A stretch of 64,000 nt of DNA from Verrucomicrobiota bacterium (GCA_037139415.1 JBAXGN010000003.1:1-64000); one strand, 5' to 3'; positions 1-64,000 are shown, counted from the stretch's first letter. Made by a program: numbers and translations. Notes: generated by a model from the sequence alone, not told the origin.

Positions 1-89
1 AGATGAATGTAAACGGCCGATAATGATTGTGGCATAATGGATGTAGAATGCCCGGTTTTACGAAATTGTGAATCCAATTCTCGCCCTGA

Positions 90-108
90 AAAACACCAAC
101 GGTGTTTT
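90..108. repeat. short palindrome AAAACACC-AAC-GGTGTTTT
   Basis: A perfect 8-bp inverted repeat around AAC. A degenerate relative with the same ending lies at about 486-507, and ACACC-TTC-GGTGT lies near 399-411. This belongs to the palindrome cluster that fills the first 600 bases. No function can be assigned. Confidence 0.7.
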
Positions 109-116
109 GACCTCCA

Positions 117-163
117 CCTAGGGATGGCTCACCAAGGAAGCAGGGTGGTGAGTCAACCCTAGG
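117..163. repeat. CCTAGGG/CTCACC stem-loop, copy 1
   Basis: The left arm (117-133) and right arm (147-163) are near-perfect reverse complements of about 17 bp. They begin and end with CCTAGG and are separated by a 13-base loop containing AGGAAGCAGGGT. A near-identical copy lies at 516-561, so this is a dispersed structured repeat and not a gene-specific terminator. Confidence 0.75.
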
Positions 164-181
164 TAATGCCCCGTTCCCCAT

Positions 182-251
182 CAACTCCAACGGAGTTGTG
201 GCACGTAGTGAACACGGTATCCATGCTTTGGCCTCAACTCCGTTGGAGTTG
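182..251. repeat. pair of CAACTCC...GGAGTTG palindromes
   Basis: Two 17-base palindromes with the same 7-base arms lie at 182-198 (loop AAC) and 235-251 (loop GTT). The two loops are complementary, so the copies are inverted relative to each other. Similar short gene-free palindromes are common in Verrucomicrobiota and Planctomycetota intergenic DNA (general knowledge, not checked). Confidence 0.7.
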
Positions 252-270
252 ATACGCCCCTAACCCCTAA

Positions 271-385
271 CCTAGGGTAGCCCCGTGAGATTATCTCTGA
301 CGCGGTGAGGGTCTAGTCCATGTTCTGGTGACCTGCCCTGGGTTCGTTTTGTTTTTCGGTGATTATCTCACGGGGCAACCCTAGG
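271..385. repeat. long inverted repeat, 25-bp arms
   Basis: The arms at 271-295 and 361-385 match at 23 of 25 positions as reverse complements. Both carry CCTAGGGT/A followed by GCCCCGTGAGATTATC. They flank about 65 bases of non-coding sequence. The outer ends repeat the CCTAGGGT motif of the stem-loops at 117-163 and 516-561, so all three elements share one family of ends. It could be a MITE-like element or a structured RNA. Confidence 0.7.
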
Positions 386-515
386 CTGAAGGCCACAACA
401 CCTTCGGTGTATGCCAAAACGCATCACGGCACGCGCCGAGGAGGCTCAAATCCATGGGTGTATCTCGGAATTCCAATTCCCACCCTAAAAACGCCAAAGG
501 TGTTTTGTCCTTCAG

Positions 516-561
516 CCTAGGGTTGACTCACCAGGGAAACAGGGTGGTGAGTCAACCCTAG
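516..561. repeat. CCTAGGG/CTCACC stem-loop, copy 2
   Basis: The left arm (516-532) and right arm (546-561) are perfect reverse complements of 16 bp, with a loop similar to that of copy 1. It lies about 80 bases beyond the 3' end of the HTH gene at 642-1502 (minus strand) and might also act as its terminator, but there is no U tract. Confidence 0.75.
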
Positions 562-641
562 CTGCTACTCAGTTCTTGCCAATGCGCCAAGCCGCCATTC
601 GTGTCGGCTAATGACATCGCACAACCCGTCTGAGCCTGCCG

Positions 642-1502
642 TTAGTCTCCGCGAAGGACCTGCTTTTGGGGCTCAATGGCGGCGCAGGTCTTCATGAAAT
701 CACTGTCAATGAAGTCCTTCAGGGCTGGCAGAAACTGTTCAAGCAGCTTGGGAACGCCCTCCAATTGTTGCTTGAATGACGAACGGGCCGGTTTCAAAAG
801 CTGTTGGCGAAAGTGTTCGAGTTTTTCAAGCAGAGCCAGGTCAGAAGCAGAAAGCAGCCGTTTGCCCTTGAGGCTTCCGGGAAGACGCTCTTTAATGATG
901 TTTGTAATTTCCTCGTTTGCCTGCCGCAGCAACGCAACCTGTTCTTCAAACCGGCCATGCGCCTCCAAATCGTCCGTTTCAACGCGACTGCCGGTTAGGA
1001 TTGAAACGCACTGGGCAAGCAATCCCTCCAGAATCTGGCACCCTCGGTAAAAAATCCCCATGCGCAGCGTTGGGGGTTGCGCCTTCAGTGGTTCCCATGC
1101 CTTCAACTTGGATTTTGCCCACTTTTGAATCTCCGCCAGCGATTCACCGGCGGGAAGTGTGGAAGTGCGTGGCGGCATTTTCTCCTGCGGCAGCATGGCC
1201 GCAAGGGTCTTGGGGTCTAGGACATGGGGATCAAAACCTGCCTTTCTGCCTTCTTCCACGTCAATGTAATAGCCGCGTTTTTTCGTGTCATAAAAGATCG
1301 GCCAGTTGAGGGAATCCCGAAGGCATTGAAGGTCCCTGAACACCGTTCGCCGATCATGCCTGAATTCCCGAACATCCAGCTCATCCACCAGTTTATCCAT
1401 GGACGGGTATTTCATGCTTTTGACCAAGTCCAGGACAGCAACGATGCGAACGAGCATCGCTCTAGTGTTGATGGCCTGCGGTTTCGTTAGGCTCTTTTTC
1501 AT
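642..1502 (-). CDS. HTH (DeoR/WYL-type) transcriptional regulator
   Basis: A 286-residue protein. Residues about 14-80 match the winged-helix HTH found at the start of WYL/YafY-type regulators: a helix with RIVAVLDLVKS, then a segment with RTVFRDLQCLRDSL resembling the recognition helix, then FYDTKKRGYYI as the wing. The remaining ~200 residues are helical and do not show the clear WYL sequence signature, so the effector domain is either divergent or of another type. It is probably a cytoplasmic DNA-binding repressor or activator with unknown ligand and targets. It lies just downstream of the PPDK-like gene at 1533-2876 on the same strand, so the two may be co-transcribed. The HTH call is good; the regulated pathway is unknown. 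Confidence 0.7.
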   Translation of the reverse strand: MKKSLTKPQAINTRAMLVRIVAVLDLVKSMKYPSMDKLVDELDVREFRHDRRTVFRDLQCLRDSLNWPIFYDTKKRGYYIDVEEGRKAGFDPHVLDPKTLAAMLPQEKMPPRTSTLPAGESLAEIQKWAKSKLKAWEPLKAQPPTLRMGIFYRGCQILEGLLAQCVSILTGSRVETDDLEAHGRFEEQVALLRQANEEITNIIKERLPGSLKGKRLLSASDLALLEKLEHFRQQLLKPARSSFKQQLEGVPKLLEQFLPALKDFIDSDFMKTCAAIEPQKQVLRGD

Positions 1503-1532
1503 GTAGTCTTGATGTTGGTCGGCTACCCGATG

Positions 1533-2876
1533 TCAGCAGTTATCTTGCCAGAAATATTCACGCCGCCGCAACCAGGTGTAAAAAGCTGGAAGATCTTCGT
1601 GCGCCAACTCCGCGCCATTCACTGTAATCCGGCTGGCTTGGACCCTTTGCGTCCCCAGGCGCACGCGCAACCCAAAGCCCGGCGCCAAAGCGATCGTCCA
1701 AGCCTCAGACGGAGACTGCACCGCGCACTCGATCAAAAAACGAATGTCGGAAATTTCAGGCAAGTGATGGAGGCGCAGATTGATTCCAGTAAATTCAAAT
1801 CCCACCAATTGGCTGCATTTTTCCAGGCAAAGCTGGTGCGTGGGGTCCCAGAGCGCCCGGCAGATGGACTTCCGTTTACCGCGTCCGGTGGAATAAACCA
1901 GCCGCTCGATGGTCCTTACCAGCCCGCAAATAATTTTGCCATGGTTTACCTGCGCTGTTTCAGCTATCGGATTTAGTTTGCGCCGTGCGGCAATTGCAGC
2001 GTGCTCGCCGGAGCAGGTGTGCCACCGGCGGCAGGCTTTAGTTCGGCGTGGTGGGGTTACCCATCCAGGCAGCGGCATACCGTGCCGCATAAAATCCCAA
2101 ATTTGCCACACCGTGCCAGCACAACTTGTGGGAACGTGTCCTGTGGCCACCGCGCTCTCAATAATCAACCACAGGCTGCGAAGTTCAGCATGGGATTGCC
2201 ACGGCTTCGTTTCGATCCTCGCCCGGCCTGCATAGACTTCGCCAGTCATGCCGTCAATGGTCAGCCAATCCCCTTCATGCACTGGCTCAAACCCTCGAAT
2301 CCGCAACCGCCGTTCCTCCACCTCGAACGTTGCGTTTCGCCAACCAGCAACGCAGGGTGTGCCGTCAGCTTGGCAACGCAGCGCTCCGTGGCTGGCAAAA
2401 TTCCCGGCCAATTCCAGCACCCCGGCGCACGCCCGGGAAACCTGCTCGTGGACTTTGTGGTGATAGTAGTCAACGACCAGAATTTTGGGAAATCGGGACG
2501 CTTTCAACCTTGCAGGTGAAGTGGTCGCAAACACCACTTTGCCAGAAATCGCCCCGCCGCTCCCGGCCACACCTGTTCCGAGCAACGTCAGGTTCGTTTT
2601 ATCAGTGATCTCCGGGCGCAAAAGAGCGGCGACTTCCACACATCGCGTCCGTTCTAAAAATTCCTCGGGCGTGATGATCCCTTCCGTCAATAATTGTAGC
2701 CGTGTCCGGATACTTGCCTGGAACGAAATGAATGCCGGTCTGACACTGTCGACAAAGAGCACCCCGTTCACAATCGTGAACTCAATATCAGCCACATCCC
2801 GCAGATGGTGTTCTGCGATTTCACCCACCTGCACCAAGTCCCGGTAAACCGACGGCCAATGTGACTGGAGCGACAT
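1533..2876 (-). CDS. PPDK-like protein with PEP-utilising swivel domain (truncated relative to PPDK)
   Basis: A 447-residue protein. The first ~75 residues resemble the end of the ATP-grasp part of pyruvate phosphate dikinase (VADIEFTIVNGVLFVDS, then EGIITPEEFLER). Residues about 95-225 match the phosphohistidine swivel domain: a GxxGSGGAISGKVVF start, and SHG in the place of the TSHAA catalytic histidine, followed by DGTPCVAG. Full PPDK is about 870-900 residues. The ATP-binding N-terminus and the PEP-binding TIM barrel are both missing here, and the C-terminal ~200 residues are unrelated. It therefore cannot catalyse the complete PPDK reaction alone. It may be a phosphotransfer or regulatory relative, or a decayed gene. 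The unbroken frame argues for a functional protein. Confidence 0.6.
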   Translation of the reverse strand: MSLQSHWPSVYRDLVQVGEIAEHHLRDVADIEFTIVNGVLFVDSVRPAFISFQASIRTRLQLLTEGIITPEEFLERTRCVEVAALLRPEITDKTNLTLLGTGVAGSGGAISGKVVFATTSPARLKASRFPKILVVDYYHHKVHEQVSRACAGVLELAGNFASHGALRCQADGTPCVAGWRNATFEVEERRLRIRGFEPVHEGDWLTIDGMTGEVYAGRARIETKPWQSHAELRSLWLIIESAVATGHVPTSCAGTVWQIWDFMRHGMPLPGWVTPPRRTKACRRWHTCSGEHAAIAARRKLNPIAETAQVNHGKIICGLVRTIERLVYSTGRGKRKSICRALWDPTHQLCLEKCSQLVGFEFTGINLRLHHLPEISDIRFLIECAVQSPSEAWTIALAPGFGLRVRLGTQRVQASRITVNGAELAHEDLPAFYTWLRRREYFWQDNC

Positions 2877-2959
2877 AAATCGCCAGCCAGCCTAACCAAG
2901 TCGCTGCAATTTTCAAGCGAAACCAACCCGCAGATTTGTACGCCGCATAGTCTTGTCAG

Positions 2960-3400
2960 TTAAAAGCGTTGCCTGGCTTGGCGCTTCCAAACTCGGCAAA
3001 TCGCAGCCACCGCTATTTTGGACCGCTCAGTCCCTGCACTGCAATGAATGAGTACCGGCTTAGGCAAGCTTGCGAACGCGGTCTTTACCCTGTCAAGCAG
3101 CACATGGCTGGGCACGGCGACACCCAGGTCTTCCTGAGCCACCTGGCGCACCGCCAAGCCAGCATCGGTATAGTAGTGAGCAAGCGGCTGGCCAAGCTGG
3201 CGGTAATACACGGTCATTTCATCGTCGGACAGCAGGTTGATGACGGAGCGAATGCGCTGCCGTCGGACCTCCTCCAGCCAGCGGTCAACGGCGGTTGGTT
3301 TGACCGTAATTCCGGGGTAGCCGGGCCGCTCGCTGGTGGCCAGCACACCAGGGATAATCCAGTGTATCTCCCCTTCGCTCTTGTCGTGATCGCGCTTCAT
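2960..3400 (-). CDS. Cys-based protein tyrosine / dual-specificity phosphatase
   Basis: A 146-residue cytoplasmic protein with the P-loop signature HCSAGTERS at residues 119-127, which fits HCX5RS (nucleophile Cys120, phosphate-binding Arg126). The N-terminal WIIPGVLATSERPGYPG and the following VINLLSDDE are typical of small dual-specificity phosphatases. The general acid is probably an Asp in the 80-92 region (the TDAG or EDLG segment). It lies opposite and just upstream of the signalling island that starts at 3533, with about 130 bases between the two starts. A functional link to the kinase of that island is possible, but only by proximity. Confidence 0.8.
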   Translation of the reverse strand: MKRDHDKSEGEIHWIIPGVLATSERPGYPGITVKPTAVDRWLEEVRRQRIRSVINLLSDDEMTVYYRQLGQPLAHYYTDAGLAVRQVAQEDLGVAVPSHVLLDRVKTAFASLPKPVLIHCSAGTERSKIAVAAICRVWKRQARQRF

Positions 3401-3532
3401 ATTCTGCGGTCAGGGTATCTCCTGCCAGTGACAACGCCGATCATCGTGCCAACGATCGGTCACAAAAGCAATCCACGTAATTTTGCGGGAGTGACAGCGT
3501 TTGTCATGGGGACTGTGTTATGCTGCACTCAT

Positions 3533-4393
3533 ATGAAAAATTTTGATATTGATCTGGATGAACTGTTGGTAGAACTCGAAGAAGAAATGACAAAACCGAC
3601 GGCACGGCAGGTCCTCACCGTGCCGGAATGCGACTGTTCGCGGGAACTTGATAGCTTCCTGGACGAGCTGACCACGGCGTTGGCGGCGGTCCCACCCGCC
3701 CTGACCCTGAGGTTTGTCGGGGTCCATAACATGAATCCCGACCCCGCGCTGGCGGTCTATGACCTGCTCAGTCGCAAACCGCCCGGCACCAAGCTCATTA
3801 CGGAGGCTGTCTCGCCCCTGATCTGCGGCAGCGTGCTGGTTTGGCTGGCGGGTGACTGCCGACGCATACGCTCCACCGCGTGGATTTATTTGCGACACCC
3901 CGATGCCCGGCGCCACCGCTTCCCGCCTTGGGAAATGGGGGAAGAATGGCAGGCTGACCGTGAGGCGGAGCCGGACTTGCCGTTGCGGGATTACCGGACG
4001 GTGTTGCGGTTAATCGGCGGCTATTTCCCAGTCAAAGATTTTGTCGGCAAACAGGTTGCCGCCGCTTGCTTGGACGAGTTTTGCCTGCTGGAGGAAAATG
4101 TCTCCCCGGAGCCAGCGGCCCTAACCGCCAAACCGAGCCGCCAGCACAAGCGCGCTTCTGGAAAACCCAACCCCAAGCGGTTTTGGTTCATCGAACGGGG
4201 TGCGCAAGGCGGTTATACACTCAAAGGCGGTTGGCCAATCAAACTGCTGAAAAAAGACCCCACCCTGCGCCAGACGGACCTGGGCCACAACTTCGCAACC
4301 AAAGAGGAACTGTTAAAGCACTTGGACACCCTCAATTTTTGCCAGGAAAACAATGCGGTCATTGTGGATGGGGAAGAGATTGTGCGCCGGTAA
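3533..4393 (+). CDS. ClpP/crotonase-like protein, first gene of the signalling island
   Basis: About 286 residues, starting at the ATG at 3533 (MKNFDID). The frame stays open far upstream, but that stretch is antisense to the phosphatase gene and is not credible as coding. Residues about 55-125 have a ClpP/crotonase-like pattern: FVGVHNMNPDPALAVYDLL, then ICGSVLVWLAGDCR, then WIYLRHP. The Ser of CGS and the His of RHP are placed like the catalytic Ser and His of ClpP-type proteases. The acidic residue is not clear. The C-terminal ~100 residues include a basic linker and a small domain ending VIVDGEEIVRR. It might process a partner encoded in the island. The fold assignment is by eye and moderate. 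Confidence 0.5.
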   Translation: MKNFDIDLDELLVELEEEMTKPTARQVLTVPECDCSRELDSFLDELTTALAAVPPALTLRFVGVHNMNPDPALAVYDLLSRKPPGTKLITEAVSPLICGSVLVWLAGDCRRIRSTAWIYLRHPDARRHRFPPWEMGEEWQADREAEPDLPLRDYRTVLRLIGGYFPVKDFVGKQVAAACLDEFCLLEENVSPEPAALTAKPSRQHKRASGKPNPKRFWFIERGAQGGYTLKGGWPIKLLKKDPTLRQTDLGHNFATKEELLKHLDTLNFCQENNAVIVDGEEIVRR

Positions 4394-4484
4394 GCCGCTC
4401 GCCCCACTTTTTGCTGCTTTTTGCATTGCTAATGTCGTACGGACTGCGGCAGCATCATTACCATGACCTTAGAACATCTATTTT

Positions 4485-7400
4485 ATGCCCGGTCAAGTTG
4501 CCATTAAAAACGCCAAACCCGATGCGCTCGCGGTATTTACCGACCGGACCGAGCAACAACAAGTGCTCCGGAAAGTCCTTGGTCCCGCACCCGGATCAGT
4601 GCTTGGCAAATCCTGGCTGGTCACCCAGTTTTACGGCGTGGGCGGGGTGGGCAAATCTACACTTTGTCGGCGGGCGTGTGAAATCGCGGCCACCGAGTTC
4701 AAGGAGGATGTGGTCGTGGCGGTCACCAGCTTTGATGACGACCGTTGGCGGGAAGGATCGGTTTTCACCGAAGTTTGCGCTGAATTATGCCGCTGCCTTG
4801 TGGAACGAAAGGTCATGCCACAGTTGACGGTGGGGATCTTAATGCTGCACGGCCAGCAGACTGGCCGGAATGGCGATCCGGCTGGCGGATTGGACGCGGG
4901 CTGGGCCAGGGCGTTTGTTGCCATGGACCGGGGCGTCAATGCGGCCAATATCCCCGGTTTGAGCCTGGTGGTGGATGGGCTCAAGTGGTGGCGTGAACAC
5001 TCTCACCGGCAGACCTTGCAGGAGCGGCTCAAATCTCTCGGCCTCTGGCCGGAGGAACAATACGGCAAACTGAACATCCCTGACCTTGAAAAAAAACTCT
5101 CGCAGGCGCTGTATTATGATGTCATTGACTGGCTCAAGGATAATCCGAAGTTTCATTTGCGGCTGATTCTCGACGGTTTCGAGCGCTTGCAAAGCCGTGA
5201 ACGGCGTGAAGACAGCCAAAAACGGATTCAGGAGTTTATCGGCTATTTTGCCGGCACCCTCGAACCCGAAGCTTGCGGGCGGTTCCGCGCGCTGCTGTTC
5301 GGACGCGAAAAACTGCGCTGGGACGAACTCTACCAGGACCCCGGCTGGAATGACTATTGGACCCAGCATTTGCTCGGCGGCTTGGCGGAAAAAGATGCCA
5401 AAGATTTTCTTGGGAAGACCCAGACCTGGTTGCGCTCGCACGGTCAGGGGCCGCTCGCGGATGCCCTGGCCCGCAATGAGAGAGAAATCCTCGACGCCTC
5501 GGACGAGAATGTGCATGGCCAGCGGGTTTTCTACCCGTTTTACCTGAATCTCGCCGTGGAACTGGTCGAGCGCGCCCGGCAGCAGGGCAACGATCCAGAC
5601 CTTGGCCGCGCCCCGGCGGAACTGCAGGACCGGTTTTTCCGTTACTTGGATAAGCGTGAATTGCGGGCGCTAAAAATCCTCGCTCTATCAGAAGTGTTTG
5701 ACGAATCGCTCTATGACTGGCTGGCCAAGGAGCGCTTGATAGATTATCCAGTCCACAGTTTTCACACCGACCTGCGCCAGGAACACTCCTATTTTCAGCA
5801 AGTGGAAGGCCGTCCCGGAGACTGGCGATTTCATCGGTTGTTCGAAGACGCATTGCACGCCCACTGGCAAAGCAACGAAGCAGAGCGGGTGGAGGGAAGG
5901 CAGGTGATAACCAGTCTTTTGGATTACTACGGCACTCCACTGAAACAAAAGCCCGAGCGTGACTGGACAGAAGCGGTCGCGGAATCATGGCGGCGTGGGA
6001 TGGAAATTATTGTCACACAGGGGCCGGAACTGGGATTGCTACAGCTTGAAGAATGGAAAACCCTGTTGCGAGCAGAGCCGTGGTCGATTGAGCACTTCTG
6101 CGATTTGGAGATGCGGGAGAATTTCACACGAAGAATCCTCAACGAGAGCAAGCGCATTCTTGGCAATAAGCACCCGTTTACCTTGAATGTCATAGGTACT
6201 CTTGCATGGTTGCTCAATGAAAATGCTAAATACGATGAAGCGGAGGAACAGTTTCGGCAACACCTGGAGGGTTGGGAACAACTTGTTGGCCCCGATCATC
6301 AGGTAACACTTAATTGTGCGAGTCACCTTGGTTTATTTCTTCACTACAAAAAGGCCGATTACAATGGTGCAGAGCCATTGCTTTGTCGTGTTGTGCTAGG
6401 GCGCAAGAAACTTTTAGGCCTAGAACATCTGGACACCTTAGACAGTATCAAAAACCTTGCGTCACTGCTAAGAGACAAAGCAGACTATGCAGGGGCAGTA
6501 GCACTGTATCAGCAAGTTATTGAGAGCCAGGAGAAAACGCTTGGTTCAGAGCATCCGGAAACGCGCAAGAGCTGCCGCGATCTTGGGCTTACATATAAAA
6601 TGATGGGAGATTGCAAGAAAGCAGAAGCGCTTTATCGGCGAGCTGGGAAAACCATGCAAGACATCTGGCAACGTGATTTGGAAGATGCAGAAAAAACTCT
6701 CGGGCCATACCATCCAAGCGCTCTTTACAGTGCACATCTACTTGGACTCTTTCTTTATGGAAATGGAGATAATGAGGGTGCTGGAAGGTTACTTCGCCGA
6801 GCTTTGGTCGGCTTCGAGAAAACCCTCGGCCCAGAGCATCCATCGACGCTTGGCGTTGCGCAGAGTGTTGGCGTTCTATTACACACAATGGGGGACAATG
6901 AAGCTGCCGAGGTGCTGCTTCGTCGATCTTTAGCTGGGTTCGACAAAATCCTTGGCTTTGAACATCCTGACAGTTTAAGGAGTGTCGAGCATCTCGCATC
7001 ATTGCTTGAAGACAAAACTGATTACAACGGTGCCGAGGTGCTGCGCCGACGGGCACTAGCAGACTCGGATAAAGCCTTTGGTCCGGAGCATCCGGATACA
7101 CTTAACAGAGTCACAAACCTGGCGCATGTGCTCAGTGATAAAGGCGACTACGAAGGTGCGGAAGCACTGTTTCGCCGAGCATTGGCCGGATACGAAAGAG
7201 TCCTTGGTCATGAGCACCCGGACACGCTCTATGGTTGTTGTTTCCTGGGAAAACTGCTATCTGTAAACTGCGACTACACAGGAGCAGAATATCTGTATCG
7301 CCAGGCTTTGTTGGGAAGAGAGAAGACTTTAGGGCCAGAGGATCCGGTCACACTCAAGACCGTCATCTGTCTGGGTATAGTGTTACACAATCAGGGAAAC

Positions 7401-7754
7401 CATGATGCTGCCGAACCACTTTATCGGCGGGCTTTGGTAAGCTATGAGAAACTGCTTGGTCCTGAGCACTCGGACACGCTAGCGTGTGTTGATGGCTTGG
7501 CATACGTTTTGAAGGCAAAAGGTAACTTTCAAAGCGGATTGGCATTATTGAAAAGATATTCTGCTTCAGAACAAGGCCGAACGGTATTGCGTTATACCAC
7601 CGCCTGCTTAGAAGCATTAATCGGCAATATGGAGGGAGCCAAGTGCTTGATTGCCGAGGAAATCGCCGCCAGGCCCGCCGCCCACGAGCAGGCTCTGAAA
7701 GACGACGACCTGAAACCCATTCATGATTTCATTCAAAAAACGCTACCAACTTAA
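4485..7754 (+). CDS. STAND-type NTPase with kinesin-light-chain TPR array
   Basis: A 1089-residue protein. Residues 51-59 form a Walker A loop (GVGGVGKST) and LILDGFE with Asp230 fits Walker B, giving an NB-ARC/NACHT-like NTPase over about residues 15-330. A winged-helix-like region follows (ALKILALSEVFDESLYDWL). From about residue 560 to 1010 there are ten or so 42-residue repeats of the kinesin-light-chain TPR type, each with the pattern LGPEHPDTL...LA.LL...GDY.GAE.L.RRAL. STAND proteins use such repeats to bind a trigger and the NTPase to oligomerise; many bacterial ones act in antiviral or conflict systems. No effector domain is visible inside this protein, so effectors may be the adjacent nuclease-like and peptidase-like proteins. 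It lies 91 bases after the ClpP-like gene on the same strand. Confidence 0.8.
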   Translation: MPGQVAIKNAKPDALAVFTDRTEQQQVLRKVLGPAPGSVLGKSWLVTQFYGVGGVGKSTLCRRACEIAATEFKEDVVVAVTSFDDDRWREGSVFTEVCAELCRCLVERKVMPQLTVGILMLHGQQTGRNGDPAGGLDAGWARAFVAMDRGVNAANIPGLSLVVDGLKWWREHSHRQTLQERLKSLGLWPEEQYGKLNIPDLEKKLSQALYYDVIDWLKDNPKFHLRLILDGFERLQSRERREDSQKRIQEFIGYFAGTLEPEACGRFRALLFGREKLRWDELYQDPGWNDYWTQHLLGGLAEKDAKDFLGKTQTWLRSHGQGPLADALARNEREILDASDENVHGQRVFYPFYLNLAVELVERARQQGNDPDLGRAPAELQDRFFRYLDKRELRALKILALSEVFDESLYDWLAKERLIDYPVHSFHTDLRQEHSYFQQVEGRPGDWRFHRLFEDALHAHWQSNEAERVEGRQVITSLLDYYGTPLKQKPERDWTEAVAESWRRGMEIIVTQGPELGLLQLEEWKTLLRAEPWSIEHFCDLEMRENFTRRILNESKRILGNKHPFTLNVIGTLAWLLNENAKYDEAEEQFRQHLEGWEQLVGPDHQVTLNCASHLGLFLHYKKADYNGAEPLLCRVVLGRKKLLGLEHLDTLDSIKNLASLLRDKADYAGAVALYQQVIESQEKTLGSEHPETRKSCRDLGLTYKMMGDCKKAEALYRRAGKTMQDIWQRDLEDAEKTLGPYHPSALYSAHLLGLFLYGNGDNEGAGRLLRRALVGFEKTLGPEHPSTLGVAQSVGVLLHTMGDNEAAEVLLRRSLAGFDKILGFEHPDSLRSVEHLASLLEDKTDYNGAEVLRRRALADSDKAFGPEHPDTLNRVTNLAHVLSDKGDYEGAEALFRRALAGYERVLGHEHPDTLYGCCFLGKLLSVNCDYTGAEYLYRQALLGREKTLGPEDPVTLKTVICLGIVLHNQGNHDAAEPLYRRALVSYEKLLGPEHSDTLACVDGLAYVLKAKGNFQSGLALLKRYSASEQGRTVLRYTTACLEALIGNMEGAKCLIAEEIAARPAAHEQALKDDDLKPIHDFIQKTLPT

Positions 7755-7789
7755 AATAGTGATTCCCTCACAAAATAGAAAGAATAATT

Positions 7790-7978
7790 ATGAACGAGAT
7801 AAAAGAAGTTCAAAACAAATTCGATGCAGTATTTGACAGCGTCATGAGCCTTGCTAGGCAAAAAGTTTTGACTGGCGATGCGCTCAGCGAACTCCAAACC
7901 CGACTTGGTACGCTCCAGCAGGCAATCAACGACCTGAAGAAAACCTGCCAGGCACCATCCGTGTCGCATAAAACTTGA
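7790..7978 (+). CDS. small helical protein of unknown function
   Basis: A 62-residue protein, 35 bases after the STAND NTPase gene and 16 bases before the GNAT-like gene, in the same orientation. The sequence is rich in Leu, Gln, Lys and Asp with heptad-like spacing (EIKEVQNKFDAVFDSVM, then ELQTRLGTLQQAINDL), suggesting two helices or a short coiled coil. There is no signal peptide or membrane segment. It could be an adaptor or antitoxin-like subunit. I do not recognise a family. Confidence 0.6.
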   Translation: MNEIKEVQNKFDAVFDSVMSLARQKVLTGDALSELQTRLGTLQQAINDLKKTCQAPSVSHKT

Positions 7979-7994
7979 TTGAAATAGCAAGTTT

Positions 7995-8414
7995 ATGAGT
8001 GATGAATTCGTTTTCACCGATAAAAAGGGCCGTTTAATCCGCATCGAGTGTTGTGATCCGACGATTTACGCCTACCACGGTATGGTGAAGATCGGGGAGT
8101 TGGATTTTCAAGACTTCGACGACGATGGCCTTATTATGTCCTTCATTGAGGTCAAAGACGGATATAGACGTGCAGGAATCGCTGTCGAGATGATAAGGTT
8201 CGCTAAAGAGCGTGTGGGTGACTTTATTCTTCCTGGGTTGGGTTGGAACGCAAGAAGGGACGATCAGCTTCACACGACACAAGACGGACGGGCCTTGCTG
8301 AATTACTGCTTTAAGCACGGCATCCTCTCGCCAAAGGATTGCGCAGACTACAAGGAAAGGGCCGAAGACCAAGATTCTGGAGAACCACCCAACGAGGAAA
8401 CCTTGACCAAATGA
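7995..8414 (+). CDS. GNAT-like acetyltransferase family protein
   Basis: A 139-residue protein. Residues about 45-75 fit GNAT motif A: a strand with LIMSFIEVKDGYR followed by RRAGIAVEMIRFAKE, where R-R-A-G-I-A resembles the acetyl-CoA pyrophosphate-binding (Q/R)xxGx(G/A) loop. The N-terminus forms beta strands and the C-terminus is acidic and probably disordered. The substrate is unknown. Its stop overlaps the start of the nuclease-like gene (ATGA at 8411-8414), indicating translational coupling. The GNAT call rests on motif A only. Confidence 0.5.
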   Translation: MSDEFVFTDKKGRLIRIECCDPTIYAYHGMVKIGELDFQDFDDDGLIMSFIEVKDGYRRAGIAVEMIRFAKERVGDFILPGLGWNARRDDQLHTTQDGRALLNYCFKHGILSPKDCADYKERAEDQDSGEPPNEETLTK

Positions 8415-9037
8415 CGCCGTCTGAATACACGAATAGCGTAGGGCAACGAGCCGAGCAGGCCGTGAAATCCTTTTTGGAAGGCGACGGTTACAAAGTTATT
8501 CCGTACGGAGTCGAATATACACTAAAGGATGTCGCTGCTCTAAGCACTGAAGCCTATTCAGCGCTTCATCTTTCCGATGTCATTACGAGCGCCCCGGACT
8601 TTTTCGTTTTGTCGCCATCGAAACAGGGCTGGTGGCTTTTGGAGGTGAAATACCGCAAGTGCTGGTGCGACCTTGCGCGAGACGGTTTGAAAAAGAAGCT
8701 GGAGATGCAGGCTCGGTGCTGGAAAAGAGTCGTTGTTCTGATCGCAGTCAAACATCCCGTCGGCCCAGACAAGTTGTCGACCAGTTACATTCGCGCGTGC
8801 CAGTTGTGCATGGACAGTGGCAGATTGATGGCCTATAGAACGAACTCAACCGAAGGCAGGGAATGGGATGCTATCGAGTGGGATTTTCTTGATCCAATCG
8901 AGGCAGTATTTGGCGCTTGCTGTCAAAATATGGCAGGAATGAAGCGCCTGAATAAACTCGTCGAAACCATCAAAAAAATGCCGGAAGACTCAAGCGACAA
9001 GAATATGATTGATAAGAATTTGCTGCGAAAAGCTTGA
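8411..9037 (+). CDS. PD-(D/E)XK nuclease-like protein
   Basis: A 208-residue protein, starting at the ATG at 8411 within an ATGA overlap; the frame is open 72 bases further upstream but that part lies inside the preceding gene. The core motif is PDFFVL followed by WWLLEVKYRK, giving Asp63, Glu78 and Lys80 in the arrangement of restriction-endonuclease-fold enzymes. An N-terminal helix (VGQRAEQAVKSFLEGDGYKVIP) is typical of this fold. It may cleave DNA or RNA when the system is triggered, a plausible effector for the neighbouring STAND NTPase. The fold call is by motif only. Confidence 0.6.
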   Translation: MTPSEYTNSVGQRAEQAVKSFLEGDGYKVIPYGVEYTLKDVAALSTEAYSALHLSDVITSAPDFFVLSPSKQGWWLLEVKYRKCWCDLARDGLKKKLEMQARCWKRVVVLIAVKHPVGPDKLSTSYIRACQLCMDSGRLMAYRTNSTEGREWDAIEWDFLDPIEAVFGACCQNMAGMKRLNKLVETIKKMPEDSSDKNMIDKNLLRKA

Positions 9038-9075
9038 GATAAAACACATCCGAGCAAACCAACTCCTGAACACCA

Positions 9076-9870
9076 ATGAATCTTTTTGCCGATTGCCGAC
9101 CGCAAGAGTTTGATCGGGACGATGTGATGGTGTACCATGAACTGGGCCATATGGTCACATGGTTTAGTTACGGGAGGGAAATTGGCGCGATAAGCTTTAA
9201 GCGTTCACGAGAAGGCCGTCTGTCGGAGGCAAAAGCGGCAAACGTCAATCCACCGAGTCTGGCATGCAAACAAGATGCCGAGCAATTTGCTGAGCGCATA
9301 CTCGCCGGTGAATCAGCCGCCCGCCGCAAATTAGGCAATATTACACGCGATCAGATTTCGACGATGGAAATCGAGATTACACCCAACACTAATATCCTCG
9401 CCCTCGTGCATGTTGCGCACACAAAAGAAAGAGCGGCACAGTTAATTTTTGAGGAATATTCTAAAGGAAAACAAGATTGGTGCAACTCAGCACGCTTTCG
9501 GCTCGGAGGAGACATTCCACCAATAAAGCTCGAAATTACTGCCAAGACCGAAATTCCTGCGCTCCTGCTTGTGGGGCACAAAGATGACGATACAATGCGG
9601 GCCATTTGGGTAGCATACGAGACGGCGAAGCCGAAATGCTATGAGAGGTTGCTTGTTCGACTGGGGGCGAAACCGAGGTGGTATAAATGGTTGCGAGTTC
9701 GACTGAATCGAGCCATCGCTGTTATTGATACGCATTGGGACGCGATTGAAAACATCGCAAAAGAACTAATAACACGACTTCCGGCACAAGGCCGCACGGA
9801 AATCTTCTCGAAAGATGAACTCATTTTACTGCTTGAAAGGGAAATGAAGAAAAAGGCGGAGCGACAGTAA
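9076..9870 (+). CDS. HELGH zinc metallopeptidase-like protein with internal duplication
   Basis: A 264-residue soluble protein. HELGH at residues 21-25 fits the HExxH zinc motif, and the following stretch (MVTWFSYGREIGAISFKR) resembles the M41/FtsH-type peptidase core, which is otherwise much shortened. Residues about 98-144 and 151-197 form two copies of a ~47-residue unit (EIT..T.I.AL..V.H, then EY/YE...K, then RLG). The third zinc ligand is not obvious. There is no membrane segment, unlike FtsH. It could be a proteolytic effector or regulator of the island. Catalytic activity is uncertain because only the HExxH motif is clear. Confidence 0.55.
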   Translation: MNLFADCRPQEFDRDDVMVYHELGHMVTWFSYGREIGAISFKRSREGRLSEAKAANVNPPSLACKQDAEQFAERILAGESAARRKLGNITRDQISTMEIEITPNTNILALVHVAHTKERAAQLIFEEYSKGKQDWCNSARFRLGGDIPPIKLEITAKTEIPALLLVGHKDDDTMRAIWVAYETAKPKCYERLLVRLGAKPRWYKWLRVRLNRAIAVIDTHWDAIENIAKELITRLPAQGRTEIFSKDELILLLEREMKKKAERQ

Positions 9871-9890
9871 AATGAACAGAAAGAAAAACT

Positions 9891-10094
9891 ATGAGTGAAC
9901 CTAAAAAAGAAAAATGTGATTGCTGTGGACGTAAGATCGTACTGGTCAAGTCCGGCTGGAAATTCGGCGAATGCGAACTGTGCGGCTACACGACTTGTGA
10001 GGAGTGTCTCCCCGAATACAGCGGCGGGCGGACCTGCTGCCAATGTCCACACTGTGGCCATTTCACGGGATTTGCTCAAAAAAGCAAATATTGA
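9891..10094 (+). CDS. small double zinc-ribbon protein
   Basis: A 67-residue protein with four to five Cys pairs (CDCCG, CELCG, CEEC, CCQCPHCGH), enough to bind two zinc ions. It is probably a structural adaptor or nucleic-acid-binding subunit. It lies 20 bases after the metallopeptidase gene and 3 bases before the next gene, so it is part of the same operon. Related zinc ribbons begin the proteins at 14464 and 17361. Confidence 0.7.
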   Translation: MSEPKKEKCDCCGRKIVLVKSGWKFGECELCGYTTCEECLPEYSGGRTCCQCPHCGHFTGFAQKSKY

Positions 10095-10097
10095 GCT

Positions 10098-10748
10098 ATG
10101 CCTGATTCGTTGGATGCCCACAATCCGCCGGGGGGCAGGCCCGTGAGCAAGGCACCGGCAGGATTGCCACATGAACTTTTTTCCGAAGGGGATCTGGCGG
10201 ATTTCCTGCTTGACCGTTGGAAACTTGCCTCGGCGGAGTTGCATGCCGCCAGGCTGGCTGGCACAACGAACAAAGAAAAATTGAACGACACTGCGATCAT
10301 TGATCGGTACCGTTTGGCAACACCTTCGCTTTTGACTGGATTTAAAATCATCAAGCATGGCTGGGAGGAGACCCCGTCCGCAGACCTGGCCCCGTCCAGG
10401 CCGGGACCTCAGGAAGATTTTGACAGCCACGAAGATTTTCTCCAGGCACAAATTGATTACTTGGAAGCCCGCCTGAAACGCGCCTCTTTGCGTCGAAGTT
10501 ACATCATTGTCAGTATTCCGTTCGAGGGAGACGGCGATCTCCTGCGCTTTCGCCCGCCTGAATGTCCCGGAGTGCCTCCCCAGGGTGTGGTTAGCGGACC
10601 AGCCATTCAGATGAAGTTCGAGAGGGCTGAGCCAGAGGACGCAGCTTGGAAAGATGCGTTTCGGGAGGACTTGCAAATGATTGATCGCTTTCTCACGGCC
10701 ACCCGCGCAGCGGTTCACGGATTTAACCTTCAACTCGCCAGCTTATGA
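10098..10748 (+). CDS. hypothetical protein, operon member
   Basis: A 216-residue protein I do not recognise. It is soluble and rich in charged residues, with a helix-rich region around residues 30-70 (LADFLLDRWKLASAELHAARL), a predicted coiled segment near 115-135 (FLQAQIDYLEARLKRASLRR), and a C-terminal helix (FREDLQMIDRFLTATRAAV). There is no signal peptide. Its stop overlaps the start of the FHA-like membrane protein gene (ATGA at 10745-10748), so the two are probably translationally coupled and may interact. Confidence 0.6.
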   Translation: MPDSLDAHNPPGGRPVSKAPAGLPHELFSEGDLADFLLDRWKLASAELHAARLAGTTNKEKLNDTAIIDRYRLATPSLLTGFKIIKHGWEETPSADLAPSRPGPQEDFDSHEDFLQAQIDYLEARLKRASLRRSYIIVSIPFEGDGDLLRFRPPECPGVPPQGVVSGPAIQMKFERAEPEDAAWKDAFREDLQMIDRFLTATRAAVHGFNLQLASL

Positions 10749-11965
10749 ACCCCATCGAAATATACGCCAACGGCCAGAAGGTTTCCACGCTGGCACTGGA
10801 GGCGACCATCGGACGCGCGCATTTATCCCGCGCGCATGCCGACGCCAGGTTCTTTGCCAACGAACAATTCAGGCTCAAGCCGACGGCGAGTGGCTGGACT
10901 ATTTCACCCGTGCCCGGCACGGTCAACCCCACACTCCTGAACAATGCGCTGCTGCTCGGACCTCAGCCTGTTGCCAGTGGCATGACCGTAAAAGTTCGTG
11001 GTGCGAATGGCTTGGTATTGGAACTCCGTATCCCAAGTACACCAGCAACCCATTCCGCCCCTGTTCCGGCTTCCCCCGTCTCGTTCCCAACTCCTGCCGC
11101 CCGGATTCCGGATGCCCCGCCGAGACCAGCCGTTATGCCACATGGCAATTTAGCCTCCACAATTTTTACCCTGCAAGACATCCTGAACCGGATTGAGGCC
11201 AACAGCGGCCAGGCCCAGCAGCACAGGTCAAACGCCACCTTAGCCAATGCGGGTGCGGCGATCACCTATCTCCTGACCAGCGGTTCCAAGAGAAGAACGG
11301 TCCGGACCGTGGGCGGGATAGCCGCACTCGGGGGAGTGCTTTACGGCAGCAGCCAAAGTAACCAGGCGGCCAACTTGGATGCGCAGAATAACACGCTCAT
11401 GGATTCCGGATTGAGCGTCATTGAACTGGAAGGGCTTTCAAACCTGAGGTCGGAAACAAATCCTGATGCGGTGCATAGATTTCTGGAACTGGTGCTCCGG
11501 CTTGGCGCTCAAGTGGATGACGTGATCAAACGCCAAGGCAGCCGGATGAAAAACATGAGCTTGCTCGGGCGCAGCAAACAGCAACTGCTCCTGGACGCGT
11601 TGCATATTGATATTATCGCCAACAAACTCCGATTGCATCGGATTTACAACCAGATCGATAGGACAAAGACTTTTCCCGATTATGCCGGCGAGTTTACGCG
11701 AAAAGTTTCCGGCATTAACGCCGCGAAACTCCAAAAAGAGGGGCTTTATGCCAGGATAATCATTGGTGTCCTTGTTGTCCTTGGAATTATCCTGACGAAT
11801 GCGAGCCCAGCCGCCGCCGCACTCCTTTTGGTCGGCTTGGGATTTTGGGGATTTAACCACTTTTTCCCGGTTTTCCCGGAGACAAAAAAACTTAGAAACG
11901 CCCTGAACACCCTGATTGACGGCTTGCAAAATCAACCGACCATCCACTCGTTGACCGTCACCTGA
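10745..11965 (+). CDS. variant FHA-domain membrane protein
   Basis: A 406-residue protein. Residues about 1-100 form a variant FHA domain: a beta strand IEIYANGQKV, then TIGR, then EQFRL, W-T-I, N-x-x-LLNN and a terminal beta strand. The SRxH pThr-binding signature is replaced by N-EQF. A Pro/Ala-rich linker (about 100-130) follows, then a helical region and two hydrophobic segments near residues 338-380 (IIIGVLVVLGIIL and AAALLLVGLGFWGF). It probably anchors a signalling complex at the inner membrane with the FHA domain in the cytoplasm. The same domain ends the kinase at 13014 and forms most of the protein at 14464. A remnant of a second copy of its 5' end lies at 12005. Confidence 0.65.
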   Translation: MNPIEIYANGQKVSTLALEATIGRAHLSRAHADARFFANEQFRLKPTASGWTISPVPGTVNPTLLNNALLLGPQPVASGMTVKVRGANGLVLELRIPSTPATHSAPVPASPVSFPTPAARIPDAPPRPAVMPHGNLASTIFTLQDILNRIEANSGQAQQHRSNATLANAGAAITYLLTSGSKRRTVRTVGGIAALGGVLYGSSQSNQAANLDAQNNTLMDSGLSVIELEGLSNLRSETNPDAVHRFLELVLRLGAQVDDVIKRQGSRMKNMSLLGRSKQQLLLDALHIDIIANKLRLHRIYNQIDRTKTFPDYAGEFTRKVSGINAAKLQKEGLYARIIIGVLVVLGIILTNASPAAAALLLVGLGFWGFNHFFPVFPETKKLRNALNTLIDGLQNQPTIHSLTVT

Positions 11966-12004
11966 CCCAACGCGCAGGTCTTTTCATCACCAGTATATGT
12001 TGCC

Positions 12005-12228
12005 ATGAATACGGTTGAAATTTTTGAAAACGGCCAGAAGCTGATGGTCCGGCATCACCACAACCGAGGGTGGCAGGATGGCGGTGCCTGCAAGTGCTGT
12101 CCATCGGTGTCTGGTGTGCAGATTAATTTGGGTTTTGGAGAGAAAAGGAGCTTGCTTTATGGCGGTTTCTTGTGGAGTTTCATTCAGTTGCACAAGTTTG
12201 ATTTGATAGTTTTAAATAAAAACGAATT
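12005..12228 (+). pseudogene. decayed duplicate of the FHA-like gene 5' end
   Basis: An ORF starting at 12005 begins MNTVEIFENGQKL, closely matching the first 13 residues of the FHA-like membrane protein (MNPIEIYANGQKV). After that the similarity stops, and the frame reads unrelated sequence into the start of the vWA gene at 12229. It is best read as the left-over 5' end of a second FHA-like gene lost by deletion. The rest of the stretch holds nothing recognisable except the leader of the vWA gene. Confidence 0.5.
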
Positions 12229-13014
12229 ATGGCAGACAATAAAATCAAAGGCGTAGTGGACATCGTTGTCCTCCTCGATGTCACCGGCAGCATGCAGGAA
12301 TGCATTGATGCCGTGAAAAACAGCATCTCCACCTTCATTAGCGGTCTCGCCGTTAAAGATGCCAACAACGAAGCGCCGATCAAGGACTGGCGCATGAAAA
12401 TCTGCGGCTTCCGTGACCACCAGGCAAACGAAAGCAATTGGTTCGTGGATAATCCGTTCGTTCGCGACGTGGCGGCGGTTCAAACCCAGCTAGCCGCTCC
12501 AACCATGCAGGCTTCCGGCGGTGGAGACGAACCCGAATCTCTTCTCGATGCCCTTTTTAAGTTGGCCAAAATGGAGCAGGCTGGTGTTCAGGATGCCGAA
12601 GACCCCAACAAGTGGCGGGCGCGAGGAACCGCTGCTCGTGCCATCATCTTCTTTACCGATGCAACGTTCAAAACCCCGATGACGATTCCCGAGGCCGCGG
12701 GCGGCGGCGTGCCGGATGTTATCACAGCCATTATTGCCAACCGCATCATTCTCTGCGGATTCTGTCCGGAATGGCAAGGGTATCTCGACCTCGCCTCGGC
12801 GGACCGTGCTGAGTTCGAGTTTGTCGCCACCGTCGCTGATACCCCTGCCTTGGCCGGTCTCGGCAAGCCCGGCGATGAAGGGCATGCGGCAATGGTGGCC
12901 GCTGTCAATGCGCTCAAGGCCAAGGCGTCCAACAGTGCCGCCTTTACCAAGGTAATGCAGCAACTGGCTAAAACGATTTCAAAATCTGTCGCAGTTGAAG
13001 TGGCAGCTTGCTGA
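12229..13014 (+). CDS. von Willebrand factor type A domain protein (TerY-like)
   Basis: A 261-residue protein formed almost wholly by one vWA domain. The metal-ion-dependent adhesion site begins DVTGSM near residue 18 (a DxTGS variant of DxSxS). The later MIDAS parts fit GGGDEPESLLDAL and FFTDA. The C-terminus is helical and ends in a Cys. Cytoplasmic vWA proteins of the TerY group work with kinases and phosphatases in Ter-type stress or conflict systems (established for that family). Its stop overlaps the kinase start (TGATG at 13012-13016), so the two are coupled. It may be a substrate or scaffold of that kinase (inference). Confidence 0.8.
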   Translation: MADNKIKGVVDIVVLLDVTGSMQECIDAVKNSISTFISGLAVKDANNEAPIKDWRMKICGFRDHQANESNWFVDNPFVRDVAAVQTQLAAPTMQASGGGDEPESLLDALFKLAKMEQAGVQDAEDPNKWRARGTAARAIIFFTDATFKTPMTIPEAAGGGVPDVITAIIANRIILCGFCPEWQGYLDLASADRAEFEFVATVADTPALAGLGKPGDEGHAAMVAAVNALKAKASNSAAFTKVMQQLAKTISKSVAVEVAAC

Positions 13015-14459
13015 TGCTTTGCCCTATGTCCACAGAATATAGCAGTGGCGTTAAATTCAAAGAGGGCGATAAAATAAAAGGGTATCAAATCGTCAAAGCC
13101 TTCGATCCGGGAGGGTTTGCCTTTGCCGGAAAAGCCAGGGCGCCAACCGGACGTTCGGTGTTCTTCAAAAAATATAAACGTCCAGGGGGATCCTCGCCTT
13201 GGTTAACGGGTTTTATCGCCTACCAGACTGAGCTTAAGCGTCGAATTCAAGCCGATCCAGCCGCAAAGGCACTTTGCTACGAGTTCATTGAGTTCTTCGA
13301 GATGAACAAGCCGGGTGGGACAGTTCCTCTGCGGGCCTTCTATCAGGTCTTTGAATGGGTGGAAGGTGGAAAAGACCTCAGCAAAGTTCTGGAGGAAATC
13401 AAAACCAATCCTGCCAGTTACGATTGGAACCAGCGCGTGATCTTCGCACGGGTCATGATGGCTGGCATCAATGCCATCCACAAAGCAGGGGTCATCCATA
13501 CGGACATCAAACCCGAAAACTTCTACCTCCTGCCGGAGCCAGCTATTGCCGCCAAATACAAACTTCGGGTCATTGATATGGATTTCTCGCTGTTGGACGG
13601 CAAGCAAGCGCCTTGGCATGGACATGAGGGTTATGTTGGGACACCCGGGTACCTTTCCCCCGAGCATCTCGCGGGAAAGGTTCCACTTAAGGCGTCCGAC
13701 GTTTTCACACTCGGCCTGATAATCGGCCAAGTGCTGGGGGGAGGACATCCAGCCGCACCGGCACTCGATACCTATGAGGATCAGGTGAACAATGGCCGGC
13801 TGAAACCAGTCACTGTCCAAAAAACGATTGAGAATGTTGCCGACTTGGATTTCCTGAACCATGTAATCAACGGCTGTTTACGCCAAGAGGCGAACAAACG
13901 GCCCACGGCGGAGCAAGTGCTTATGGCGTTGAATGGTCGGCTCGCGGAATGGGATGGCAAGCGGCCAAACACTGCCACCCCAGCGATTATTCCTTCGATT
14001 CCGCGTCCAACATCCGCACCAACTGTCAAGCCCACGCCGAAACCACCGGTTCCAGTACCGGCGGTGTCACCGATGCCGCCGCCATCAGCTCCAGCGCCGG
14101 TGTTGCCACCTCGTCCCTCCCCACCAGCGCCTACACCCGCAACTTCATCCCCGGCAGCATCCGCTGGCGTCGAATTGATTGGCCCTGCTGGCCAGAAACT
14201 CAAGGCGAACATTCCAACAAAATTCGGGCGTGATGCGTTTAAAGCCTGGGGCGAGGATTATCAAAAATTCATCAGTCCGGAACAGTTTCGGCTGTACAAG
14301 GACGCCTCTGGTCAATGGCTTTTGGAGCATTGTACCGAGGCAAAGAACGCTACCAACGCCAATGGCTGTTTAGTCGCTGCCCCAGTTTCGGTGCAACCAG
14401 GGATGATCATTACGCTGGGTAAGACTGGAAAGTGTCCAATAACGTTGAATTTGGGTTAA
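13014..14459 (+). CDS. Ser/Thr protein kinase with C-terminal variant FHA domain
   Basis: About 481 residues from the ATG at 13014 (TGATG coupling); the ATG at 13026 is an alternative start. Residues about 20-300 are a protein kinase: a divergent glycine loop (FDPGGFAFAGKA), VFFKKY for the VAIK lysine, HTDIKPEN for the catalytic loop (HRD changed to HTD), IDMDFS for DFG, and SPEH for APE. The lysine, catalytic Asp and Asn are kept, so activity is plausible. A long Pro/Ala/Thr linker (about 315-385) leads to a C-terminal variant FHA domain (FGRDAF, then SPEQFRL, W-L-L, and G-M-I-I-T-L-G). There is no membrane segment. Its partner phosphatase is probably the enzyme at 14877. Confidence 0.85.
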   Translation: MLCPMSTEYSSGVKFKEGDKIKGYQIVKAFDPGGFAFAGKARAPTGRSVFFKKYKRPGGSSPWLTGFIAYQTELKRRIQADPAAKALCYEFIEFFEMNKPGGTVPLRAFYQVFEWVEGGKDLSKVLEEIKTNPASYDWNQRVIFARVMMAGINAIHKAGVIHTDIKPENFYLLPEPAIAAKYKLRVIDMDFSLLDGKQAPWHGHEGYVGTPGYLSPEHLAGKVPLKASDVFTLGLIIGQVLGGGHPAAPALDTYEDQVNNGRLKPVTVQKTIENVADLDFLNHVINGCLRQEANKRPTAEQVLMALNGRLAEWDGKRPNTATPAIIPSIPRPTSAPTVKPTPKPPVPVPAVSPMPPPSAPAPVLPPRPSPPAPTPATSSPAASAGVELIGPAGQKLKANIPTKFGRDAFKAWGEDYQKFISPEQFRLYKDASGQWLLEHCTEAKNATNANGCLVAAPVSVQPGMIITLGKTGKCPITLNLG

Positions 14460-14463
14460 CCCT

Positions 14464-14856
14464 ATGCCTTGGAAATGCCCACAGTGCGGAAATGACAACG
14501 CCGATTCGGCAGTAACCTGCGTATTCGGCTGCGGTTATGTGAAGTTTCCACCCGGCGTGGTTTTTGTTTCCGACGTCACTGGCAAGGAAATCCAGGCGCG
14601 TATCCCCACGACCTTCGGCGCAACCGCCCTTAAAACACTGGGAGACTCCGAAATCAAATACGTATCCAGCGAGCAGTTCAAGTTGGAAAAGCGCATAGAC
14701 CAGGGCGGTTGGGCTATCATAAATACTTCCTGGGCAACGAATCCACTTTTTCTAAACGGATCTCCTATCCCGCCCGAGGGAATCATCCTGAAACATGGCG
14801 ATAAACTGTCCATCAAGGACAAGTTCTTTCGGCTAACCATTCGCTTGATCAGCTAA
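14464..14856 (+). CDS. zinc-ribbon plus variant FHA-domain protein
   Basis: A 130-residue protein starting four bases after the kinase stop. Residues 4-24 are a zinc ribbon (CPQCGNDNA, then CVFGCG). Residues about 32-128 are the same variant FHA domain as in the two neighbouring proteins: GKEI, TFGATAL, SSEQFKL, W-A-I, N-PLFLNG, HGDKLSI. Ser and EQF replace the SRxH of classical FHA, so phosphothreonine recognition may be altered. It is probably a cytoplasmic adaptor linking kinase and partners. Confidence 0.75.
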   Translation: MPWKCPQCGNDNADSAVTCVFGCGYVKFPPGVVFVSDVTGKEIQARIPTTFGATALKTLGDSEIKYVSSEQFKLEKRIDQGGWAIINTSWATNPLFLNGSPIPPEGIILKHGDKLSIKDKFFRLTIRLIS

Positions 14857-14876
14857 TCACCGATACTGCGAAACCC

Positions 14877-16106
14877 ATGAGCAACGAAATGCCAAAATCC
14901 GCGTTCCTCAACGAACTTGGAGTTAAAATTGGCCAGGTAATTTTCGGCACTGATACACAAGTGGATGATTTAAAACATGTTCCGGAATCAAATAAAATGG
15001 ATGTTGCTATCCCTGCAAGCGAAGTTAAGAAAAATCAAGCTGAGCTCTTAGCACCTCCCGCCAACGCAGTCCCCGCTGACTACATTTCTGCTACCGATGC
15101 CCTAAAACGTATCCGGGCAGGAATGGCGGCTATCTTCCAACGCGCTGCTGCCAAGGTTGATTCTGGCGAATTCCCACTTATAGGCTGGGGATTAGCCCTC
15201 CCCCGAGTGCAAAAGCTGGATCCTGAACAGGCAGGTAAGCCATGGTTTTTTATCGGGGACATCCACGGAGATTTTCTTGCTTGGCATCGGTTGTTTGAGC
15301 GGGTGCGTCAAGAAAAGGATTTTCGCCTGTGTTTCCTGGGCGACCTTGTGGATCGCGGGCCACTGGATATTGAATGCCTTGCCGCTTTGTTGGAGGCAGT
15401 GGAAAAGCATCCCAACCAGATCCTTTGGATTCTTGGTAACCATGACGAGGGGTTGCGGTTCAACCCGAAAGCGGAGAAACGGTTTTCGTCCAGTGTAGAG
15501 CCTGCTGAGTTTGCGGATTATCTGAATGAAGCCCATGCAGGTATCGCACCCCAACAGTTGGAGGAATGGGGCAGGCTTTTCATCAACATTTGCCGGCGAC
15601 TGCCAAGAGCGATGCTTTTCCCTGATGGGCTGCTGGCTACCCATGGCGGAGTGCCGCTTCAGGACCGATGGGAAACGCTCAAGACCTTGGAGGCGTTCCA
15701 CCATGAAAGGGTCTTGGGTGATTTTACCTGGACGCGAGCGACAAACTATCCGACGAAACAAGGTTGGAAATATGATCCTGCCAAACGTGCAACTTCCTCG
15801 GCGTTTGAGTTCGGCTACAAAGACCTTGAAGGCTTCTGCAAGGCCGTCGAAACAGTGTTTCCGGTAAAACGGGTTGTGCGCGGGCATGACCATGTGGAGA
15901 ACGGCTTTGAAGTGCCAGATAAATACAAGAGTATCCCTTTGCTGACCCTCAACGGTTTTGGATTCAACTGCCTTAACAGTTCCGTAGCCGACTATCGCCC
16001 CAAACTGGTGCTGGGCGTGGGCGTCCCTGGCGAATTGCCCCGGGTCGAAGAAGTTTCCCATCTTCCTGAAGAGCATGCGGGGGTCTATCTCCTTGCCATA
16101 AAATGA
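14877..16106 (+). CDS. calcineurin-like (PPP-type) metallophosphatase
   Basis: A 409-residue protein. The first ~100 residues are a low-complexity and helical leader. The catalytic domain shows GDIHG (127-131), GDLVDRG (155-161), GNHDEG (from 187) and a late RGHDH, the two-metal site motifs of the PPP/bacterial Ser/Thr phosphatase group. It is likely to remove phosphate from targets of the kinase encoded at 13014. Its stop overlaps the start of the vWA-TerD gene (ATGA at 16103-16106). In Ter-type kinase systems the phosphatase is usually PP2C, so the PPP type here is a variation. Confidence 0.85.
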   Translation: MSNEMPKSAFLNELGVKIGQVIFGTDTQVDDLKHVPESNKMDVAIPASEVKKNQAELLAPPANAVPADYISATDALKRIRAGMAAIFQRAAAKVDSGEFPLIGWGLALPRVQKLDPEQAGKPWFFIGDIHGDFLAWHRLFERVRQEKDFRLCFLGDLVDRGPLDIECLAALLEAVEKHPNQILWILGNHDEGLRFNPKAEKRFSSSVEPAEFADYLNEAHAGIAPQQLEEWGRLFINICRRLPRAMLFPDGLLATHGGVPLQDRWETLKTLEAFHHERVLGDFTWTRATNYPTKQGWKYDPAKRATSSAFEFGYKDLEGFCKAVETVFPVKRVVRGHDHVENGFEVPDKYKSIPLLTLNGFGFNCLNSSVADYRPKLVLGVGVPGELPRVEEVSHLPEEHAGVYLLAIK

Positions 16107-17332
16107 AACCACAAAATGTTGACCTCGTATTGCTGGTGGATTCCAGCGAGAGTATGCGTCCGTGCTTCAACCAATTGCGTGAGCACCTGAAAGACCTGCT
16201 CTACCCATTACAACAAGCGAACTTCAGAGTGCGCTGCGGTGTGGTGGCCTATGCCGCCGCGCCTGGTCCCGCTGGCCCGATCTACGACCATACGTTCATA
16301 GGCGGCAGTGGGCCTGATATGATTCAGAAGCTCTACAGGCCACAGGTCAGCGCCAACGACTTTTTCACCAGCGATCCTGCCGTGATAGCCAGGGTGTTGA
16401 GTGGTTTGGAAGCCCAAGGCAACGAAGACACCCTCCTCGCCTTGGACATTGCCGCAGATTTCCCGTTCGGCCCTCCGGATTCCACTCGTCGCGTAATTGC
16501 CGTTTTCACCGACGAACCACTGGAAGCAGGAGTGTCGGAGGCTCAGCCGGTGGCGAAAATTCCTGAACTAATCCAGAAGCTGATGTCGCGCCGTATCCAG
16601 TTGTTCGTCTCCGCCCCCTTCAGTGGGGCCTTGGAACAACTAGGTTCATTGGACCGTGCGGAAATCGAGGCGGTGGACGGTGGCGATGGATTGAAGTCGG
16701 TTGACTTCAAGAAACTGCTGGCGCAAATGGGCAAGAGCATCAGCGTTTCGTCAATGCAGATGGGAGCCGAGCCAGCGTGGAAAAAAGCTATCTTCGGGCA
16801 GGACCGCTGGACGGCCAATCGTGCCATTACAGACGCCAATCGGCGCGTGGTCCTGTCTGTGGGCGAATCGGCCCGGCTCAACACCTCGCGCCCCATCACC
16901 AAGATCAATGTACGTTTGCAGTGGACAGCATCCGTGGACTTGGATTTGCACGCGTTTTGCCGGACAAGGGGCGGGCAGGATGAGCATGTGTATTTCGCGA
17001 ATGATTCTGAGTCTGACATTAGTTTGGATAACGATGCGGGTATAGGTGACAGGGGAGGGCAAAACGAAGAAAATATTACCATCACCTCCCTAGACGGTTT
17101 TGAGGAAATTCTCTTCGCCACCAAGATTTTCACCAAGGGCGGAAGTTATGCGGATTATGACGGGCGGGTGGCTGTTCAAACCAACAATGGCGATGACATC
17201 GTCGTGCCATTGACCTCGCGTGAGCGAGCAGACTGGTGTGTCATTACCAAGATCACCAATGGGGCAAACGGACCTTCGGTTACTAACGTAAACCGAGTGA
17301 CCGATGACAAACCAACTGTCGATCGTTTCTGA
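16103..17332 (+). CDS. vWA-TerD-like protein
   Basis: A 409-residue protein. Residues about 5-215 are a vWA domain with a complete MIDAS (DSSES near residue 12; later DTLLALD and VFTDEP). Residues about 270-385 look like a TerD domain: VRLQWTASVDLDLHAF, then VYFANDSESD, then LDNDAGIGDRGGQNEENITI. In TerD proteins such DLD and GDG-acidic segments bind calcium. This is the clearest link of the island to tellurium-resistance-type (Ter) systems, which combine TerD, vWA, kinase and phosphatase modules. There is no signal peptide, so it is cytoplasmic. It overlaps the phosphatase gene by four bases. Confidence 0.75.
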   Translation: MKPQNVDLVLLVDSSESMRPCFNQLREHLKDLLYPLQQANFRVRCGVVAYAAAPGPAGPIYDHTFIGGSGPDMIQKLYRPQVSANDFFTSDPAVIARVLSGLEAQGNEDTLLALDIAADFPFGPPDSTRRVIAVFTDEPLEAGVSEAQPVAKIPELIQKLMSRRIQLFVSAPFSGALEQLGSLDRAEIEAVDGGDGLKSVDFKKLLAQMGKSISVSSMQMGAEPAWKKAIFGQDRWTANRAITDANRRVVLSVGESARLNTSRPITKINVRLQWTASVDLDLHAFCRTRGGQDEHVYFANDSESDISLDNDAGIGDRGGQNEENITITSLDGFEEILFATKIFTKGGSYADYDGRVAVQTNNGDDIVVPLTSRERADWCVITKITNGANGPSVTNVNRVTDDKPTVDRF

Positions 17333-17360
17333 GCGGACTTAGCGCGCTCGCCACTGGTTC

Positions 17361-19058
17361 TTGCTTGTGTCACCGTTCCCAGAAGCAGCACTGATTGAAG
17401 CGGGGTTTCTCCGGCAGCGCTGTCGTGAGCCAATCGAGTATTATTGCCCGGATTGTGGTACTCCGATTTCGGATTCAGATGCCACTGGGCCTTCTTCTTT
17501 AGTGGATCTAAATTCAGCAAGTCTTGGGGAGCTTAAAGGCTTGCCTCGTGTTGGGGATGTGCTGGCGGTTCGAATTACCATTCATCGTCCTTACAAGTCC
17601 GTCGAGGATTTGAGAAATATCAAGGGCATTACAGAGTTGTTATTCAATAAATTGCAGCCACTGGTTACAGTGCGAGGCAAGGGTGAAAGCGAAGCAATGT
17701 TATGCCCGGCTTGCATGAAGCCTGTTGTTTCACCTTGCTTAAAATGTAAACTTTGCAAGGAATCCCTGCCTGTCCGAACTGGGAGTGGAGAGCGTGATTG
17801 CCTGTCGGCTGAGGCCTATCGGCGCGGCGATTGTGCCCCGTCTTTCGCGCCAGAGGAACCACTTTGGGCCTTCAAGAAGGGGGAATCAAGTCCGCTGGAA
17901 GTGGCAGCCGAATCGGAGTTGCGACGACAATTTGCATCGAGTGAATTGGACGGTTCTGCACTGGTTCGAGGAGCATTTCAGAACGATTTTATTAATGCGG
18001 ATGCGTGTCCGGAATTTCGGGATGTTGCCAAACCACGTCCCGAGCCAGAACCCATTGATCCCTTATGGGAGTTCAAGAAATTCTCAAGCTCGGTGACGCA
18101 GACAGCCAAGCAAAGCGAATTGATTCAGCAGTTTTTGGATGGGCGTCTGGATGCGGAGACTTTGGTGCGGAAAAGTAGGCGAGGCAGATTCGTCCCGGCG
18201 GGCCAGCACACCCTGTTCGCCTCCATTGCGAGGCCAAGGGCGGTTCCGCCGCCTCTCCCTTCAGCGCCACGCCCGACAGCCGCCCCACCACCAACGCTAG
18301 CTCCGATCCCTTTGCCAGAACCCACTCCCGCACCGCCACGAGCAGAAAGCTTCATGTGGCGTCCTGCAGCTGTTGGCGTGGGCAGCTTCCCTGTGTCCTG
18401 CCTGGTCGGTGTGGCTTTGGACCAAATTAAATTTCTGGGATCTAAAGTGGACAACATGGCGGCGACTTTCATTTCTGCAGCACTTATTTCGTTCTTTTTC
18501 TATTGTTTGGTGAGCGGTGCCTGTGGAAGGTCTCGAATGTTTGTGCGGGCCGCTGTTGTGGGGGGGCTGTTGTGGCTAGCCGTTGGTAGCCCTATGGTTA
18601 GCCTGGTAATTGATCCAAGCATGCACTCAAAGGTCTTGGTTCATATCTTTCCTTTGAATTGGTGCGCTGGGCTGCCGGAGGATGACTGGAAAACCCTGCT
18701 GATGGGAAGCATACTGGTCATGCCGTTTATCGCGGGGTTTGTCGGAAGCAGCTTGGCGGCATTCGGTGCGCGTTATCCAAGGACTGCAAGGTCACTGTTA
18801 ACACTTTACTTGGCTGCGATAATCACGGGCTTCGCAATTGCGATCCTGTGCTGGAAGACCGGTTTCGCCGTTTCAGGAGATCACACTCCTGGTTTGGCAC
18901 AGTTGCGTCAGCGTACCATTCCTGCTGGGCATCGCCAGTCAATCAAGACAATCGCCATTAGTCCTCAAGGAAACACGCTTCTATCGGCTAGCGGAGACGG
19001 AACGATTAACCTTGGAATAGAAAATTGGAGCAGGGAGGCATTCATATTATTGGGATAA
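17361..19058 (+). pseudogene. zinc-ribbon / HhH / membrane protein, truncated inside a WD40 propeller
   Basis: A 565-residue ORF from a TTG at 17361 (GTG at 17367 is an alternative). In order: a zinc ribbon (YYCPDCGTPI), a ComEA-like helix-hairpin-helix (VDLNSASLGELKGLPRVG, then LRNIKGI), a second Cys-rich ribbon (CPACMKP, CLKCKLC), two copies of a ~60-residue unit (PLWAFKKGESS and PLWEFKKFSSS, each followed by SELRRQF/SELIQQF), a Pro-rich linker, and four to five membrane segments (about 335-500). It ends in what looks like the first blade of a WD40 propeller (GHRQSIKTIAISPQGNTLLS, then SGDGTI) and stops about 20 residues later. A propeller needs six to eight blades, so the gene appears cut off at about 19010. 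The VapBC genes follow at once, suggesting a deletion or insertion boundary. Confidence 0.6.
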
Positions 19059-19074
19059 GCTTAAAATAGGTATT

Positions 19075-19350
19075 GTGAAAATAAATGGAGCGTATTACCA
19101 TACTGGAGTGACAACGATATCGCTCAAATTACCGAAGCACCTACTGGCACGGCTGGAGAAAGAAACACAGACGAGACATACCACCAAATCGGCGCTGGTT
19201 CGTGATTGCCTCGAACGCGGTTTAGACACGCCCGTCTCCGCTGGCGAGAGTTCATGCTACGATTTGGCGCGTGATCTCGCTGGATCAATCAAAGGTCTGC
19301 CTAAAGATTTGGCTGTTAATCCGAAATACCTGGAAGGCTTTGGCCAATGA
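19075..19350 (+). CDS. ribbon-helix-helix antitoxin (VapB-type)
   Basis: A 91-residue protein from a GTG at 19075. TTISLKLPKHLLARLEKE is a typical RHH/CopG strand and first helix, followed by SALVRDCLERGL as the second helix. The C-terminus (SCYDLARDLAGSIKGLPKD) resembles the toxin-binding tail of VapB-type antitoxins. Its stop overlaps the PIN toxin start (ATGA at 19347-19350). It should repress its own promoter and neutralise the toxin. Confidence 0.8.
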   Translation: MKINGAYYHTGVTTISLKLPKHLLARLEKETQTRHTTKSALVRDCLERGLDTPVSAGESSCYDLARDLAGSIKGLPKDLAVNPKYLEGFGQ

Positions 19351-19766
19351 ATGGACCGGTGTTATTGGATACCGGACCGCTGGTAACTTTCCTTGCCGAC
19401 GGACTATCGCACCATGACTGGGCATGCGAACATTGGAAGCGGCTCCGACCACCCCTGCTAACGTGTGAACCGGTATTGACTGAGGCGGCTTTTCTACTCA
19501 AACGAGAGGACCATGAAGCCGATGCTATCTTTGCCTTGCTTGAGCGAGGCGTCTTGCGGGTGGCTTTGCGCATGGATGAACATCAAGCGGATCTTCGGAA
19601 TTTGATGCATCGTTACCGTGATCGTCCCATGTCCCTGGCGGATGCTTGTCTGGTTCGTATGGCGGAATTACACTCCCACAGTGTCATCTTTACTTTGGAT
19701 AACGACTTCCGGATTTACCGACGCCATGGAAATAAAATGCTATCCCTGCTTATTCCGGACCGATAG
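19347..19766 (+). CDS. PIN-domain toxin (VapC-type)
   Basis: A 139-residue protein with the PIN acidic residues at Asp8 (LLDTGPL), Glu46 (LTEAAF), Asp99 (SLADAC) and Asp118/Asp120 (TLDNDF). PIN toxins are magnesium-dependent ribonucleases, usually against tRNA or rRNA. Length and order match a VapBC operon. It lies directly after the truncated end of the signalling island, where it may stabilise the island or mark a recombination point. Confidence 0.85.
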   Translation: MNGPVLLDTGPLVTFLADGLSHHDWACEHWKRLRPPLLTCEPVLTEAAFLLKREDHEADAIFALLERGVLRVALRMDEHQADLRNLMHRYRDRPMSLADACLVRMAELHSHSVIFTLDNDFRIYRRHGNKMLSLLIPDR

Positions 19767-20147
19767 TTGATAGGAATTTGTTTTTCAGCACTGTTCGTAC
19801 TTTCACTTGTCGCGTTGCGGTAAATATACCGCCTCATCCAGCAATCCGTGACCACTCACCCCTACCGTTAAACCCGAAATCCGAGGTTGGAACAGATGGG
19901 GTTGCGAAGAGGTTGGATGGCCAAGGCTTTGCGCCGACGCCGCCGTTATCAGAACCCGATACCGGCAAGGAGGCTCAAAGCCTTGGGCGCCAACCCGCTG
20001 AAACAAGACCGCCGTGAGCTACTTCGGATTTCGGGTTAAATCCTCCCTTCCTCCTGGCCGCCCTATTCTCTGCGTCTCTTCTACGGCGATTCTTTCCCCA
20101 TTTTTCTGCCATCCAATTTTTCTGCAAAATCCGCCTTCCCGGCATTC
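19767..20147. repeat. gene-free stretch with nested inverted repeat (19871-20037)
   Basis: Outer arms at 19871-19884 and 20024-20037 are perfect 14-bp reverse complements (AACCCGAAATCCGA and its complement). Inner arms at 19921-19931 and 19976-19986 are perfect 11-bp reverse complements (CCAAGGCTTTG and its complement). The whole is a cruciform-capable unit of about 170 bp, without a believable ORF. A fragment resembling its centre (GAGGCTCAAA next to CATGG) occurs near 440-458. It is probably a dispersed palindromic element. From 20097 the first ATTTTTCTGC-type repeat begins (see 20835-21883). Confidence 0.6.
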
Positions 20148-20801
20148 TTATCCTGGTTCGCTATTTGCCTGGTCGTCACCCATCCCGCACGCTGCTTTGA
20201 ATTCATCCATTCCCATCTTTTCAATCAGGCTCCCCAGCCTTTCCCTGGCCTTGCCCTTGGCGGCATAGACACGGACAATTCGCTCAACCAGCGCGATCAC
20301 CTGCGCTTCATCGAGTTGGTCCATGAGCTTTTGGGCGATGCGCGGTTTCGCGCCCGCCGCGCCTCCCACATACACCGAGTAACCGCCGGGAGTGGCCACG
20401 ATCCCGATATCCTTGACCAAAGGCTCCGCGCAATTCCGTCCGCATCCCGACACGGCAATGATCAGTTTGGACGGCGTGGGTTTGTTGGAAAAAAGCCGGT
20501 CCAATTTCAAACCCAGGGCAAACGAGTCCTGCAGATTGTTTTCGCAAAGGTAGCCCCCGGAGCAGATCTTGACTGGCCGTATCGAGGCCCCGGAAACACT
20601 ATAGGTCGGCAGCCCCATGAGATTCCGGCCTGCCTCATTCCGCTCCGGGTCGGTTATGCCGCCAATGACCAGGTCGCCGCTGAGCTTGAGCCTGGCTTCG
20701 GGATACTTCTCGCAAAGGTCCGCCATCTTCCGGAGGGCATCCGGGGTCATGACCCCACCGGGAAAGTGGGGGGCGATCATCGTCGTAACTGGTTTATTCA
20801 T
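20148..20801 (-). CDS. small sulfite/nitrite reductase-like siroheme [4Fe-4S] protein
   Basis: About 217 residues from the ATG at 20801 (a TTG 33 bases upstream is an alternative). The N-terminal half matches the ferredoxin-like half-domain (PDALRKMADLCEKYPEARLK). The C-terminal half carries CSGGYLCENN and SGCGRNCAEP, the Cys pattern for the [4Fe-4S]-siroheme centre. At this length it corresponds to the small one-module reductases (desulfoviridin-like or archaeal small sulfite reductase type) and not the ~500-residue assimilatory enzymes. The last ~50 residues are helical. It is a cytoplasmic single gene with no electron-transfer partner next to it. Substrate (sulfite or nitrite) cannot be told from sequence. 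Confidence 0.8.
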   Translation of the reverse strand: MNKPVTTMIAPHFPGGVMTPDALRKMADLCEKYPEARLKLSGDLVIGGITDPERNEAGRNLMGLPTYSVSGASIRPVKICSGGYLCENNLQDSFALGLKLDRLFSNKPTPSKLIIAVSGCGRNCAEPLVKDIGIVATPGGYSVYVGGAAGAKPRIAQKLMDQLDEAQVIALVERIVRVYAAKGKARERLGSLIEKMGMDEFKAACGMGDDQANSEPG

Positions 20802-20834
20802 ATTGTGACAGTGCGCTGGTACTGTAGCGGCCAA

Positions 20835-21883
20835 GTCCCGGCAAGTATTTGACTTGAATCAAGCTTCTTGCGGTTCAACGATGCGTGTCCACTGCCCATA
20901 TGCTGGACCAGCTATCTCCATTGTGGGAACGTCCCTCTCCATTCTCCCAAACCCCTGTCAAATATTTTTTGCAAAAAAATATGTCGCGTATTGTCATGGT
21001 GTGGCGCGAATAGTGTATTCATTGTCCAATATAAATACGCGCCCAGAGCAAACCGGCAGTGTCGCCAAAAAATCCGGGTGTATAGGTAGCGGTGCAAAAA
21101 ACGATGCACGACATGGATACCAATAGTCAGACTGGAACCAGAACTGGGGAAGGCGGCAGCCCCGACCGGCGATATCAACGCCGGTCAGGTAATCCCATGC
21201 TGGTGCCAGGAATTGCACCGTTTCTGCCTCGTTTTTGCGCCATGCCTCCAGATTGCAGCCGCACGCGTCAAAACCAGGGTGACAAAAAGTGCAAAACTCC
21301 CTCCGCATCCCTCCCGGCGGTAGCTTTTCCCTCATTTTTATGCCCGTCAATTTTTCTGCAAAATTTGAGGTCTGCATGCGGTCAGAAATCGGTCAACAAC
21401 GTACCGATTCCGTTCAGTTTTGTTCAGAAACGTACCGGTTTTGTACCGATTTTAATCCCAAAAATTCTCCACCGTAGGACCTCGCTCATCTCCCGAAAAT
21501 ATCCTCAAACCAGGCTTGAAGCTGCTGATTGTAAGCAAGTTAAAGCATATCCTGAATCGCTAAAGCCGCGCTTGAATCGCCCGGTTCCAGAACACCGTTC
21601 GGTCAAAAACGAAAACCGTACCGATTTTGTTCAGTTTTGTACTAATGTTATCCCCGCACCAACCTCACCCGGCAATGTTTCTGCATGGTTGGTTTTTCAT
21701 TTTTATGCCAATAAATATTTTTGCCATGTTCCTGTTCTCAATTTTTCTACAAAATTTTCATTTCCGGTGTTCTCTGGTGCTCGCGGGTGCTTTCCAGTGC
21801 TTTGCCGCCCGCCGGGTGGCGGTGATAACCGCCCACCAAAACTTGAAGTTTCATCACCCTGGGAACGTCAAAAACACACGAAC
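20835..21883. repeat. 1-kb gene-free stretch with degenerate ATTTTTATGCC / ATTTTTCTGC repeats
   Basis: There is no credible gene, although one frame stays open across it into the esterase gene. Repeats of the form (T)CATTTTTATGCCxxTCAATTTTTCTGCAAAAT occur at about 21332-21367 and 21695-21772; a related copy lies at 20097-20130 near the end of the reductase gene. A second motif family, GTTCAGTTTTGT with ACCGTACCGATTTT, occurs near 21400-21465 and 21600-21647. Both families are AT-rich relative to neighbours. They look like decayed dispersed elements. Confidence 0.6.
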
Positions 21884-23134
21884 ATGAATAAGCTCACCGC
21901 CCTTGCGTTGGCCGCCCTGTTGCTCCTTATTCCCGCAGGAGGCGTCGCCGCCAATCTCACCATCACTCCGGATCATGCCGATGGTTGCTACGCGGTGAGT
22001 GAGTCTGTGACTTGGACTGTTACGGGTGGCACGGCCGAGACCGCTCTTCCCTATACTGTTCGAGCAGGCGGACTCACCGAGGTTGCCAAGGGGACACTAA
22101 GCTTTACCGACGGCAAGACGAAGGTGACCGCCAAGCTCGACCGGCCAGGCGCGCTCCTGTTGACGGTGGCTCTGGATGAGAAAAAGAAGGTTCGCGGTGG
22201 CGCGGCCGTCGCCTGGCCGGAGATCAAACCATCCGCGCCGGAACCGGCCGACTTTGACTCATTCTGGAAAGAGAAATTAAAGGAACTTGCCGCCATACCG
22301 ACGAACCCGCTCCTCGAGGAGGTGGATTCGGGTGTGCCTGAGATCCGACTCTGGAAAATCACTATGGACAACATCCGGGGCACCAAAATCCACGGTTATC
22401 TGGCGCGGTCGAAGGGAGAATCTCCGCTCCCGGCGATGCTGCAGGTGCAATACGCCGGGGTATATGCGCTGCAGAAGGATTGGGTGCTCGGCCCGGCAAA
22501 GAACGGATGGCTGGCCCTGAACATCATGGCTCATGATCTTCCGGTGGATCGCGAAAAATCGTTTTATGAAGCGCAGAGTAATGGCCCGTTGAAGGATTAT
22601 ACGACCCAGGGTGCCGATGATCGGGATAAGAGCTATTTTCTGCGCATGTATCTGTCCTGTTATCGGGCGGTGGATTATCTGGCTGGCCGCAGCGATTGGA
22701 ACAAGTCCACCCTGGTGGTTCAGGGGGGCAGCCAGGGAGGAATGCAGGGCTTGATCACCGCTGGCCTCCAACCGGCTGTGACTGTCGTGACGGTGGATGT
22801 CCCGGCGGGCTGCGATCAGACCGGAGGGCTCGTCGGGCGGGCCATTGGATTTCCCTGGTGGACTGGCAATGCGGCGAGGACCAAAACCTCCGGCTATTAT
22901 GATCCGGTTAACTTTGCCAAGCGAATCCGTTGCCCGGCGCTGGTTGGCATGGGGCTGTGCGACACCATCTGTCCCCCGGAAGGCGTGTTTGCGATGTATA
23001 ATCAGATCACCGCGCCCAAGCGCCTGGTGATCATGCCGGCGGCGGAGCACGTGGGCTGGCATGCCGCCTATGACACCGTCAGAAACTCGTGGTGGAAGGC
23101 GGCCGCCTCGGGCACATCTTTGCCGATGAAATAG
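21884..23134 (+). CDS. secreted acetyl xylan esterase-like alpha/beta hydrolase
   Basis: A 416-residue protein with an N-terminal signal peptide (MNKLTALALAALLLLIPAGG). The ATG at 21884 is chosen because the signal peptide starts there. After an N-terminal beta-sandwich-like part (about 25-110), the rest matches the AXE1/cephalosporin-C-deacetylase family: FDSFWKEKLKEL, then GGSQGGM (nucleophile Ser), GLCDTICPPE (acid Asp region) and AEHVGWH (His). Members of this family remove acetyl groups from xylan or other sugars. It heads a run of four same-strand genes (to 26175) that appears devoted to carbohydrate-ester breakdown outside the cytoplasm. Confidence 0.85.
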   Translation: MNKLTALALAALLLLIPAGGVAANLTITPDHADGCYAVSESVTWTVTGGTAETALPYTVRAGGLTEVAKGTLSFTDGKTKVTAKLDRPGALLLTVALDEKKKVRGGAAVAWPEIKPSAPEPADFDSFWKEKLKELAAIPTNPLLEEVDSGVPEIRLWKITMDNIRGTKIHGYLARSKGESPLPAMLQVQYAGVYALQKDWVLGPAKNGWLALNIMAHDLPVDREKSFYEAQSNGPLKDYTTQGADDRDKSYFLRMYLSCYRAVDYLAGRSDWNKSTLVVQGGSQGGMQGLITAGLQPAVTVVTVDVPAGCDQTGGLVGRAIGFPWWTGNAARTKTSGYYDPVNFAKRIRCPALVGMGLCDTICPPEGVFAMYNQITAPKRLVIMPAAEHVGWHAAYDTVRNSWWKAAASGTSLPMK

Positions 23135-23159
23135 AAAACCTGAATCATTAAGCCATTTT

Positions 23160-23357
23160 GTGAAATTAACTCTCACACTCGTTCTTGCCCTGCTGCTCCT
23201 TGTGCCCGGAGTGGGCTTTGCCGCCGATGCCCCCAAGCCCTTGGACTCGTTGCCAGCGTTCCAAGCGAAGCTGCAGACGACCTTGAGTCGGCATCTGAAC
23301 CTGTTGCTTGGCGATGATGGCTCGGTCGCCATGCTCAAAGGGAAATCACTCCAATGA
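23160..23357 (+). CDS. short secreted protein, possibly truncated
   Basis: A 65-residue protein from a GTG at 23160, with a clear signal peptide (LTLTLVLALLLLVPGVGFAADA) and only about 43 residues of mature sequence. It overlaps the next gene by four bases (23354-23357), so translation is probably coupled. The mature part has no recognisable domain. It may be a remnant of a longer enzyme whose body was deleted. Confidence 0.45.
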   Translation: MKLTLTLVLALLLLVPGVGFAADAPKPLDSLPAFQAKLQTTLSRHLNLLLGDDGSVAMLKGKSLQ

Positions 23358-24589
23358 AATACATTCTCGCCCTAACCGCTCTGTTACTGGCTTCGCTGGC
23401 CGGGCTTAATGCCGCCAGTACGCTGGTGGTCGAAAAACTCGATGGGCCGGTCACCGCCACGGAGATTCAGGCGTTTAAGAATTACCTGCGCGAAGTGCCG
23501 GTGCCGACGAATAACCTTCACAACGCGATGGTCTATGGTAGTGGCGGGACCACCGCTGAAGCCCTGGGCCGCATGTTTGAGATTTGCGGCGATCAGGAAT
23601 TGCTCGATCGGATGCTCACGTTCACGGACCGGATGCTGGCCGCGCGCAACCACCCAAAGCAGGGCGCGGTCATCTGGACTGGGCAACGGGAACTGGTCTG
23701 GCCCAACACCGAGGTCACCGACGGCAAACCCGTTTACTCCGCAGCGGAGAACGGTGACGTAGTGGGCCATGTCGCCAATGCTGCCAGGCTCATCTTGCAG
23801 CGCCAGAACCTTTGGGAGTTGAAAGTCCCCGATGGTGACCCCTTTGGCTTTGGTGCAACCTATCGCAAACGCGCTCTGCACTACGTGCGTGAGCTGGACC
23901 GGACCATTGACAGTTTTATCCTCAAATGGCTCGTGCACCCTGGCTCATTGCGTTTTCACTTTCCTGACTCGCCACTTTACGAAGCGGTCACCAAATCCGG
24001 CACCGCTGGACGTCCGGTACCCTGGAATCAGCAGATGATGCTCAATCACGGTTTTCAGCGTCTTGCCGAATGTCACGCCTTGCTGGGCGATGATGCTGAC
24101 CGTGTGACGCGATACGATGCAATTGTGAAGGCCTCGGTGGACTGGTTCTTCTCCCAGGTGCAACGCGTCACCGTCAAAGGCCACCTCTGCTATAAATGGG
24201 CTTATGTCGCCGAAGAACCGCTGCGCCACATCGAAGATGCTGGCCACGGCGGGGAAGACATCGCCGGACTCTACCGCGCCTACCTCAGCCGCCGTTACGG
24301 CATCACCGCCGCCATGATGGAACCGTTCGCCAACACTGTTCTTTACGTGATGCGACAGCCCGATGGGAAGTTCATCCCGCGCGTGGACGGCACCCTCACT
24401 CCAGGCAGCCATCCCCCCGGCGGTCTGCGCAGTCCATGGCTGGATCTCTGCGAGTTTGCCCCCGAGTTGTTCCCCATGCTCCACGAGCTCAATCGCGGTC
24501 GGATCAAATCCAGTCCCGATCTCACGGCGAGCCTTCTCTGGCACAAACACCGTCGTTTAACGCTGCCCAAGAGCCAAGTTGCGCCATGA
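23354..24589 (+). CDS. secreted six-hairpin-like protein of unknown activity
   Basis: A 411-residue protein with a signal peptide (MKYILALTALLLASLAG). The mature protein is helical, with repeated aromatic and acidic motifs (WTGQRELVWPN, MLNHGFQRLAECHALLGDD, HIEDAGHGGEDIAG, SPWLDLCEFAPELF), a pattern seen in (alpha/alpha)6-barrel glycosidases and lyases. I cannot name a family. The HGGED and CEF segments are possible active-site residues. It lies between two esterases and overlaps the next gene by four bases (ATGA at 24586-24589), so it probably acts on the same polysaccharide. Confidence 0.55.
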   Translation: MKYILALTALLLASLAGLNAASTLVVEKLDGPVTATEIQAFKNYLREVPVPTNNLHNAMVYGSGGTTAEALGRMFEICGDQELLDRMLTFTDRMLAARNHPKQGAVIWTGQRELVWPNTEVTDGKPVYSAAENGDVVGHVANAARLILQRQNLWELKVPDGDPFGFGATYRKRALHYVRELDRTIDSFILKWLVHPGSLRFHFPDSPLYEAVTKSGTAGRPVPWNQQMMLNHGFQRLAECHALLGDDADRVTRYDAIVKASVDWFFSQVQRVTVKGHLCYKWAYVAEEPLRHIEDAGHGGEDIAGLYRAYLSRRYGITAAMMEPFANTVLYVMRQPDGKFIPRVDGTLTPGSHPPGGLRSPWLDLCEFAPELFPMLHELNRGRIKSSPDLTASLLWHKHRRLTLPKSQVAP

Positions 24590-26175
24590 AATTCGCCCTT
24601 ACTCTCGCTGTCCCGTTGCTCCTCGCGTCCGGAACGGGGTTTGCCACCGATTCCGATTTGCGCAATCCCGTCCGGATTGAGTGGGGACTGGTGGAAGGCG
24701 TGGCCAATCAGGAAGATAATGTGGTTATTTTCAAAGGCATTCCCTATGCCGCACCACCGGTGGGCAACCTGCGCTGGCGGGAACCCCAACCACCCGCCAA
24801 GTGGGAGGGAATACGCAAAGCCGACCAGTTTGGCGCGCAATGTCCCCAGCCGAAAGGCAACGCCGACACGCTGCCGTGGAGCATAAAAACTCCAAAAAAC
24901 TCAGTACCACGGTCATTCAGCGAAGATTGTCTGTACCTGAATGTCTGGACCCCCGCAAAATCAGCGGCGGATAAACTGGCCGTCCTGTTTTATATTGCTC
25001 CCGGATCTTTTCCCGGGGAAGGGTTGGCGAAGAAGGGTATCCTGGTGGTCACGCTCAATCACCGCCTGGGAATTATCGGCGGGATGGGCCATCCGGAACT
25101 GACCAAAGAATCGCCACTTCATCTCTCCGGCAATTATGGCATGTTGGACATGATCGCCGCGTTGCGGTGGGTGCATGATAACATTGCCGCCTTTGGCGGT
25201 GATCCGGATAAAGTGACCTTGGCCGGCTACTCGGTCGGCAGTACGACCGTGCATTATCTGACCACCAGCCCGGTGGCCAAAGGATTGTTTCGCGGGGCGA
25301 TCTGCATGAGTTTTCCGTACGATTACTTGATGGCGCCGCATAAAGTCGGCGGCGTATGGCAAAAGGAACAGGAAGGGCTGAAGTTTGCGGCCGTCAAAAA
25401 GGCCAAAACCATCGCCGAGCTGCGCCAGATGCCCGCCGGGGATCTCATCGCCAATGATCCTGCGGTAAACGGTTTCACCCGGGCGGTGCTGGGAAGCGCC
25501 TTCTGTCTGGATGGCTGGGCTTTGCCATCAGAGTATCCCGTGGCACTGGATAAAGGACTGGCCAGCGATGTGCCAACTTTGACCGGCCTGACGGCGGATG
25601 ATTCCCCGGGATGTCCGCCGGTCAATTACTTAAAAACCACCGTAGCTACTTTTCCTAGAGAATTGGTCAACGTATTCGGGGAGAAACGCGAGGCGTTTAC
25701 CACCAAGCAAGCTGCCTATCTGGCCTTTTGTCCCTTGTCCACTGACCAGGAGGCGCGTGAACTGGTCAAGCGGGCGCAGCTTGAATACCGGATGTCCACC
25801 GTGTTTTATTGGGCTACACGGAGAGCCCGGAAAAACCAGGCTCCGGTTTACACCTATCTCTTTGAACAAGCCATTCCGTGCAAAGAGCATCCTGAGTTTG
25901 GCGCATTTCATACCTCGGATCTGGTTTACGAATTCAATAACCTGAATACGCTGGATCATCCCTGGACCGAGGCGGATCGCCGGGTGGCGGATCAGGTATC
26001 CTCCTATTGGGTAAACTTTGTAAAAACCGGGAATCCCAACGGCGAAAACCTGCCGGCGTGGAAGGCCTTTGACCCCAACCAGCCTGCCACCATGGCGCTC
26101 GGCGCAAAACCCGGTCCCCGCCCGATCGCCGGAAAAGAAAGGTTGGGGTTCTATCGGGACTTGCTTGAGCGATAG
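24586..26175 (+). CDS. secreted carboxylesterase type B family protein
   Basis: A 529-residue protein starting at the ATG at 24586 with a signal peptide (MKFALTLAVPLLLASGTGFA). It follows the type B carboxylesterase layout: VVIFKGIPYAAPPVG, SEDCLYLNVWTP, VVTLNHRLG, FGGDPDKVTLAGYSVGS and FGAFHTSDLVYEF. The usual GESAGG nucleophile elbow reads GYSVGS (Ser kept), and the HGGGF oxyanion loop reads IAPGSF. The second change removes the conserved glycines, so activity may be altered. It is the last gene of the esterase operon. Confidence 0.85.
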   Translation: MKFALTLAVPLLLASGTGFATDSDLRNPVRIEWGLVEGVANQEDNVVIFKGIPYAAPPVGNLRWREPQPPAKWEGIRKADQFGAQCPQPKGNADTLPWSIKTPKNSVPRSFSEDCLYLNVWTPAKSAADKLAVLFYIAPGSFPGEGLAKKGILVVTLNHRLGIIGGMGHPELTKESPLHLSGNYGMLDMIAALRWVHDNIAAFGGDPDKVTLAGYSVGSTTVHYLTTSPVAKGLFRGAICMSFPYDYLMAPHKVGGVWQKEQEGLKFAAVKKAKTIAELRQMPAGDLIANDPAVNGFTRAVLGSAFCLDGWALPSEYPVALDKGLASDVPTLTGLTADDSPGCPPVNYLKTTVATFPRELVNVFGEKREAFTTKQAAYLAFCPLSTDQEARELVKRAQLEYRMSTVFYWATRRARKNQAPVYTYLFEQAIPCKEHPEFGAFHTSDLVYEFNNLNTLDHPWTEADRRVADQVSSYWVNFVKTGNPNGENLPAWKAFDPNQPATMALGAKPGPRPIAGKERLGFYRDLLER

Positions 26176-26292
26176 ACGGCAGACCATGGCGTCACGACAG
26201 GTAAACGTGTCATCCATAAACAGGTTAGGCCTTGCGCGACGCAACTTGTGTGGCACGTTATCGCGCGTCAGGAACATCAATAAAATCAGATT

Positions 26293-26826
26293 ATGAATGA
26301 CGATACCAAATCTTCGCCAGGAGCGGTGGAATCACCGTTGCATTTAAACAAATTTGCGCACCGATCAGCGGGTGAAACCGATCCGGTGGTACCGGGAAGC
26401 GAAAGCCAGACCATCTTCATTAAGAAAACCGCGGAGGAATCGGCGGCACACCTGCCGCAAGCCGCTCCGGGAGAGGATGACGCGTTTGGACTCCCCATCA
26501 AAGACATGCTGGGAGTAATCACGTACTGCTACGTCCGGGGCGTTTTCAGCTCGAAGGAGATCGCCGAAAAACTGAAACAGGACCCGGAGTTGCGCAAAAG
26601 CTTCGGCAAACACTTGCCGGACGAAGCGGATATCAAGGCCTTTCGCCGGAGTTATGCGGCGGAGATCGAGGACCTGCTTGAAACCGTATTCCGGGCTTTC
26701 CCGCCCAACGCCTCGAAAACAGACGGAGCGCAAGGCGTTGGCCAAACCGAAATCGTGCATCGCGAGGCGGTTGATCGGTTGCACGACGCCAACTGGGAAG
26801 ACTCCATGCGCCGACATTTGCACTGA
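26293..26826 (+). CDS. protein with transposase DUF772-like N-terminal domain
   Basis: A 177-residue protein. Residues about 70-115 (LGVITYCYVRGVFSSKEIAEKL, then FRRSY) match the DUF772 helical domain found at the start of IS4/IS5/IS1182-type transposases, including the SS-E-I turn. No DDE catalytic part follows: the gene ends in a short helical tail. The first ~60 residues are disordered. It is probably a domesticated, stand-alone transposase DNA-binding domain. It lies alone between oppositely oriented operons. Confidence 0.55.
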   Translation: MNDDTKSSPGAVESPLHLNKFAHRSAGETDPVVPGSESQTIFIKKTAEESAAHLPQAAPGEDDAFGLPIKDMLGVITYCYVRGVFSSKEIAEKLKQDPELRKSFGKHLPDEADIKAFRRSYAAEIEDLLETVFRAFPPNASKTDGAQGVGQTEIVHREAVDRLHDANWEDSMRRHLH

Positions 26827-26927
26827 TGAGCCTGAAAAGCCCCGCCCGCCAGACGGGGCATTTAATTTGGCGGGTTGCGGCAAACCAGTGCCAAGGTTTT
26901 AGCCTCGAATTACACGGTGGCGCGCGT

Positions 26928-28130
26928 TTAATTCGCAACGAACTGCATGATCCGCATGGCGTGGCCGGCGCTCTTGGTTTCGCCAGCCATGCGCAGGGTC
27001 AACGTATGTTTGCCACCGGTCAACTCGGAACCGAGCAGCACCGTGCGCGGATAATGCAAGCCTTTGCTATAGGCATGGAACAGATCCACCGGACGGAACG
27101 GCCCGCCATCAACGCTCGCTTCCGCAATTCCCGCATCCGGTCCGGCGACGATGAATGCGCCGATGGCCGTACCTTCAAACTCAAGTGATAATTCGGCTCC
27201 CGCCACGGTGGCGCAAAGCATGGGGATGGTTTTAAAGCGCGCGCGTTTTCCACCCGCGAGCGAATTCCAGTCAGGGATGCCCGTGGACCATCCATTTTTG
27301 ATTTTGGCGAGTTTCGGGTCAATAAAGCGACCCGCACTGTAGTTGAGGGGATCAAGCGGCTGGGGCAACGGATGCGCGACGAGGGCGGCGGTTTTGGTGA
27401 GCGGCTCTTGCCACGCGCGGTTGAAGGCTTCATCAATCATCCGGGCGCAGATGGCGTTTCCAAACGGCGCGGGGTGTACGCCCCCGTATTGTTTCCAGGT
27501 CAACATGCCAGCGGTGATTTCCTCAGCGGCCTCCTTGGCAAGGTTGATGGTGGTGATGGCATAGTGTTTCGCGACAGCCTCGTGCGCCTCGATGGTGAGC
27601 GGCGTAACGCCCGACTGGAGGGCCTTGAGCATGCCTTCGTTCACGAAGAACGTGATGATAATGTCCGTGTTCGGGTTATTCTGCCTGGCATGACGAATGA
27701 TCCCTTCGAGCCCACGGATGCACTCGGCACGCGTATGATGTCCATCCTGGTCGTCGTTCACCGCAAACTCGATGAAGAACAAATCCACGGGCCCGCCGCC
27801 AAGCACGTCCCGATCCAGACGAAACGCGCCGCTGGTCGAGCACGTGGAGGAGATCCCGGCATCAATAAAGGTGAACTCCGTTTCTGGGAATCGCTTTTTC
27901 AAAGCGTCGCACACCATGGGACGGTAGCCATCCATCTCGGTAATCGAGCCGCCCATGAAGGCGACGCGCCCTTTCTTGTGAACGGTAAATTGGAGACGCG
28001 CGTTATTGAGGCTGCCGCGGAATTGGACATTTTCGCCAAAAGGCGGCTTCGTCTCGGCAGCGCGCGTGTCAGACGATTGGGCGAGGCCCATGAGAGTCAA
28101 AAGCAGAGTGGTGGCAAGCAACGGTTTCAT
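26928..28130 (-). CDS. secreted SGNH/GDSL hydrolase
   Basis: A 400-residue protein with a signal peptide (MKPLLATTLLLTLMGLAQSS). SGNH blocks: GGSITEMDGYR (block I Ser), then DAGISSTCSTSG (block II Gly), FIEFAVNDD (block III Asn) and GGVHPAPFGN (block V His). A beta-rich C-terminal domain (about 290-400) resembles a carbohydrate-binding or jelly-roll module. It probably deacylates a polysaccharide. Orientation is opposite to the other esterases. Confidence 0.85.
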   Translation of the reverse strand: MKPLLATTLLLTLMGLAQSSDTRAAETKPPFGENVQFRGSLNNARLQFTVHKKGRVAFMGGSITEMDGYRPMVCDALKKRFPETEFTFIDAGISSTCSTSGAFRLDRDVLGGGPVDLFFIEFAVNDDQDGHHTRAECIRGLEGIIRHARQNNPNTDIIITFFVNEGMLKALQSGVTPLTIEAHEAVAKHYAITTINLAKEAAEEITAGMLTWKQYGGVHPAPFGNAICARMIDEAFNRAWQEPLTKTAALVAHPLPQPLDPLNYSAGRFIDPKLAKIKNGWSTGIPDWNSLAGGKRARFKTIPMLCATVAGAELSLEFEGTAIGAFIVAGPDAGIAEASVDGGPFRPVDLFHAYSKGLHYPRTVLLGSELTGGKHTLTLRMAGETKSAGHAMRIMQFVAN

Positions 28131-28167
28131 AAAACAGATGGCGGTTAAAATCGGTAAACAAAATTCA

Positions 28168-28515
28168 TCATATCGCCGCCAACCATAGCGAGGTCCGGCA
28201 CAACGACCAACGAAAAAATAGCACCCAGTGCTTTAACTCGGTCAACACATGCAGCCAAAACTTGGCCCCCTCACTCGCAGCGGCCCACATCCCCAGCACC
28301 TCCTTCTGCCCGGTGATCGTGATCCCCAGCGCGAGGTAAACAGCCACCTTCGTCACCTGGCCATTGTCCCGCACTTTGCCCCACAGCGCGTCAAAATACA
28401 CGATCGGGTACACTTCCTCCAACGGTCGGTTCTGCCAGACCAGCACTTCCGCGCACACGGCGTCGGTCACTTGCGAGACTAACGACGGCGACACTTCCAC
28501 CCCGTAAATCGGGGG
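28168..28515 (-). pseudogene. IS256-family transposase fragment
   Basis: About 110 residues matching the middle of Mutator/IS256 transposases: [18 protein letters not shown], then [19 protein letters not shown] (first catalytic Asp), GKEVLGMW and [14 protein letters not shown]. Both ends of the transposase are missing, and after LTELK the sequence departs from the family near 28225. No terminal inverted repeats are visible. It lies just upstream of tmRNA. Confidence 0.8.
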
Positions 28516-28668
28516 TGAACTTGGTTTTGTGGGTGGTGGTATGTGATCTTCACAGTCAAGGAACCGGCAGCGAAGAACTGAAGTGCGGGAACGGGCGCGT
28601 ATTAAACGTTATCCGTACTTGACCTTCAGTGAAGCCGGTGCCATATTACACGTGCAAACTCTGAGTGT

Positions 28669-29020
28669 GGGGGCGTACTGGTTTCGACCTGAGATACACG
28701 CCGGAGGTGGCATGCCGAGGATGATCCGTGGGCCTCGTAAATCATCGGGTCAAAAAATAACAGCCAACACTGAATTGGCCCTCGCAGCCTAGTGCTGCGG
28801 CGTTCACTGCCGAACACCTGCTACGGTGGATGAACGATGCAGCAGGTATGGGTGATGCCGGAGACAGCGCGGCAAAAGCCCGAGAAAAATTCATGCTGAC
28901 TATGCGCACGGATTCTTGCCGAAAGGTTATCCGGACGTAGAAACTCTCTTTCGGCTAAGCATGTAGTCACGGCCGGTTTGCTTGTCAGGGACGGGGGTTC
29001 AACTCCCCCCGCCTCCACCA
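28669..29020 (+). ncRNA. ssrA: tmRNA (ssrA), tag ANTELALAA
   Basis: A 352-nt transfer-messenger RNA. The 5' end GGGGGCGTACTGGTTTCGAC pairs over seven positions with CGCCTCC near the 3' end, followed by A and an encoded CCA (29018-29020). The 3' part has a T-arm with GGGTTCAACTCCC. The tag reading frame is 28763-28789 followed by TAG: ANTELALAA, with the usual hydrophobic ALAA-type degradation end. It rescues stalled ribosomes together with SmpB. An ORF running across it is not a gene. Confidence 0.95.
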
Positions 29021-29126
29021 TCCGCTGAGTCTCGATACCTCACCTACTCATGCCGACTCTGGTATGACGCCAATAAACCCCAATGCACCGGAATGGGTGC
29101 CCATCCAAAGGAAGGGTTTTGCCGTT

Positions 29127-30242
29127 CTATTCCAAATGCACCCGGATGGCACCGTTGGAAGTTCGAATTTCAGACACCCCGCCGGAATCCGTCAGCACGA
29201 TCTGCTTTTGTTCCTTTTCGCCGGTAACGGAAATCGGTTTGCGCGGTCCATCCACCTGGATGTTGCCGAAGGAGGTCGCGGCTTTGATGGTGCCCTTGGC
29301 GCTCGATGGCAAATAGACCGTCACCGCGCCAAAGGTGGCCGTCAACTGGAAGGTATTCTCATTGCCTTTGGCGGGCGCGTACGTGAGCGTGCCATTGAGG
29401 CTGGAAAGATCGGCGGCACCCGTGACCTCCCGGGCCTCGACAGAACCAAAGGAGGTGCTGGCCGTGACGTCGCCGCGGATTTTCTCGATTTTGATCGCGC
29501 CGTTCGAGTTGCGAACGGCCGTTTTGCCGGCCACATCCCGGATCGTCACCGTGCCAAACGCCGTGGTCGCTTGCACCGCATCGCCCGCCTTGACCACTTC
29601 GATGCCGCCATTGCTGGTGGTGGCGTCCACCTTGCCCTCCACGTCGCGCGCCGTGATATGCCCAAACGAGGTGTTGGCTTTGACAGAGCCCGCGATCTGC
29701 TCGGCGGAAATCGCGCCATTGGAAGAACGCAGGGTGACCGGACCGCGCTGCTTCCTCACGGTCACGCTCCCAAAGCTGGTTTCGGCATCCACCGCGCCGC
29801 CCAGGCCCTGCAAATGAATCGCGCCGTTGGAGGTTCTGGCTTTGATCCCTTTGGCCTCCGGCACGCGCACCTCGAACGAGCAACCGGCACCGAAGCGCGA
29901 GAGCTTCGGGGCTTCCATCCAGATGGCCAGCACCTGTTCGGAACGACGCTCGGTTTTGACCAGAACGCGCGACAGGTTGGTTTTGGCTTCTTCCAAAGTC
30001 TCCCCGCCAGCATTGATTTTGGCGATGATCTCCACGTTCGTCACGCCGGAATCGGCCACCACCGAGATGCCACCGAAGGCCGTCCGCACCTCCAAACCGC
30101 TGCCCGCCACCGGCGGCACACTCAGGCGCCGATCCTCGCTGGCTTGTTGGAAATTTACGTTAAGGCGGCAATTGATTACCCCCAGCGCCCACAACAACCC
30201 CAAGCCGACAAGTAAAAGACAGGTACGAAGTGTCATAGTCAA
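29127..30242 (-). CDS. DUF4097-type beta-solenoid lipoprotein-like/secreted protein
   Basis: A 371-residue protein. The N-terminal hydrophobic segment (LLLVGLGLLWALGVINC) could be a signal anchor or lipobox-like signal ending in Cys25. From about residue 130 to 330 the sequence is made of 18-residue repeats with alternating SFG and SNG turns (TSFGHIT, TSNGGIE, TAFGTVT, NSNGAIK, TSFGSVE), expected to form a right-handed beta-solenoid. DUF4097/DUF4098 proteins are cell-envelope proteins of unknown job, sometimes described as putative adhesins. It stands downstream of the NHL/Ig gene on the same strand. Confidence 0.75.
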   Translation of the reverse strand: MTMTLRTCLLLVGLGLLWALGVINCRLNVNFQQASEDRRLSVPPVAGSGLEVRTAFGGISVVADSGVTNVEIIAKINAGGETLEEAKTNLSRVLVKTERRSEQVLAIWMEAPKLSRFGAGCSFEVRVPEAKGIKARTSNGAIHLQGLGGAVDAETSFGSVTVRKQRGPVTLRSSNGAISAEQIAGSVKANTSFGHITARDVEGKVDATTSNGGIEVVKAGDAVQATTAFGTVTIRDVAGKTAVRNSNGAIKIEKIRGDVTASTSFGSVEAREVTGAADLSSLNGTLTYAPAKGNENTFQLTATFGAVTVYLPSSAKGTIKAATSFGNIQVDGPRKPISVTGEKEQKQIVLTDSGGVSEIRTSNGAIRVHLE

Positions 30243-30275
30243 CAGGTGTGGAAGGTTGTTAACGGCGTTCCCTCA

Positions 30276-32075
30276 TCACGGCACCCAGCGCAGCCGATAA
30301 AATTGACGCGATTGGATATCACCATCCGGCACCACAATATCCACCGTGCCGGATTCGTTGTTCACCCCCGACAGGTTCACCCAGTCAATGAGGTTGGTGC
30401 TGCCATCCAGGTAATACGTACAACCGGGAATGCCCGTCAGGGTGAATTGGATCCCGGTGGCGGGATCATGAGCGGTGACATCCAAACGCGGCGGCGCGGG
30501 CGGAGTGATGACTTTGAGTGCCGTGACTGCACTGGTGCTGCTCACCGCGTTGTTGACCACCAGGGAATACTTTCCGCTATTGTCGGGTGTCACATTGCTC
30601 AACAAGAAAGTATAGGCGGTCGCACCGGGAATATCCAGCCCGTTGAATTGCCATTGGATGACGGGGGCGTCACCCGCGATGCCGGCAGTCAGGAGCACAT
30701 TGGTGCCCTGGACCACCATCTGGTTGGTGGTAATGCTGGTGATGCTCAACGGCACCAGCACGGTCAGCGGCGCGGTGGCGCTGGTAAAATCACCCATCGG
30801 ACCCGTGACATAGACCGAGTAATTGCCGCTATCCGGCGGCATAACGCCCGTCAGGGTCAAGGTGCCACTGGTGGCCCCCGAGATGCGTCCACCATCAACC
30901 AGGCTGATGCCGCCCTTGCGCCATTGGTAACTGAACGGCCCGGAGCCGCCAGCCGTCACCGACAAGGTCACCACGCTTCCGGCCGCCACAACCGGGCGCG
31001 CGGGCAGGACCGAGACATGGTTAAAGGAATCCAGGCCAAACACCTCCACCCGCCCATTGTTTGGTGCGGCGACAAATAGGCGGCCATACCCATCCAAGGC
31101 CACGGAGGTGGGCGTGGCGAGCTGCCCAACGCCATCGCCCAGCGCGCCGATTTTGGAAAGATACACGCCCTGCGAATCAAATACGCGCACAATGCTTTGA
31201 AAGGAATCCGCCACATAGAGACGGCCTTGGGCATCGCCCGTGATGCCCTGCGACCTGCCGCCGGCCGCGCCCAACCCCATGCCCCCGAGCGGTGTCACCA
31301 GGGAAAAGGCCCGCAGTAATCCGCCATTGCGATCAAAGACCTGCACCTGATCATTGTTCTGATCCACGACAAACAGTTCCCCAATGGCACTCACAAACAC
31401 GCCCGTCGGAAAATCAAATACTGCGGCATTGGTCCCCTGCCCGCCCAATTGGAAGACGAACTTGCCATCGCGATATGCCTTGATGGCATTTGCCGGACTG
31501 TCCGCCACATACAGGATATCGCCGCCAGGTGCCGCGTCTATGGCAAGATGATTGGGCATGGCAAATTCAGTGTCACCAACCCCCACTTTATAGAGCAGAT
31601 TCCACTGGGCATCAAAAACGCTGACGCTGCCGGTCTGCATTTCGCCCACGAAAATGCGCCCATTGCCATCCACGGCAATGCCCAGCGGTTTCTGAAAACC
31701 CGATTTGACCGCCGTGACCTGACCAAACCCATTAAACACAACCACCCGCCCAGCTTTACTATCGGTGACATACAGGTTGCCAGCGGCATCCACCGCCAAC
31801 CGCGTGGGCACCACCACTTGCTCGGTGTACGCACCCAGCGCAGTCGCGACGGGTGAAGCGGCTTGGGCCAAGGTCACGGACAAGCCACATACGATGGCCA
31901 GCACAGCGATATTTGTAGCCGTCGAGGTAAGGAGACGGAACGCGGCGATTGCGGATTGCGGATTGCGGATTGCGGAATGGTCTATCTCCTTACAACGGAC
32001 AGGCAAATCAAGCCCGCCGTGAAACATGCGGGCGGATTGCGCCAAGCGAATGACACATTGATACAATGCTTTCAT
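30276..32075 (-). CDS. NHL-repeat and Ig-like domain secreted protein with in-frame palindromic element
   Basis: A 599-residue protein starting at the ATG at 32075, which overlaps the radical SAM stop (ATGA at 32072-32075). The hydrophobic signal segment (IAVLAIVCGLSVTLAQA) does not begin until about residue 56. The stretch before it is the palindromic element read as HSAIRNPQSAI. NHL propeller blades follow over about 85-350 (LAVDAAGNLYVTDS, LGIAVDGNGRIFVGE, and others), then two Ig-like domains (about 360-530; QWRKGG, DSGNYSVYV, DNSGKYSLVV) and a C-terminal module. It is probably exported or surface bound. NHL proteins are partners of multiheme cytochromes elsewhere in this window. Confidence 0.75.
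   Translation of the reverse strand: MKALYQCVIRLAQSARMFHGGLDLPVRCKEIDHSAIRNPQSAIAAFRLLTSTATNIAVLAIVCGLSVTLAQAASPVATALGAYTEQVVVPTRLAVDAAGNLYVTDSKAGRVVVFNGFGQVTAVKSGFQKPLGIAVDGNGRIFVGEMQTGSVSVFDAQWNLLYKVGVGDTEFAMPNHLAIDAAPGGDILYVADSPANAIKAYRDGKFVFQLGGQGTNAAVFDFPTGVFVSAIGELFVVDQNNDQVQVFDRNGGLLRAFSLVTPLGGMGLGAAGGRSQGITGDAQGRLYVADSFQSIVRVFDSQGVYLSKIGALGDGVGQLATPTSVALDGYGRLFVAAPNNGRVEVFGLDSFNHVSVLPARPVVAAGSVVTLSVTAGGSGPFSYQWRKGGISLVDGGRISGATSGTLTLTGVMPPDSGNYSVYVTGPMGDFTSATAPLTVLVPLSITSITTNQMVVQGTNVLLTAGIAGDAPVIQWQFNGLDIPGATAYTFLLSNVTPDNSGKYSLVVNNAVSSTSAVTALKVITPPAPPRLDVTAHDPATGIQFTLTGIPGCTYYLDGSTNLIDWVNLSGVNNESGTVDIVVPDGDIQSRQFYRLRWVP
31915..32003. repeat. palindromic GATTGCG element, copy in the NHL gene
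   Basis: The left arm GTAGCCGTCGAGGTAAGGAG (from 31915) and a decayed right arm (about 31980-32003) flank about four tandem GATTGCG heptamers (31947-31977). It is inserted in frame near the 5' end of the NHL gene. Read on the minus strand it encodes HSAIRNPQSAI. Copies are at 34303-34333 and 35032-35116. Confidence 0.85.
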
Positions 32076-33589
32076 GTTATTGCTCCTGCGTTAAGGGGGA
32101 TTGAACTGATGACCGCCAGTTCCGGAGACATCGGATGTTTCATCGCTGCTGCCGGTGTTTCGGCCATCCCTGAAGGGTGTCCCAACCCGGCCATTTGATC
32201 GCGCAGATACGAATGTTCCATCAGCAGTTTCATGAGGGTTTTCATGAACTCCTGCTTCCATGGCGGCATGGTATGCATACGCCGCATCTTGTTCTGGTAA
32301 AACTCGCGGAACCCGCTGAAAAGCTGCTCGCGCACTTCATCAAGGGTCATGGCGACCGGCTTAATCACGGGTTCCACCAGGTTGTATTTCCGGTAATCCC
32401 GCACGGCGATATGATCTTTGACGTCGTTATACAGATCGGCATAGGGCCACGGTGTGATGGCGAGAAAAAACGCCATATCCGGATCAAAGAACTTGGCGAG
32501 TTCCACCGTGCGCTGCATGTCCGCCGTGGTTTCATCCGGCATGCCCATGACAAAGGAAGTTTCCGAAATCATCTCGTGCTGGTTGATCAACTCGATGGCG
32601 CGCTTGCCCTGCTCGACCTTGGCGTCCTTCTTGAACAGGTCCAGCGTAGCCTGGTTGACGGATTCCACGCCCACATAGATATGCTCGATGCCTGCCTTGC
32701 GATAGCGCGGCAACAGGTCGGCGTCGCGCAGAATATCGTCCACCCGGGTTTCCAACAGCAGCGCCGTGCCCAGGTTGCGCTCAATCAGCAGGTCCAGGAT
32801 TTTGCTCCAGCGCACCGGGTCCAGGGAGGGGATTTCATCGGCGAGCATGACCACATCCACACCGTGCGTATCGCGCAGCATCTCCAATTGGTTGACGAAC
32901 CGTTCCGCGGAAACCGCCCGCCAGGATTCCTTCCAGAAAAGGCGCTGGGAACAAAACGAACAATGCTGCTTGCAGCCGCGCGAGGAGGAAACGACGGCAA
33001 GCGTGCTGCCGGGTTTGGGCCGATAACTGTATTCCTTCCACGGCACGAGATTCCAGGATGGTTCGAGCGCATCCAGATCGGTGATAAAGAGGCGGGGGGG
33101 AGTCGTCACAATCCGGTCGCCCTCCCGATAAGCAATGCCTGGCACGCGACTGAGGCTGGCATCCGCCTGCCAGGCCCGCATCAGGTCCACCGAGGTCTCC
33201 TCGCCTTCCGCCCGCACCACTACATCCACCTCCGGATGTTCGCGCAGGATTTCCTCATACATGAAGTGGGGATGGGTATTACCCAGCACGGTCAGTACTT
33301 GCGGCAATTCTTCCTTGGCGACGCGGCAAACTTCCATGCCATCCACCACCGTGGCGGTGATGCAGGAAACAAACACGGCATTCGGCTGTTCACGGCGGAT
33401 CGTTTCGCGCACTTGTTCCAACGTGTCGAACCGGGTCATGGCATCATACAGCGCCACGCCAAAACCCGCGCGTTGAAGCGCCCCGCCCACATACAGCAGC
33501 CCCAACGGCAGCCACGACCCAGCCGACTCCACCACTCCCGAGTGGTAGGGCGGCGTCACTAGCAAAATTTCAGGGCGTGGTTTCATCAT
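32072..33589 (-). CDS. B12-binding-domain radical SAM protein
   Basis: About 505 residues from the ATG at 33589, which overlaps the CcsA stop (ATGA at 33586-33589); the frame extends 75 bases upstream inside CcsA. Residues about 5-140 are a cobalamin-binding Rossmann-like domain (LLVTPPYHSG, then VFVSCITATV). The radical SAM motif CKQHCSFC (CX3CX2C) lies near residue 215, followed by a TIM-barrel pattern (YVGVESVNQ, SFVMGMPDET). The C-terminus is helical. Such enzymes do methyl transfer or other radical chemistry on unknown substrates. Its place in the cytochrome c biogenesis operon suggests an envelope or redox role, but the substrate cannot be told. Confidence 0.85.
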   Translation of the reverse strand: MMKPRPEILLVTPPYHSGVVESAGSWLPLGLLYVGGALQRAGFGVALYDAMTRFDTLEQVRETIRREQPNAVFVSCITATVVDGMEVCRVAKEELPQVLTVLGNTHPHFMYEEILREHPEVDVVVRAEGEETSVDLMRAWQADASLSRVPGIAYREGDRIVTTPPRLFITDLDALEPSWNLVPWKEYSYRPKPGSTLAVVSSSRGCKQHCSFCSQRLFWKESWRAVSAERFVNQLEMLRDTHGVDVVMLADEIPSLDPVRWSKILDLLIERNLGTALLLETRVDDILRDADLLPRYRKAGIEHIYVGVESVNQATLDLFKKDAKVEQGKRAIELINQHEMISETSFVMGMPDETTADMQRTVELAKFFDPDMAFFLAITPWPYADLYNDVKDHIAVRDYRKYNLVEPVIKPVAMTLDEVREQLFSGFREFYQNKMRRMHTMPPWKQEFMKTLMKLLMEHSYLRDQMAGLGHPSGMAETPAAAMKHPMSPELAVISSIPLNAGAIT

Positions 33590-34479
33590 TGGAAATAGGC
33601 CGAATGCATGGACGGAAAAACAAATGGGAAAATCAACACGGTCAGCACCGAAAGCACAAAGCACGAAATCGTACCCCAGGCCAGCGTGGCCGGTTTCAGG
33701 CGGAAAAACAATCGGGCATGCAACAAAATGGCGTAGGCCAGCCAGGTCACCAGCGACCAGGTTTCAATCGGGTCCCATCCCCAGTAGCGCCCCCAACTCT
33801 GGTTGGCCCAGATGGCGCCGGCACCAATCGTAGTTGTCCAGAAAACAAAGCCGAAACCGATGAATCGTACCGTGTACGCCTCGACGACATCCGGCGCGGG
33901 CAGACGATCCAGCCAGCGGCCTGAAGCGCCCTTGAGTTTCCTTAATAGCACAATGGCGGAAGCCATGGAGAGAATGAACGCCCCTACCGCCAGTTTGTTA
34001 AAAATGACATGGAACACGAGCCACAGCGAGCGCAGCGTGGGCGGCAGGTTGCGCGCCTCTGGATTGGTGAATAGGCCCAAGCCCACCATCAGGATGGAGA
34101 CCGGCAAGGCCAGCAGGGCGAGCGGAGCCCAATTGGGTTTGCGCCAGACAAACAGGAGCAACATCACAATCGTGATCCAGGCATTGGAGGAGAGCACCTC
34201 GTACTTGAGCATGTACGGGCCATGGCCCACATGGATATAGCGCAGAACCAGCGCCACCGAATGCATCGCCAAGCCGGCCACGGTCACCCAAAGCGCCCCC
34301 TGAATTGCGGATTGCGGATTGCGGATTGCAGAATCAGGCTCTGGATTTGAGGATGTCGAACTGACTATTTGTTTCGGCAGACCGCCGAAAAACAGGGCGT
34401 ACGCAAACCCGACGGTTGCGGCAATGTACAACGCCACAGCCGACCAATGACAGACAGTTTCCCACGCAAACGGGCTCAT
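33586..34479 (-). CDS. ccsA: cytochrome c biogenesis protein CcsA
   Basis: About 297 residues from the ATG at 34479, which overlaps the stop of the ResB gene (ATGA at 34476-34479). There are eight or so membrane segments. The WWD haem-handling motif reads WGRYWGWDPIETWSL. CcsA with ResB forms the system II haem lyase that attaches haem to CXXCH motifs in the periplasm, which fits the many multiheme cytochromes around it. The loop between the first two membrane segments contains the heptamer repeat read as SAIRNPQSAI (about residues 49-58). Confidence 0.9.
   Translation of the reverse strand: MSPFAWETVCHWSAVALYIAATVGFAYALFFGGLPKQIVSSTSSNPEPDSAIRNPQSAIQGALWVTVAGLAMHSVALVLRYIHVGHGPYMLKYEVLSSNAWITIVMLLLFVWRKPNWAPLALLALPVSILMVGLGLFTNPEARNLPPTLRSLWLVFHVIFNKLAVGAFILSMASAIVLLRKLKGASGRWLDRLPAPDVVEAYTVRFIGFGFVFWTTTIGAGAIWANQSWGRYWGWDPIETWSLVTWLAYAILLHARLFFRLKPATLAWGTISCFVLSVLTVLIFPFVFPSMHSAYFQ
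34303..34333. repeat. GATTGCG heptamer repeat, copy in ccsA
   Basis: About four tandem GATTGCG heptamers (the last with one change) without the long arms seen in the other two copies; only CTGA/TCAG flanks remain. It is in frame in a membrane-protein loop of ccsA and is read as SAIRNPQSAI on the minus strand. Confidence 0.85.
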
Positions 34480-36503
34480 GGTTTGGCTCCCTCCTTTGCG
34501 TTGGTTGGTCCCGCCATGCCATGCAGGGCGGCGCGATCCGCAATCCAAGGGGTCTGCTTGCGGCTAACCTGCGGCGGGGTGGTGAACTTGATCTCGTCCA
34601 CCATCCAAGCCTTATCAATTTTCTTAAAAATATACAGCATCTCGTAGTTATCCAGGGAAGCTTCACCCACTTGTTGCCCGCTGCCAATTTTTAAATCGCG
34701 ATAATGCCATCGCTCTTTGGTGCGGACACGCAGTTCATCCTTCGCCTTGGACACCTCGATCACTTCCAGCGCCAACAGACGGGAATCCAGCGTGATGCCC
34801 AAATCCAGCCGAACGCCGATCAAGCCGGTTAGCTTCTTGCCTTCATTGGGTCCCACCACCGGGTCCACCAGCTTGATGTCGCCCCGGCGATAGGCCTCGG
34901 AGACTACTTGATTGTAGCGTTCCACTAGTTGGCGCGCCTCGGCCAGATCATGGTTCTGGCAACCGGTCTGGCCAAACAAACAGAGCGCCAGCAAAAGCCA
35001 GCCGGCTAATCCGCATTTCTCACCCACCTTCGTAGCCGTCGAAGCAAGGAGACCGGAAATTGCGGATTGCGGATTGCGGATTGCGGAATGTTCCGTCTCC
35101 TTACCTCGACGGCTACATGGAACCGGCGATTCAAGCTGAGGATGAGCAATGGCTGGCTGTGGGAGAGAACCACCATTCTCCCGCACCAATTGTTCAAAAC
35201 GTTCCCGGAATAGCGGAGCGAAACGCTGTGGCTTCAAGGCGATGAATACCCGCTCCCGCTCACCCACGGGAGTGATCATCACACAACCATCTACTTTGAT
35301 GATCATGAATATCATGGCGGCACCCGCCATAACCAGGACAAAGCCGGCATAGGCCAGCCACAACGCCGCGTCATGACTGCCGCGCAACCGCGCCCAAAGA
35401 GGTGTGCCGTGCAATACCAGTTTTACGCCGTCTGCAAGCACGCAGGTTTGGCCTACGCGGGCATCTCCGAGATAAAGTAGTGCTTGATCACGCATCACCC
35501 GCACTTCCAGCACCGATGACGGATGACCGGCGTCATCCATCTGTCCGCGCAAATGGGCACAGAGGCCATTGGGACCCGCAACCGACGCGACAAAACCGCT
35601 GTTTCCCTGTTCCGTCAGCAATACACTCTGAAAAATTGGATCATGGCCTTGGTTTCGCCATTCCAGCAAGGCAGCAGGCCCAAAATCCGCCGCCAAAAAA
35701 AGCCGTTCCCCTGAGAGATGCAAATCCTGATTGACCGCCACCTCCACAGATTGGGTTCGGCCACCCCCTGGCATATCCAGAATCACTTTAAGTTCGCGTA
35801 AATCGCCATCTTCGTAGCGTCTTGCCTTGACCGTCTTCAGGATGATCGGCTGATCCAGGCAGACGGGCTTTCCCCAGACGCCGGGCCATTGGGCCGCCCA
35901 GGCCGAAGCCTGCGGTGCCAAGGTTTCGCCTTCCATCAAATCCACCACCGCGTCCGCCCCAAATAAAGCACGCCAGGCACCAGCGGTGATGACCAGCAAT
36001 AGGCCCAGATGAAACACTGCGGAACCTGCCAACCCCAGACGCTTTTCGCTCCAAATATGAAGGCGAGTGATGGTTTCCCGTGTAGATGAGACCACCGGTC
36101 TTTCAAATTCCGCGACGAATGGCGCGGATTGAAAATGGGCCGGACTCAAGCGCAACGACCATTGCGCCCATAATCGTTGAACTTGTTCCACCACGATGAT
36201 CAATAGGGAACCCGAGAGCAACCCTGTCAGAACCAGAAACCAGACACTTCGGAAAATATGATCAAGCGCAAAAGTTTGCACCAGAGCCAGAACGAACGGC
36301 CCGCTTTCATGCAGACGAGCCAACTCTGCCGCAGTCGCGGTGCCCGCTTGTGGCAATACCGCGCCAATCACCCCAGCAAAGGCAATTCCCACCATCTCAC
36401 CGAGGATGACTCTCGGCGATCTTAGGAGCTGTTTAACGGCGTTTGGCACAAGCGTGTTGTAGCGACGATATTGGAATCTACCAAGTCTCGTTGCCGGATC
36501 CAC
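34476..36503 (-). CDS. resB: ResB-like cytochrome c biogenesis protein fused to a lipoprotein through a palindromic element
   Basis: A 675-residue ORF; the start at 36503 overlaps the cytochrome stop, and a GTG at 36449 is an alternative. Residues about 20-430 match ResB: three to four membrane segments (LLRSPRVILGEMVG, SVWFLVLTGLLSGSLLI, AGSAVFHLGLLLVITAGAW), a large periplasmic beta domain, and a last segment (LWLAYAGFVLVMAGAAMIF). At about residues 483-505 the palindromic element is read as HSAIRNPQSAI. Immediately after it comes a complete lipoprotein signal (LAGWLLLALCLFGQTGC) and a ~150-residue lipoprotein domain. The ORF therefore looks like two genes, ResB and a lipoprotein, joined by the element. 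The product could be one chain cleaved at the internal signal, or two proteins if an internal start is used. Confidence 0.75.
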   Translation of the reverse strand: MDPATRLGRFQYRRYNTLVPNAVKQLLRSPRVILGEMVGIAFAGVIGAVLPQAGTATAAELARLHESGPFVLALVQTFALDHIFRSVWFLVLTGLLSGSLLIIVVEQVQRLWAQWSLRLSPAHFQSAPFVAEFERPVVSSTRETITRLHIWSEKRLGLAGSAVFHLGLLLVITAGAWRALFGADAVVDLMEGETLAPQASAWAAQWPGVWGKPVCLDQPIILKTVKARRYEDGDLRELKVILDMPGGGRTQSVEVAVNQDLHLSGERLFLAADFGPAALLEWRNQGHDPIFQSVLLTEQGNSGFVASVAGPNGLCAHLRGQMDDAGHPSSVLEVRVMRDQALLYLGDARVGQTCVLADGVKLVLHGTPLWARLRGSHDAALWLAYAGFVLVMAGAAMIFMIIKVDGCVMITPVGERERVFIALKPQRFAPLFRERFEQLVRENGGSLPQPAIAHPQLESPVPCSRRGKETEHSAIRNPQSAISGLLASTATKVGEKCGLAGWLLLALCLFGQTGCQNHDLAEARQLVERYNQVVSEAYRRGDIKLVDPVVGPNEGKKLTGLIGVRLDLGITLDSRLLALEVIEVSKAKDELRVRTKERWHYRDLKIGSGQQVGEASLDNYEMLYIFKKIDKAWMVDEIKFTTPPQVSRKQTPWIADRAALHGMAGPTNAKEGAKP
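35032..35116. repeat. palindromic GATTGCG element, complete copy in resB
   Basis: An 85-bp element with arms GTAGCCGTCGAAGCAAGGAG (from 35032) and CTCCTTACCTCGACGGCTAC (to 35116) as near-perfect reverse complements, flanking about four GATTGCG heptamers (35060-35088). It is the best preserved of three copies. The heptamer is open in all six frames, so it can sit in a coding sequence without a stop. Confidence 0.9.
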
Positions 36504-39027
36504 CAGAATGATGGCTACAGGTAGTTTTACAGTATCCGCTTTCCGGGTAAGAATAGGAGGATTTTCTGAACTGCGTTATGTTTACATAACTGAGGTTATT
36601 GCTAAACGCATACCTGGCAGGCATGGAAGTAGTAGCGATGAGGCGCGACACTTTGCCGCCGTGCGGAATAACAATGTGACAGGAGTAACACCCGGCAACC
36701 GCGCCTTGATGGTTTCCATGACCACTAAAGCTGGTTCTGTCGTTGTGACAATTTGCACACCAACTTGAGGTGAAAGTGGTAGTATTGGGCCAGATACCGG
36801 GCCCGCGCAGCATGAACTGGGTCGCTGACCCATGCGGACCTTGAGCCGCAGTAGTAGCGCCATCGGTATTATGACAATCCGAGCACATCATGGTTTGCTG
36901 GCCAACATTATTGGTCCAAGGCGGCTTCATGGCTTGTATTTGCAGCCCTCTTTTCGATGGAGTACCCACCGGAATTGAATTTGAAAAATAGTCCAACCCA
37001 GCCACAACCGGATGCCCTGACATGTTGTAAGGACTAAATTCCTGCGCCAAATCGGTTCCCCCGGACATGGCATATCCCTGACCTGAGACGGTGGCACCCG
37101 CGTAAGGCGGGGTGATGGACAGACTGGTGGTACTGGCCACATTCGTAATGCGATAGGCGGCAGCAGGGTTATTGGTGAGATAAATCCAAAGTCCCACCAT
37201 GCCCGCGCCGTTCGTAGTACCCGTTCGCCACGTGGTTCCCGATCCAGTAACCAGAGTACTATTGGTCGTAAAGCTCACCGTGCCAATAGTGTACAATGGG
37301 GTAATGCCAGCGGGTGGCGTCGAGCCAAACGCATACGCGGTATGGCACTTGAAACAAATTTGATACTCGTTGGTCGCTCCAAAAGTCGTACTGCTGCCCT
37401 TGGAGACGAATGCGTAGTTCGCCTGATTGGTCGCCTGCCAATTATTCGTCTTGGTAGAGTAATTATAATACACCCCGGAAACGCCTTTTAACGGATTACT
37501 CACCTGATTACGCGCGGACGTCGCGATGTTGGTATAGACATGCGCTCCAACTTGGGCGAGATGCGGGTTATGGCAATCCTCGCACTCGACCGAGCGATTC
37601 GCACGTCGCCATGGATCGGCATCGCCAACGGGATGATGCACCTTATCGCCAAAATCGGTTTTGACATTCTTATTGGCCGGGCCATCGGTGTCGTGGCACG
37701 TGAAGCATACATTTTCTTCCACATCCACCAGAAGCTTGGGATAATGCGTTGCGGTATTCGTGGCGTTGGGCCAGCCATGCGGGGCATGACAATTCACGCA
37801 ACTGGCCCGGTCGGCCGCGTTGCTGCGAGCCGGAAACGTACTGCCGTATTGCCCACCGGGCCAAAGCAAGGCGGTGTTGGTCGTGACAAAGTGCGCATCG
37901 GGAGTAATCGTATCGGCCAGTTGATGGCATTCCAGGCACATCGTGGTGCTGTTGGTAATTCGCAATAAATCCCCGTCATTGGCCTGAGCCAAATGCATCA
38001 TATGGCAGGTGAGACAACGGACGTTGCTAGTGGTCTTTTCCAGTGGCAAATTGGTGGTATATTTGTAATAGGCATTGGTCACGCCCTTCAATCCCACCGG
38101 ATGCGAGCCCGAAACCGAGTTGGTAACGTTGCGAACGGCATGACAATCCACGCACATTTGTTCCGTGTTATTCGCGATGCGCATGAAATGCCGGCCCGCC
38201 CCCGTATTCGTCCCAGCATAAGCGGGTGCCTTGGGATCAAACGGTGCGTTGGTCTGGCTGTGAACATCATGACATACCGAACAATGCACCAACCCGTTGC
38301 TCATCCGCATCCACAGCGCCGCATTGGTGGGATGCCGTAGATCAGCGCGCACAAACAGGTACCACTTATCGCTTACCTGAAACGAGGTGCCCGTACCATT
38401 AGTACACAAAAGGCCCACCCCTTCATTCAAATAATTGCTCGCAGCCACCACCACGTTGGAAGCCCCCAAGCCACCCGGCGTGGTGGTCCAATTAAACCTG
38501 GCCGCACCCACATTGCCGTTAGTGACAATGGTAATCGTATAGGTCTTGGCGTAGGCGCCCGTGTAGAGTCCGCTGGGCAGCAACTGTCCGGTGGAAGCCG
38601 TGACCGCCCCGCGCATAAACTGGAGACGCCCGGCTGCGCCGGAATCCCAGCGGTGCGAATCACCAGTCACGATGATATTGGTATCGGCAGGCAACCCGGG
38701 CCAAACCACCGCCTGATCGCTCGCGACCAGCACTTTATTAGAGGCGCTTCCCCCGTTGATATGGCAACTGGCGCAGAGGTTAAAAATGCCGGCATTTTTT
38801 AAGATGGCGCCATTCGGACTGCCATGGGAAATGTGGCAACCGGCGCAGTTGGTGCTGGTCAGATGCGGCGGGTCCGTCGCAAAAATTTCGGATGGCAGCA
38901 GCAGAACCAGCGCGAACAGGATGGCAAACGACATCCGGGAGAGCATTCTCCAAAATAAAATGCCGCCCCTGGCCCCCTCGAACCATGGATATATGCGCCG
39001 ACTGACGGCGGCGGCTACGAGCTTCAT
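36478..39027 (-). CDS. secreted 13-heme cytochrome c
   Basis: An 849-residue protein from the ATG at 39027, preceded by a clear GGAGG eight bases upstream. A signal peptide ends near residue 50 (SFAILFALVLLLPSEIFA). There are 13 CXXCH motifs, from CAGCH near residue 61 to CYSCH near 785, and an aberrant CX3CSHH (CKTTCSHH) near the C-terminus. Non-heme inserts are rich in Asn, Thr and Gly, as in surface proteins. Long multiheme chains carry electrons over distance. It heads the minus-strand operon with the haem-attachment proteins ResB and CcsA, and lies divergent from the Rrf2 regulator and porin-cytochrome operon. Confidence 0.9.
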   Translation of the reverse strand: MKLVAAAVSRRIYPWFEGARGGILFWRMLSRMSFAILFALVLLLPSEIFATDPPHLTSTNCAGCHISHGSPNGAILKNAGIFNLCASCHINGGSASNKVLVASDQAVVWPGLPADTNIIVTGDSHRWDSGAAGRLQFMRGAVTASTGQLLPSGLYTGAYAKTYTITIVTNGNVGAARFNWTTTPGGLGASNVVVAASNYLNEGVGLLCTNGTGTSFQVSDKWYLFVRADLRHPTNAALWMRMSNGLVHCSVCHDVHSQTNAPFDPKAPAYAGTNTGAGRHFMRIANNTEQMCVDCHAVRNVTNSVSGSHPVGLKGVTNAYYKYTTNLPLEKTTSNVRCLTCHMMHLAQANDGDLLRITNSTTMCLECHQLADTITPDAHFVTTNTALLWPGGQYGSTFPARSNAADRASCVNCHAPHGWPNATNTATHYPKLLVDVEENVCFTCHDTDGPANKNVKTDFGDKVHHPVGDADPWRRANRSVECEDCHNPHLAQVGAHVYTNIATSARNQVSNPLKGVSGVYYNYSTKTNNWQATNQANYAFVSKGSSTTFGATNEYQICFKCHTAYAFGSTPPAGITPLYTIGTVSFTTNSTLVTGSGTTWRTGTTNGAGMVGLWIYLTNNPAAAYRITNVASTTSLSITPPYAGATVSGQGYAMSGGTDLAQEFSPYNMSGHPVVAGLDYFSNSIPVGTPSKRGLQIQAMKPPWTNNVGQQTMMCSDCHNTDGATTAAQGPHGSATQFMLRGPGIWPNTTTFTSSWCANCHNDRTSFSGHGNHQGAVAGCYSCHIVIPHGGKVSRLIATTSMPARYAFSNNLSYVNITQFRKSSYSYPESGYCKTTCSHHSGGSGNETW

Positions 39028-39810
39028 GGATAACCTCCGTTTATAATCAAGATAATCATGTTCATGCTATGGCAGCGCCAGTCAACTTCGCAAAACCAAG
39101 CCGCCATCCGCAAACAAGGCGGCAAATAGGGGCAAATAACGGCGAGCACGCATAAAATATAACCTTGCCTGACGGCGCGGCAGAGCAGGTCGAACTCGTC
39201 TCATTTGACAACTATTCAAAAACATATCGGCGCAACGTAAAAACTTTTCGTCAACGTGCTGACCCAATATACAAACTTTTCAGGAACATGCCAGCACAAA
39301 TTCCATTTCAGCGTCATTTGAAAGCACGTTTCGCGCCAAAGAGTCAATTATCGGGAATGGATGCGTAAAATCGTGCCATGCCATTTATGATAAGTATTAT
39401 TTATATGTACTATTATTGGAAAACCCAGCCACGCACTGTCTAAACGTGAGTCAGGAGACGGTATTCCAATCCACATACCAACCATCAGTATGGTCAGAAC
39501 TCGTTGTTAATAAGCAGTATTCGAAAGTGTTCAGGGTTAGAGAAACGCATGAAACGGAGTTTGATACCTGGCACGGCGATTGCTTTTCGCAATATTAGTT
39601 TTGCGTGATATAGGCAAACTTAGCCGGTTGGTTCTGAGGCAGCAGGAGCCGGGTTGTTGACACGCAACCGGAGATGAATGAAATTGAACCCATTGAAATA
39701 ACGATGAATGGAATTAAAAAAACACGGCAAAACAACGACAGATTACAAAAAATGATGTCATTATCATTTTTATTGTTGCCGATTAAATATTGTCATGCTA
39801 TTTCTCGTGT
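39028..39810. other. intergenic region between divergent cytochrome clusters
   Basis: About 780 bases without a believable gene; a 60-codon ORF at 39416-39598 has no supporting features. The region must hold the promoters for the 13-heme cytochrome operon (minus) and the Rrf2 gene (plus). The last 100 bases are AT-rich. No clear operator or riboswitch could be recognised. Confidence 0.5.
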
Positions 39811-40371
39811 ATGCTAAGTTTGTCACAGAGTACCGGCTATGCCATTCATGCCCTCAGTTGCATGAAGCATGACGGCGTGTGCCTGATCCAGGATATCTCC
39901 CGGCGCACAGGCATTCAGAAGCCGTATCTGGCCAAGCTCGTCCACAAACTTTCAGGCCTGAACCTGATTCTCAGCAAACGCGGTCGCCAGGGCGGAATCA
40001 TGCTGGCTAGGCCGCTCGATGAAATCACCGTGCTGCAAGTGGTAGAGGCGGTGGAAGGGCGCGCTTGGATGGGACAGTGCCTGCTGGGATTGCACGCCTG
40101 CAACGCGCAGCATATTTGCCCCTCCCACAAATTGTGGACGAAGATGAAAGAGCAGATTTGCAAGTCGCTGCAAAAAATCACGCTGGCGGATGTGTCGGCG
40201 GAGAAGTTACGAAATCAGGGCAACTGCATGCCGGACCGCTGCCAGGCGTCCGGGCGACGGCGGCCAAGCGGCAGGCCGACGCAAACAAAGGACGCAAATC
40301 AAATTTTCGGTGACGGTGACAGACCAACCGACGCCAAAACTGTGGTGCAAGGAGCAAGGAAGCCCCACTGA
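39811..40371 (+). CDS. Rrf2-family transcriptional regulator with Cys cluster
   Basis: A 186-residue protein from the ATG at 39811; a TTG 21 bases upstream is possible but would add a non-typical leader. LSLSQSTGYAIHALSCM and the winged helix (RRTGIQKPYLAKLVHKLS, then SKRGRQGGIML) are typical of Rrf2. Cys90, Cys97 and Cys103 lie where IscR/NsrR/RsrR-type proteins bind an Fe-S cluster, so it probably senses redox state, NO or iron. The tail after about residue 140 is long, basic and low-complexity. It stands directly upstream of the plus-strand cytochrome operon and divergent from the minus-strand one, so it probably controls one or both. Confidence 0.85.
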   Translation: MLSLSQSTGYAIHALSCMKHDGVCLIQDISRRTGIQKPYLAKLVHKLSGLNLILSKRGRQGGIMLARPLDEITVLQVVEAVEGRAWMGQCLLGLHACNAQHICPSHKLWTKMKEQICKSLQKITLADVSAEKLRNQGNCMPDRCQASGRRRPSGRPTQTKDANQIFGDGDRPTDAKTVVQGARKPH

Positions 40372-40445
40372 AGTAACAATAACATAAGTAAAACGGTAAA
40401 CAAAGCAAAAAACGACAGTACAACAACCTACAACAAACAAAACCC

Positions 40446-41081
40446 ATGAATGCAGTAAAATACCTATTCAAACTCGCCGCCGCAGTTGCTATTGTGGCCA
40501 GCTCCATATTGGCCACTGCGGTCACTGCCAACGGCGCGACCACCATCAAAGGCAGCAAACATGATTTGACCCTTCAAACTTGGGGGACCAATCAAATCTG
40601 CATCTATTGCCACGCCTCACACAATGCGCTATCCACCTTGGTGCCATTGTGGAACCACGGAACCACGGTACAGGCCGCCTATACCCTGTATGGCAACCCG
40701 AACGGCACGATGCAGGCGGTAACGGCCCAGCCCTCCGGCACTTCCAAGGCCTGTTTGAGCTGCCATGACGGAACGGTGGCCAACGACACCTTCGGCGGGG
40801 CAACGGGCAGCCACAGCATCTCTGGCCTCTCAAATCTGGGCACCGACCTCAGCAAAACACATCCCATATCATTCACCTATGACGCCGCGCTAGCCATCGC
40901 GGACAAAGCGCTGGTCTCCCCGGCCTCCGCCGCCAAAGTGGACGCGGCAGGCAACATTCCGCTCTTCCTCGGAAAAGTGGAGTGCGGTTCCTGCCATGCC
41001 GTGCATGATAGCACCTATACTCCCTTCTTGCGGATGAACAACAACGGCAGCGCGATGTGTCTGACCTGCCATATTAAGTAA
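40446..41081 (+). CDS. secreted tetraheme cytochrome c
   Basis: A 211-residue protein with a signal peptide (ending near TANGA, residue 30) and four CXXCH motifs (CIYCH, CLSCH, CGSCH, CLTCH). Sequence blocks such as ASKACLSCHDGTVA and DLSKTHPISFTYD recur in the first ~200 residues of the 12-heme cytochrome at 45738, so the two share an ancestral module. It is periplasmic and may pass electrons to the porin-associated cytochrome. Confidence 0.9.
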   Translation: MNAVKYLFKLAAAVAIVASSILATAVTANGATTIKGSKHDLTLQTWGTNQICIYCHASHNALSTLVPLWNHGTTVQAAYTLYGNPNGTMQAVTAQPSGTSKACLSCHDGTVANDTFGGATGSHSISGLSNLGTDLSKTHPISFTYDAALAIADKALVSPASAAKVDAAGNIPLFLGKVECGSCHAVHDSTYTPFLRMNNNGSAMCLTCHIK

Positions 41082-41172
41082 ACAGGGACTGCCACGGCTC
41101 GTGGCGCACACGCCACCTGAACAACTGACGTCGGCATAGCCGGCGTGCAAAGGAAAATCAGGGTTTTGCGCG

Positions 41173-41203
41173 GGCATCCTGCCAACTGACGGCAGGATGC
41201 CCT
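41173..41203. terminator. perfect 12-bp hairpin between cytochrome and NHL genes
   Basis: GGGCATCCTGCC (41173-41184), loop AACTGAC, then the perfect complement (41192-41203), followed by TTATAATG. There is no run of T, so it is either a weak terminator after the tetraheme gene or an RNA-processing or stability element within the operon. TTATAAT after it could serve as a -10 box for the following gene. Confidence 0.55.
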
Positions 41204-41255
41204 TATAATGAAGCAACAAGGGTCCTAAACGAACTGGATATACGGAACGGATATT

Positions 41256-42362
41256 ATGCAATCCATTGGTCAGAAGATGAAGCGGTTGCCCTTGCAAGCT
41301 GGGTCAATTGGCTGGCTGGTCGGCGCAAGCGCGTGCTTTTGGGTAGCGATCACCTTGCCCCTCATAGCAGCGGCTCCAAAAGAGGCCGCCGCCGGCGCGA
41401 ATAAACGATTTATCTTTTATCCCCCCCGCCCTGCCCCGCCGCGCATTCAGTACTTGTTCAGTTGCGGCAACAACGAAGATTGGGGCGTTCGCCCCAGTAC
41501 CTTCACGCAATTTTTAGTGGGCAAAGAACCGCCCAAGACATTTCTCAAGCCGTACGGCGTGGCCATCCGGGACAATCAAATTTTTGTCGCCGACACCGGC
41601 GCCAGAAATATCACGATTCTGGATTTGAACAAAAAGTCCATGCGCTATTTTGCGCCAAGCGGAGAAGGCCGACTGGGGACCCCCATCAATATTTCGGTGG
41701 ACGCGGACGGCACCCGCTACATTGCCGACACCGGACGCGGGCAGGTGTTGATTTTTGGCAAGGACGAATCGTTCCTGGGTGCCATTGGCAACAAAGAGGA
41801 GACGCGGCCCACCGATGTGAAAATATTTAAAGACGCGTTGTATGTGGTGGATGTGAAAAAACGCTGCATCCGGGTTTATGACAAAGCCAGCCACAATTTA
41901 ACGCGCACCTTTCCGGACCAAGCCAAGGCGGAAATTACGCAATTAATTTCCCCCACCAACCTGGCCTTGGATACTCAAGGGCGGTGTTACGTGGCTGACT
42001 TGATGGGGAAAGTGCTGTGCTTTGGAGCCGACGGCCAATATTTGCGGGCCATTGGCAATATCGGAGATTCGCCGGGCGAATTTGTCCGGCCAAAGGGAAT
42101 GGCGGTGGATCGCGAGGATCGGTTGTATGTGGTGGATGCCGCCAGTCAAGTGGTGCAAGTTTTTGATTCCGCCGGCCGGTTGTTAATGTATTTTGGTGAC
42201 GCGATCTTAAACCTTCCGGCGGGCATCGCGATTGACTATGAGCATAACAACCATTTCCAAAAATACGTAGCCCCCGACTTCAAGCTGGAATTCCTGATTC
42301 TGGTCATCAGCCAAGTGGGTGAAGAAAAACTCAGTGTCTTTGGTTTTGGCCATAAACTTTGA
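41256..42362 (+). CDS. NHL-repeat beta-propeller protein
   Basis: A 368-residue protein with an N-terminal hydrophobic signal (about 17-40). Mature sequence begins RFIFYPPRPAPPRIQYL, a conserved lead found also in the protein at 44635. Six or so NHL blades follow (YGVAIRDNQIFVADTG, INISVDADGTRYIADTG, LALDTQGRCYVADL, MAVDREDRLYVVDA). It is probably a periplasmic or surface scaffold for the cytochromes of this operon; NHL proteins occur in several porin-cytochrome loci. Its stop overlaps the start of the lipoprotein gene. Confidence 0.85.
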   Translation: MQSIGQKMKRLPLQAGSIGWLVGASACFWVAITLPLIAAAPKEAAAGANKRFIFYPPRPAPPRIQYLFSCGNNEDWGVRPSTFTQFLVGKEPPKTFLKPYGVAIRDNQIFVADTGARNITILDLNKKSMRYFAPSGEGRLGTPINISVDADGTRYIADTGRGQVLIFGKDESFLGAIGNKEETRPTDVKIFKDALYVVDVKKRCIRVYDKASHNLTRTFPDQAKAEITQLISPTNLALDTQGRCYVADLMGKVLCFGADGQYLRAIGNIGDSPGEFVRPKGMAVDREDRLYVVDAASQVVQVFDSAGRLLMYFGDAILNLPAGIAIDYEHNNHFQKYVAPDFKLEFLILVISQVGEEKLSVFGFGHKL

Positions 42363-42625
42363 TCCCGAGCGTGCGCGCCTCACCCCAACATCGTTCCCGT
42401 CCAAGAGCAGAAGCACGCCTGTTTTGGTGTTGTCTGGTCGTGGGCATGGGCCTCGGGCTTTTGCTGGTCAGCGGCTGTGCGACCCAAACGAAACACGCTT
42501 GGTTGACGTTTTTCTTTGATGGCGTACCGCCGGTGACAACGAAGGGTGTCAGCGCCATGCCAGCCACCGTGGTTGGGACCACCAACGCCCCCGTAAACCC
42601 TGATGTCAGCAGGGGAATTCAATGA
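42359..42625 (+). CDS. small lipoprotein of the porin-cytochrome operon
   Basis: Up to 88 residues; a TTG at 42359 overlaps the NHL gene's stop, but an internal GTG or ATG closer to the lipobox may be used. The lipobox LLLVSGC gives a mature lipoprotein of about 49 residues. HAWLTFFFDGVPP is the one recognisable stretch, seen in my recollection in longer cytochrome-linked lipoproteins, so this may be a shortened version. It overlaps the barrel gene by four bases (42622-42625). Confidence 0.65.
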   Translation: MIPSVRASPQHRSRPRAEARLFWCCLVVGMGLGLLLVSGCATQTKHAWLTFFFDGVPPVTTKGVSAMPATVVGTTNAPVNPDVSRGIQ

Positions 42626-44634
42626 ACGCCTGGCCGATCAAGAACAGTGCGCCGGTATGGCTACTCCTGCTGGGACTGGTTGGCGTTGGCAGCCCCCTGA
42701 TGGCCCAGTATCGGAATGAGGACCAGTCACCACAATTTCAATGGCTGCGCGCCAAAGTAACCGAGGTGGGGGTAACCTTGGAAGTCGAGAGCGAGAATGA
42801 AACCCGGCAAAGTCCTAACTCCGACGTCTCAAAACGCAGCTACACGTACATCGCCCCCCTGGTCAACCTGGGCATCCAAGGTTCGATCTATCACCCCAAC
42901 TTGATGGAGTTCAAACTGAGCGGACAGGATGGGGTCAGTTGGCAGCAACAAACGCTCAACCAGCAGGCGGGACGCAACCAACCCGGCAGCGAATCCGCGT
43001 TTCGCTTTTTGCAGCGGTACCATGGTGACTTAAACATTCTCAAAGAAAAGCCGTTTTCGCTCAATTTTTTCGCGGACAAGGACCATAATTTCCGGCAGTT
43101 CGATTTTTTCAATCGCTCCACGGTGGATAGCCAACGGTATGGCGGACGCGCCGGTTACCAGGAAGGTCCACTGCCCTTCAATCTGGGCGTGACGCATTTG
43201 GACGAGCAAGTTTCAGCGACAATTCGTCCGACCACCTTGGATGAAACCACTGCCTCCTTTGATATTCGCCATGATCGCTCGCGCACCTCCAACACCCGGT
43301 TGAGCTACAGCTATGATCAATTTGACCGCCGGGAGTCGGGTGTTCCCGTCCAACAAGGCACGTATCACGCGGTGAATCTGCTGGATGATGAGGCGTGGGG
43401 CAAGGACGACCGGTACAAATTATCGTCCAGCCTGTTTTACAACAAACTGGAGAACCAGATGCTGCCCACGACCAGCCTGCTGATCCAGGAACATGGCATT
43501 GCGGAACACACCAAGGAACTGCAGAGCAATTTGGAGTATGGGTTTGATAACAACACGGCGGGAACCACGCAGAGCCAGGGCCAAAACGGCCAGATCGCCT
43601 TGCGCCATCAATTATACGAGAGCCTATCCTCGGTCTTGGAAACGCATCTCCACACCCTCGACTCTTCCAGTCCGACCGCCAGCACGGAGAATCTGCGGTA
43701 CGGGGTTGGTCTGAGCGAGTCCTATACGAAACATGTGGGAAGTTGGGGAATTCTGACTTTGGGCTACAACGGCCGGTATGATATCGAACAACGCCAAAAC
43801 ACCGGAACCATCATTCTGATCGTGGGTGAGCCACACACCATGAAAAAAGGGATCATTGTTTATTTAAACCAACCACGCGTCATTAAAGTCATTCGCATCA
43901 CGGACATGACTGGCAAAGCGTATGTGGAAAATCTCGACTACCGACTCGTCCCGCACGGGGATTTGATGCAGATTGATTGGGAGACCCTGCCCGCCACCAC
44001 GATCAAGGATGGCGATGGCATCCTGGTGGACTATCAAGTCGCCGTCCAACCGTCGGCCACCTTCACCACGATCGCCAACCAGTTGTACTTCCGCCTGGAC
44101 ATCCTAAAAGGTCTGGTGGGCATCTATGGACGCTGGAATGCGGTCAATAACCACGGCGGGCGGGACGTCATTTTGCAGAATATTTCGGACAAAGTCATCG
44201 GCACTGATTTTTCCTGGCGCTGGTTCCGGGCCGGGGCGGAATACGAACTCTACGATTCCAACCTGGCCCCGTATAATTCCAAACGGCTGTTCGAGGCGTT
44301 CAATTTTGAACCCGACGCGAACTCCGTGCTGGGTATTGATCTGGACCAGACGTGGTTCACATTTACGGATAGCAACCGGCGGCGGGCCAGCTATAGTTTT
44401 ATCTCGCGCTACAACACCCGCTTTACCACCCATCTTGCCTGGTCGGCGGAGGGCGGGGTACGCATGGATCGCGGCGTTGGGTTTGACCAAACCATGGTGG
44501 TGGCCAAGACCGGCCTCGAATACACCCGCAACCTGCTTTCGTTAAAAATGGGCTACGATTACTCGGATCAGGATTACCTGGGTGAATTGCGAACGCGCCA
44601 CTTCTTTTTCCTGCACATCAAGCGATCCTTCTAA
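42622..44634 (+). CDS. large outer-membrane beta-barrel (putative porin of a porin-cytochrome complex)
   Basis: A 670-residue protein with a signal peptide (VWLLLLGLVGVGSPLMAQ). The rest has alternating amphipathic strands rich in Tyr, Phe, Arg, Asp and Asn, and ends with an aromatic residue (FFFLHIKRSF), which is the outer-membrane insertion signal. About twenty or more strands are likely. A short inserted domain (about 400-480; LNQPRVIKVIRITDM, then VLVDYQVAV) interrupts the barrel. Flanked by multiheme cytochromes on both sides, it best fits a conduit barrel that holds a cytochrome across the outer membrane, as in Geobacter and Shewanella conduits (function known there; inferred here). Confidence 0.75.
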   Translation: MNAWPIKNSAPVWLLLLGLVGVGSPLMAQYRNEDQSPQFQWLRAKVTEVGVTLEVESENETRQSPNSDVSKRSYTYIAPLVNLGIQGSIYHPNLMEFKLSGQDGVSWQQQTLNQQAGRNQPGSESAFRFLQRYHGDLNILKEKPFSLNFFADKDHNFRQFDFFNRSTVDSQRYGGRAGYQEGPLPFNLGVTHLDEQVSATIRPTTLDETTASFDIRHDRSRTSNTRLSYSYDQFDRRESGVPVQQGTYHAVNLLDDEAWGKDDRYKLSSSLFYNKLENQMLPTTSLLIQEHGIAEHTKELQSNLEYGFDNNTAGTTQSQGQNGQIALRHQLYESLSSVLETHLHTLDSSSPTASTENLRYGVGLSESYTKHVGSWGILTLGYNGRYDIEQRQNTGTIILIVGEPHTMKKGIIVYLNQPRVIKVIRITDMTGKAYVENLDYRLVPHGDLMQIDWETLPATTIKDGDGILVDYQVAVQPSATFTTIANQLYFRLDILKGLVGIYGRWNAVNNHGGRDVILQNISDKVIGTDFSWRWFRAGAEYELYDSNLAPYNSKRLFEAFNFEPDANSVLGIDLDQTWFTFTDSNRRRASYSFISRYNTRFTTHLAWSAEGGVRMDRGVGFDQTMVVAKTGLEYTRNLLSLKMGYDYSDQDYLGELRTRHFFFLHIKRSF

Positions 44635-45741
44635 ATGCGTTCAATCCTCACATATCCATGGTTGAAAAAGCCGGATACGACCCAGGCTGGGGAAAAGCAT
44701 CTGGTGGGGTGGGATGTAAATACGGTTCCGTATGCCATCCTCACCCTGGCGCTCAGCACGTTTTTGTTCAGTGGTTGCAGCTTGGTAAAGGCCCCGCACG
44801 TTGCGGACAAGCCGGTGTATCGCGTCTGGCCGGAGCCCCCTGCTCCGCCGCGTCTGGCGTATGTTCAGAGCGTGTATGAACCGGCCGATCTGGGAGTCCG
44901 CTGGAACGGCAGGCAACGATTCTCACGCTGGCTGTTTGGCACGGAACCTGGCCAGGGCAAACTGATCAAACCTTTCGGCGTGGCGTTGGACGAAACGGAT
45001 AACCTTTGCCTCACGGATACCGGGTCCAGGGTGGTATGCTATTTCGACCGCACCCGGAAAACCTGGCAGAGCTGGAATAAGATCGGGCGAATCCAATTGG
45101 TCTCTCCCGTCGCGGTGGCCAAATATCAAAACCGGTTGTTTGTCGCGGACTCGGGCTTGGGCAAAGTGCTGGCATTCGACCCGCAGGGAAAATTCCTGTT
45201 CGAGTTGAATCATCCACTGGAGCGTCCAGCGGGCCTGGTGATCGCCAATGGCAAACTGTATGTGGCGGATGCGGGCGCGCATCAGGTTTTGGCGTTTGAT
45301 CTGCACGGCAACTTTCTGTCCGCCATGGGCACCCGCGGCACCGGACCCGGCGAATTGAATTACCCGACCCACCTGGCAACCGATGGGCAAGGCCGGGTGC
45401 TGGTTACCGACTCGATGAACTGCCGGGTGCAAATCTTCGATACCGAGGGACGTTATGTGCAAACCATTGGCAGCCAGGGCGACAGTTCGGGCAACCTCAG
45501 CCGCCCCAAGGGAGTGGGCGTGGACAGCGACCGCAATGTGTATGTATTGGACGCCCTGTTCGACAATGTACAAGTATTTGATCAGGAAGGGCGTTTTCTA
45601 TTAGGGGTGGGTGGCCCCGGGCCGGGGGCGGGAGAGTTTTGGATGCCTGCCGGACTGGCGATTGGTCGGGACAACCAGATATTTGTGGCGGATACGTATA
45701 ACCGCCGGATTCAAATTTTCAAATACCTCCATCAGCCATGA
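44635..45741 (+). CDS. NHL-repeat lipoprotein
   Basis: A 368-residue protein starting at the base after the barrel's stop. The lipobox TFLFSGC gives an acylated N-terminus near residue 48. The mature protein begins with YRVWPEPPAPPRLAYVQ, like the first NHL protein, followed by six NHL blades (FGVALDETDNLCLTDTG, AGLVIANGKLYVADAG, KGVGVDSDRNVYVLDA, LAIGRDNQIFVADTYN). The two NHL genes are probably paralogous. It overlaps the 12-heme cytochrome gene by four bases. Confidence 0.85.
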   Translation: MRSILTYPWLKKPDTTQAGEKHLVGWDVNTVPYAILTLALSTFLFSGCSLVKAPHVADKPVYRVWPEPPAPPRLAYVQSVYEPADLGVRWNGRQRFSRWLFGTEPGQGKLIKPFGVALDETDNLCLTDTGSRVVCYFDRTRKTWQSWNKIGRIQLVSPVAVAKYQNRLFVADSGLGKVLAFDPQGKFLFELNHPLERPAGLVIANGKLYVADAGAHQVLAFDLHGNFLSAMGTRGTGPGELNYPTHLATDGQGRVLVTDSMNCRVQIFDTEGRYVQTIGSQGDSSGNLSRPKGVGVDSDRNVYVLDALFDNVQVFDQEGRFLLGVGGPGPGAGEFWMPAGLAIGRDNQIFVADTYNRRIQIFKYLHQP

Positions 45742-47474
45742 ACGCGAACCCAATATCAGTCCGAATACGCGGCACCGCGCGCAAGCCAAACGGTCCGTTT
45801 TGGCGAGGCTGGATTCTCGTAGCGCTGTTGCCATTCGCAAGCGTGGCGGACCCGATCGGGCAAGGCATTCGCAGTTCCAAACACAACCTCTCGGCATCCA
45901 GTCCGGGCACCGTCAAGTCGGTGACGGAAACCGAAATCTGCATTACCTGCCATACCCCGCACACCGTGAAACGACAGGCGCCACTCTGGAACCACCAAGA
46001 TTCCGGTGCGGTGTACACCCCCTACACTAGCTCGACCAAAAAAGCTACGATCGGACAGCCCACCGGCGCATCCAAGCTTTGCCTGAGTTGCCATGACGGT
46101 ACCATCGCCATGGGCATGGTGCAAAAAACACGTCTCAATAAAAGCGCGCAGCCGGAGATCCGGACCCTGGCCTCTGGGGCAATCAAAATCGGCCCGGACT
46201 TATCCGATGATCATCCGATTTCGTTCACCTACGACTCCGCCCTGGTCATGGCCAACGGCCAACTCCGCGATCCAGCCAGCCTGACCGGACCGGTTCACCT
46301 GGACGCAAACAAGCAGGTGCAATGCACCTCGTGCCATTCCGCGCACGACAACAAGAATGGCAAATTCCTGGTACAAAACAACTACGGTTCCACCCTGTGC
46401 ATGGCCTGCCACAACCTGGCCCGGTGGGACCTATCAGTGCATAAACTTTCCACCAAAACGTGGAATGGCGTCCCCCCCAACCCCTGGTCGCATACCAAGG
46501 AAACGACGGTGCTCGCCAACGGTTGTGAGAATTGCCACCGGCCGCACTCGGCCGGCACCAAAGCCCGGTTGCTTAATTATCCCGGGGACGAATCCAACTG
46601 TTACCCGTGCCATAATGGCAATGTGACGGCGAACAGCATCCAGAAGGAATTCAACAAAACCTCGGTCCACCCCATCACGTTCACCACCGGCGTGCATGAT
46701 CCCATGGAAGATGCGGTGAATGCCACCCGGCATGTCACCTGCGTGGATTGCCATAATCCGCACGCGGTCAACGCGCAAACCGCCAAGGCCCCGCTGGTTT
46801 CCGGCTCCCTGGCCGGCGTCAAGGGTGTCACTGCCACCGGGGCCCGCATCACCCCGATCTCCCGTGAATACGAGTTGTGTTTCCGTTGTCACGCAGACAG
46901 TCCGGGGCGCGGGGCACCCTCCGTGCAACGCCAATTTCCGCAAACAAACACCCGGTTGGAATTTGGTTCCGCCAGCGGTTCCTATCACCCGGTGGTCAAT
47001 CTCGGCAAAAACCCGAATGTCCCCAGCCTGATTTCACCATGGACCACCAGCAGCCTGATGTATTGCACGGACTGCCACAATAATAACACCGGACCGGGGG
47101 CGGGTGGGAATGGGGCCAAAGGGCCGCATGGCTCGACCTATGCGCCGATCCTGGAACGCCGCCTGGAGTTGACCGATAATCAAATCGAAAACTCCGCCTC
47201 ATACGCGCTTTGCTACAAATGCCACAGTCGCGCCAGCATCCTAAGTGATCAGAGCTTCAAAACGCACAATAAACACATCACCACCGCGCGAACCGCTTGT
47301 ACCACGTGTCACGATTCGCACGGGGTGGCGGCCGCCAACCATTTGATTAACTTCAACACCTTGTACGTGACCAAATCCTCCGGCGGACGTTTGGAGTTTG
47401 TTGACAATGGCACGTATCGCGGAACCTGTTACCTCACCTGCCATGGAAAGGATCACAACCCTTTGTCGTACTAG
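45738..47474 (+). CDS. 12-heme cytochrome c (11 CXXCH plus one CX3CH)
   Basis: A 578-residue protein with a signal peptide (about 20-38). Eleven CXXCH motifs run from CITCH near residue 69 to CTTCH near 531, plus CYLTCH (CX3CH) close to the C-terminus. The first third repeats the module of the tetraheme cytochrome at 40446. It is the most likely partner inside or at the barrel at 42622. It is followed after 18 bases by the giant fusion gene. Confidence 0.9.
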   Translation: MNANPISVRIRGTARKPNGPFWRGWILVALLPFASVADPIGQGIRSSKHNLSASSPGTVKSVTETEICITCHTPHTVKRQAPLWNHQDSGAVYTPYTSSTKKATIGQPTGASKLCLSCHDGTIAMGMVQKTRLNKSAQPEIRTLASGAIKIGPDLSDDHPISFTYDSALVMANGQLRDPASLTGPVHLDANKQVQCTSCHSAHDNKNGKFLVQNNYGSTLCMACHNLARWDLSVHKLSTKTWNGVPPNPWSHTKETTVLANGCENCHRPHSAGTKARLLNYPGDESNCYPCHNGNVTANSIQKEFNKTSVHPITFTTGVHDPMEDAVNATRHVTCVDCHNPHAVNAQTAKAPLVSGSLAGVKGVTATGARITPISREYELCFRCHADSPGRGAPSVQRQFPQTNTRLEFGSASGSYHPVVNLGKNPNVPSLISPWTTSSLMYCTDCHNNNTGPGAGGNGAKGPHGSTYAPILERRLELTDNQIENSASYALCYKCHSRASILSDQSFKTHNKHITTARTACTTCHDSHGVAAANHLINFNTLYVTKSSGGRLEFVDNGTYRGTCYLTCHGKDHNPLSY

Positions 47475-47492
47475 CGTCGGGGACCGCCTCAC

Positions 47493-50400
47493 ATGAAATA
47501 CCGGGAACTCATCCAGTTTGAACCCCTCACGGGAGCGGTTCGGCTTCAAGACGCCAATCGCAAGGACGCGGCGAAGCGGCTGGTGTCCGACTTCCTGATT
47601 TCCGGGGAGATGGCCGCCCGACTGACGGGACAGATTTTCCCCCATCTGCAACTCGAACGCGCGGGCGAAGGCAAGGCGCTGCTGGTGACCGGCAACGGCG
47701 GACGCGGCAAAACCCATTTAATTGCCGCAGTATCCGCCCTCGCGGAATACGCGGAGTTGGCGGAAGCCGTCACCAACCCTAAGGCGGTCCAGGCAGAGGC
47801 CACCAACCGCAAAGGCAACGCCGGAATCGAAGCCATTGCCGGCCGCTTTAAAGTCATTCGCATTGAGCTTGGCGCATCCTCCAAGACGCTGCGGGATCTC
47901 CTCACCCGCCGCTTCACCACCTACCTGGCTTCCCAGGGAGTTGCGTACACCTTCCCGCCTTTCACCAGGGGTAAAGTCCACAAATCGGGATTCGAGGGAA
48001 TGATGGCGGCGTTCCATCAGCAGTTTCCCGACCACGGGTTATTGGTGGTGGCGGATGGTTTGCAAGCGCATCTGGAGCCACGCAAAGGTCAGGAATTGGC
48101 CGAGGATTTGCAGTTCCTGCGCGAACTGGGCGAGGCGTGCCAGCACTTGAAGTTCCGCTTCCTGGCCAGCTCCCGGGACGCGCTTTTCGACCATGCCCAG
48201 GACAAACCCACCACCGACATTCTCCACCGGGTCAAGGAGCAATTTCACACGGTGGCGCTCAACACCCGAGATGCCGCCTATATCGTGGCCGAACGCCTGA
48301 CCCGCAAGACGCCCGAACAAAAGGCGCAGGTGCAGTCGCATTTGGCCAGGTTTGCCAAATACTATGGCAACCTGAAGGATCGGATGTCGGAGTTCGTGGC
48401 CTTGTTCCCGCTTCACCCCGACTTCCTGACCGTCTGCGAAAAGATCAACTTCGCCGAAGGCCAGTGCCTGCTGCGCGCAGTCTCAGACCTCATCAAGCAG
48501 CGGTTGGACGAACCGCTTCCCCAAGACGATCCCGGCCTGATTGCCTATGACCATTACTGGGACATCATCCATACCCGGTCAGCCTGGCAATCCATACCTG
48601 AAATCGAGGCTGTCACCGAGCGTTACATCACCTTAAATGCCAAACTGGGGAAAGTCCTGGCGTGCTCCGATCAACAAGATCTGGCCCGGCGCCTTCTGAA
48701 TGCCTTGTGCGTGTACCGCCTAGCCACCAGCGATATTTATTGCCAGACGGGTGCCACCGCCCCGGAATTTCGGGATCTGCTCTGCCTGTGCCGACCCGGC
48801 TTGGAGACCGACGGCGTGCAACCGGCGGAAAAGCTATTGGCTGAGGTGAAAGAGGTGCTCACCGCGCTGCACCAGGCGACGGGCAACCAGATCCTCTCCT
48901 TTAACCCGGAGAACCAGCAGTACTATCTGAATTTCCAAAAGTTCCGGCGCTTCGTCCGTCCGGAGTTGGTGCTGCACTGGGTCAACGCCGTTCCGTTCGT
49001 CCTCTTGATGCTCACCGGCGGCATTATGGCGGCAGCGCGATTCTTCCAGATGAACCGCGAATGGATGTCCATGGTGGTGCTGGTACACAAGGTCTTTGCC
49101 ATTTTCTGGATCACTGCCCTGCCCCTCGTGGTGTTGCTGCGGCCCAAGGTCCACTGGGCGCACATCCGCATCGTGTTGAGCTGGGGCAAAAAGGACCTGC
49201 TCTGGATGGTGCAATCGGTGCGCAGCCTGTACGACAAAAAAGCCGTCATCGCCGCCGTGGGCCGCTTCAACACCGGCCAGAAGATCAACGCCTCCCTGGT
49301 GATGGTGTATTTCATTGGCTTTGGGTTGACCGGCCTGCTCATGCTGTTCAAGGGCACCATTCTGGTGCCATGGTATCTGCATGCGGCGTTGTTCTTCGCC
49401 ACCACGGGCTCGGTGGGCGGTCACCTATTCCTGGCACTGCTCAATCCCAGCACGCGCATTGCGCTGATGGGCATCTTTCACGGCTGGTCGCCCATGGAAT
49501 ACGTCGAGCATCATCACACCCTCAGCTTGCCGCCCTCAATGCGTTCGCACGCCGAACCGGCCAGCAACAAAACCATCATGGAGGAAATTTTTGTTTCCAA
49601 GGTGGAAGTTGTCATCCTCGCGGTGGCGGTGATCATGGCCATCCTTGGCGCCATCGTATTCAGCCAGGCTCCACTGGCCTCGGCAAAACAGCAATTCTCC
49701 AAGCATTTCTCGGCCACCATCACCCCAAATCAATTATCCACCAAGCATCGCCTTGGACCGGCGGCGGAATCCTGCACCAAGTGCCATGCCTACGCGGGCG
49801 AAATCCCCGACGCCAAATGCGTGGAGTGTCATAAGGACGTTCAGGCGCGACGCGTCAGCCTGGCCGGGTACCACGGCACCCTGAAAGGTTCCTGCATCAG
49901 TTGCCACAAGGAACACTTGGCCATGGGCAAATCCATTGTGCCGCTGGTCAAAGAGAAATTTGATCACAACCTGGCCAGCTTCAAGAAAGAGGGCAAACAC
50001 ATCAAAGTGAATTGCGATGAATGCCATAAGAAAACCCGCACCAAGGATACCCCCGGCATTTATTACATCGGCATCAAGTACCAGCAATGCACCGATTGCC
50101 ATCGCGATCAGCACAATCAGCAGTTCGCCGCCAACACCTGCGAGAAATGCCATACCGTTAATGGCTGGACCGGAAAGGATCTGAAGTTTGCGCACGACAA
50201 GGACTCCACATACAAGTTGACGGACAAACACGCCTCCGTGGAATGCTACAAGTGTCACAAACCCAAAGCGCCCGCCACTGCACTGGGCACCGCCGTATTC
50301 AAAGGGCTCTCGCAGGAATGCGTGGCCTGCCACGAAGATCCCCACCGCAAACAATTCGCCGCCCAATGCACCACCTGCCATACCCCCAAGGGCTGGAACA

Positions 50401-51491
50401 AGGAATTATTGACGTTCGAGCATAACAAGGATTCCAAGTTCAAACTGACGGAAAAACATACCGCGGTGGCCTGCGACAAATGCCACAAACCCGAGCTCGG
50501 GAAAAAGCTCGCTTCCGCGCTCTTCCGTGGTCTGAAATCTGAGTGCGTGGAATGCCACAAGGACCCGCACAACAGACAGTTTCAGCAAACCTGCGCCAAG
50601 TGCCATGCTGCCACCGGTTGGAAGAAGGAACTGTTGGCGTTCGATCACAATAAAGACAGCAAGTTCAAACTGACGGACAAACATGCCGCTGCCGCCTGCG
50701 ACAAATGCCATAAGCCGACCGACCCGGAGAAGAAACTGGCCTCCGCACAGTTCCGTGGCTTGAAGTCCGAGTGCGTGGATTGCCATAAGGACCCGCACAA
50801 TGGACAATTCCAGCAGGCCTGCACCAAGTGTCACACCGCCCCCACCACCTGGACGATCAAGCAACTCGCGTTTGACCATACCAAGGACACCAAGTTCACA
50901 TTGACGGGCAGGCATATCCCGTTGGAGTGCGTGAAGTGTCACAAGCCGACCGATGCGGACAAAAAACTCGCCTCCGCCAAGTTCAAGGGGCTCGACACCA
51001 CCTGCGACAAGTGTCATACCGTCAAACACCCGGAACAGTACGGTTCGCTCTGCGTCTCCTGCCACTCCACCGCCAATCCATTCATCAAGAAAGACCCGGG
51101 CACCACGCATATTCTGCGTTATACCTGCTTTGGCGAAGCCCTCACCGGCAAGCATTTGAAAGCCAAATGCAACACCTGCCATGAACCCGCGAAAATCGCC
51201 CTTCTGGGGCAATTAACCCCGGCGGATCAGACGTGCCTGCGCTGCCACCAGAAGGATGACGCGCACAAGGGCATGCTGGATGCCAACTGCACCAAGTGTC
51301 ACGGCATGGAAGGTTGGAAGGGCGAACATCTCCAGTTCGACCACAACACCATGTCAAGCTACCGGCTCAACCAGGACCACAAGAATGTGGCGTGTGCGAA
51401 ATGCCATAAGGATGGCAAATGGAAACCGGTGAGCACCGCCTGTGAAAGCTGCCATCCAAAATTCTTCGAGGGCGGGGCCAAGAAACCGTAG
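47493..51491 (+). CDS. DUF6079/PglY-like AAA domain fused to cytochrome b membrane domain and 23-heme cytochrome c
   Basis: A 1332-residue protein in one frame, preceded by GGGGA. Residues 1 to about 482 match the DUF6079 (BREX PglY-like) AAA proteins: TGNGGRGKTHL (Walker A), FLRELGEACQHLKFRFLA, VKEQFHTVAL, FAKYYGNLKDRMSEFV, ATSDIYCQTGATAPEFRD, and a family-like NPENQQYYLN at the join. The expected Walker B (VVDEL in the family, as I recall) reads VVADGL. From about 485 it reads as a cytochrome b561/formate dehydrogenase gamma-type domain (RRFVRPELVLHWVN) with four membrane segments and a fifth at about 704-727. Then 23 CXXCH motifs follow (761 onward), many in ~77-residue repeats (DKHAAxACDKCHKP, FRGLKSECVxCHKDPHN). 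With five membrane segments, the AAA part is cytoplasmic and the haems periplasmic. I know of no such fusion. Confidence 0.85.
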   Translation: MKYRELIQFEPLTGAVRLQDANRKDAAKRLVSDFLISGEMAARLTGQIFPHLQLERAGEGKALLVTGNGGRGKTHLIAAVSALAEYAELAEAVTNPKAVQAEATNRKGNAGIEAIAGRFKVIRIELGASSKTLRDLLTRRFTTYLASQGVAYTFPPFTRGKVHKSGFEGMMAAFHQQFPDHGLLVVADGLQAHLEPRKGQELAEDLQFLRELGEACQHLKFRFLASSRDALFDHAQDKPTTDILHRVKEQFHTVALNTRDAAYIVAERLTRKTPEQKAQVQSHLARFAKYYGNLKDRMSEFVALFPLHPDFLTVCEKINFAEGQCLLRAVSDLIKQRLDEPLPQDDPGLIAYDHYWDIIHTRSAWQSIPEIEAVTERYITLNAKLGKVLACSDQQDLARRLLNALCVYRLATSDIYCQTGATAPEFRDLLCLCRPGLETDGVQPAEKLLAEVKEVLTALHQATGNQILSFNPENQQYYLNFQKFRRFVRPELVLHWVNAVPFVLLMLTGGIMAAARFFQMNREWMSMVVLVHKVFAIFWITALPLVVLLRPKVHWAHIRIVLSWGKKDLLWMVQSVRSLYDKKAVIAAVGRFNTGQKINASLVMVYFIGFGLTGLLMLFKGTILVPWYLHAALFFATTGSVGGHLFLALLNPSTRIALMGIFHGWSPMEYVEHHHTLSLPPSMRSHAEPASNKTIMEEIFVSKVEVVILAVAVIMAILGAIVFSQAPLASAKQQFSKHFSATITPNQLSTKHRLGPAAESCTKCHAYAGEIPDAKCVECHKDVQARRVSLAGYHGTLKGSCISCHKEHLAMGKSIVPLVKEKFDHNLASFKKEGKHIKVNCDECHKKTRTKDTPGIYYIGIKYQQCTDCHRDQHNQQFAANTCEKCHTVNGWTGKDLKFAHDKDSTYKLTDKHASVECYKCHKPKAPATALGTAVFKGLSQECVACHEDPHRKQFAAQCTTCHTPKGWNKELLTFEHNKDSKFKLTEKHTAVACDKCHKPELGKKLASALFRGLKSECVECHKDPHNRQFQQTCAKCHAATGWKKELLAFDHNKDSKFKLTDKHAAAACDKCHKPTDPEKKLASAQFRGLKSECVDCHKDPHNGQFQQACTKCHTAPTTWTIKQLAFDHTKDTKFTLTGRHIPLECVKCHKPTDADKKLASAKFKGLDTTCDKCHTVKHPEQYGSLCVSCHSTANPFIKKDPGTTHILRYTCFGEALTGKHLKAKCNTCHEPAKIALLGQLTPADQTCLRCHQKDDAHKGMLDANCTKCHGMEGWKGEHLQFDHNTMSSYRLNQDHKNVACAKCHKDGKWKPVSTACESCHPKFFEGGAKKP

Positions 51492-51607
51492 CGGTGCCCA
51501 GCCTGATTGATGCATACATATCCGCTTGGCACACCCTGAAATGATAGACGGCACGATCACGGGCAGCTAAGTACTCTGTGGCGTAAATTCGGTGACGTAT
51601 TCCCAAC

Positions 51608-52045
51608 TCAAGCCGCCAGCGTCGCACAGTTACGTTGATTGATTTTGGCGATCAGCACCAGCAAGTCTGTCCGCGTGAATTTCCAAGCAAACGGCTGCGC
51701 GATCTGTTCGTAGTAAGTTTGAAATGCCAGCAGGCGTTCGGCCACTTCTTCAACGACGTAAAATCATTGGGCGTGAGGACTTTTCGCTGCACGATCGAAA
51801 CGTAAATTTCCACTTGGTTTAGCCAACTGGCATGGACTGGCAAATGAACCAAAACCAAATTGGGGTAAGCCGTTTGTAGCCGTCGGATGGCGGCGGCACC
51901 GCGATGGGAGGATCCATTGTCCACGATCCAAAAGACCCGCTTGGCGTGGCGGTAGGGTTCCTGGGCCATGACTTGCTGGACTACTCCAGTTTGACCAATC
52001 AGGCCGCGTGGTTTGGAAATGGCATGACCCCATGCTTTGCCGGCA
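51608..52045 (-). pseudogene. IS630-family transposase C-terminal remnant with frameshift
   Basis: The main frame reads VMAQEPYRHAKRVFWIVDNG, then SSHRG and LVHLPVHASWLNQVEIYVSI, the catalytic second Asp and Glu region of IS630 DDE transposases. Just after TPNDFTSLKK, one base appears to be missing; the family sequence continues in another frame (AERLLAFQTYYEQIAQ to NQRNCATLAA, stop at 51608-51610). The N-terminal half is absent. It lies between the cytochrome operon and the sigma-factor genes. Confidence 0.8.
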
Positions 52046-52147
52046 GCATCCCGGCGTGATCATTCTGGATGACCTTGATCCCGCAGTGCTTAACGATGAT
52101 GTGACCTCGGTGCCAGGGCCGATGCGATAGAATTCCGGTTGGCCGGA

Positions 52148-52615
52148 TCAGGGTTGCGGCGCCGGTTTGGGGCCTTTGGAGGCGCCACCGGTGGTGGCAT
52201 TCGGACGGCCCTTGGAAAGGTCACCATCGTTACGCCGGGTCATGCGTGGCTTGGCGAGTTCTTCAAATTGTTTCTGCTGTTCCGGGGTCAATACGGCTTT
52301 GATTTCCTGACGGACTTTGGCGGTTTCCTCCTGCAACAGCGGCCCAATCAATTCCCAAAGCGGTTCGATGCGCTGATTGCTTTGACGCAGGATGACGGCC
52401 ACCTTATCCGCCTGTTCGGAAGTCAGTCGCAATTCCGTTTTGAGGCGTTGCAGGAACTCCGGACGCTGCATCATCCAATTGCGGCCCACGCCCTCGGGTT
52501 GACGGGGAATAGGGGACTTGACCGCCGTCATAAGCCGGTGCGCAACCGTCGCACCGGTGACGATTCCGGCAACAAAAATGACCAGCGTCGCAAGAATGAG
52601 TTTCCAAGTCTTCAC
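52148..52615 (-). CDS. CpxP/Spy-like periplasmic protein
   Basis: About 155 residues from a GTG at 52615, which overlaps the stop of the preceding gene (GTGA at 52612-52615); the frame is open 156 bases further upstream but inside that gene. An N-terminal membrane segment (ILATLVIFVAGIVTGA) is followed by a helical periplasmic part with LTSEQADKVAVIL and LTPEQQKQFEEL, the LTxxQ repeats of Spy/CpxP/CnrX-type sensors. Such proteins bind unfolded proteins or metals and modulate ECF sigma signalling. It is the third gene after an ECF sigma factor. Confidence 0.75.
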   Translation of the reverse strand: MKTWKLILATLVIFVAGIVTGATVAHRLMTAVKSPIPRQPEGVGRNWMMQRPEFLQRLKTELRLTSEQADKVAVILRQSNQRIEPLWELIGPLLQEETAKVRQEIKAVLTPEQQKQFEELAKPRMTRRNDGDLSKGRPNATTGGASKGPKPAPQP

Positions 52616-52908
52616 CAGCCGTTGTCCACCTGGTTCAGACCAGCCACGACGGTCGTTTCCAAATCCTCGGCCAAGCTGTCCGTGGCGGTTGGAACGAGCA
52701 TGGACAACGCGCACAGGCACAGCATGGCCGCCACACTGGTGACTGCCGCCCGCCAGAGCGCCTGCGTCCACAGCGCCACCGTATCCACCGCGCGGGTGGC
52801 TTTGAGGCGCGCCAGGATGCGCTGCTCGAAGGCATACGGCACATGATCGGAAGGCGCATTGTTGCGCGCCACTCGAATCAGATTCTGTTGTAGTTTATCC
52901 AAATCCAT
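52612..52908 (-). CDS. small membrane protein, anti-sigma-like
   Basis: A 98-residue protein with a helical N-terminal cytoplasmic part (about 1-45; LDKLQQNLIRVARNN, FEQRILARLKAT) and one membrane segment (AAVTSVAAMLCLCALSMLV). This layout and its place directly after an ECF sigma gene suggest a minimal anti-sigma factor, although no zinc-binding anti-sigma motif is seen. It overlaps the CpxP-like gene by four bases. Confidence 0.6.
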   Translation of the reverse strand: MDLDKLQQNLIRVARNNAPSDHVPYAFEQRILARLKATRAVDTVALWTQALWRAAVTSVAAMLCLCALSMLVPTATDSLAEDLETTVVAGLNQVDNGW

Positions 52909-52948
52909 AACGGTTCCAAATTTTTAGACGGTCATCATGCCGCACAGG

Positions 52949-53533
52949 TTACAAATACTTATTTTGGGAAATTTTGGCCAGAACTTTACGCATTTCCGCG
53001 CGCGCCCGAAACGCGCGCACCTTGACCAGCGGCACCGACCAGCCGGTTAATTCCGCAATTTCTTTGACGCTTTTTTCCTCAATTTCCAAGAGTGTGATGA
53101 CCAGGCGCGCCGATGGAGAAAGTTGTGCCAACACACGTTCCACCAACTGTTTGGCCGCATTCGAGTCGTCCGACGACGGTTCGGGTTGGGCGGCAAACCG
53201 TTCGAGCCAGTCATGTTCTTCGTCACTGATTTCCGTGAGCGTAATTTCGCGATTGCGCTGGTGCCCGCGCAGAAAGTCGTAGCAGACATGCACGGTGAGC
53301 CGCATGAGCCAGTGTTCAAACGGGGCTTCGCCGCGAAACGTGCCGAGCCGCTGAAAAGCCCGCAGCCAGACTTCCTGGACAATATCCTCCACCTCGCTCT
53401 CCCGGCGGGCATAACGGCGCGCGGTCGCAAACACGCGGGGCGAATACTTTTTTACCAGGGGCTCAAAACTGACGGTATCCCCTTGCAGAACAGCGGCAAT
53501 GAGTTCGGCATCGGTGCGCTCCATGGAAATCAT
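52949..53533 (-). CDS. ECF-type RNA polymerase sigma factor
   Basis: A 194-residue protein. Sigma-2 region: DAELIAAVLQGDTVSFEPLV, VEDIVQEVWLRAFQ. Sigma-4 region: LSPSARLVITLLEIEEKSVKEI, followed by the HTH ELTGWSVPLVKVRAFRAR. Start at the ATG at 53533, which overlaps the stop of the ligase/polymerase gene (53530). With the next two genes it forms a sigma / anti-sigma-like / CpxP-like set, probably responding to envelope stress. Coupling to a polysaccharide gene suggests it reacts to, or controls, surface polymer production. Confidence 0.9.
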   Translation of the reverse strand: MISMERTDAELIAAVLQGDTVSFEPLVKKYSPRVFATARRYARRESEVEDIVQEVWLRAFQRLGTFRGEAPFEHWLMRLTVHVCYDFLRGHQRNREITLTEISDEEHDWLERFAAQPEPSSDDSNAAKQLVERVLAQLSPSARLVITLLEIEEKSVKEIAELTGWSVPLVKVRAFRARAEMRKVLAKISQNKYL

Positions 53534-56040
53534 CCCGCCCAGATAATCAGGCGCTCGGCGAGCTGCACCGCCAGACGCGCGGCCCCAGCCAGCTTGTTTT
53601 GATCCCGCTCAGTTTGATAGGCCAGCCAGAGGAAACGCGGCTGGTTGGGAAAGCGCGCGGCCAATTCCTGGAACAAGGCGGAATCGCGCGATTTTACGGG
53701 CTGCAAATAGGCGCGCTCGGCCAGACGCTGGGCGAGGCTCTCATTATCCGGTGAGGCTCGCCAAGCGGACAGCAGTGCTTCCAGCGGCGGTAAATCTTCT
53801 TCGTTCTGTGCGATGGGAAAACGCGCTTGCAGCCGCTTGCGAACCTGGGAACCCGCCCAGAACACCTCCGCTTGGCGAATGGTATCGGCATACTGTCTCA
53901 GCTCGTACAAAGCCTGAATCTGCACCAGTCGGACATTCAGATTATTGGATGGCAAGGGGAGCAGGTTGAGCGCGGCTTCCGGCATTTTGATGCGCAGAAA
54001 CTTTTTGGCCAATTCCAAGCGATCTTCCCGGCCCACCAACATTTGATATGCTTGAGCCGCCTGAGTATTCAAGCCGCGTTCCGCCGCAAAGTCACCCAGC
54101 ACTTTCAGGGTACCCGGGGTATCCGGGGTTAGGGACCAAAGGACTGACGGACGAGAATCACCCAGCCAGGCGATTTCCAAGGCGGGCCGCAGCAGGTCCG
54201 GTTTGGTTAGGTCCAACCGGCGCAGAAACTCCATGGAGGTCAAGGGATCGCGCCGGGCGAAATGGCGGGCGAAACGCAGGCAAATGCGCGTTTCCAACGG
54301 GTTGAGTCGAACCACCTCAAAGGCCTCCTGACGCGCCCGCACCGCATTGGTGGAAAATGCCAAGTCCAACCAAGTCCGCTCCAGCCGGAGTTCCCAGTTC
54401 ATCGGGTCCAAGCACAAGGCATGATTCAGTCTCTCTCTGGATGCGCCCGCACTCGCCCGCTGGACGGAACGATTTTGCGAGGCAAACAGTTCCACCTCGC
54501 CGCGTGCCAAGCCAACCTCCCGGCGGCTATCCAAAGGCCACCACTCGCGAGCTTTTCTGGCCTCAGCGACGAAAGCGGCTGGCGCGCGCACCTGCTGCGC
54601 GCTCTGCCAGTGCCAGAACGCCACCCCCTGCAACACCGCAACCAGGGTCAGGACACCCGCCCAGGCAAAATTGACCGCGACCCGCCAATTCGCCGGCGGC
54701 AAGGGTAATGCCGGACGGCACGGCTGATCCCGCATTCCCACCAGCACACCAAGCAACACGGCAGCCAGGATGGCATTGGCCGGAATTTGGAACACAAACT
54801 CGAACAAGGCATGAAAGGCGAAGACGGTCAAACCCGCCAAGGCGCCGAAACATAATTCCGGTTCCGGCATGGTCTCCTTTAATGCAAAACCAATCACGCG
54901 CCAAAGCAGCCAGCCCAGGCAAACCCCAAAGAAAAGCCCCCCCACAGCCCCGGTTTCAACCAACAGTTGCAACCAGTCGTTTTCCACGTGCCAAATCATC
55001 CGTTCCCCCTCCATCTGCTTGTAATGGCTGAACACCGAAACGAAGCTGCCCAGTCCGGTGCCAAACAGGGGAAAATGTGCCGTCATTTGCACTGCCTGTT
55101 TCCAAATTTCCACCTTGAAAGGGAATTGGGAGCGGACGGTGGCCAACCGGTCAAACAGCAAGCTGCTGGCCGATACCAATGCCAACACCAGCAAGAACAA
55201 GGATATCCCCACCCCAAGCCAGCGTTTATGGCTGTGCGAACGCAACGACAGAAAGGCACCCCACACGACCAGGCCCACGCCAAAAGCAATAAAACCACCG
55301 CGCGACCCACTCAACGCCGCCATCGCCAGCCCAAATATCAGGGTTCCAAAAATCGTCACAAACCGGAGCGGTGAACGTTTCTTTCCGCCATACAATATGG
55401 TGCGGGCCGCATGCAGCGGTTGGGCATTCCGAATCAACCAGCCAAACAGGAACAGGCTGGCCATATAGATGTAGTTGGCAAAATGATTACGATTGGCAAA
55501 GGTGCCGGCGGCGTAGGCGCATTGAACCTCCCAGATTCCCATGATGCTTTTCCCGCCATGATACCGCAGCCAGACATCGCTGAGCGCCAAAACGGCAACG
55601 GTGCCCGTAAGCACTCCAGCGAGATGCAAAGGAAACGCCGGGCGTGCCATGCCCAAACGCGCCAGGCAAAAAAAGGTGGCCACCAAACTCAATTCCCACA
55701 GCCGTTGTAACGCACCGCCAACGCACAAACCGAACGAAAGCCAGGTCGAAGGGTGTCCTGATTCGATCGGAAACGACTGCGCCAACAAGGCACGCTCCGG
55801 GCACAACGCGCCCACCACCCCTGCCGGTAGCGGCACCAACGGGAGCAGGATGATTCCCAGCGCCAGCAACTTGCACCAGCCCGGGAACAGGCGCACCGAC
55901 CACGCGCCCCATTCAGCGGACAATAGCGCGACACTCAACGCCAGCAAAAGCCCCACCATCACCTGCCCTTCGGCAGTGATGGAACCGTAAAGCAATGGGG
56001 ATAGAAACAACGCCACCAACCATGGATAATGCCGCCACAT
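53530..56040 (-). CDS. O-antigen ligase/polymerase (Wzy/WaaL-like) membrane protein with helical-repeat C-terminus
   Basis: An 836-residue protein. Residues 1 to about 480 contain 11-13 membrane segments with the periplasmic loop landmarks of the Wzy_C/O-antigen ligase family: GTFANRNHFANY, SGSRGGFIAF, GTGLGSFVSVF, and HVENDWLQLLVETG. The C-terminal ~330 residues are soluble and helical, with TPR-like character (LKVLGDFAAERGLNTQAAQAY, then LVQIQALYELRQYAD). It would polymerise or transfer repeat units of the exopolysaccharide exported by the Wza/Wzc proteins encoded upstream on this strand. Confidence 0.85.
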   Translation of the reverse strand: MWRHYPWLVALFLSPLLYGSITAEGQVMVGLLLALSVALLSAEWGAWSVRLFPGWCKLLALGIILLPLVPLPAGVVGALCPERALLAQSFPIESGHPSTWLSFGLCVGGALQRLWELSLVATFFCLARLGMARPAFPLHLAGVLTGTVAVLALSDVWLRYHGGKSIMGIWEVQCAYAAGTFANRNHFANYIYMASLFLFGWLIRNAQPLHAARTILYGGKKRSPLRFVTIFGTLIFGLAMAALSGSRGGFIAFGVGLVVWGAFLSLRSHSHKRWLGVGISLFLLVLALVSASSLLFDRLATVRSQFPFKVEIWKQAVQMTAHFPLFGTGLGSFVSVFSHYKQMEGERMIWHVENDWLQLLVETGAVGGLFFGVCLGWLLWRVIGFALKETMPEPELCFGALAGLTVFAFHALFEFVFQIPANAILAAVLLGVLVGMRDQPCRPALPLPPANWRVAVNFAWAGVLTLVAVLQGVAFWHWQSAQQVRAPAAFVAEARKAREWWPLDSRREVGLARGEVELFASQNRSVQRASAGASRERLNHALCLDPMNWELRLERTWLDLAFSTNAVRARQEAFEVVRLNPLETRICLRFARHFARRDPLTSMEFLRRLDLTKPDLLRPALEIAWLGDSRPSVLWSLTPDTPGTLKVLGDFAAERGLNTQAAQAYQMLVGREDRLELAKKFLRIKMPEAALNLLPLPSNNLNVRLVQIQALYELRQYADTIRQAEVFWAGSQVRKRLQARFPIAQNEEDLPPLEALLSAWRASPDNESLAQRLAERAYLQPVKSRDSALFQELAARFPNQPRFLWLAYQTERDQNKLAGAARLAVQLAERLIIWAG

Positions 56041-56167
56041 TATTGAATGTTAAAACGCCCCAATCGCATGAAAAAACACGCCAAATCCGCCCTATTCGAC
56101 ACCGGATGAACCAGCTCGACGGACGCAGTCACTGGAATCTCATGTGAGTTCGGTCTCAACCTTTGGT

Positions 56168-58408
56168 TCAGATATTACCTTCAGTTTTAACTTCCGTGTT
56201 CGCGGCAGAACCCCCCTTGGCGGACGGCGATGCCGCGTCGTCCGTCCGGGTTGGATGGTCGTCGTCGTCGGAAACCGCACGGCCCTTGCGATAATAACCA
56301 TGATAGTAATGGTTATAGTAATAGTAGGGATTATCGGCGGTGATACCATTCAAAACAATACCAAATATTTGCCCCCCGCGCTGATGCACGGCGGCCAGGG
56401 CGTTTTTGGCAAAACGCAGCGAGGTTTGTCCAGCGCGGATCACGAACAGAATTCCATCCGCAGCGGGAACCAAGGCAAACGCGTCGTCAATGGCGGTCAA
56501 CGGCGGACAGTCAAACACGATGTAATCAAACTCATTGCGCACTTCCTCAATAAAGGGGGTGGTGAGCGGGCCAATCAGCAATTCTCCGGGATTTTTCGGC
56601 AGGCTGCCGGTGGTTAGGAGAAACAGCGTTGGAACCTGTGTGGTTCTTATTGCCTCACGCCAATCCGTCTTGCCACTTAAAACGTCAGCCAACCCCAAAG
56701 TACGCTCCAACTTGAAATAGTTGTGGGTATTGCCGCGACGCATATCCGCATCCACCAACAACACTTTGTTGCCAGCCGCCGCAAGCGTGACGGCAAAATT
56801 GACGGTAAACGTGGTCTTGCCATCACCCGGAATGGCGCTGGTGACAATCAGCACCTGCTTGCGTTCGGCTTCCACACCCAACATGACCGCCGAGCGCACC
56901 ACCCGGATGGATTCTGCAAACATGCTATGCTCGTCCATGTCCGAAATCAGGATGCTGCCTGCTCCCGACTTGCGCTTGATCAACGGTACTTGGCCCAACA
57001 CCGGTTCCTCCAGCTCGGTTTCAATGTCTTCCGCCAGTTCCAGCCGGTCATCCAGGCGATCAAGGAGATAGATGATACCCATTCCCAGCGCGAGCCCGAC
57101 CAACAAGCCGCTGAGAATGATTTTCTGCCGGTCTGGACTTACCGGTGCAGGTGTACCGATGCCTTCCTCGAGGATTGTGAGCATGTTGTCCCGGTTATTG
57201 TTGGCTTCCAACGAGCGAACCGTCTTGCGCAGATCCTCCAAATCCGCTTTGACATCATTCTCATCCGACTTTAAGCGTTCAAACTCGTTCTGGACGCCGC
57301 GTGATTCAAATACTTGATTGCGCAGATTATCAATCAGGGGCTTATAACTCTCCTCATCGCGGCGCAGGGACTCAATGCGGGCTTTGCGCTTTTCCTCAAT
57401 CATCTCCAACTGGTACTGCAAATCCCGCCGCAGCCGGTCCAAGTCCGTGGTCAAACTAACCATGTACGGATGCTTGGGCTTCAAAGTTTTGAGCCAATGA
57501 TTGTAATCCGACTCGCGGTTGCGCAGTTGCAGATCCACGTCGCCAAACTTCGTTTCCCCCAGAAAGCGATCCAATGGGTCAATGGTATCATTACGGGCAT
57601 TGCCAGTCTTATCTGGGTTGGCGGACTTCTCAGGAGTTTTACGGGTTTGCATGAGCCCACCCCGGGCAAGGTCCTGGCTGGTTTTATTTTCGAGCCGTTG
57701 GCGCATCGTCTGGATGGCGGTAAACTCATCCAGCAGGTTATCCAAGCGTTGCTGCGCGGCATCCGCAGTTTCCTTGACACTCGCAATGTTGTTCTTTTTT
57801 TGGAAATCCTGCAACGTTTGCCGGGCATGTTCGAGCCGTTTCTCGTAGCGCTCAATATCGCGCCGGGTTTCCGCGAGCCGCTCGGAAACCACCCCTTGGT
57901 TGCGTTCATCCAGAAAGGACATGAATTCACGAGCCCAGAAAATGGAGAACTGGCGGGCGAATTCAAAATCAACACTTTCGACCGTCATCAGAAAATAGCC
58001 GACGCCGCGCGAAGCCATGGGCGTGGCGGTGGCTTTGTTATCCGCAAACTGACGGTTGGCGCGTAACTTTTGATCCACCCGGTTCAGCACCGCGCTGCTA
58101 TGCATGTACTGCAAGTGATTTTCATAAAAGCTGGTCAGGTCCACCACCAACTGGCCGCCTTTGTCGTACGGGGTCACCACCCGCGGGGCAATGCCAATCT
58201 TGCTGGTGGCACGATATTTGTTCGGCGTGGTGAAGGCGTTATGCGCGGCAAAGCCGACGGAGACAATCACGGCCAGAACGAGCACGAACCATCTCCGCGC
58301 CAGCATTTTGAGATAGCGCCGAACGCGAAAATAGATATTCACCCGGTCCATCACGCCGGTACCGAAACCCATGGACTGTGGCGCTACATTAGGCTGTGGT
58401 GCATTCAT
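56168..58408 (-). CDS. wzc: polysaccharide co-polymerase / tyrosine autokinase (Wzc-like)
   Basis: About 746 residues from the ATG at 58408; a TTG nine bases upstream overlaps the stop of the wza-like gene and could also serve. N-terminal Wzz domain with a membrane segment (about 40-60), a long coiled-coil periplasmic part (about 150-420), a second membrane segment (about 440-460; IILSGLLVGLALGMGIIYLL), then a BY-kinase: Walker A IPGDGKTTF, Walker A' LLVDADMRRG, Walker B YIVFDCPP. The C-terminus has a cluster of tyrosines (YYYYNHYYHGYY) for autophosphorylation. It controls exopolysaccharide chain length and export. Confidence 0.9.
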   Translation of the reverse strand: MNAPQPNVAPQSMGFGTGVMDRVNIYFRVRRYLKMLARRWFVLVLAVIVSVGFAAHNAFTTPNKYRATSKIGIAPRVVTPYDKGGQLVVDLTSFYENHLQYMHSSAVLNRVDQKLRANRQFADNKATATPMASRGVGYFLMTVESVDFEFARQFSIFWAREFMSFLDERNQGVVSERLAETRRDIERYEKRLEHARQTLQDFQKKNNIASVKETADAAQQRLDNLLDEFTAIQTMRQRLENKTSQDLARGGLMQTRKTPEKSANPDKTGNARNDTIDPLDRFLGETKFGDVDLQLRNRESDYNHWLKTLKPKHPYMVSLTTDLDRLRRDLQYQLEMIEEKRKARIESLRRDEESYKPLIDNLRNQVFESRGVQNEFERLKSDENDVKADLEDLRKTVRSLEANNNRDNMLTILEEGIGTPAPVSPDRQKIILSGLLVGLALGMGIIYLLDRLDDRLELAEDIETELEEPVLGQVPLIKRKSGAGSILISDMDEHSMFAESIRVVRSAVMLGVEAERKQVLIVTSAIPGDGKTTFTVNFAVTLAAAGNKVLLVDADMRRGNTHNYFKLERTLGLADVLSGKTDWREAIRTTQVPTLFLLTTGSLPKNPGELLIGPLTTPFIEEVRNEFDYIVFDCPPLTAIDDAFALVPAADGILFVIRAGQTSLRFAKNALAAVHQRGGQIFGIVLNGITADNPYYYYNHYYHGYYRKGRAVSDDDDHPTRTDDAASPSAKGGSAANTEVKTEGNI

Positions 58409-58413
58409 GACCG

Positions 58414-59079
58414 TCAATTGATGACAAACCCTTTCTCCGGCACATCAATGATGTCGCCGTTTTGCAAAACGACATTGTTGGTGCGATTGCCACGCCGGAT
58501 TTCTTCGAGATCCACAACCCTGGTTGTAGCTTTTTGCGTCACCGGGTCCACGCGCTGCAGCTTCACTTTCTTTAAATTGGCAAATTCATTGACACCCACC
58601 TGATATACGGCCTCGAAAATGCGTTTTTCCTCGCCCGGCGCAAGTTGCAGCATGTTGCCACGGGAACCTTTGCCAATGAACAGCACCTGTCCAAACTTGG
58701 GCGCGGAATCCTTCAACTCCAGCTTCACATGGGCATCCTGATAAAAGTCGCCATCCAATTTTTCCTTAAGCTCCCGGCGCAGATCAGCCACGGTTCTGCC
58801 GCGCGCCTTCAAGGTGATGGTCATGTCCGAGCCGCGGGAGACACGAAACGAGGCATCCCCGGCGGCATTGACGCCGATCAGGTCCACATCCTGCGCCTTC
58901 ACCGGGTCTTCCTCGACCAGATAAATCAGGCGATCCTGCGTATTCAGAGTATATTCCACGTTCGTGCTGGCAGGCGCCACACTATTGGTAACCAGCTCCT
59001 CCGCTGCCAGCGCCTGTGGCAAAATCACCCCGCCCGCCAGTCCAGCGATCAGCACGAGAATGTTTATAACGGTACGCAT
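58414..59079 (-). CDS. polysaccharide export protein (Wza-like, Poly_export/SLBB)
   Basis: About 221 residues from the ATG at 59079 (signal peptide RTVINILVLIAGLAGGVILP, ending near ALAAEE). YTLNTQDRLIYLVEEDP opens the polysaccharide export domain, followed by a beta-grasp SLBB domain (GQVLFIGKGSRGN) and a terminal NGDIIDVPE. It is shorter than Wza (about 380 residues) and lacks the outer-membrane C-terminal helix and additional SLBB domain, so the nearby barrel at 59081 may provide the outer-membrane channel. It is followed after 5 bases by the Wzc-like gene. Confidence 0.85.
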   Translation of the reverse strand: MRTVINILVLIAGLAGGVILPQALAAEELVTNSVAPASTNVEYTLNTQDRLIYLVEEDPVKAQDVDLIGVNAAGDASFRVSRGSDMTITLKARGRTVADLRRELKEKLDGDFYQDAHVKLELKDSAPKFGQVLFIGKGSRGNMLQLAPGEEKRIFEAVYQVGVNEFANLKKVKLQRVDPVTQKATTRVVDLEEIRRGNRTNNVVLQNGDIIDVPEKGFVIN

Positions 59080-59080
59080 G

Positions 59081-60376
59081 TTAGAATTTTCGATGCAAAT
59101 CAATCACCACCCGGTTTTGGTAGTACCCATATCCCAGCCCCGACTCATTCCAAGAGAACGTATAGCCGAGTCCCATATCCCATTTGCGATCCAATTGCAG
59201 GCCAGTGCCAAGGTAAACCAAATAACGGTCGCCGTAATCGCCACCTTTTTGCGAAACCCGGTAATGATCGTAAGACAACATGGAGTTAAGCGAAACCCCG
59301 CGGGTAAGCCGGGTTATCAAGCTGTATTGAATGCCCCAATTTTCGGTATAATTGCCCCCATAGCCAGTGCCAATTGAATGGCCAACCCTCAACGTTTGCG
59401 TGGTCGTGCTGTTCATGCGATGCCGCGCGCTCAACTGGAAACTGAGGCCCTGGTAATTCGAGCGGTCAGGCAGCAAACCGGAATCGCCGAAAAAGGTTTC
59501 CGTATAGCTGAGGGAAGCATCGAGGCTGATAAACTGGGTGACTTGCCACGTGGCGAACGGCCCGACATTCCAATTTCCACCATCGTTCTGCACGCCGTTG
59601 CGAAAATAGATCAGACTCACGCTGCCGTTGAGACCGACGGTAAACCGTGAAGAGGGCATGTAATAGGCACCCAACATGAACGTGTGCGAATCGTAATCAA
59701 GATCAAGGAACTCGCTGCTCAGGCTTCGGTCCAGCGTATAGTCATACCCAGCCAGAAACCCCCATTGCCGCCAGGGCCGCCACTCGCCAATGGCGCCAAC
59801 GGTGTTAATGAATCGGCGAAACTTCAACGGTTGCGCAGCCTGCCCTTTCACATACACCTGGGTTAGCGGATCGGAATGAATCGTAAAATTGTCATGGAGA
59901 TTAATCTGCACGTCATCCATGAAAATCCGGTAATCCAGCCGGGAACGCGGTGCCAGATTCAAGCTGCTTACGGACGGAGTGTTCAGATACCAGCGATACC
60001 CGAACCCAACGTCGAATGTGAGCACGTTTTCACGGGAGGTTGGCAGAATGAAACCCACGGTCACCATGGGCGCGATGCTGATATCCGCGATCCGTCCTTC
60101 TTTGGCCAGATTGATGTTATCGTTAAATTCAAACTGAACATTTCCCTCGATGCGCGCAATCAGTTTTCCCCACTTAAGATTATAATTCGCCGGCTCCGGG
60201 TAACTATAGACCGGATAGGGCATGGTTTGCATCAAGTAAGGACGATCCGTTTGCGCCAAGGCTGCCGACGGCAACCCCAACAGCAATCCCGTCAGCCAAG
60301 GCCGACAGACAAACCAGTGGATCAAGGCTTGCCGCCTGGTCCGTTTCGCGCAAATTTTATGTTTCTTTGGTGCCAC
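59081..60376 (-). CDS. outer-membrane beta-barrel of the exopolysaccharide locus
   Basis: A 431-residue protein with an N-terminal signal (about 20-41; WLTGLLLGLPSAALAQ). The rest is made of strand pairs typical of outer-membrane barrels (NVQFEFNDNINLA, LTFDVGFGYRWYL, FTVGLNGSVSLIYF, FSWNESGLGYGYY) and ends in RKF. Similar barrels accompany Wza in Verrucomicrobiota polysaccharide loci. It probably supplies the outer-membrane pore or an anchor for the polymer. It is separated from the wza-like start by one base. Confidence 0.75.
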   Translation of the reverse strand: MAPKKHKICAKRTRRQALIHWFVCRPWLTGLLLGLPSAALAQTDRPYLMQTMPYPVYSYPEPANYNLKWGKLIARIEGNVQFEFNDNINLAKEGRIADISIAPMVTVGFILPTSRENVLTFDVGFGYRWYLNTPSVSSLNLAPRSRLDYRIFMDDVQINLHDNFTIHSDPLTQVYVKGQAAQPLKFRRFINTVGAIGEWRPWRQWGFLAGYDYTLDRSLSSEFLDLDYDSHTFMLGAYYMPSSRFTVGLNGSVSLIYFRNGVQNDGGNWNVGPFATWQVTQFISLDASLSYTETFFGDSGLLPDRSNYQGLSFQLSARHRMNSTTTQTLRVGHSIGTGYGGNYTENWGIQYSLITRLTRGVSLNSMLSYDHYRVSQKGGDYGDRYLVYLGTGLQLDRKWDMGLGYTFSWNESGLGYGYYQNRVVIDLHRKF

Positions 60377-60387
60377 TTTTCCCCTGT

Positions 60388-62166
60388 TTATTTACCGTAC
60401 ACGGTCACCGGTGGTTCCGATACCCGCGGAGCCAACATCGCGGGATCAGTCATGGGTGGCTGCATTTCCGTGCCCAACCCCAAATTCGGGGCATTAAAGG
60501 TCGCTCCAGGAATAACAAACCCAAAGGTCATTACTTCCGCCGCACCGCCCGCTTCATAAAAAACAGTGGCCCCTTCGCCGCGCGACAAATAGCTGCCATC
60601 CTTCGCGCAAATAATGGTGATGACTCCCCCGGGGTTAACCATGGGCGCCTGCCCTTCCGGGGTGGTGAACGTGACGGTTCCAGTATTATCGGACGACGCT
60701 TGCACAATGAAGACGCCCTTGAGACGATCCCAAGTGACGTTTACCAGATCACCTTGAGCGACATCCATGGTCCACTGGCCCAACGGATCAAATTTAATGC
60801 TCACGTCGGCACTCATGCTGCGAATGCCCACCGAACCAGACGGATCCACCGCCACGTCGAAAACGCCCGACCCGCCCTGCTGGAGGGAACGCCGAGAATT
60901 GGGGGAGAGCAGATAATCGCCGGCGGTGCCGGTAACCTTGAGATCCTGCTTGTTCCAGCCCAGGGAGAGGGAATTGCGGGGGTGGCTGATATTGCGGGGA
61001 TCAGCAGGGATGCCATTTTTAAAGGTGGAGGCGCCTGGGCTGATCAGCACTTCTTGCCCAATATCCGGGTTGAACATGCCGACCTTGCCACGTTGGGCAT
61101 TCGCAGTGAACGTCGTGCAGTTATTGACGTTGGCATACTGGAAGCCCACGCCGGCGGGCACGCTGCATGAAATGCGATTGGCGATTTTTACCAGAATGTC
61201 GCGCGCCACCACAAAAGCGTTGGTGGCGGTGTAGCTGGAAATATCCACCGCGTTATTGGCGGGATCCCACAGAATACTCGCTTGTTGATCCGCCAGCGCG
61301 GAAGCGCTCCAACAATCCATGCCGCCCACCCACAACCGGCAGGCACCTTTGGGCACCCGCAAATCCAAATAGTTGTTGTTTGGATTCTGAATAAAATCAA
61401 TGACCGTCCCGTTGTGCAATTCCACCCGCTGCGACTGCTTGGAAGGCAGGATGATTTTGTTGGTCCCCACCACAATTTCCAGATCCCCGCCCGCCGGACC
61501 GGAAATGGATACCTCGGTCAAAGGCGTCATCCGTATCCACCGCGTTGCCCCTTGGTTGTCCTTGAACCGTTTGAGCGGCCCGCCAGTCATTGGCAGCAGG
61601 TACTGGTTAAGATGACGTTCCTGGCCATCGGCATCCTTGGCCAGAACTTTTCCGCGCCCGGAAAAGTAATACGTTTGATCCCACAAGGCGTCCAAGCGGC
61701 CAAAGGAGCCGGGCCCCATGATTGCCTTGCCGCCGTCATGAAACATCACCTCGATACTGGCAGGATTATTGCTGGAAGTGACGATGTCAATCATGCCGCC
61801 ATTCGTTGCGATCCGAAATCCGGCTTGATTGCCGGCGGGCACGCGCGCGGACCAGCCCGCAAAACCCTCTGCTTCAACCATTACGTCCTGGGCCGATTGG
61901 AATGAATGGATGCCCTGTCCAGACGCATCCATGGTCACCGTTAACCCCTCGTGGGTAGCACCTTTGAGCATGCGCAATTCCACCGGGGCTTTACCGTCCA
62001 CCGAAATTTGTGTCTGTGCGTTGGTGGAAAATGAAAGCAGTGCCAATACCGGCTTGGTGGTTTCAGATTCCGCACCGTAACCAATAAGCGAAACACTCAA
62101 CCACACCAAACAGGCTGCCGACGGCCAAGGTATTTTCCGCGACGTTGGTAACATAACTTTATCCAA
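60388..62166 (-). CDS. secreted beta-rich protein of unknown function (FecR-like character)
   Basis: A 592-residue protein; start at 62166 or, more likely for its signal peptide, the ATG at 62154. Signal region about 15-32 (ACLVWLSVSLIGYGAES). The body is beta-strand-rich with recurring small units (FSTNAQTQISVDGKAPVEL, VSISGPAGGDLEIVVG, SQRVELHNGTVIDF) that resemble FecR-type domains, in which a protein with repeated beta hairpins binds a periplasmic ligand. I do not recognise a family. It precedes the outer-membrane barrel gene by 11 bases on the same strand and so belongs to the exopolysaccharide operon. Confidence 0.55.
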   Translation of the reverse strand: MDKVMLPTSRKIPWPSAACLVWLSVSLIGYGAESETTKPVLALLSFSTNAQTQISVDGKAPVELRMLKGATHEGLTVTMDASGQGIHSFQSAQDVMVEAEGFAGWSARVPAGNQAGFRIATNGGMIDIVTSSNNPASIEVMFHDGGKAIMGPGSFGRLDALWDQTYYFSGRGKVLAKDADGQERHLNQYLLPMTGGPLKRFKDNQGATRWIRMTPLTEVSISGPAGGDLEIVVGTNKIILPSKQSQRVELHNGTVIDFIQNPNNNYLDLRVPKGACRLWVGGMDCWSASALADQQASILWDPANNAVDISSYTATNAFVVARDILVKIANRISCSVPAGVGFQYANVNNCTTFTANAQRGKVGMFNPDIGQEVLISPGASTFKNGIPADPRNISHPRNSLSLGWNKQDLKVTGTAGDYLLSPNSRRSLQQGGSGVFDVAVDPSGSVGIRSMSADVSIKFDPLGQWTMDVAQGDLVNVTWDRLKGVFIVQASSDNTGTVTFTTPEGQAPMVNPGGVITIICAKDGSYLSRGEGATVFYEAGGAAEVMTFGFVIPGATFNAPNLGLGTEMQPPMTDPAMLAPRVSEPPVTVYGK

Positions 62167-62587
62167 GCTTCAAACTGTTACAAAACTAAAAGTACAGTCA
62201 ATTGCCCATGTTTGCAACACGATTTTCGGTATTATTCATGCTTTTTTGATCCATAAACGGATTCGCTTCGCCCTGTTATAATAACTTCTTATCACACCTG
62301 TTCAGGGCTACATGAACCAAACTGCCCCCCCCCTCCAAATTTTACGGGTATATTGACAAAATTTGCGTTAGAAAATTCACAATCCAGTTAGCTTGGCTAA
62401 TTTACCAGATGAATTTTATTCCCACCGGATGAGATCGCCCACCTTCCCTACCAGAAAACACCGGTCTGGCGCAGAAGGAACGCCTTAACTGGCCATATTG
62501 GCAGGTAAAGGTGGCCACCAAACATGCCAAATTACCATCCGTGATTTTAGCGGGCATTCAAGCTTCGCCCCTGCGCGACGGGTTGTT
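62167..62587. other. intergenic region upstream of the exopolysaccharide operon
   Basis: About 420 bases with no gene. It is AT-rich in the half next to 62167, where promoters for the minus-strand operon should lie. No terminator with a T tract, operator or repeat was recognised with confidence. Confidence 0.4.
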
Positions 62588-63613
62588 TTAGCGAATCACC
62601 GGGCGCAATACCATATTCCGGTAATCTATGCTCGAATGGTCGCCTTGCAGGTAAATAGGGCCGGGCTTTGACACATCCGAGGTGAGCGCGCCGCCAGTGC
62701 AGCCAAGTACCGGATGGTTATCAATGATTTTCTGGCCGTTGAGGATCACGGTTAAATGACGGTCCACCAAGGTAATATCCATGGTTTGCCACTCGCCGAC
62801 CGGTTTTTCCGCCGATACGGTGGGGCAAATGCGGCTGTAGAGGGCACCCATATTGTGCGGGTCAAGCGGCTTGCCGTAGCTATCGAGCACCTGAATTTCA
62901 TAGATGCCGCGCAGATAAATGCCACTGTTGCTGCCTTTTAGCGTGCGTACCTCGGTGGTTAGATTGAAATCTTCAAATTCCGCCTCGGTGCGAATATTGC
63001 CATAACTCTTGTGCGGTTTGCCTTCCTCTTGGACTGGGCGGTTCATCAACACCCCGTCCGCCACGCTCCAGCCATTCGCATTGTTGGGGTTGATCAACCG
63101 CCAGCCGGTCAGGTCCTTCCCATTCATCAGGGCAATCGGCGCGCCAAACTTGACTTTGGCAAGGTCCGGTTTGGCCGGCAGGGGCGGAACGCGTTTGCCG
63201 GTGAATTCCGCGCGACCAAACTCCTTGCCGTCTTCCCCGACTTTCACGGTTACCAGTTTCATGTCATCGCCGGACAGCTTGGCCGTGATGGTTTCGGTGA
63301 CCTTGGTCTTTTTCTCTTTGCCAGTGGCGTCCTTCTTCTTCTGTTCACTGACGCGTTTGACAACCAACGCATCGTCCGCCACCTCCACGCTGGTCACGGG
63401 CAACACGCTGCCGCCCCCCCAAAGGAGACTGCCTTTGAGTTTACCATCCTTTTCCTCGACGCCCAACCAGCCAGCGCCACCGCCCGGGATGGTCAGCGCC
63501 CAATAACCCTTGAAGGGAGTGTCCGCCGCGAAGGCGGTTGCCCCAACTGCCAGTAAAGCACCGGCCATCAGGCCGCCGATTCGTTGAGTCCAGAATTTCA
63601 TATTTTGATTCAA
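62588..63613 (-). CDS. secreted DUF1080 (3-keto-disaccharide hydrolase family) protein
   Basis: A 341-residue protein with a signal peptide (GGLMAGALLAVGATAFAAD); the ATG at 63601 (MKFWTQ) is a likely alternative start to 63613. Residues about 25-140 form a beta-rich leader domain. Residues about 150-341 match DUF1080: ALMNGKDLTGWRL, WSVADGVLM, GNIRTEAEFEDFNL, GSNSGIYLRGIYEIQVLDS, then GEWQTMDITLVDRHLTVILNG and IYLQGDHSSIDYRN. Family members bind or hydrolyse carbohydrates and are very abundant in Verrucomicrobiota and Planctomycetota. It stands alone between the exopolysaccharide operon and tRNA-Leu. Confidence 0.9.
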   Translation of the reverse strand: MNQNMKFWTQRIGGLMAGALLAVGATAFAADTPFKGYWALTIPGGGAGWLGVEEKDGKLKGSLLWGGGSVLPVTSVEVADDALVVKRVSEQKKKDATGKEKKTKVTETITAKLSGDDMKLVTVKVGEDGKEFGRAEFTGKRVPPLPAKPDLAKVKFGAPIALMNGKDLTGWRLINPNNANGWSVADGVLMNRPVQEEGKPHKSYGNIRTEAEFEDFNLTTEVRTLKGSNSGIYLRGIYEIQVLDSYGKPLDPHNMGALYSRICPTVSAEKPVGEWQTMDITLVDRHLTVILNGQKIIDNHPVLGCTGGALTSDVSKPGPIYLQGDHSSIDYRNMVLRPVIR

Positions 63614-63681
63614 TTATTGACGCACAACCACACCTGCGCATTCAAACGCATAGCCGTCCCAATAGTTTTTTACTGAACACC

Positions 63682-63766
63682 TGGTGGGCACGACAGGACT
63701 TGAACCTGCACGGATTTCTCCACGGGATCCTAAGTCCCGCGCGTCTGCCAATTCCGCCACATGCCC
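63682..63766 (-). tRNA. tRNA-Leu (UAG)
   Basis: An 85-nt class II tRNA on the minus strand with an encoded CCA (63682-63684). The acceptor stem GGGCATG pairs with CGTGCCC (one G-T). The D-arm reads GGCGGAATTGGCAGACGC, the anticodon loop CTTAGGA gives anticodon UAG (Leu, CUA codons), a variable arm is present, and the T-arm contains GGTTCAAGTCC. Confidence 0.95.
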
Positions 63767-64000
63767 GGCCAAAGAGGGAATTTCCCGCTTTTGCGGGCAC
63801 AAGTCAAGCGCTGCCAAGCCGAATGCAATACGATTACTGCCAAGTCGGTGGGATAGAAAATATCATTAGCCGCGAAAAGGCTCAAAAATCGCAAAAAATG
63901 AATGCTTGTGTAGGTTAAGTTACGGACTTATCAGTAAGCCCGAAGGCCATTTGCCGTGCATTGAACCAACTGAATGAAACCACGAGGGACAGGCCGATAC

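What the first reader, a model, noticed from the sequence alone, without database searches (positions are those of the whole stretch)
47493..51491. AAA (DUF6079/PglY-like) domain fused to a cytochrome b and 23-heme cytochrome
Seen: one unbroken frame joins a ~480-residue DUF6079-like NTPase domain, a cytochrome b561/FdhI-like membrane domain with a fifth membrane segment, and 23 CXXCH motifs. The topology is consistent (NTPase inside, haems outside). Known: DUF6079/PglY proteins belong to BREX-type phage defence and act in the cytoplasm. Inference: either an unusual energy- or signal-coupled electron-transfer protein, or a recombination product in which a defence gene replaced the start of a cytochrome gene. 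The join lies near 48930-48950.
Basis: partly seen in the sequence, partly recalled or inferred. Interest (0 to 1): 0.85.

Follow-up and report, generated by a model that had tools for sequence, protein, structure and literature searches.

The report
Phage-defence module fused to electron-transfer cytochrome
A bacterium of the Verrucomicrobia carries, in one gene, the front part of the phage-defence protein BrxC joined to a membrane cytochrome with 23 haems that probably passes electrons out of the cell; at least eleven species share this inherited fusion, and its ATP-splitting machinery is wearing away, so a defence module seems to have been recruited to respiration.

Summary
ORF 47493-51491 (1332 aa) joins the N-terminal module of BrxC/PglY (residues 1-484: ORC/Cdc6-type AAA+, lid, first winged helix; structural Z 21.7 to solved BrxC 1-551) to an FdnI-like cytochrome b, a fifth membrane helix and 23 CXXCH motifs. 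The join (48930-48957) falls at BrxC's wHTH1 domain boundary. Homologous fusions occur in ten further species: nine of the same order and one in another class of the phylum. The tree puts all fusions on one side of a branch (96/90). This cytochrome b was never found without the BrxC part in the genomes sampled. Nearly all versions lie among multihaem cytochromes, NHL proteins and ResB/CcsA, an extracellular-electron-transfer-type cluster. The genome has no other DUF6079 and no PglZ, so no BREX. Walker A is kept in all seven AAA+-bearing fusions, but the Walker B glutamate survives in only two; one genus deleted the whole P-loop core yet kept lid+wHTH. Best reading: a quinol:multihaem cytochrome oxidoreductase with a domesticated BrxC module acting as a non-hydrolysing assembly or regulatory scaffold. 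The cytoplasmic role is inferred.

The parts
47493..51491 (+). Whole fusion gene: BrxC N-terminal module + cytochrome b + 23-haem cytochrome c, 1332 aa
   Evidence: homologous full-length fusions
47493..47519 (+). MKYRELIQF start, kept in BrxC, in the fusions (slightly varied) and even in the AAA+-deleted ones
47550..48284 (+). AAA+ (ORC/Cdc6-type) core, residues about 20-264; deleted in the four species of one genus
47691..47714 (+). Walker A GNGGRGKT (residues 67-74), conserved in all 7 AAA+-bearing fusions
48039..48059 (+). Walker B LLVVADG (residues 183-189); catalytic Glu of BrxC replaced by Gly
48222..48242 (+). Arginine-finger stretch LHRVKEQ (residues 244-250); the second finger Arg of BrxC is Gln here
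   Evidence: finger positions from PMC13326643, mapped by spacing
48285..48932 (+). AAA+ lid and winged helix wHTH1 (residues 265-480), kept in all 11 species
48930..48957 (+). Join: end of the wHTH1 wing directly followed by the cytochrome b start (FRRF..PEL.LHW)
48942..49463 (+). FdnI/b561-like cytochrome b, four membrane helices; His suited to two b-haem pairs conserved
49608..49664 (+). Fifth membrane helix, placing the C-terminal part outside
49740..51488 (+). Multihaem c-type domain with 23 CXXCH
45738..47474 (+). 11-CXXCH multihaem cytochrome, ending 18 bases upstream of the fusion gene
44635..45741 (+). NHL beta-propeller lipoprotein-like protein
42622..44634 (+). 670-aa secreted protein, porin-like by position and length (no Pfam match, no credible NCBIfam match)
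   Evidence: counterpart in L042 8420-10444
41256..42362 (+). NHL beta-propeller protein
40446..41081 (+). 4-CXXCH cytochrome
39790..40371 (+). Rrf2-type transcriptional regulator
36478..39027 (-). 13-CXXCH multihaem cytochrome, divergent operon
33586..36503 (-). ResB and CcsA-type cytochrome c maturation proteins

Best explanation
The gene encodes an inner-membrane quinone:multihaem cytochrome c oxidoreductase. The four-helix FdnI-like cytochrome b exchanges electrons with the quinone pool through two b haems. The 23-haem domain on the outer face carries them to the 11- and 13-haem cytochromes and the porin-like protein encoded beside it, i.e. an extracellular electron transfer route. Its N-terminus is the AAA+/wHTH1 module of BrxC, captured once by joining a brxC 5' part in frame to the cytochrome gene at a domain boundary. 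In the cytoplasm this module no longer works as an ATPase in most members; it most likely binds nucleotide without turning it over and serves as a scaffold that pairs or assembles the cytochrome (or as a docking site). In one genus the lid and winged helix alone are enough. Shown: the fusion, its conservation, the domain boundary, the gene context, and the loss of catalytic residues. Inferred: direction of electron flow, quinone as partner, nucleotide binding, and the scaffold role.
For: Eleven species share the architecture. Fusions lie on one side of a branch, 96/90, 96% of bootstraps. The AAA+ deletion is a single event, 100/100. Residues 1-480 superpose on solved BrxC 1-551, Z 21.7 over 425 residues, 9zll/9zdx, which is the complete AAA+ + wHTH1 module (PMC13326643). 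Walker A 7/7; Walker B Glu 2/7; among BrxC-invariant positions that fusions lose, most of those in the AAA+ part lie in the P-loop, Walker B, sensor 1 and finger stretches. AAA+ is less conserved than lid/wHTH in fusion pairs (-3.6 points) but more conserved in BrxC pairs (+3.8). In BrxC the Walker B E269Q change cuts hydrolysis and strengthens ATP-dependent dimers of fragment 1-551 (PMC13326643). The lid+wHTH of the AAA+-less version still models as a compact fold, pLDDT 82, pTM 0.77. Cytochrome context and maturation genes. Conserved b-haem His. No BREX.
Against: The window also lacks one arginine-finger residue, and fingers contact the partner's ATP in the BrxC dimer, so ATP-stabilised pairing may be lost as well. 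A whole genus does without the AAA+ core. No protein-level or expression data. The porin-like protein has no family match. An N-terminal domain is kept open by being in frame with the cytochrome, so the open frame alone is no evidence of function. The model of the membrane part is poor (block means of pLDDT about 29-74).
Confidence: 0.55

Rival explanations
1. The BrxC module is a passenger: a neutral by-product of an old recombination that supplied promoter, start codon and N-terminus, now kept only because it must fold and stay in frame, and slowly eroding.
For: Catalytic residues lost repeatedly; AAA+ core deleted in one genus; the AAA+ core evolves faster (23-49% identity) than cytochrome b (52-71%) in the same pairs.
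Against: Walker A is intact in all seven AAA+-bearing fusions, including the most divergent. The lid+wHTH part and even MKYRELIQF are kept in every species, and some residues are fixed in fusions but not in BrxC (G292, R297, Y416, R486). No fusion has lost the whole module.
Confidence: 0.25
2. The module is an ATP-driven or nucleotide-sensing regulator that gates electron flow by energy state.
For: Walker A conserved; G013 and G268 keep Walker B DE, and G268 keeps both finger residues.
Against: Five of seven AAA+-bearing members lost the Walker B Glu and four species lost the AAA+ core, so hydrolysis cannot be needed in general.
Confidence: 0.12
3. A membrane-tethered transcription factor: wHTH1 binds DNA in response to the redox state of the cytochrome.
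For: A winged helix is kept in all members.
Against: The winged-helix stretch is acidic (mean net charge -3, about as in BrxC). BrxC fragment 1-551, with the same wHTH1, showed no DNA binding (PMC13326643).
Confidence: 0.05
4. Decoy or sentinel in phage defence: the module imitates BrxC so that phage anti-BREX proteins meet a respiratory complex.
For: BrxC is a known target of a phage inhibitor (OrbA, PMC11580459); the module is a true BrxC fragment.
Against: The host genome has no PglZ or second DUF6079; of the ten other fusion-bearing genomes only two have PglZ; the context is electron transfer.
Confidence: 0.02
5. Chimeric assembly or binning error.
For: The genome is a draft of 378 contigs and no reads could be mapped.
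Against: The same join in ten other assemblies, at the same domain boundary, with matching neighbours.
Confidence: 0.01

Closest known systems
BrxC/PglY (PF19557 DUF6079), BREX phage-defence ATPase; solved as 9zdx and 9zll
   Same: Residues 1-484 are a true BrxC N-terminal module: sequence (E 1.6e-151), fold (Z 21.7), Walker A.
   Different: Lacks the alpha+beta domain, wHTH2, coiled coil and dimerisation end; Walker B Glu and a finger Arg lost; no BREX genes; tied to a membrane cytochrome.
CbcL/MtrH/MtoC inner-membrane quinol oxidases or quinone reductases (PMC6295460)
   Same: One protein joins a HydC/FdnI-like cytochrome b and many c haems (family range 3-23), often beside porin or cytochrome genes.
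   Different: Here the cytochrome b comes first and the haems last, with five rather than the usual six membrane helices, and a BrxC module in front. Homology of the two was not tested.
Porin-multihaem cytochrome clusters of freshwater Verrucomicrobia (PMC5615132, PMC6344600)
   Same: Same phylum, same idea: a porin-like gene beside multihaem cytochromes, proposed for extracellular electron transfer.
   Different: The passages read leave the inner-membrane partner unnamed and mention no BrxC fusion; sequence relation between the clusters was not tested.

Membership tests
BrxC/PglY (DUF6079) | Homologous N-terminal AAA+ + wHTH1 module | tested here: met
BrxC/PglY (DUF6079) | Walker A | tested here: met
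   GNGGRGKT; 7 of 7 AAA+-bearing fusions
BrxC/PglY (DUF6079) | Walker B Asp-Glu | tested here: not met
   ADG in the window; Glu invariant in all 17 BrxC aligned
BrxC/PglY (DUF6079) | alpha+beta domain, wHTH2, coiled coil, C-terminal dimerisation part | tested here: not met
   profile match stops at 473 of 1238; cytochrome follows
BrxC/PglY (DUF6079) | BREX partner PglZ in the genome | tested here: not met
   no PglZ in own genome (98% complete); G269 and G757 serve as positive controls
BrxC/PglY (DUF6079) | ATPase activity and role in phage defence | not testable with these tools
   needs experiment
FdnI/HydC-type cytochrome b | Family match and four membrane helices | tested here: met
   Pfam PF01292 above its cut-off in the whole protein, E 3e-8; TIGR01583 E 1.2e-10 (below that equivalog's cut-off); helices
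FdnI/HydC-type cytochrome b | Four b-haem His, last two 14 residues apart | tested here: met
   His of LHW and at 49, 147, 161 of the cytochrome stretch in alignment A2 (the first is kept in all rows that cover it). That E. coli FdnI has this spacing is from memory
CbcL/MtrH/MtoC | N-terminal multihaem part and C-terminal (usually six-helix) cytochrome b | tested here: not met
   order reversed, five helices (definition from PMC6295460)
CbcL/MtrH/MtoC | Quinol oxidation or quinone reduction | not testable with these tools
   inferred only
Porin-cytochrome extracellular electron transfer cluster | Porin gene beside multihaem cytochromes | tested here: inconclusive
   multihaem genes certain; the 670-aa protein has no family match

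The most novel reading that the evidence does not exclude
A phage-defence AAA+ module has been domesticated as a nucleotide-bound, non-hydrolysing clamp that assembles or gates a respiratory electron conduit from the cytoplasmic side: an electron-transfer cytochrome controlled by a BrxC-type AAA+ domain.
Probability: 0.3. Interest if true: 0.85.

Novelty: new variant of a known kind. Interest (0 to 1): 0.7.

Why it matters
Defence genes are often said to be reused by the host, but a clear, inherited transfer of a BREX core module into respiration is not described in the papers searched. The series of states seen in different species (catalytic residues intact in G268, Walker B glutamate lost in five others, the AAA+ core deleted in one genus) shows which part of the module the cytochrome keeps. 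It also offers a candidate for the inner-membrane partner of the Verrucomicrobial porin-cytochrome clusters, and a warning: a DUF6079 or BrxC hit here would be wrongly counted as phage defence.

Tried and rejected
Chimeric assembly: rejected by ten independent homologues. BREX membership: rejected. Unfused relatives of the cytochrome b-multihaem half: none in 320 genomes of the order, 388 of the phylum and, with a profile, again 388 of the phylum; other phyla could not be reached because the search takes only genome handles as centre, so the parent of the cytochrome half is unknown. Sequence search of the PDB with either half: nothing at E 0.01; only the fold search found BrxC. Fold search with the AAA+-less module: no significant match, inconclusive. 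DNA-binding by wHTH1: no support from charge. Internal start for the cytochrome alone: looked at by eye only, no convincing site. dN/dS: not attempted, sequences too divergent.

Full report
Observation. The frame 47493-51491 is real and unbroken. Residues 1-483 are DUF6079/BrxC (Pfam E 5.9e-145 in the whole protein, PADLOC E 1.6e-151), matching only the first 473 of 1238 profile positions. Residues 483-676 are FdnI-like cytochrome b (TIGR01583 E 1.2e-10, Ni_hydr_CYTB E 3e-8). A fifth hydrophobic helix lies at 706-724 and 23 CXXCH follow; shuffled proteins give at most 3. Loop charges fit an N-in, C-out topology.

Not an artefact. The same full-length architecture is present in G013 at 56% identity over residues 1-1328 and, after searching all 320 held genomes of the order, in G268, G101, G269, G073, G246, G233, G232 and G242; with the window these are ten species in six families. 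G464, from another class of the phylum, has it too. G232 is the public record CAIMLG010000191.1, Verrucomicrobia subdivision 3. In G242 the gene is split over two contig ends whose overlapping parts differ, so it counts as one species with an unresolved copy number.

Where the join is. An AlphaFold2 model from sequences of this window and of loci found by the search for related loci gives a confident N-part (mostly pLDDT 75-94) and a poor membrane part. Residues 1-480 superpose on solved BrxC N-terminal chains 1-551 with Z 21.7, 4.7 A, 425 residues (Foldseek E 4.8e-9); ORC/Cdc6 proteins come next at Z 12.5. Published work defines BrxC 1-551 as AAA+ plus wHTH1, followed by an alpha+beta domain (PMC13326643; PMC12839542). 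In the model the wHTH wing strands are 468-471 and 476-479, and the first membrane helix starts at 489. The join is thus at a domain boundary, which is what selection for a folding protein would leave.

History. In a maximum-likelihood tree of the N-part, the 11 fusions lie on one side of a branch against 17 BrxC (96/90; 96% of 200 bootstrap trees); the nearest BrxC is that of G757. A single origin is the simplest reading but the root is not fixed. In the tree of the cytochrome half the four species without the AAA+ core form one group, 100/100, so the core was deleted once. The cytochrome half was not found unfused in any searched genome of the order or phylum sample, even with a profile; its parent is therefore unknown and may lie in another phylum.

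State of the NTPase. Walker A is kept in all seven fusions with an AAA+ core. Walker B, always DE in the BrxC aligned, is DG (window, G073), DQ (G101), DD (G269, G464) and DE only in G013 and G268. The finger Arg at 250 is Gln in the window, His in G013 and Tyr in G101. In fusion pairs the AAA+ core is less alike than lid+wHTH by 3.6 points, whereas in BrxC pairs it is more alike by 3.8. This is loss of catalysis with retention of the nucleotide-binding loop, or slow decay. In BrxC the artificial Walker B change E269Q lowers hydrolysis and strengthens ATP-dependent dimers of fragment 1-551 (PMC13326643), which is why a non-hydrolysing scaffold is the preferred mechanism. BrxB, an inactivated AAA+ that serves as structural partner in BREX, is a precedent (same paper). 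The lid+wHTH of an AAA+-less fusion still models well alone (pLDDT 82).

Context. Window: Rrf2 regulator, 4-haem cytochrome, NHL protein, porin-like protein, NHL protein, 11-haem cytochrome, fusion; divergent: 13-haem cytochrome, ResB, CcsA, B12-radical SAM, NHL/Ig protein. G013 has the same layout; the others have the same kinds of genes in other orders (assigned by length, haem count and start sequence, not by a family search in each). G073 is the exception, with only a 4-haem gene in sight. Such clusters in Verrucomicrobia have been proposed for extracellular electron transfer (PMC5615132). The own genome holds no other DUF6079 and no PglZ, whereas G269 carries a true BrxC and PglZ on one contig besides its separate fusion gene.

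Mechanism. Shown: architecture, conservation, boundary, context, residue loss. From family knowledge: FdnI-like cytochrome b exchanges electrons with quinones through two b haems; four His suited to this are conserved. Inferred: electrons pass from quinol through the 23 haems to the periplasmic and outer-membrane cytochromes. Inferred and weaker: the BrxC module pairs or assembles the cytochrome on the cytoplasmic side, with nucleotide bound but not turned over. The main rival is that the module is a slowly eroding passenger.

Novelty. Both halves are known kinds; the joining is not reported in the papers searched, a library that lacks most subscription journals. The cytochrome half resembles CbcL/MtrH/MtoC in idea but has the reverse order, so it is not filed there. 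It is not filed as a BrxC either, since tested defining features fail.

Noticed in passing
window 51652-52063 (-): Broken IS630-type (DDE_3) transposase in two frames just downstream of the fusion gene.
   Followed up: partly
L051 (G267:C98) 8968-10086: A 373-aa orphan protein with a BrxC-like P-loop stretch (query residues 57-243), near a Clp-like ATPase gene; not a cytochrome fusion.
   Followed up: no
L066 (G709:C131): A DUF6079 protein whose match begins at the equivalent of residue 275, i.e. without the P-loop core, in another class; not checked whether it is truncated or a separate AAA+-less lineage.
   Followed up: no
L049 and L055 (G242): Two contig-end pieces of the fusion gene overlap but differ in sequence: strain variants or two copies.
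   Followed up: no
L045 (G269) fusion, between the fourth and fifth membrane helices: A Gly-His-rich insert (HGHGHGDVHGHGH...) before the fifth membrane helix, absent from the other fusions aligned; possible metal binding.
   Followed up: no
window 52949-60376 (-): ECF-type sigma factor and a run of genes that look like polysaccharide synthesis and export, next to the electron-transfer cluster; read by eye only.
   Followed up: no
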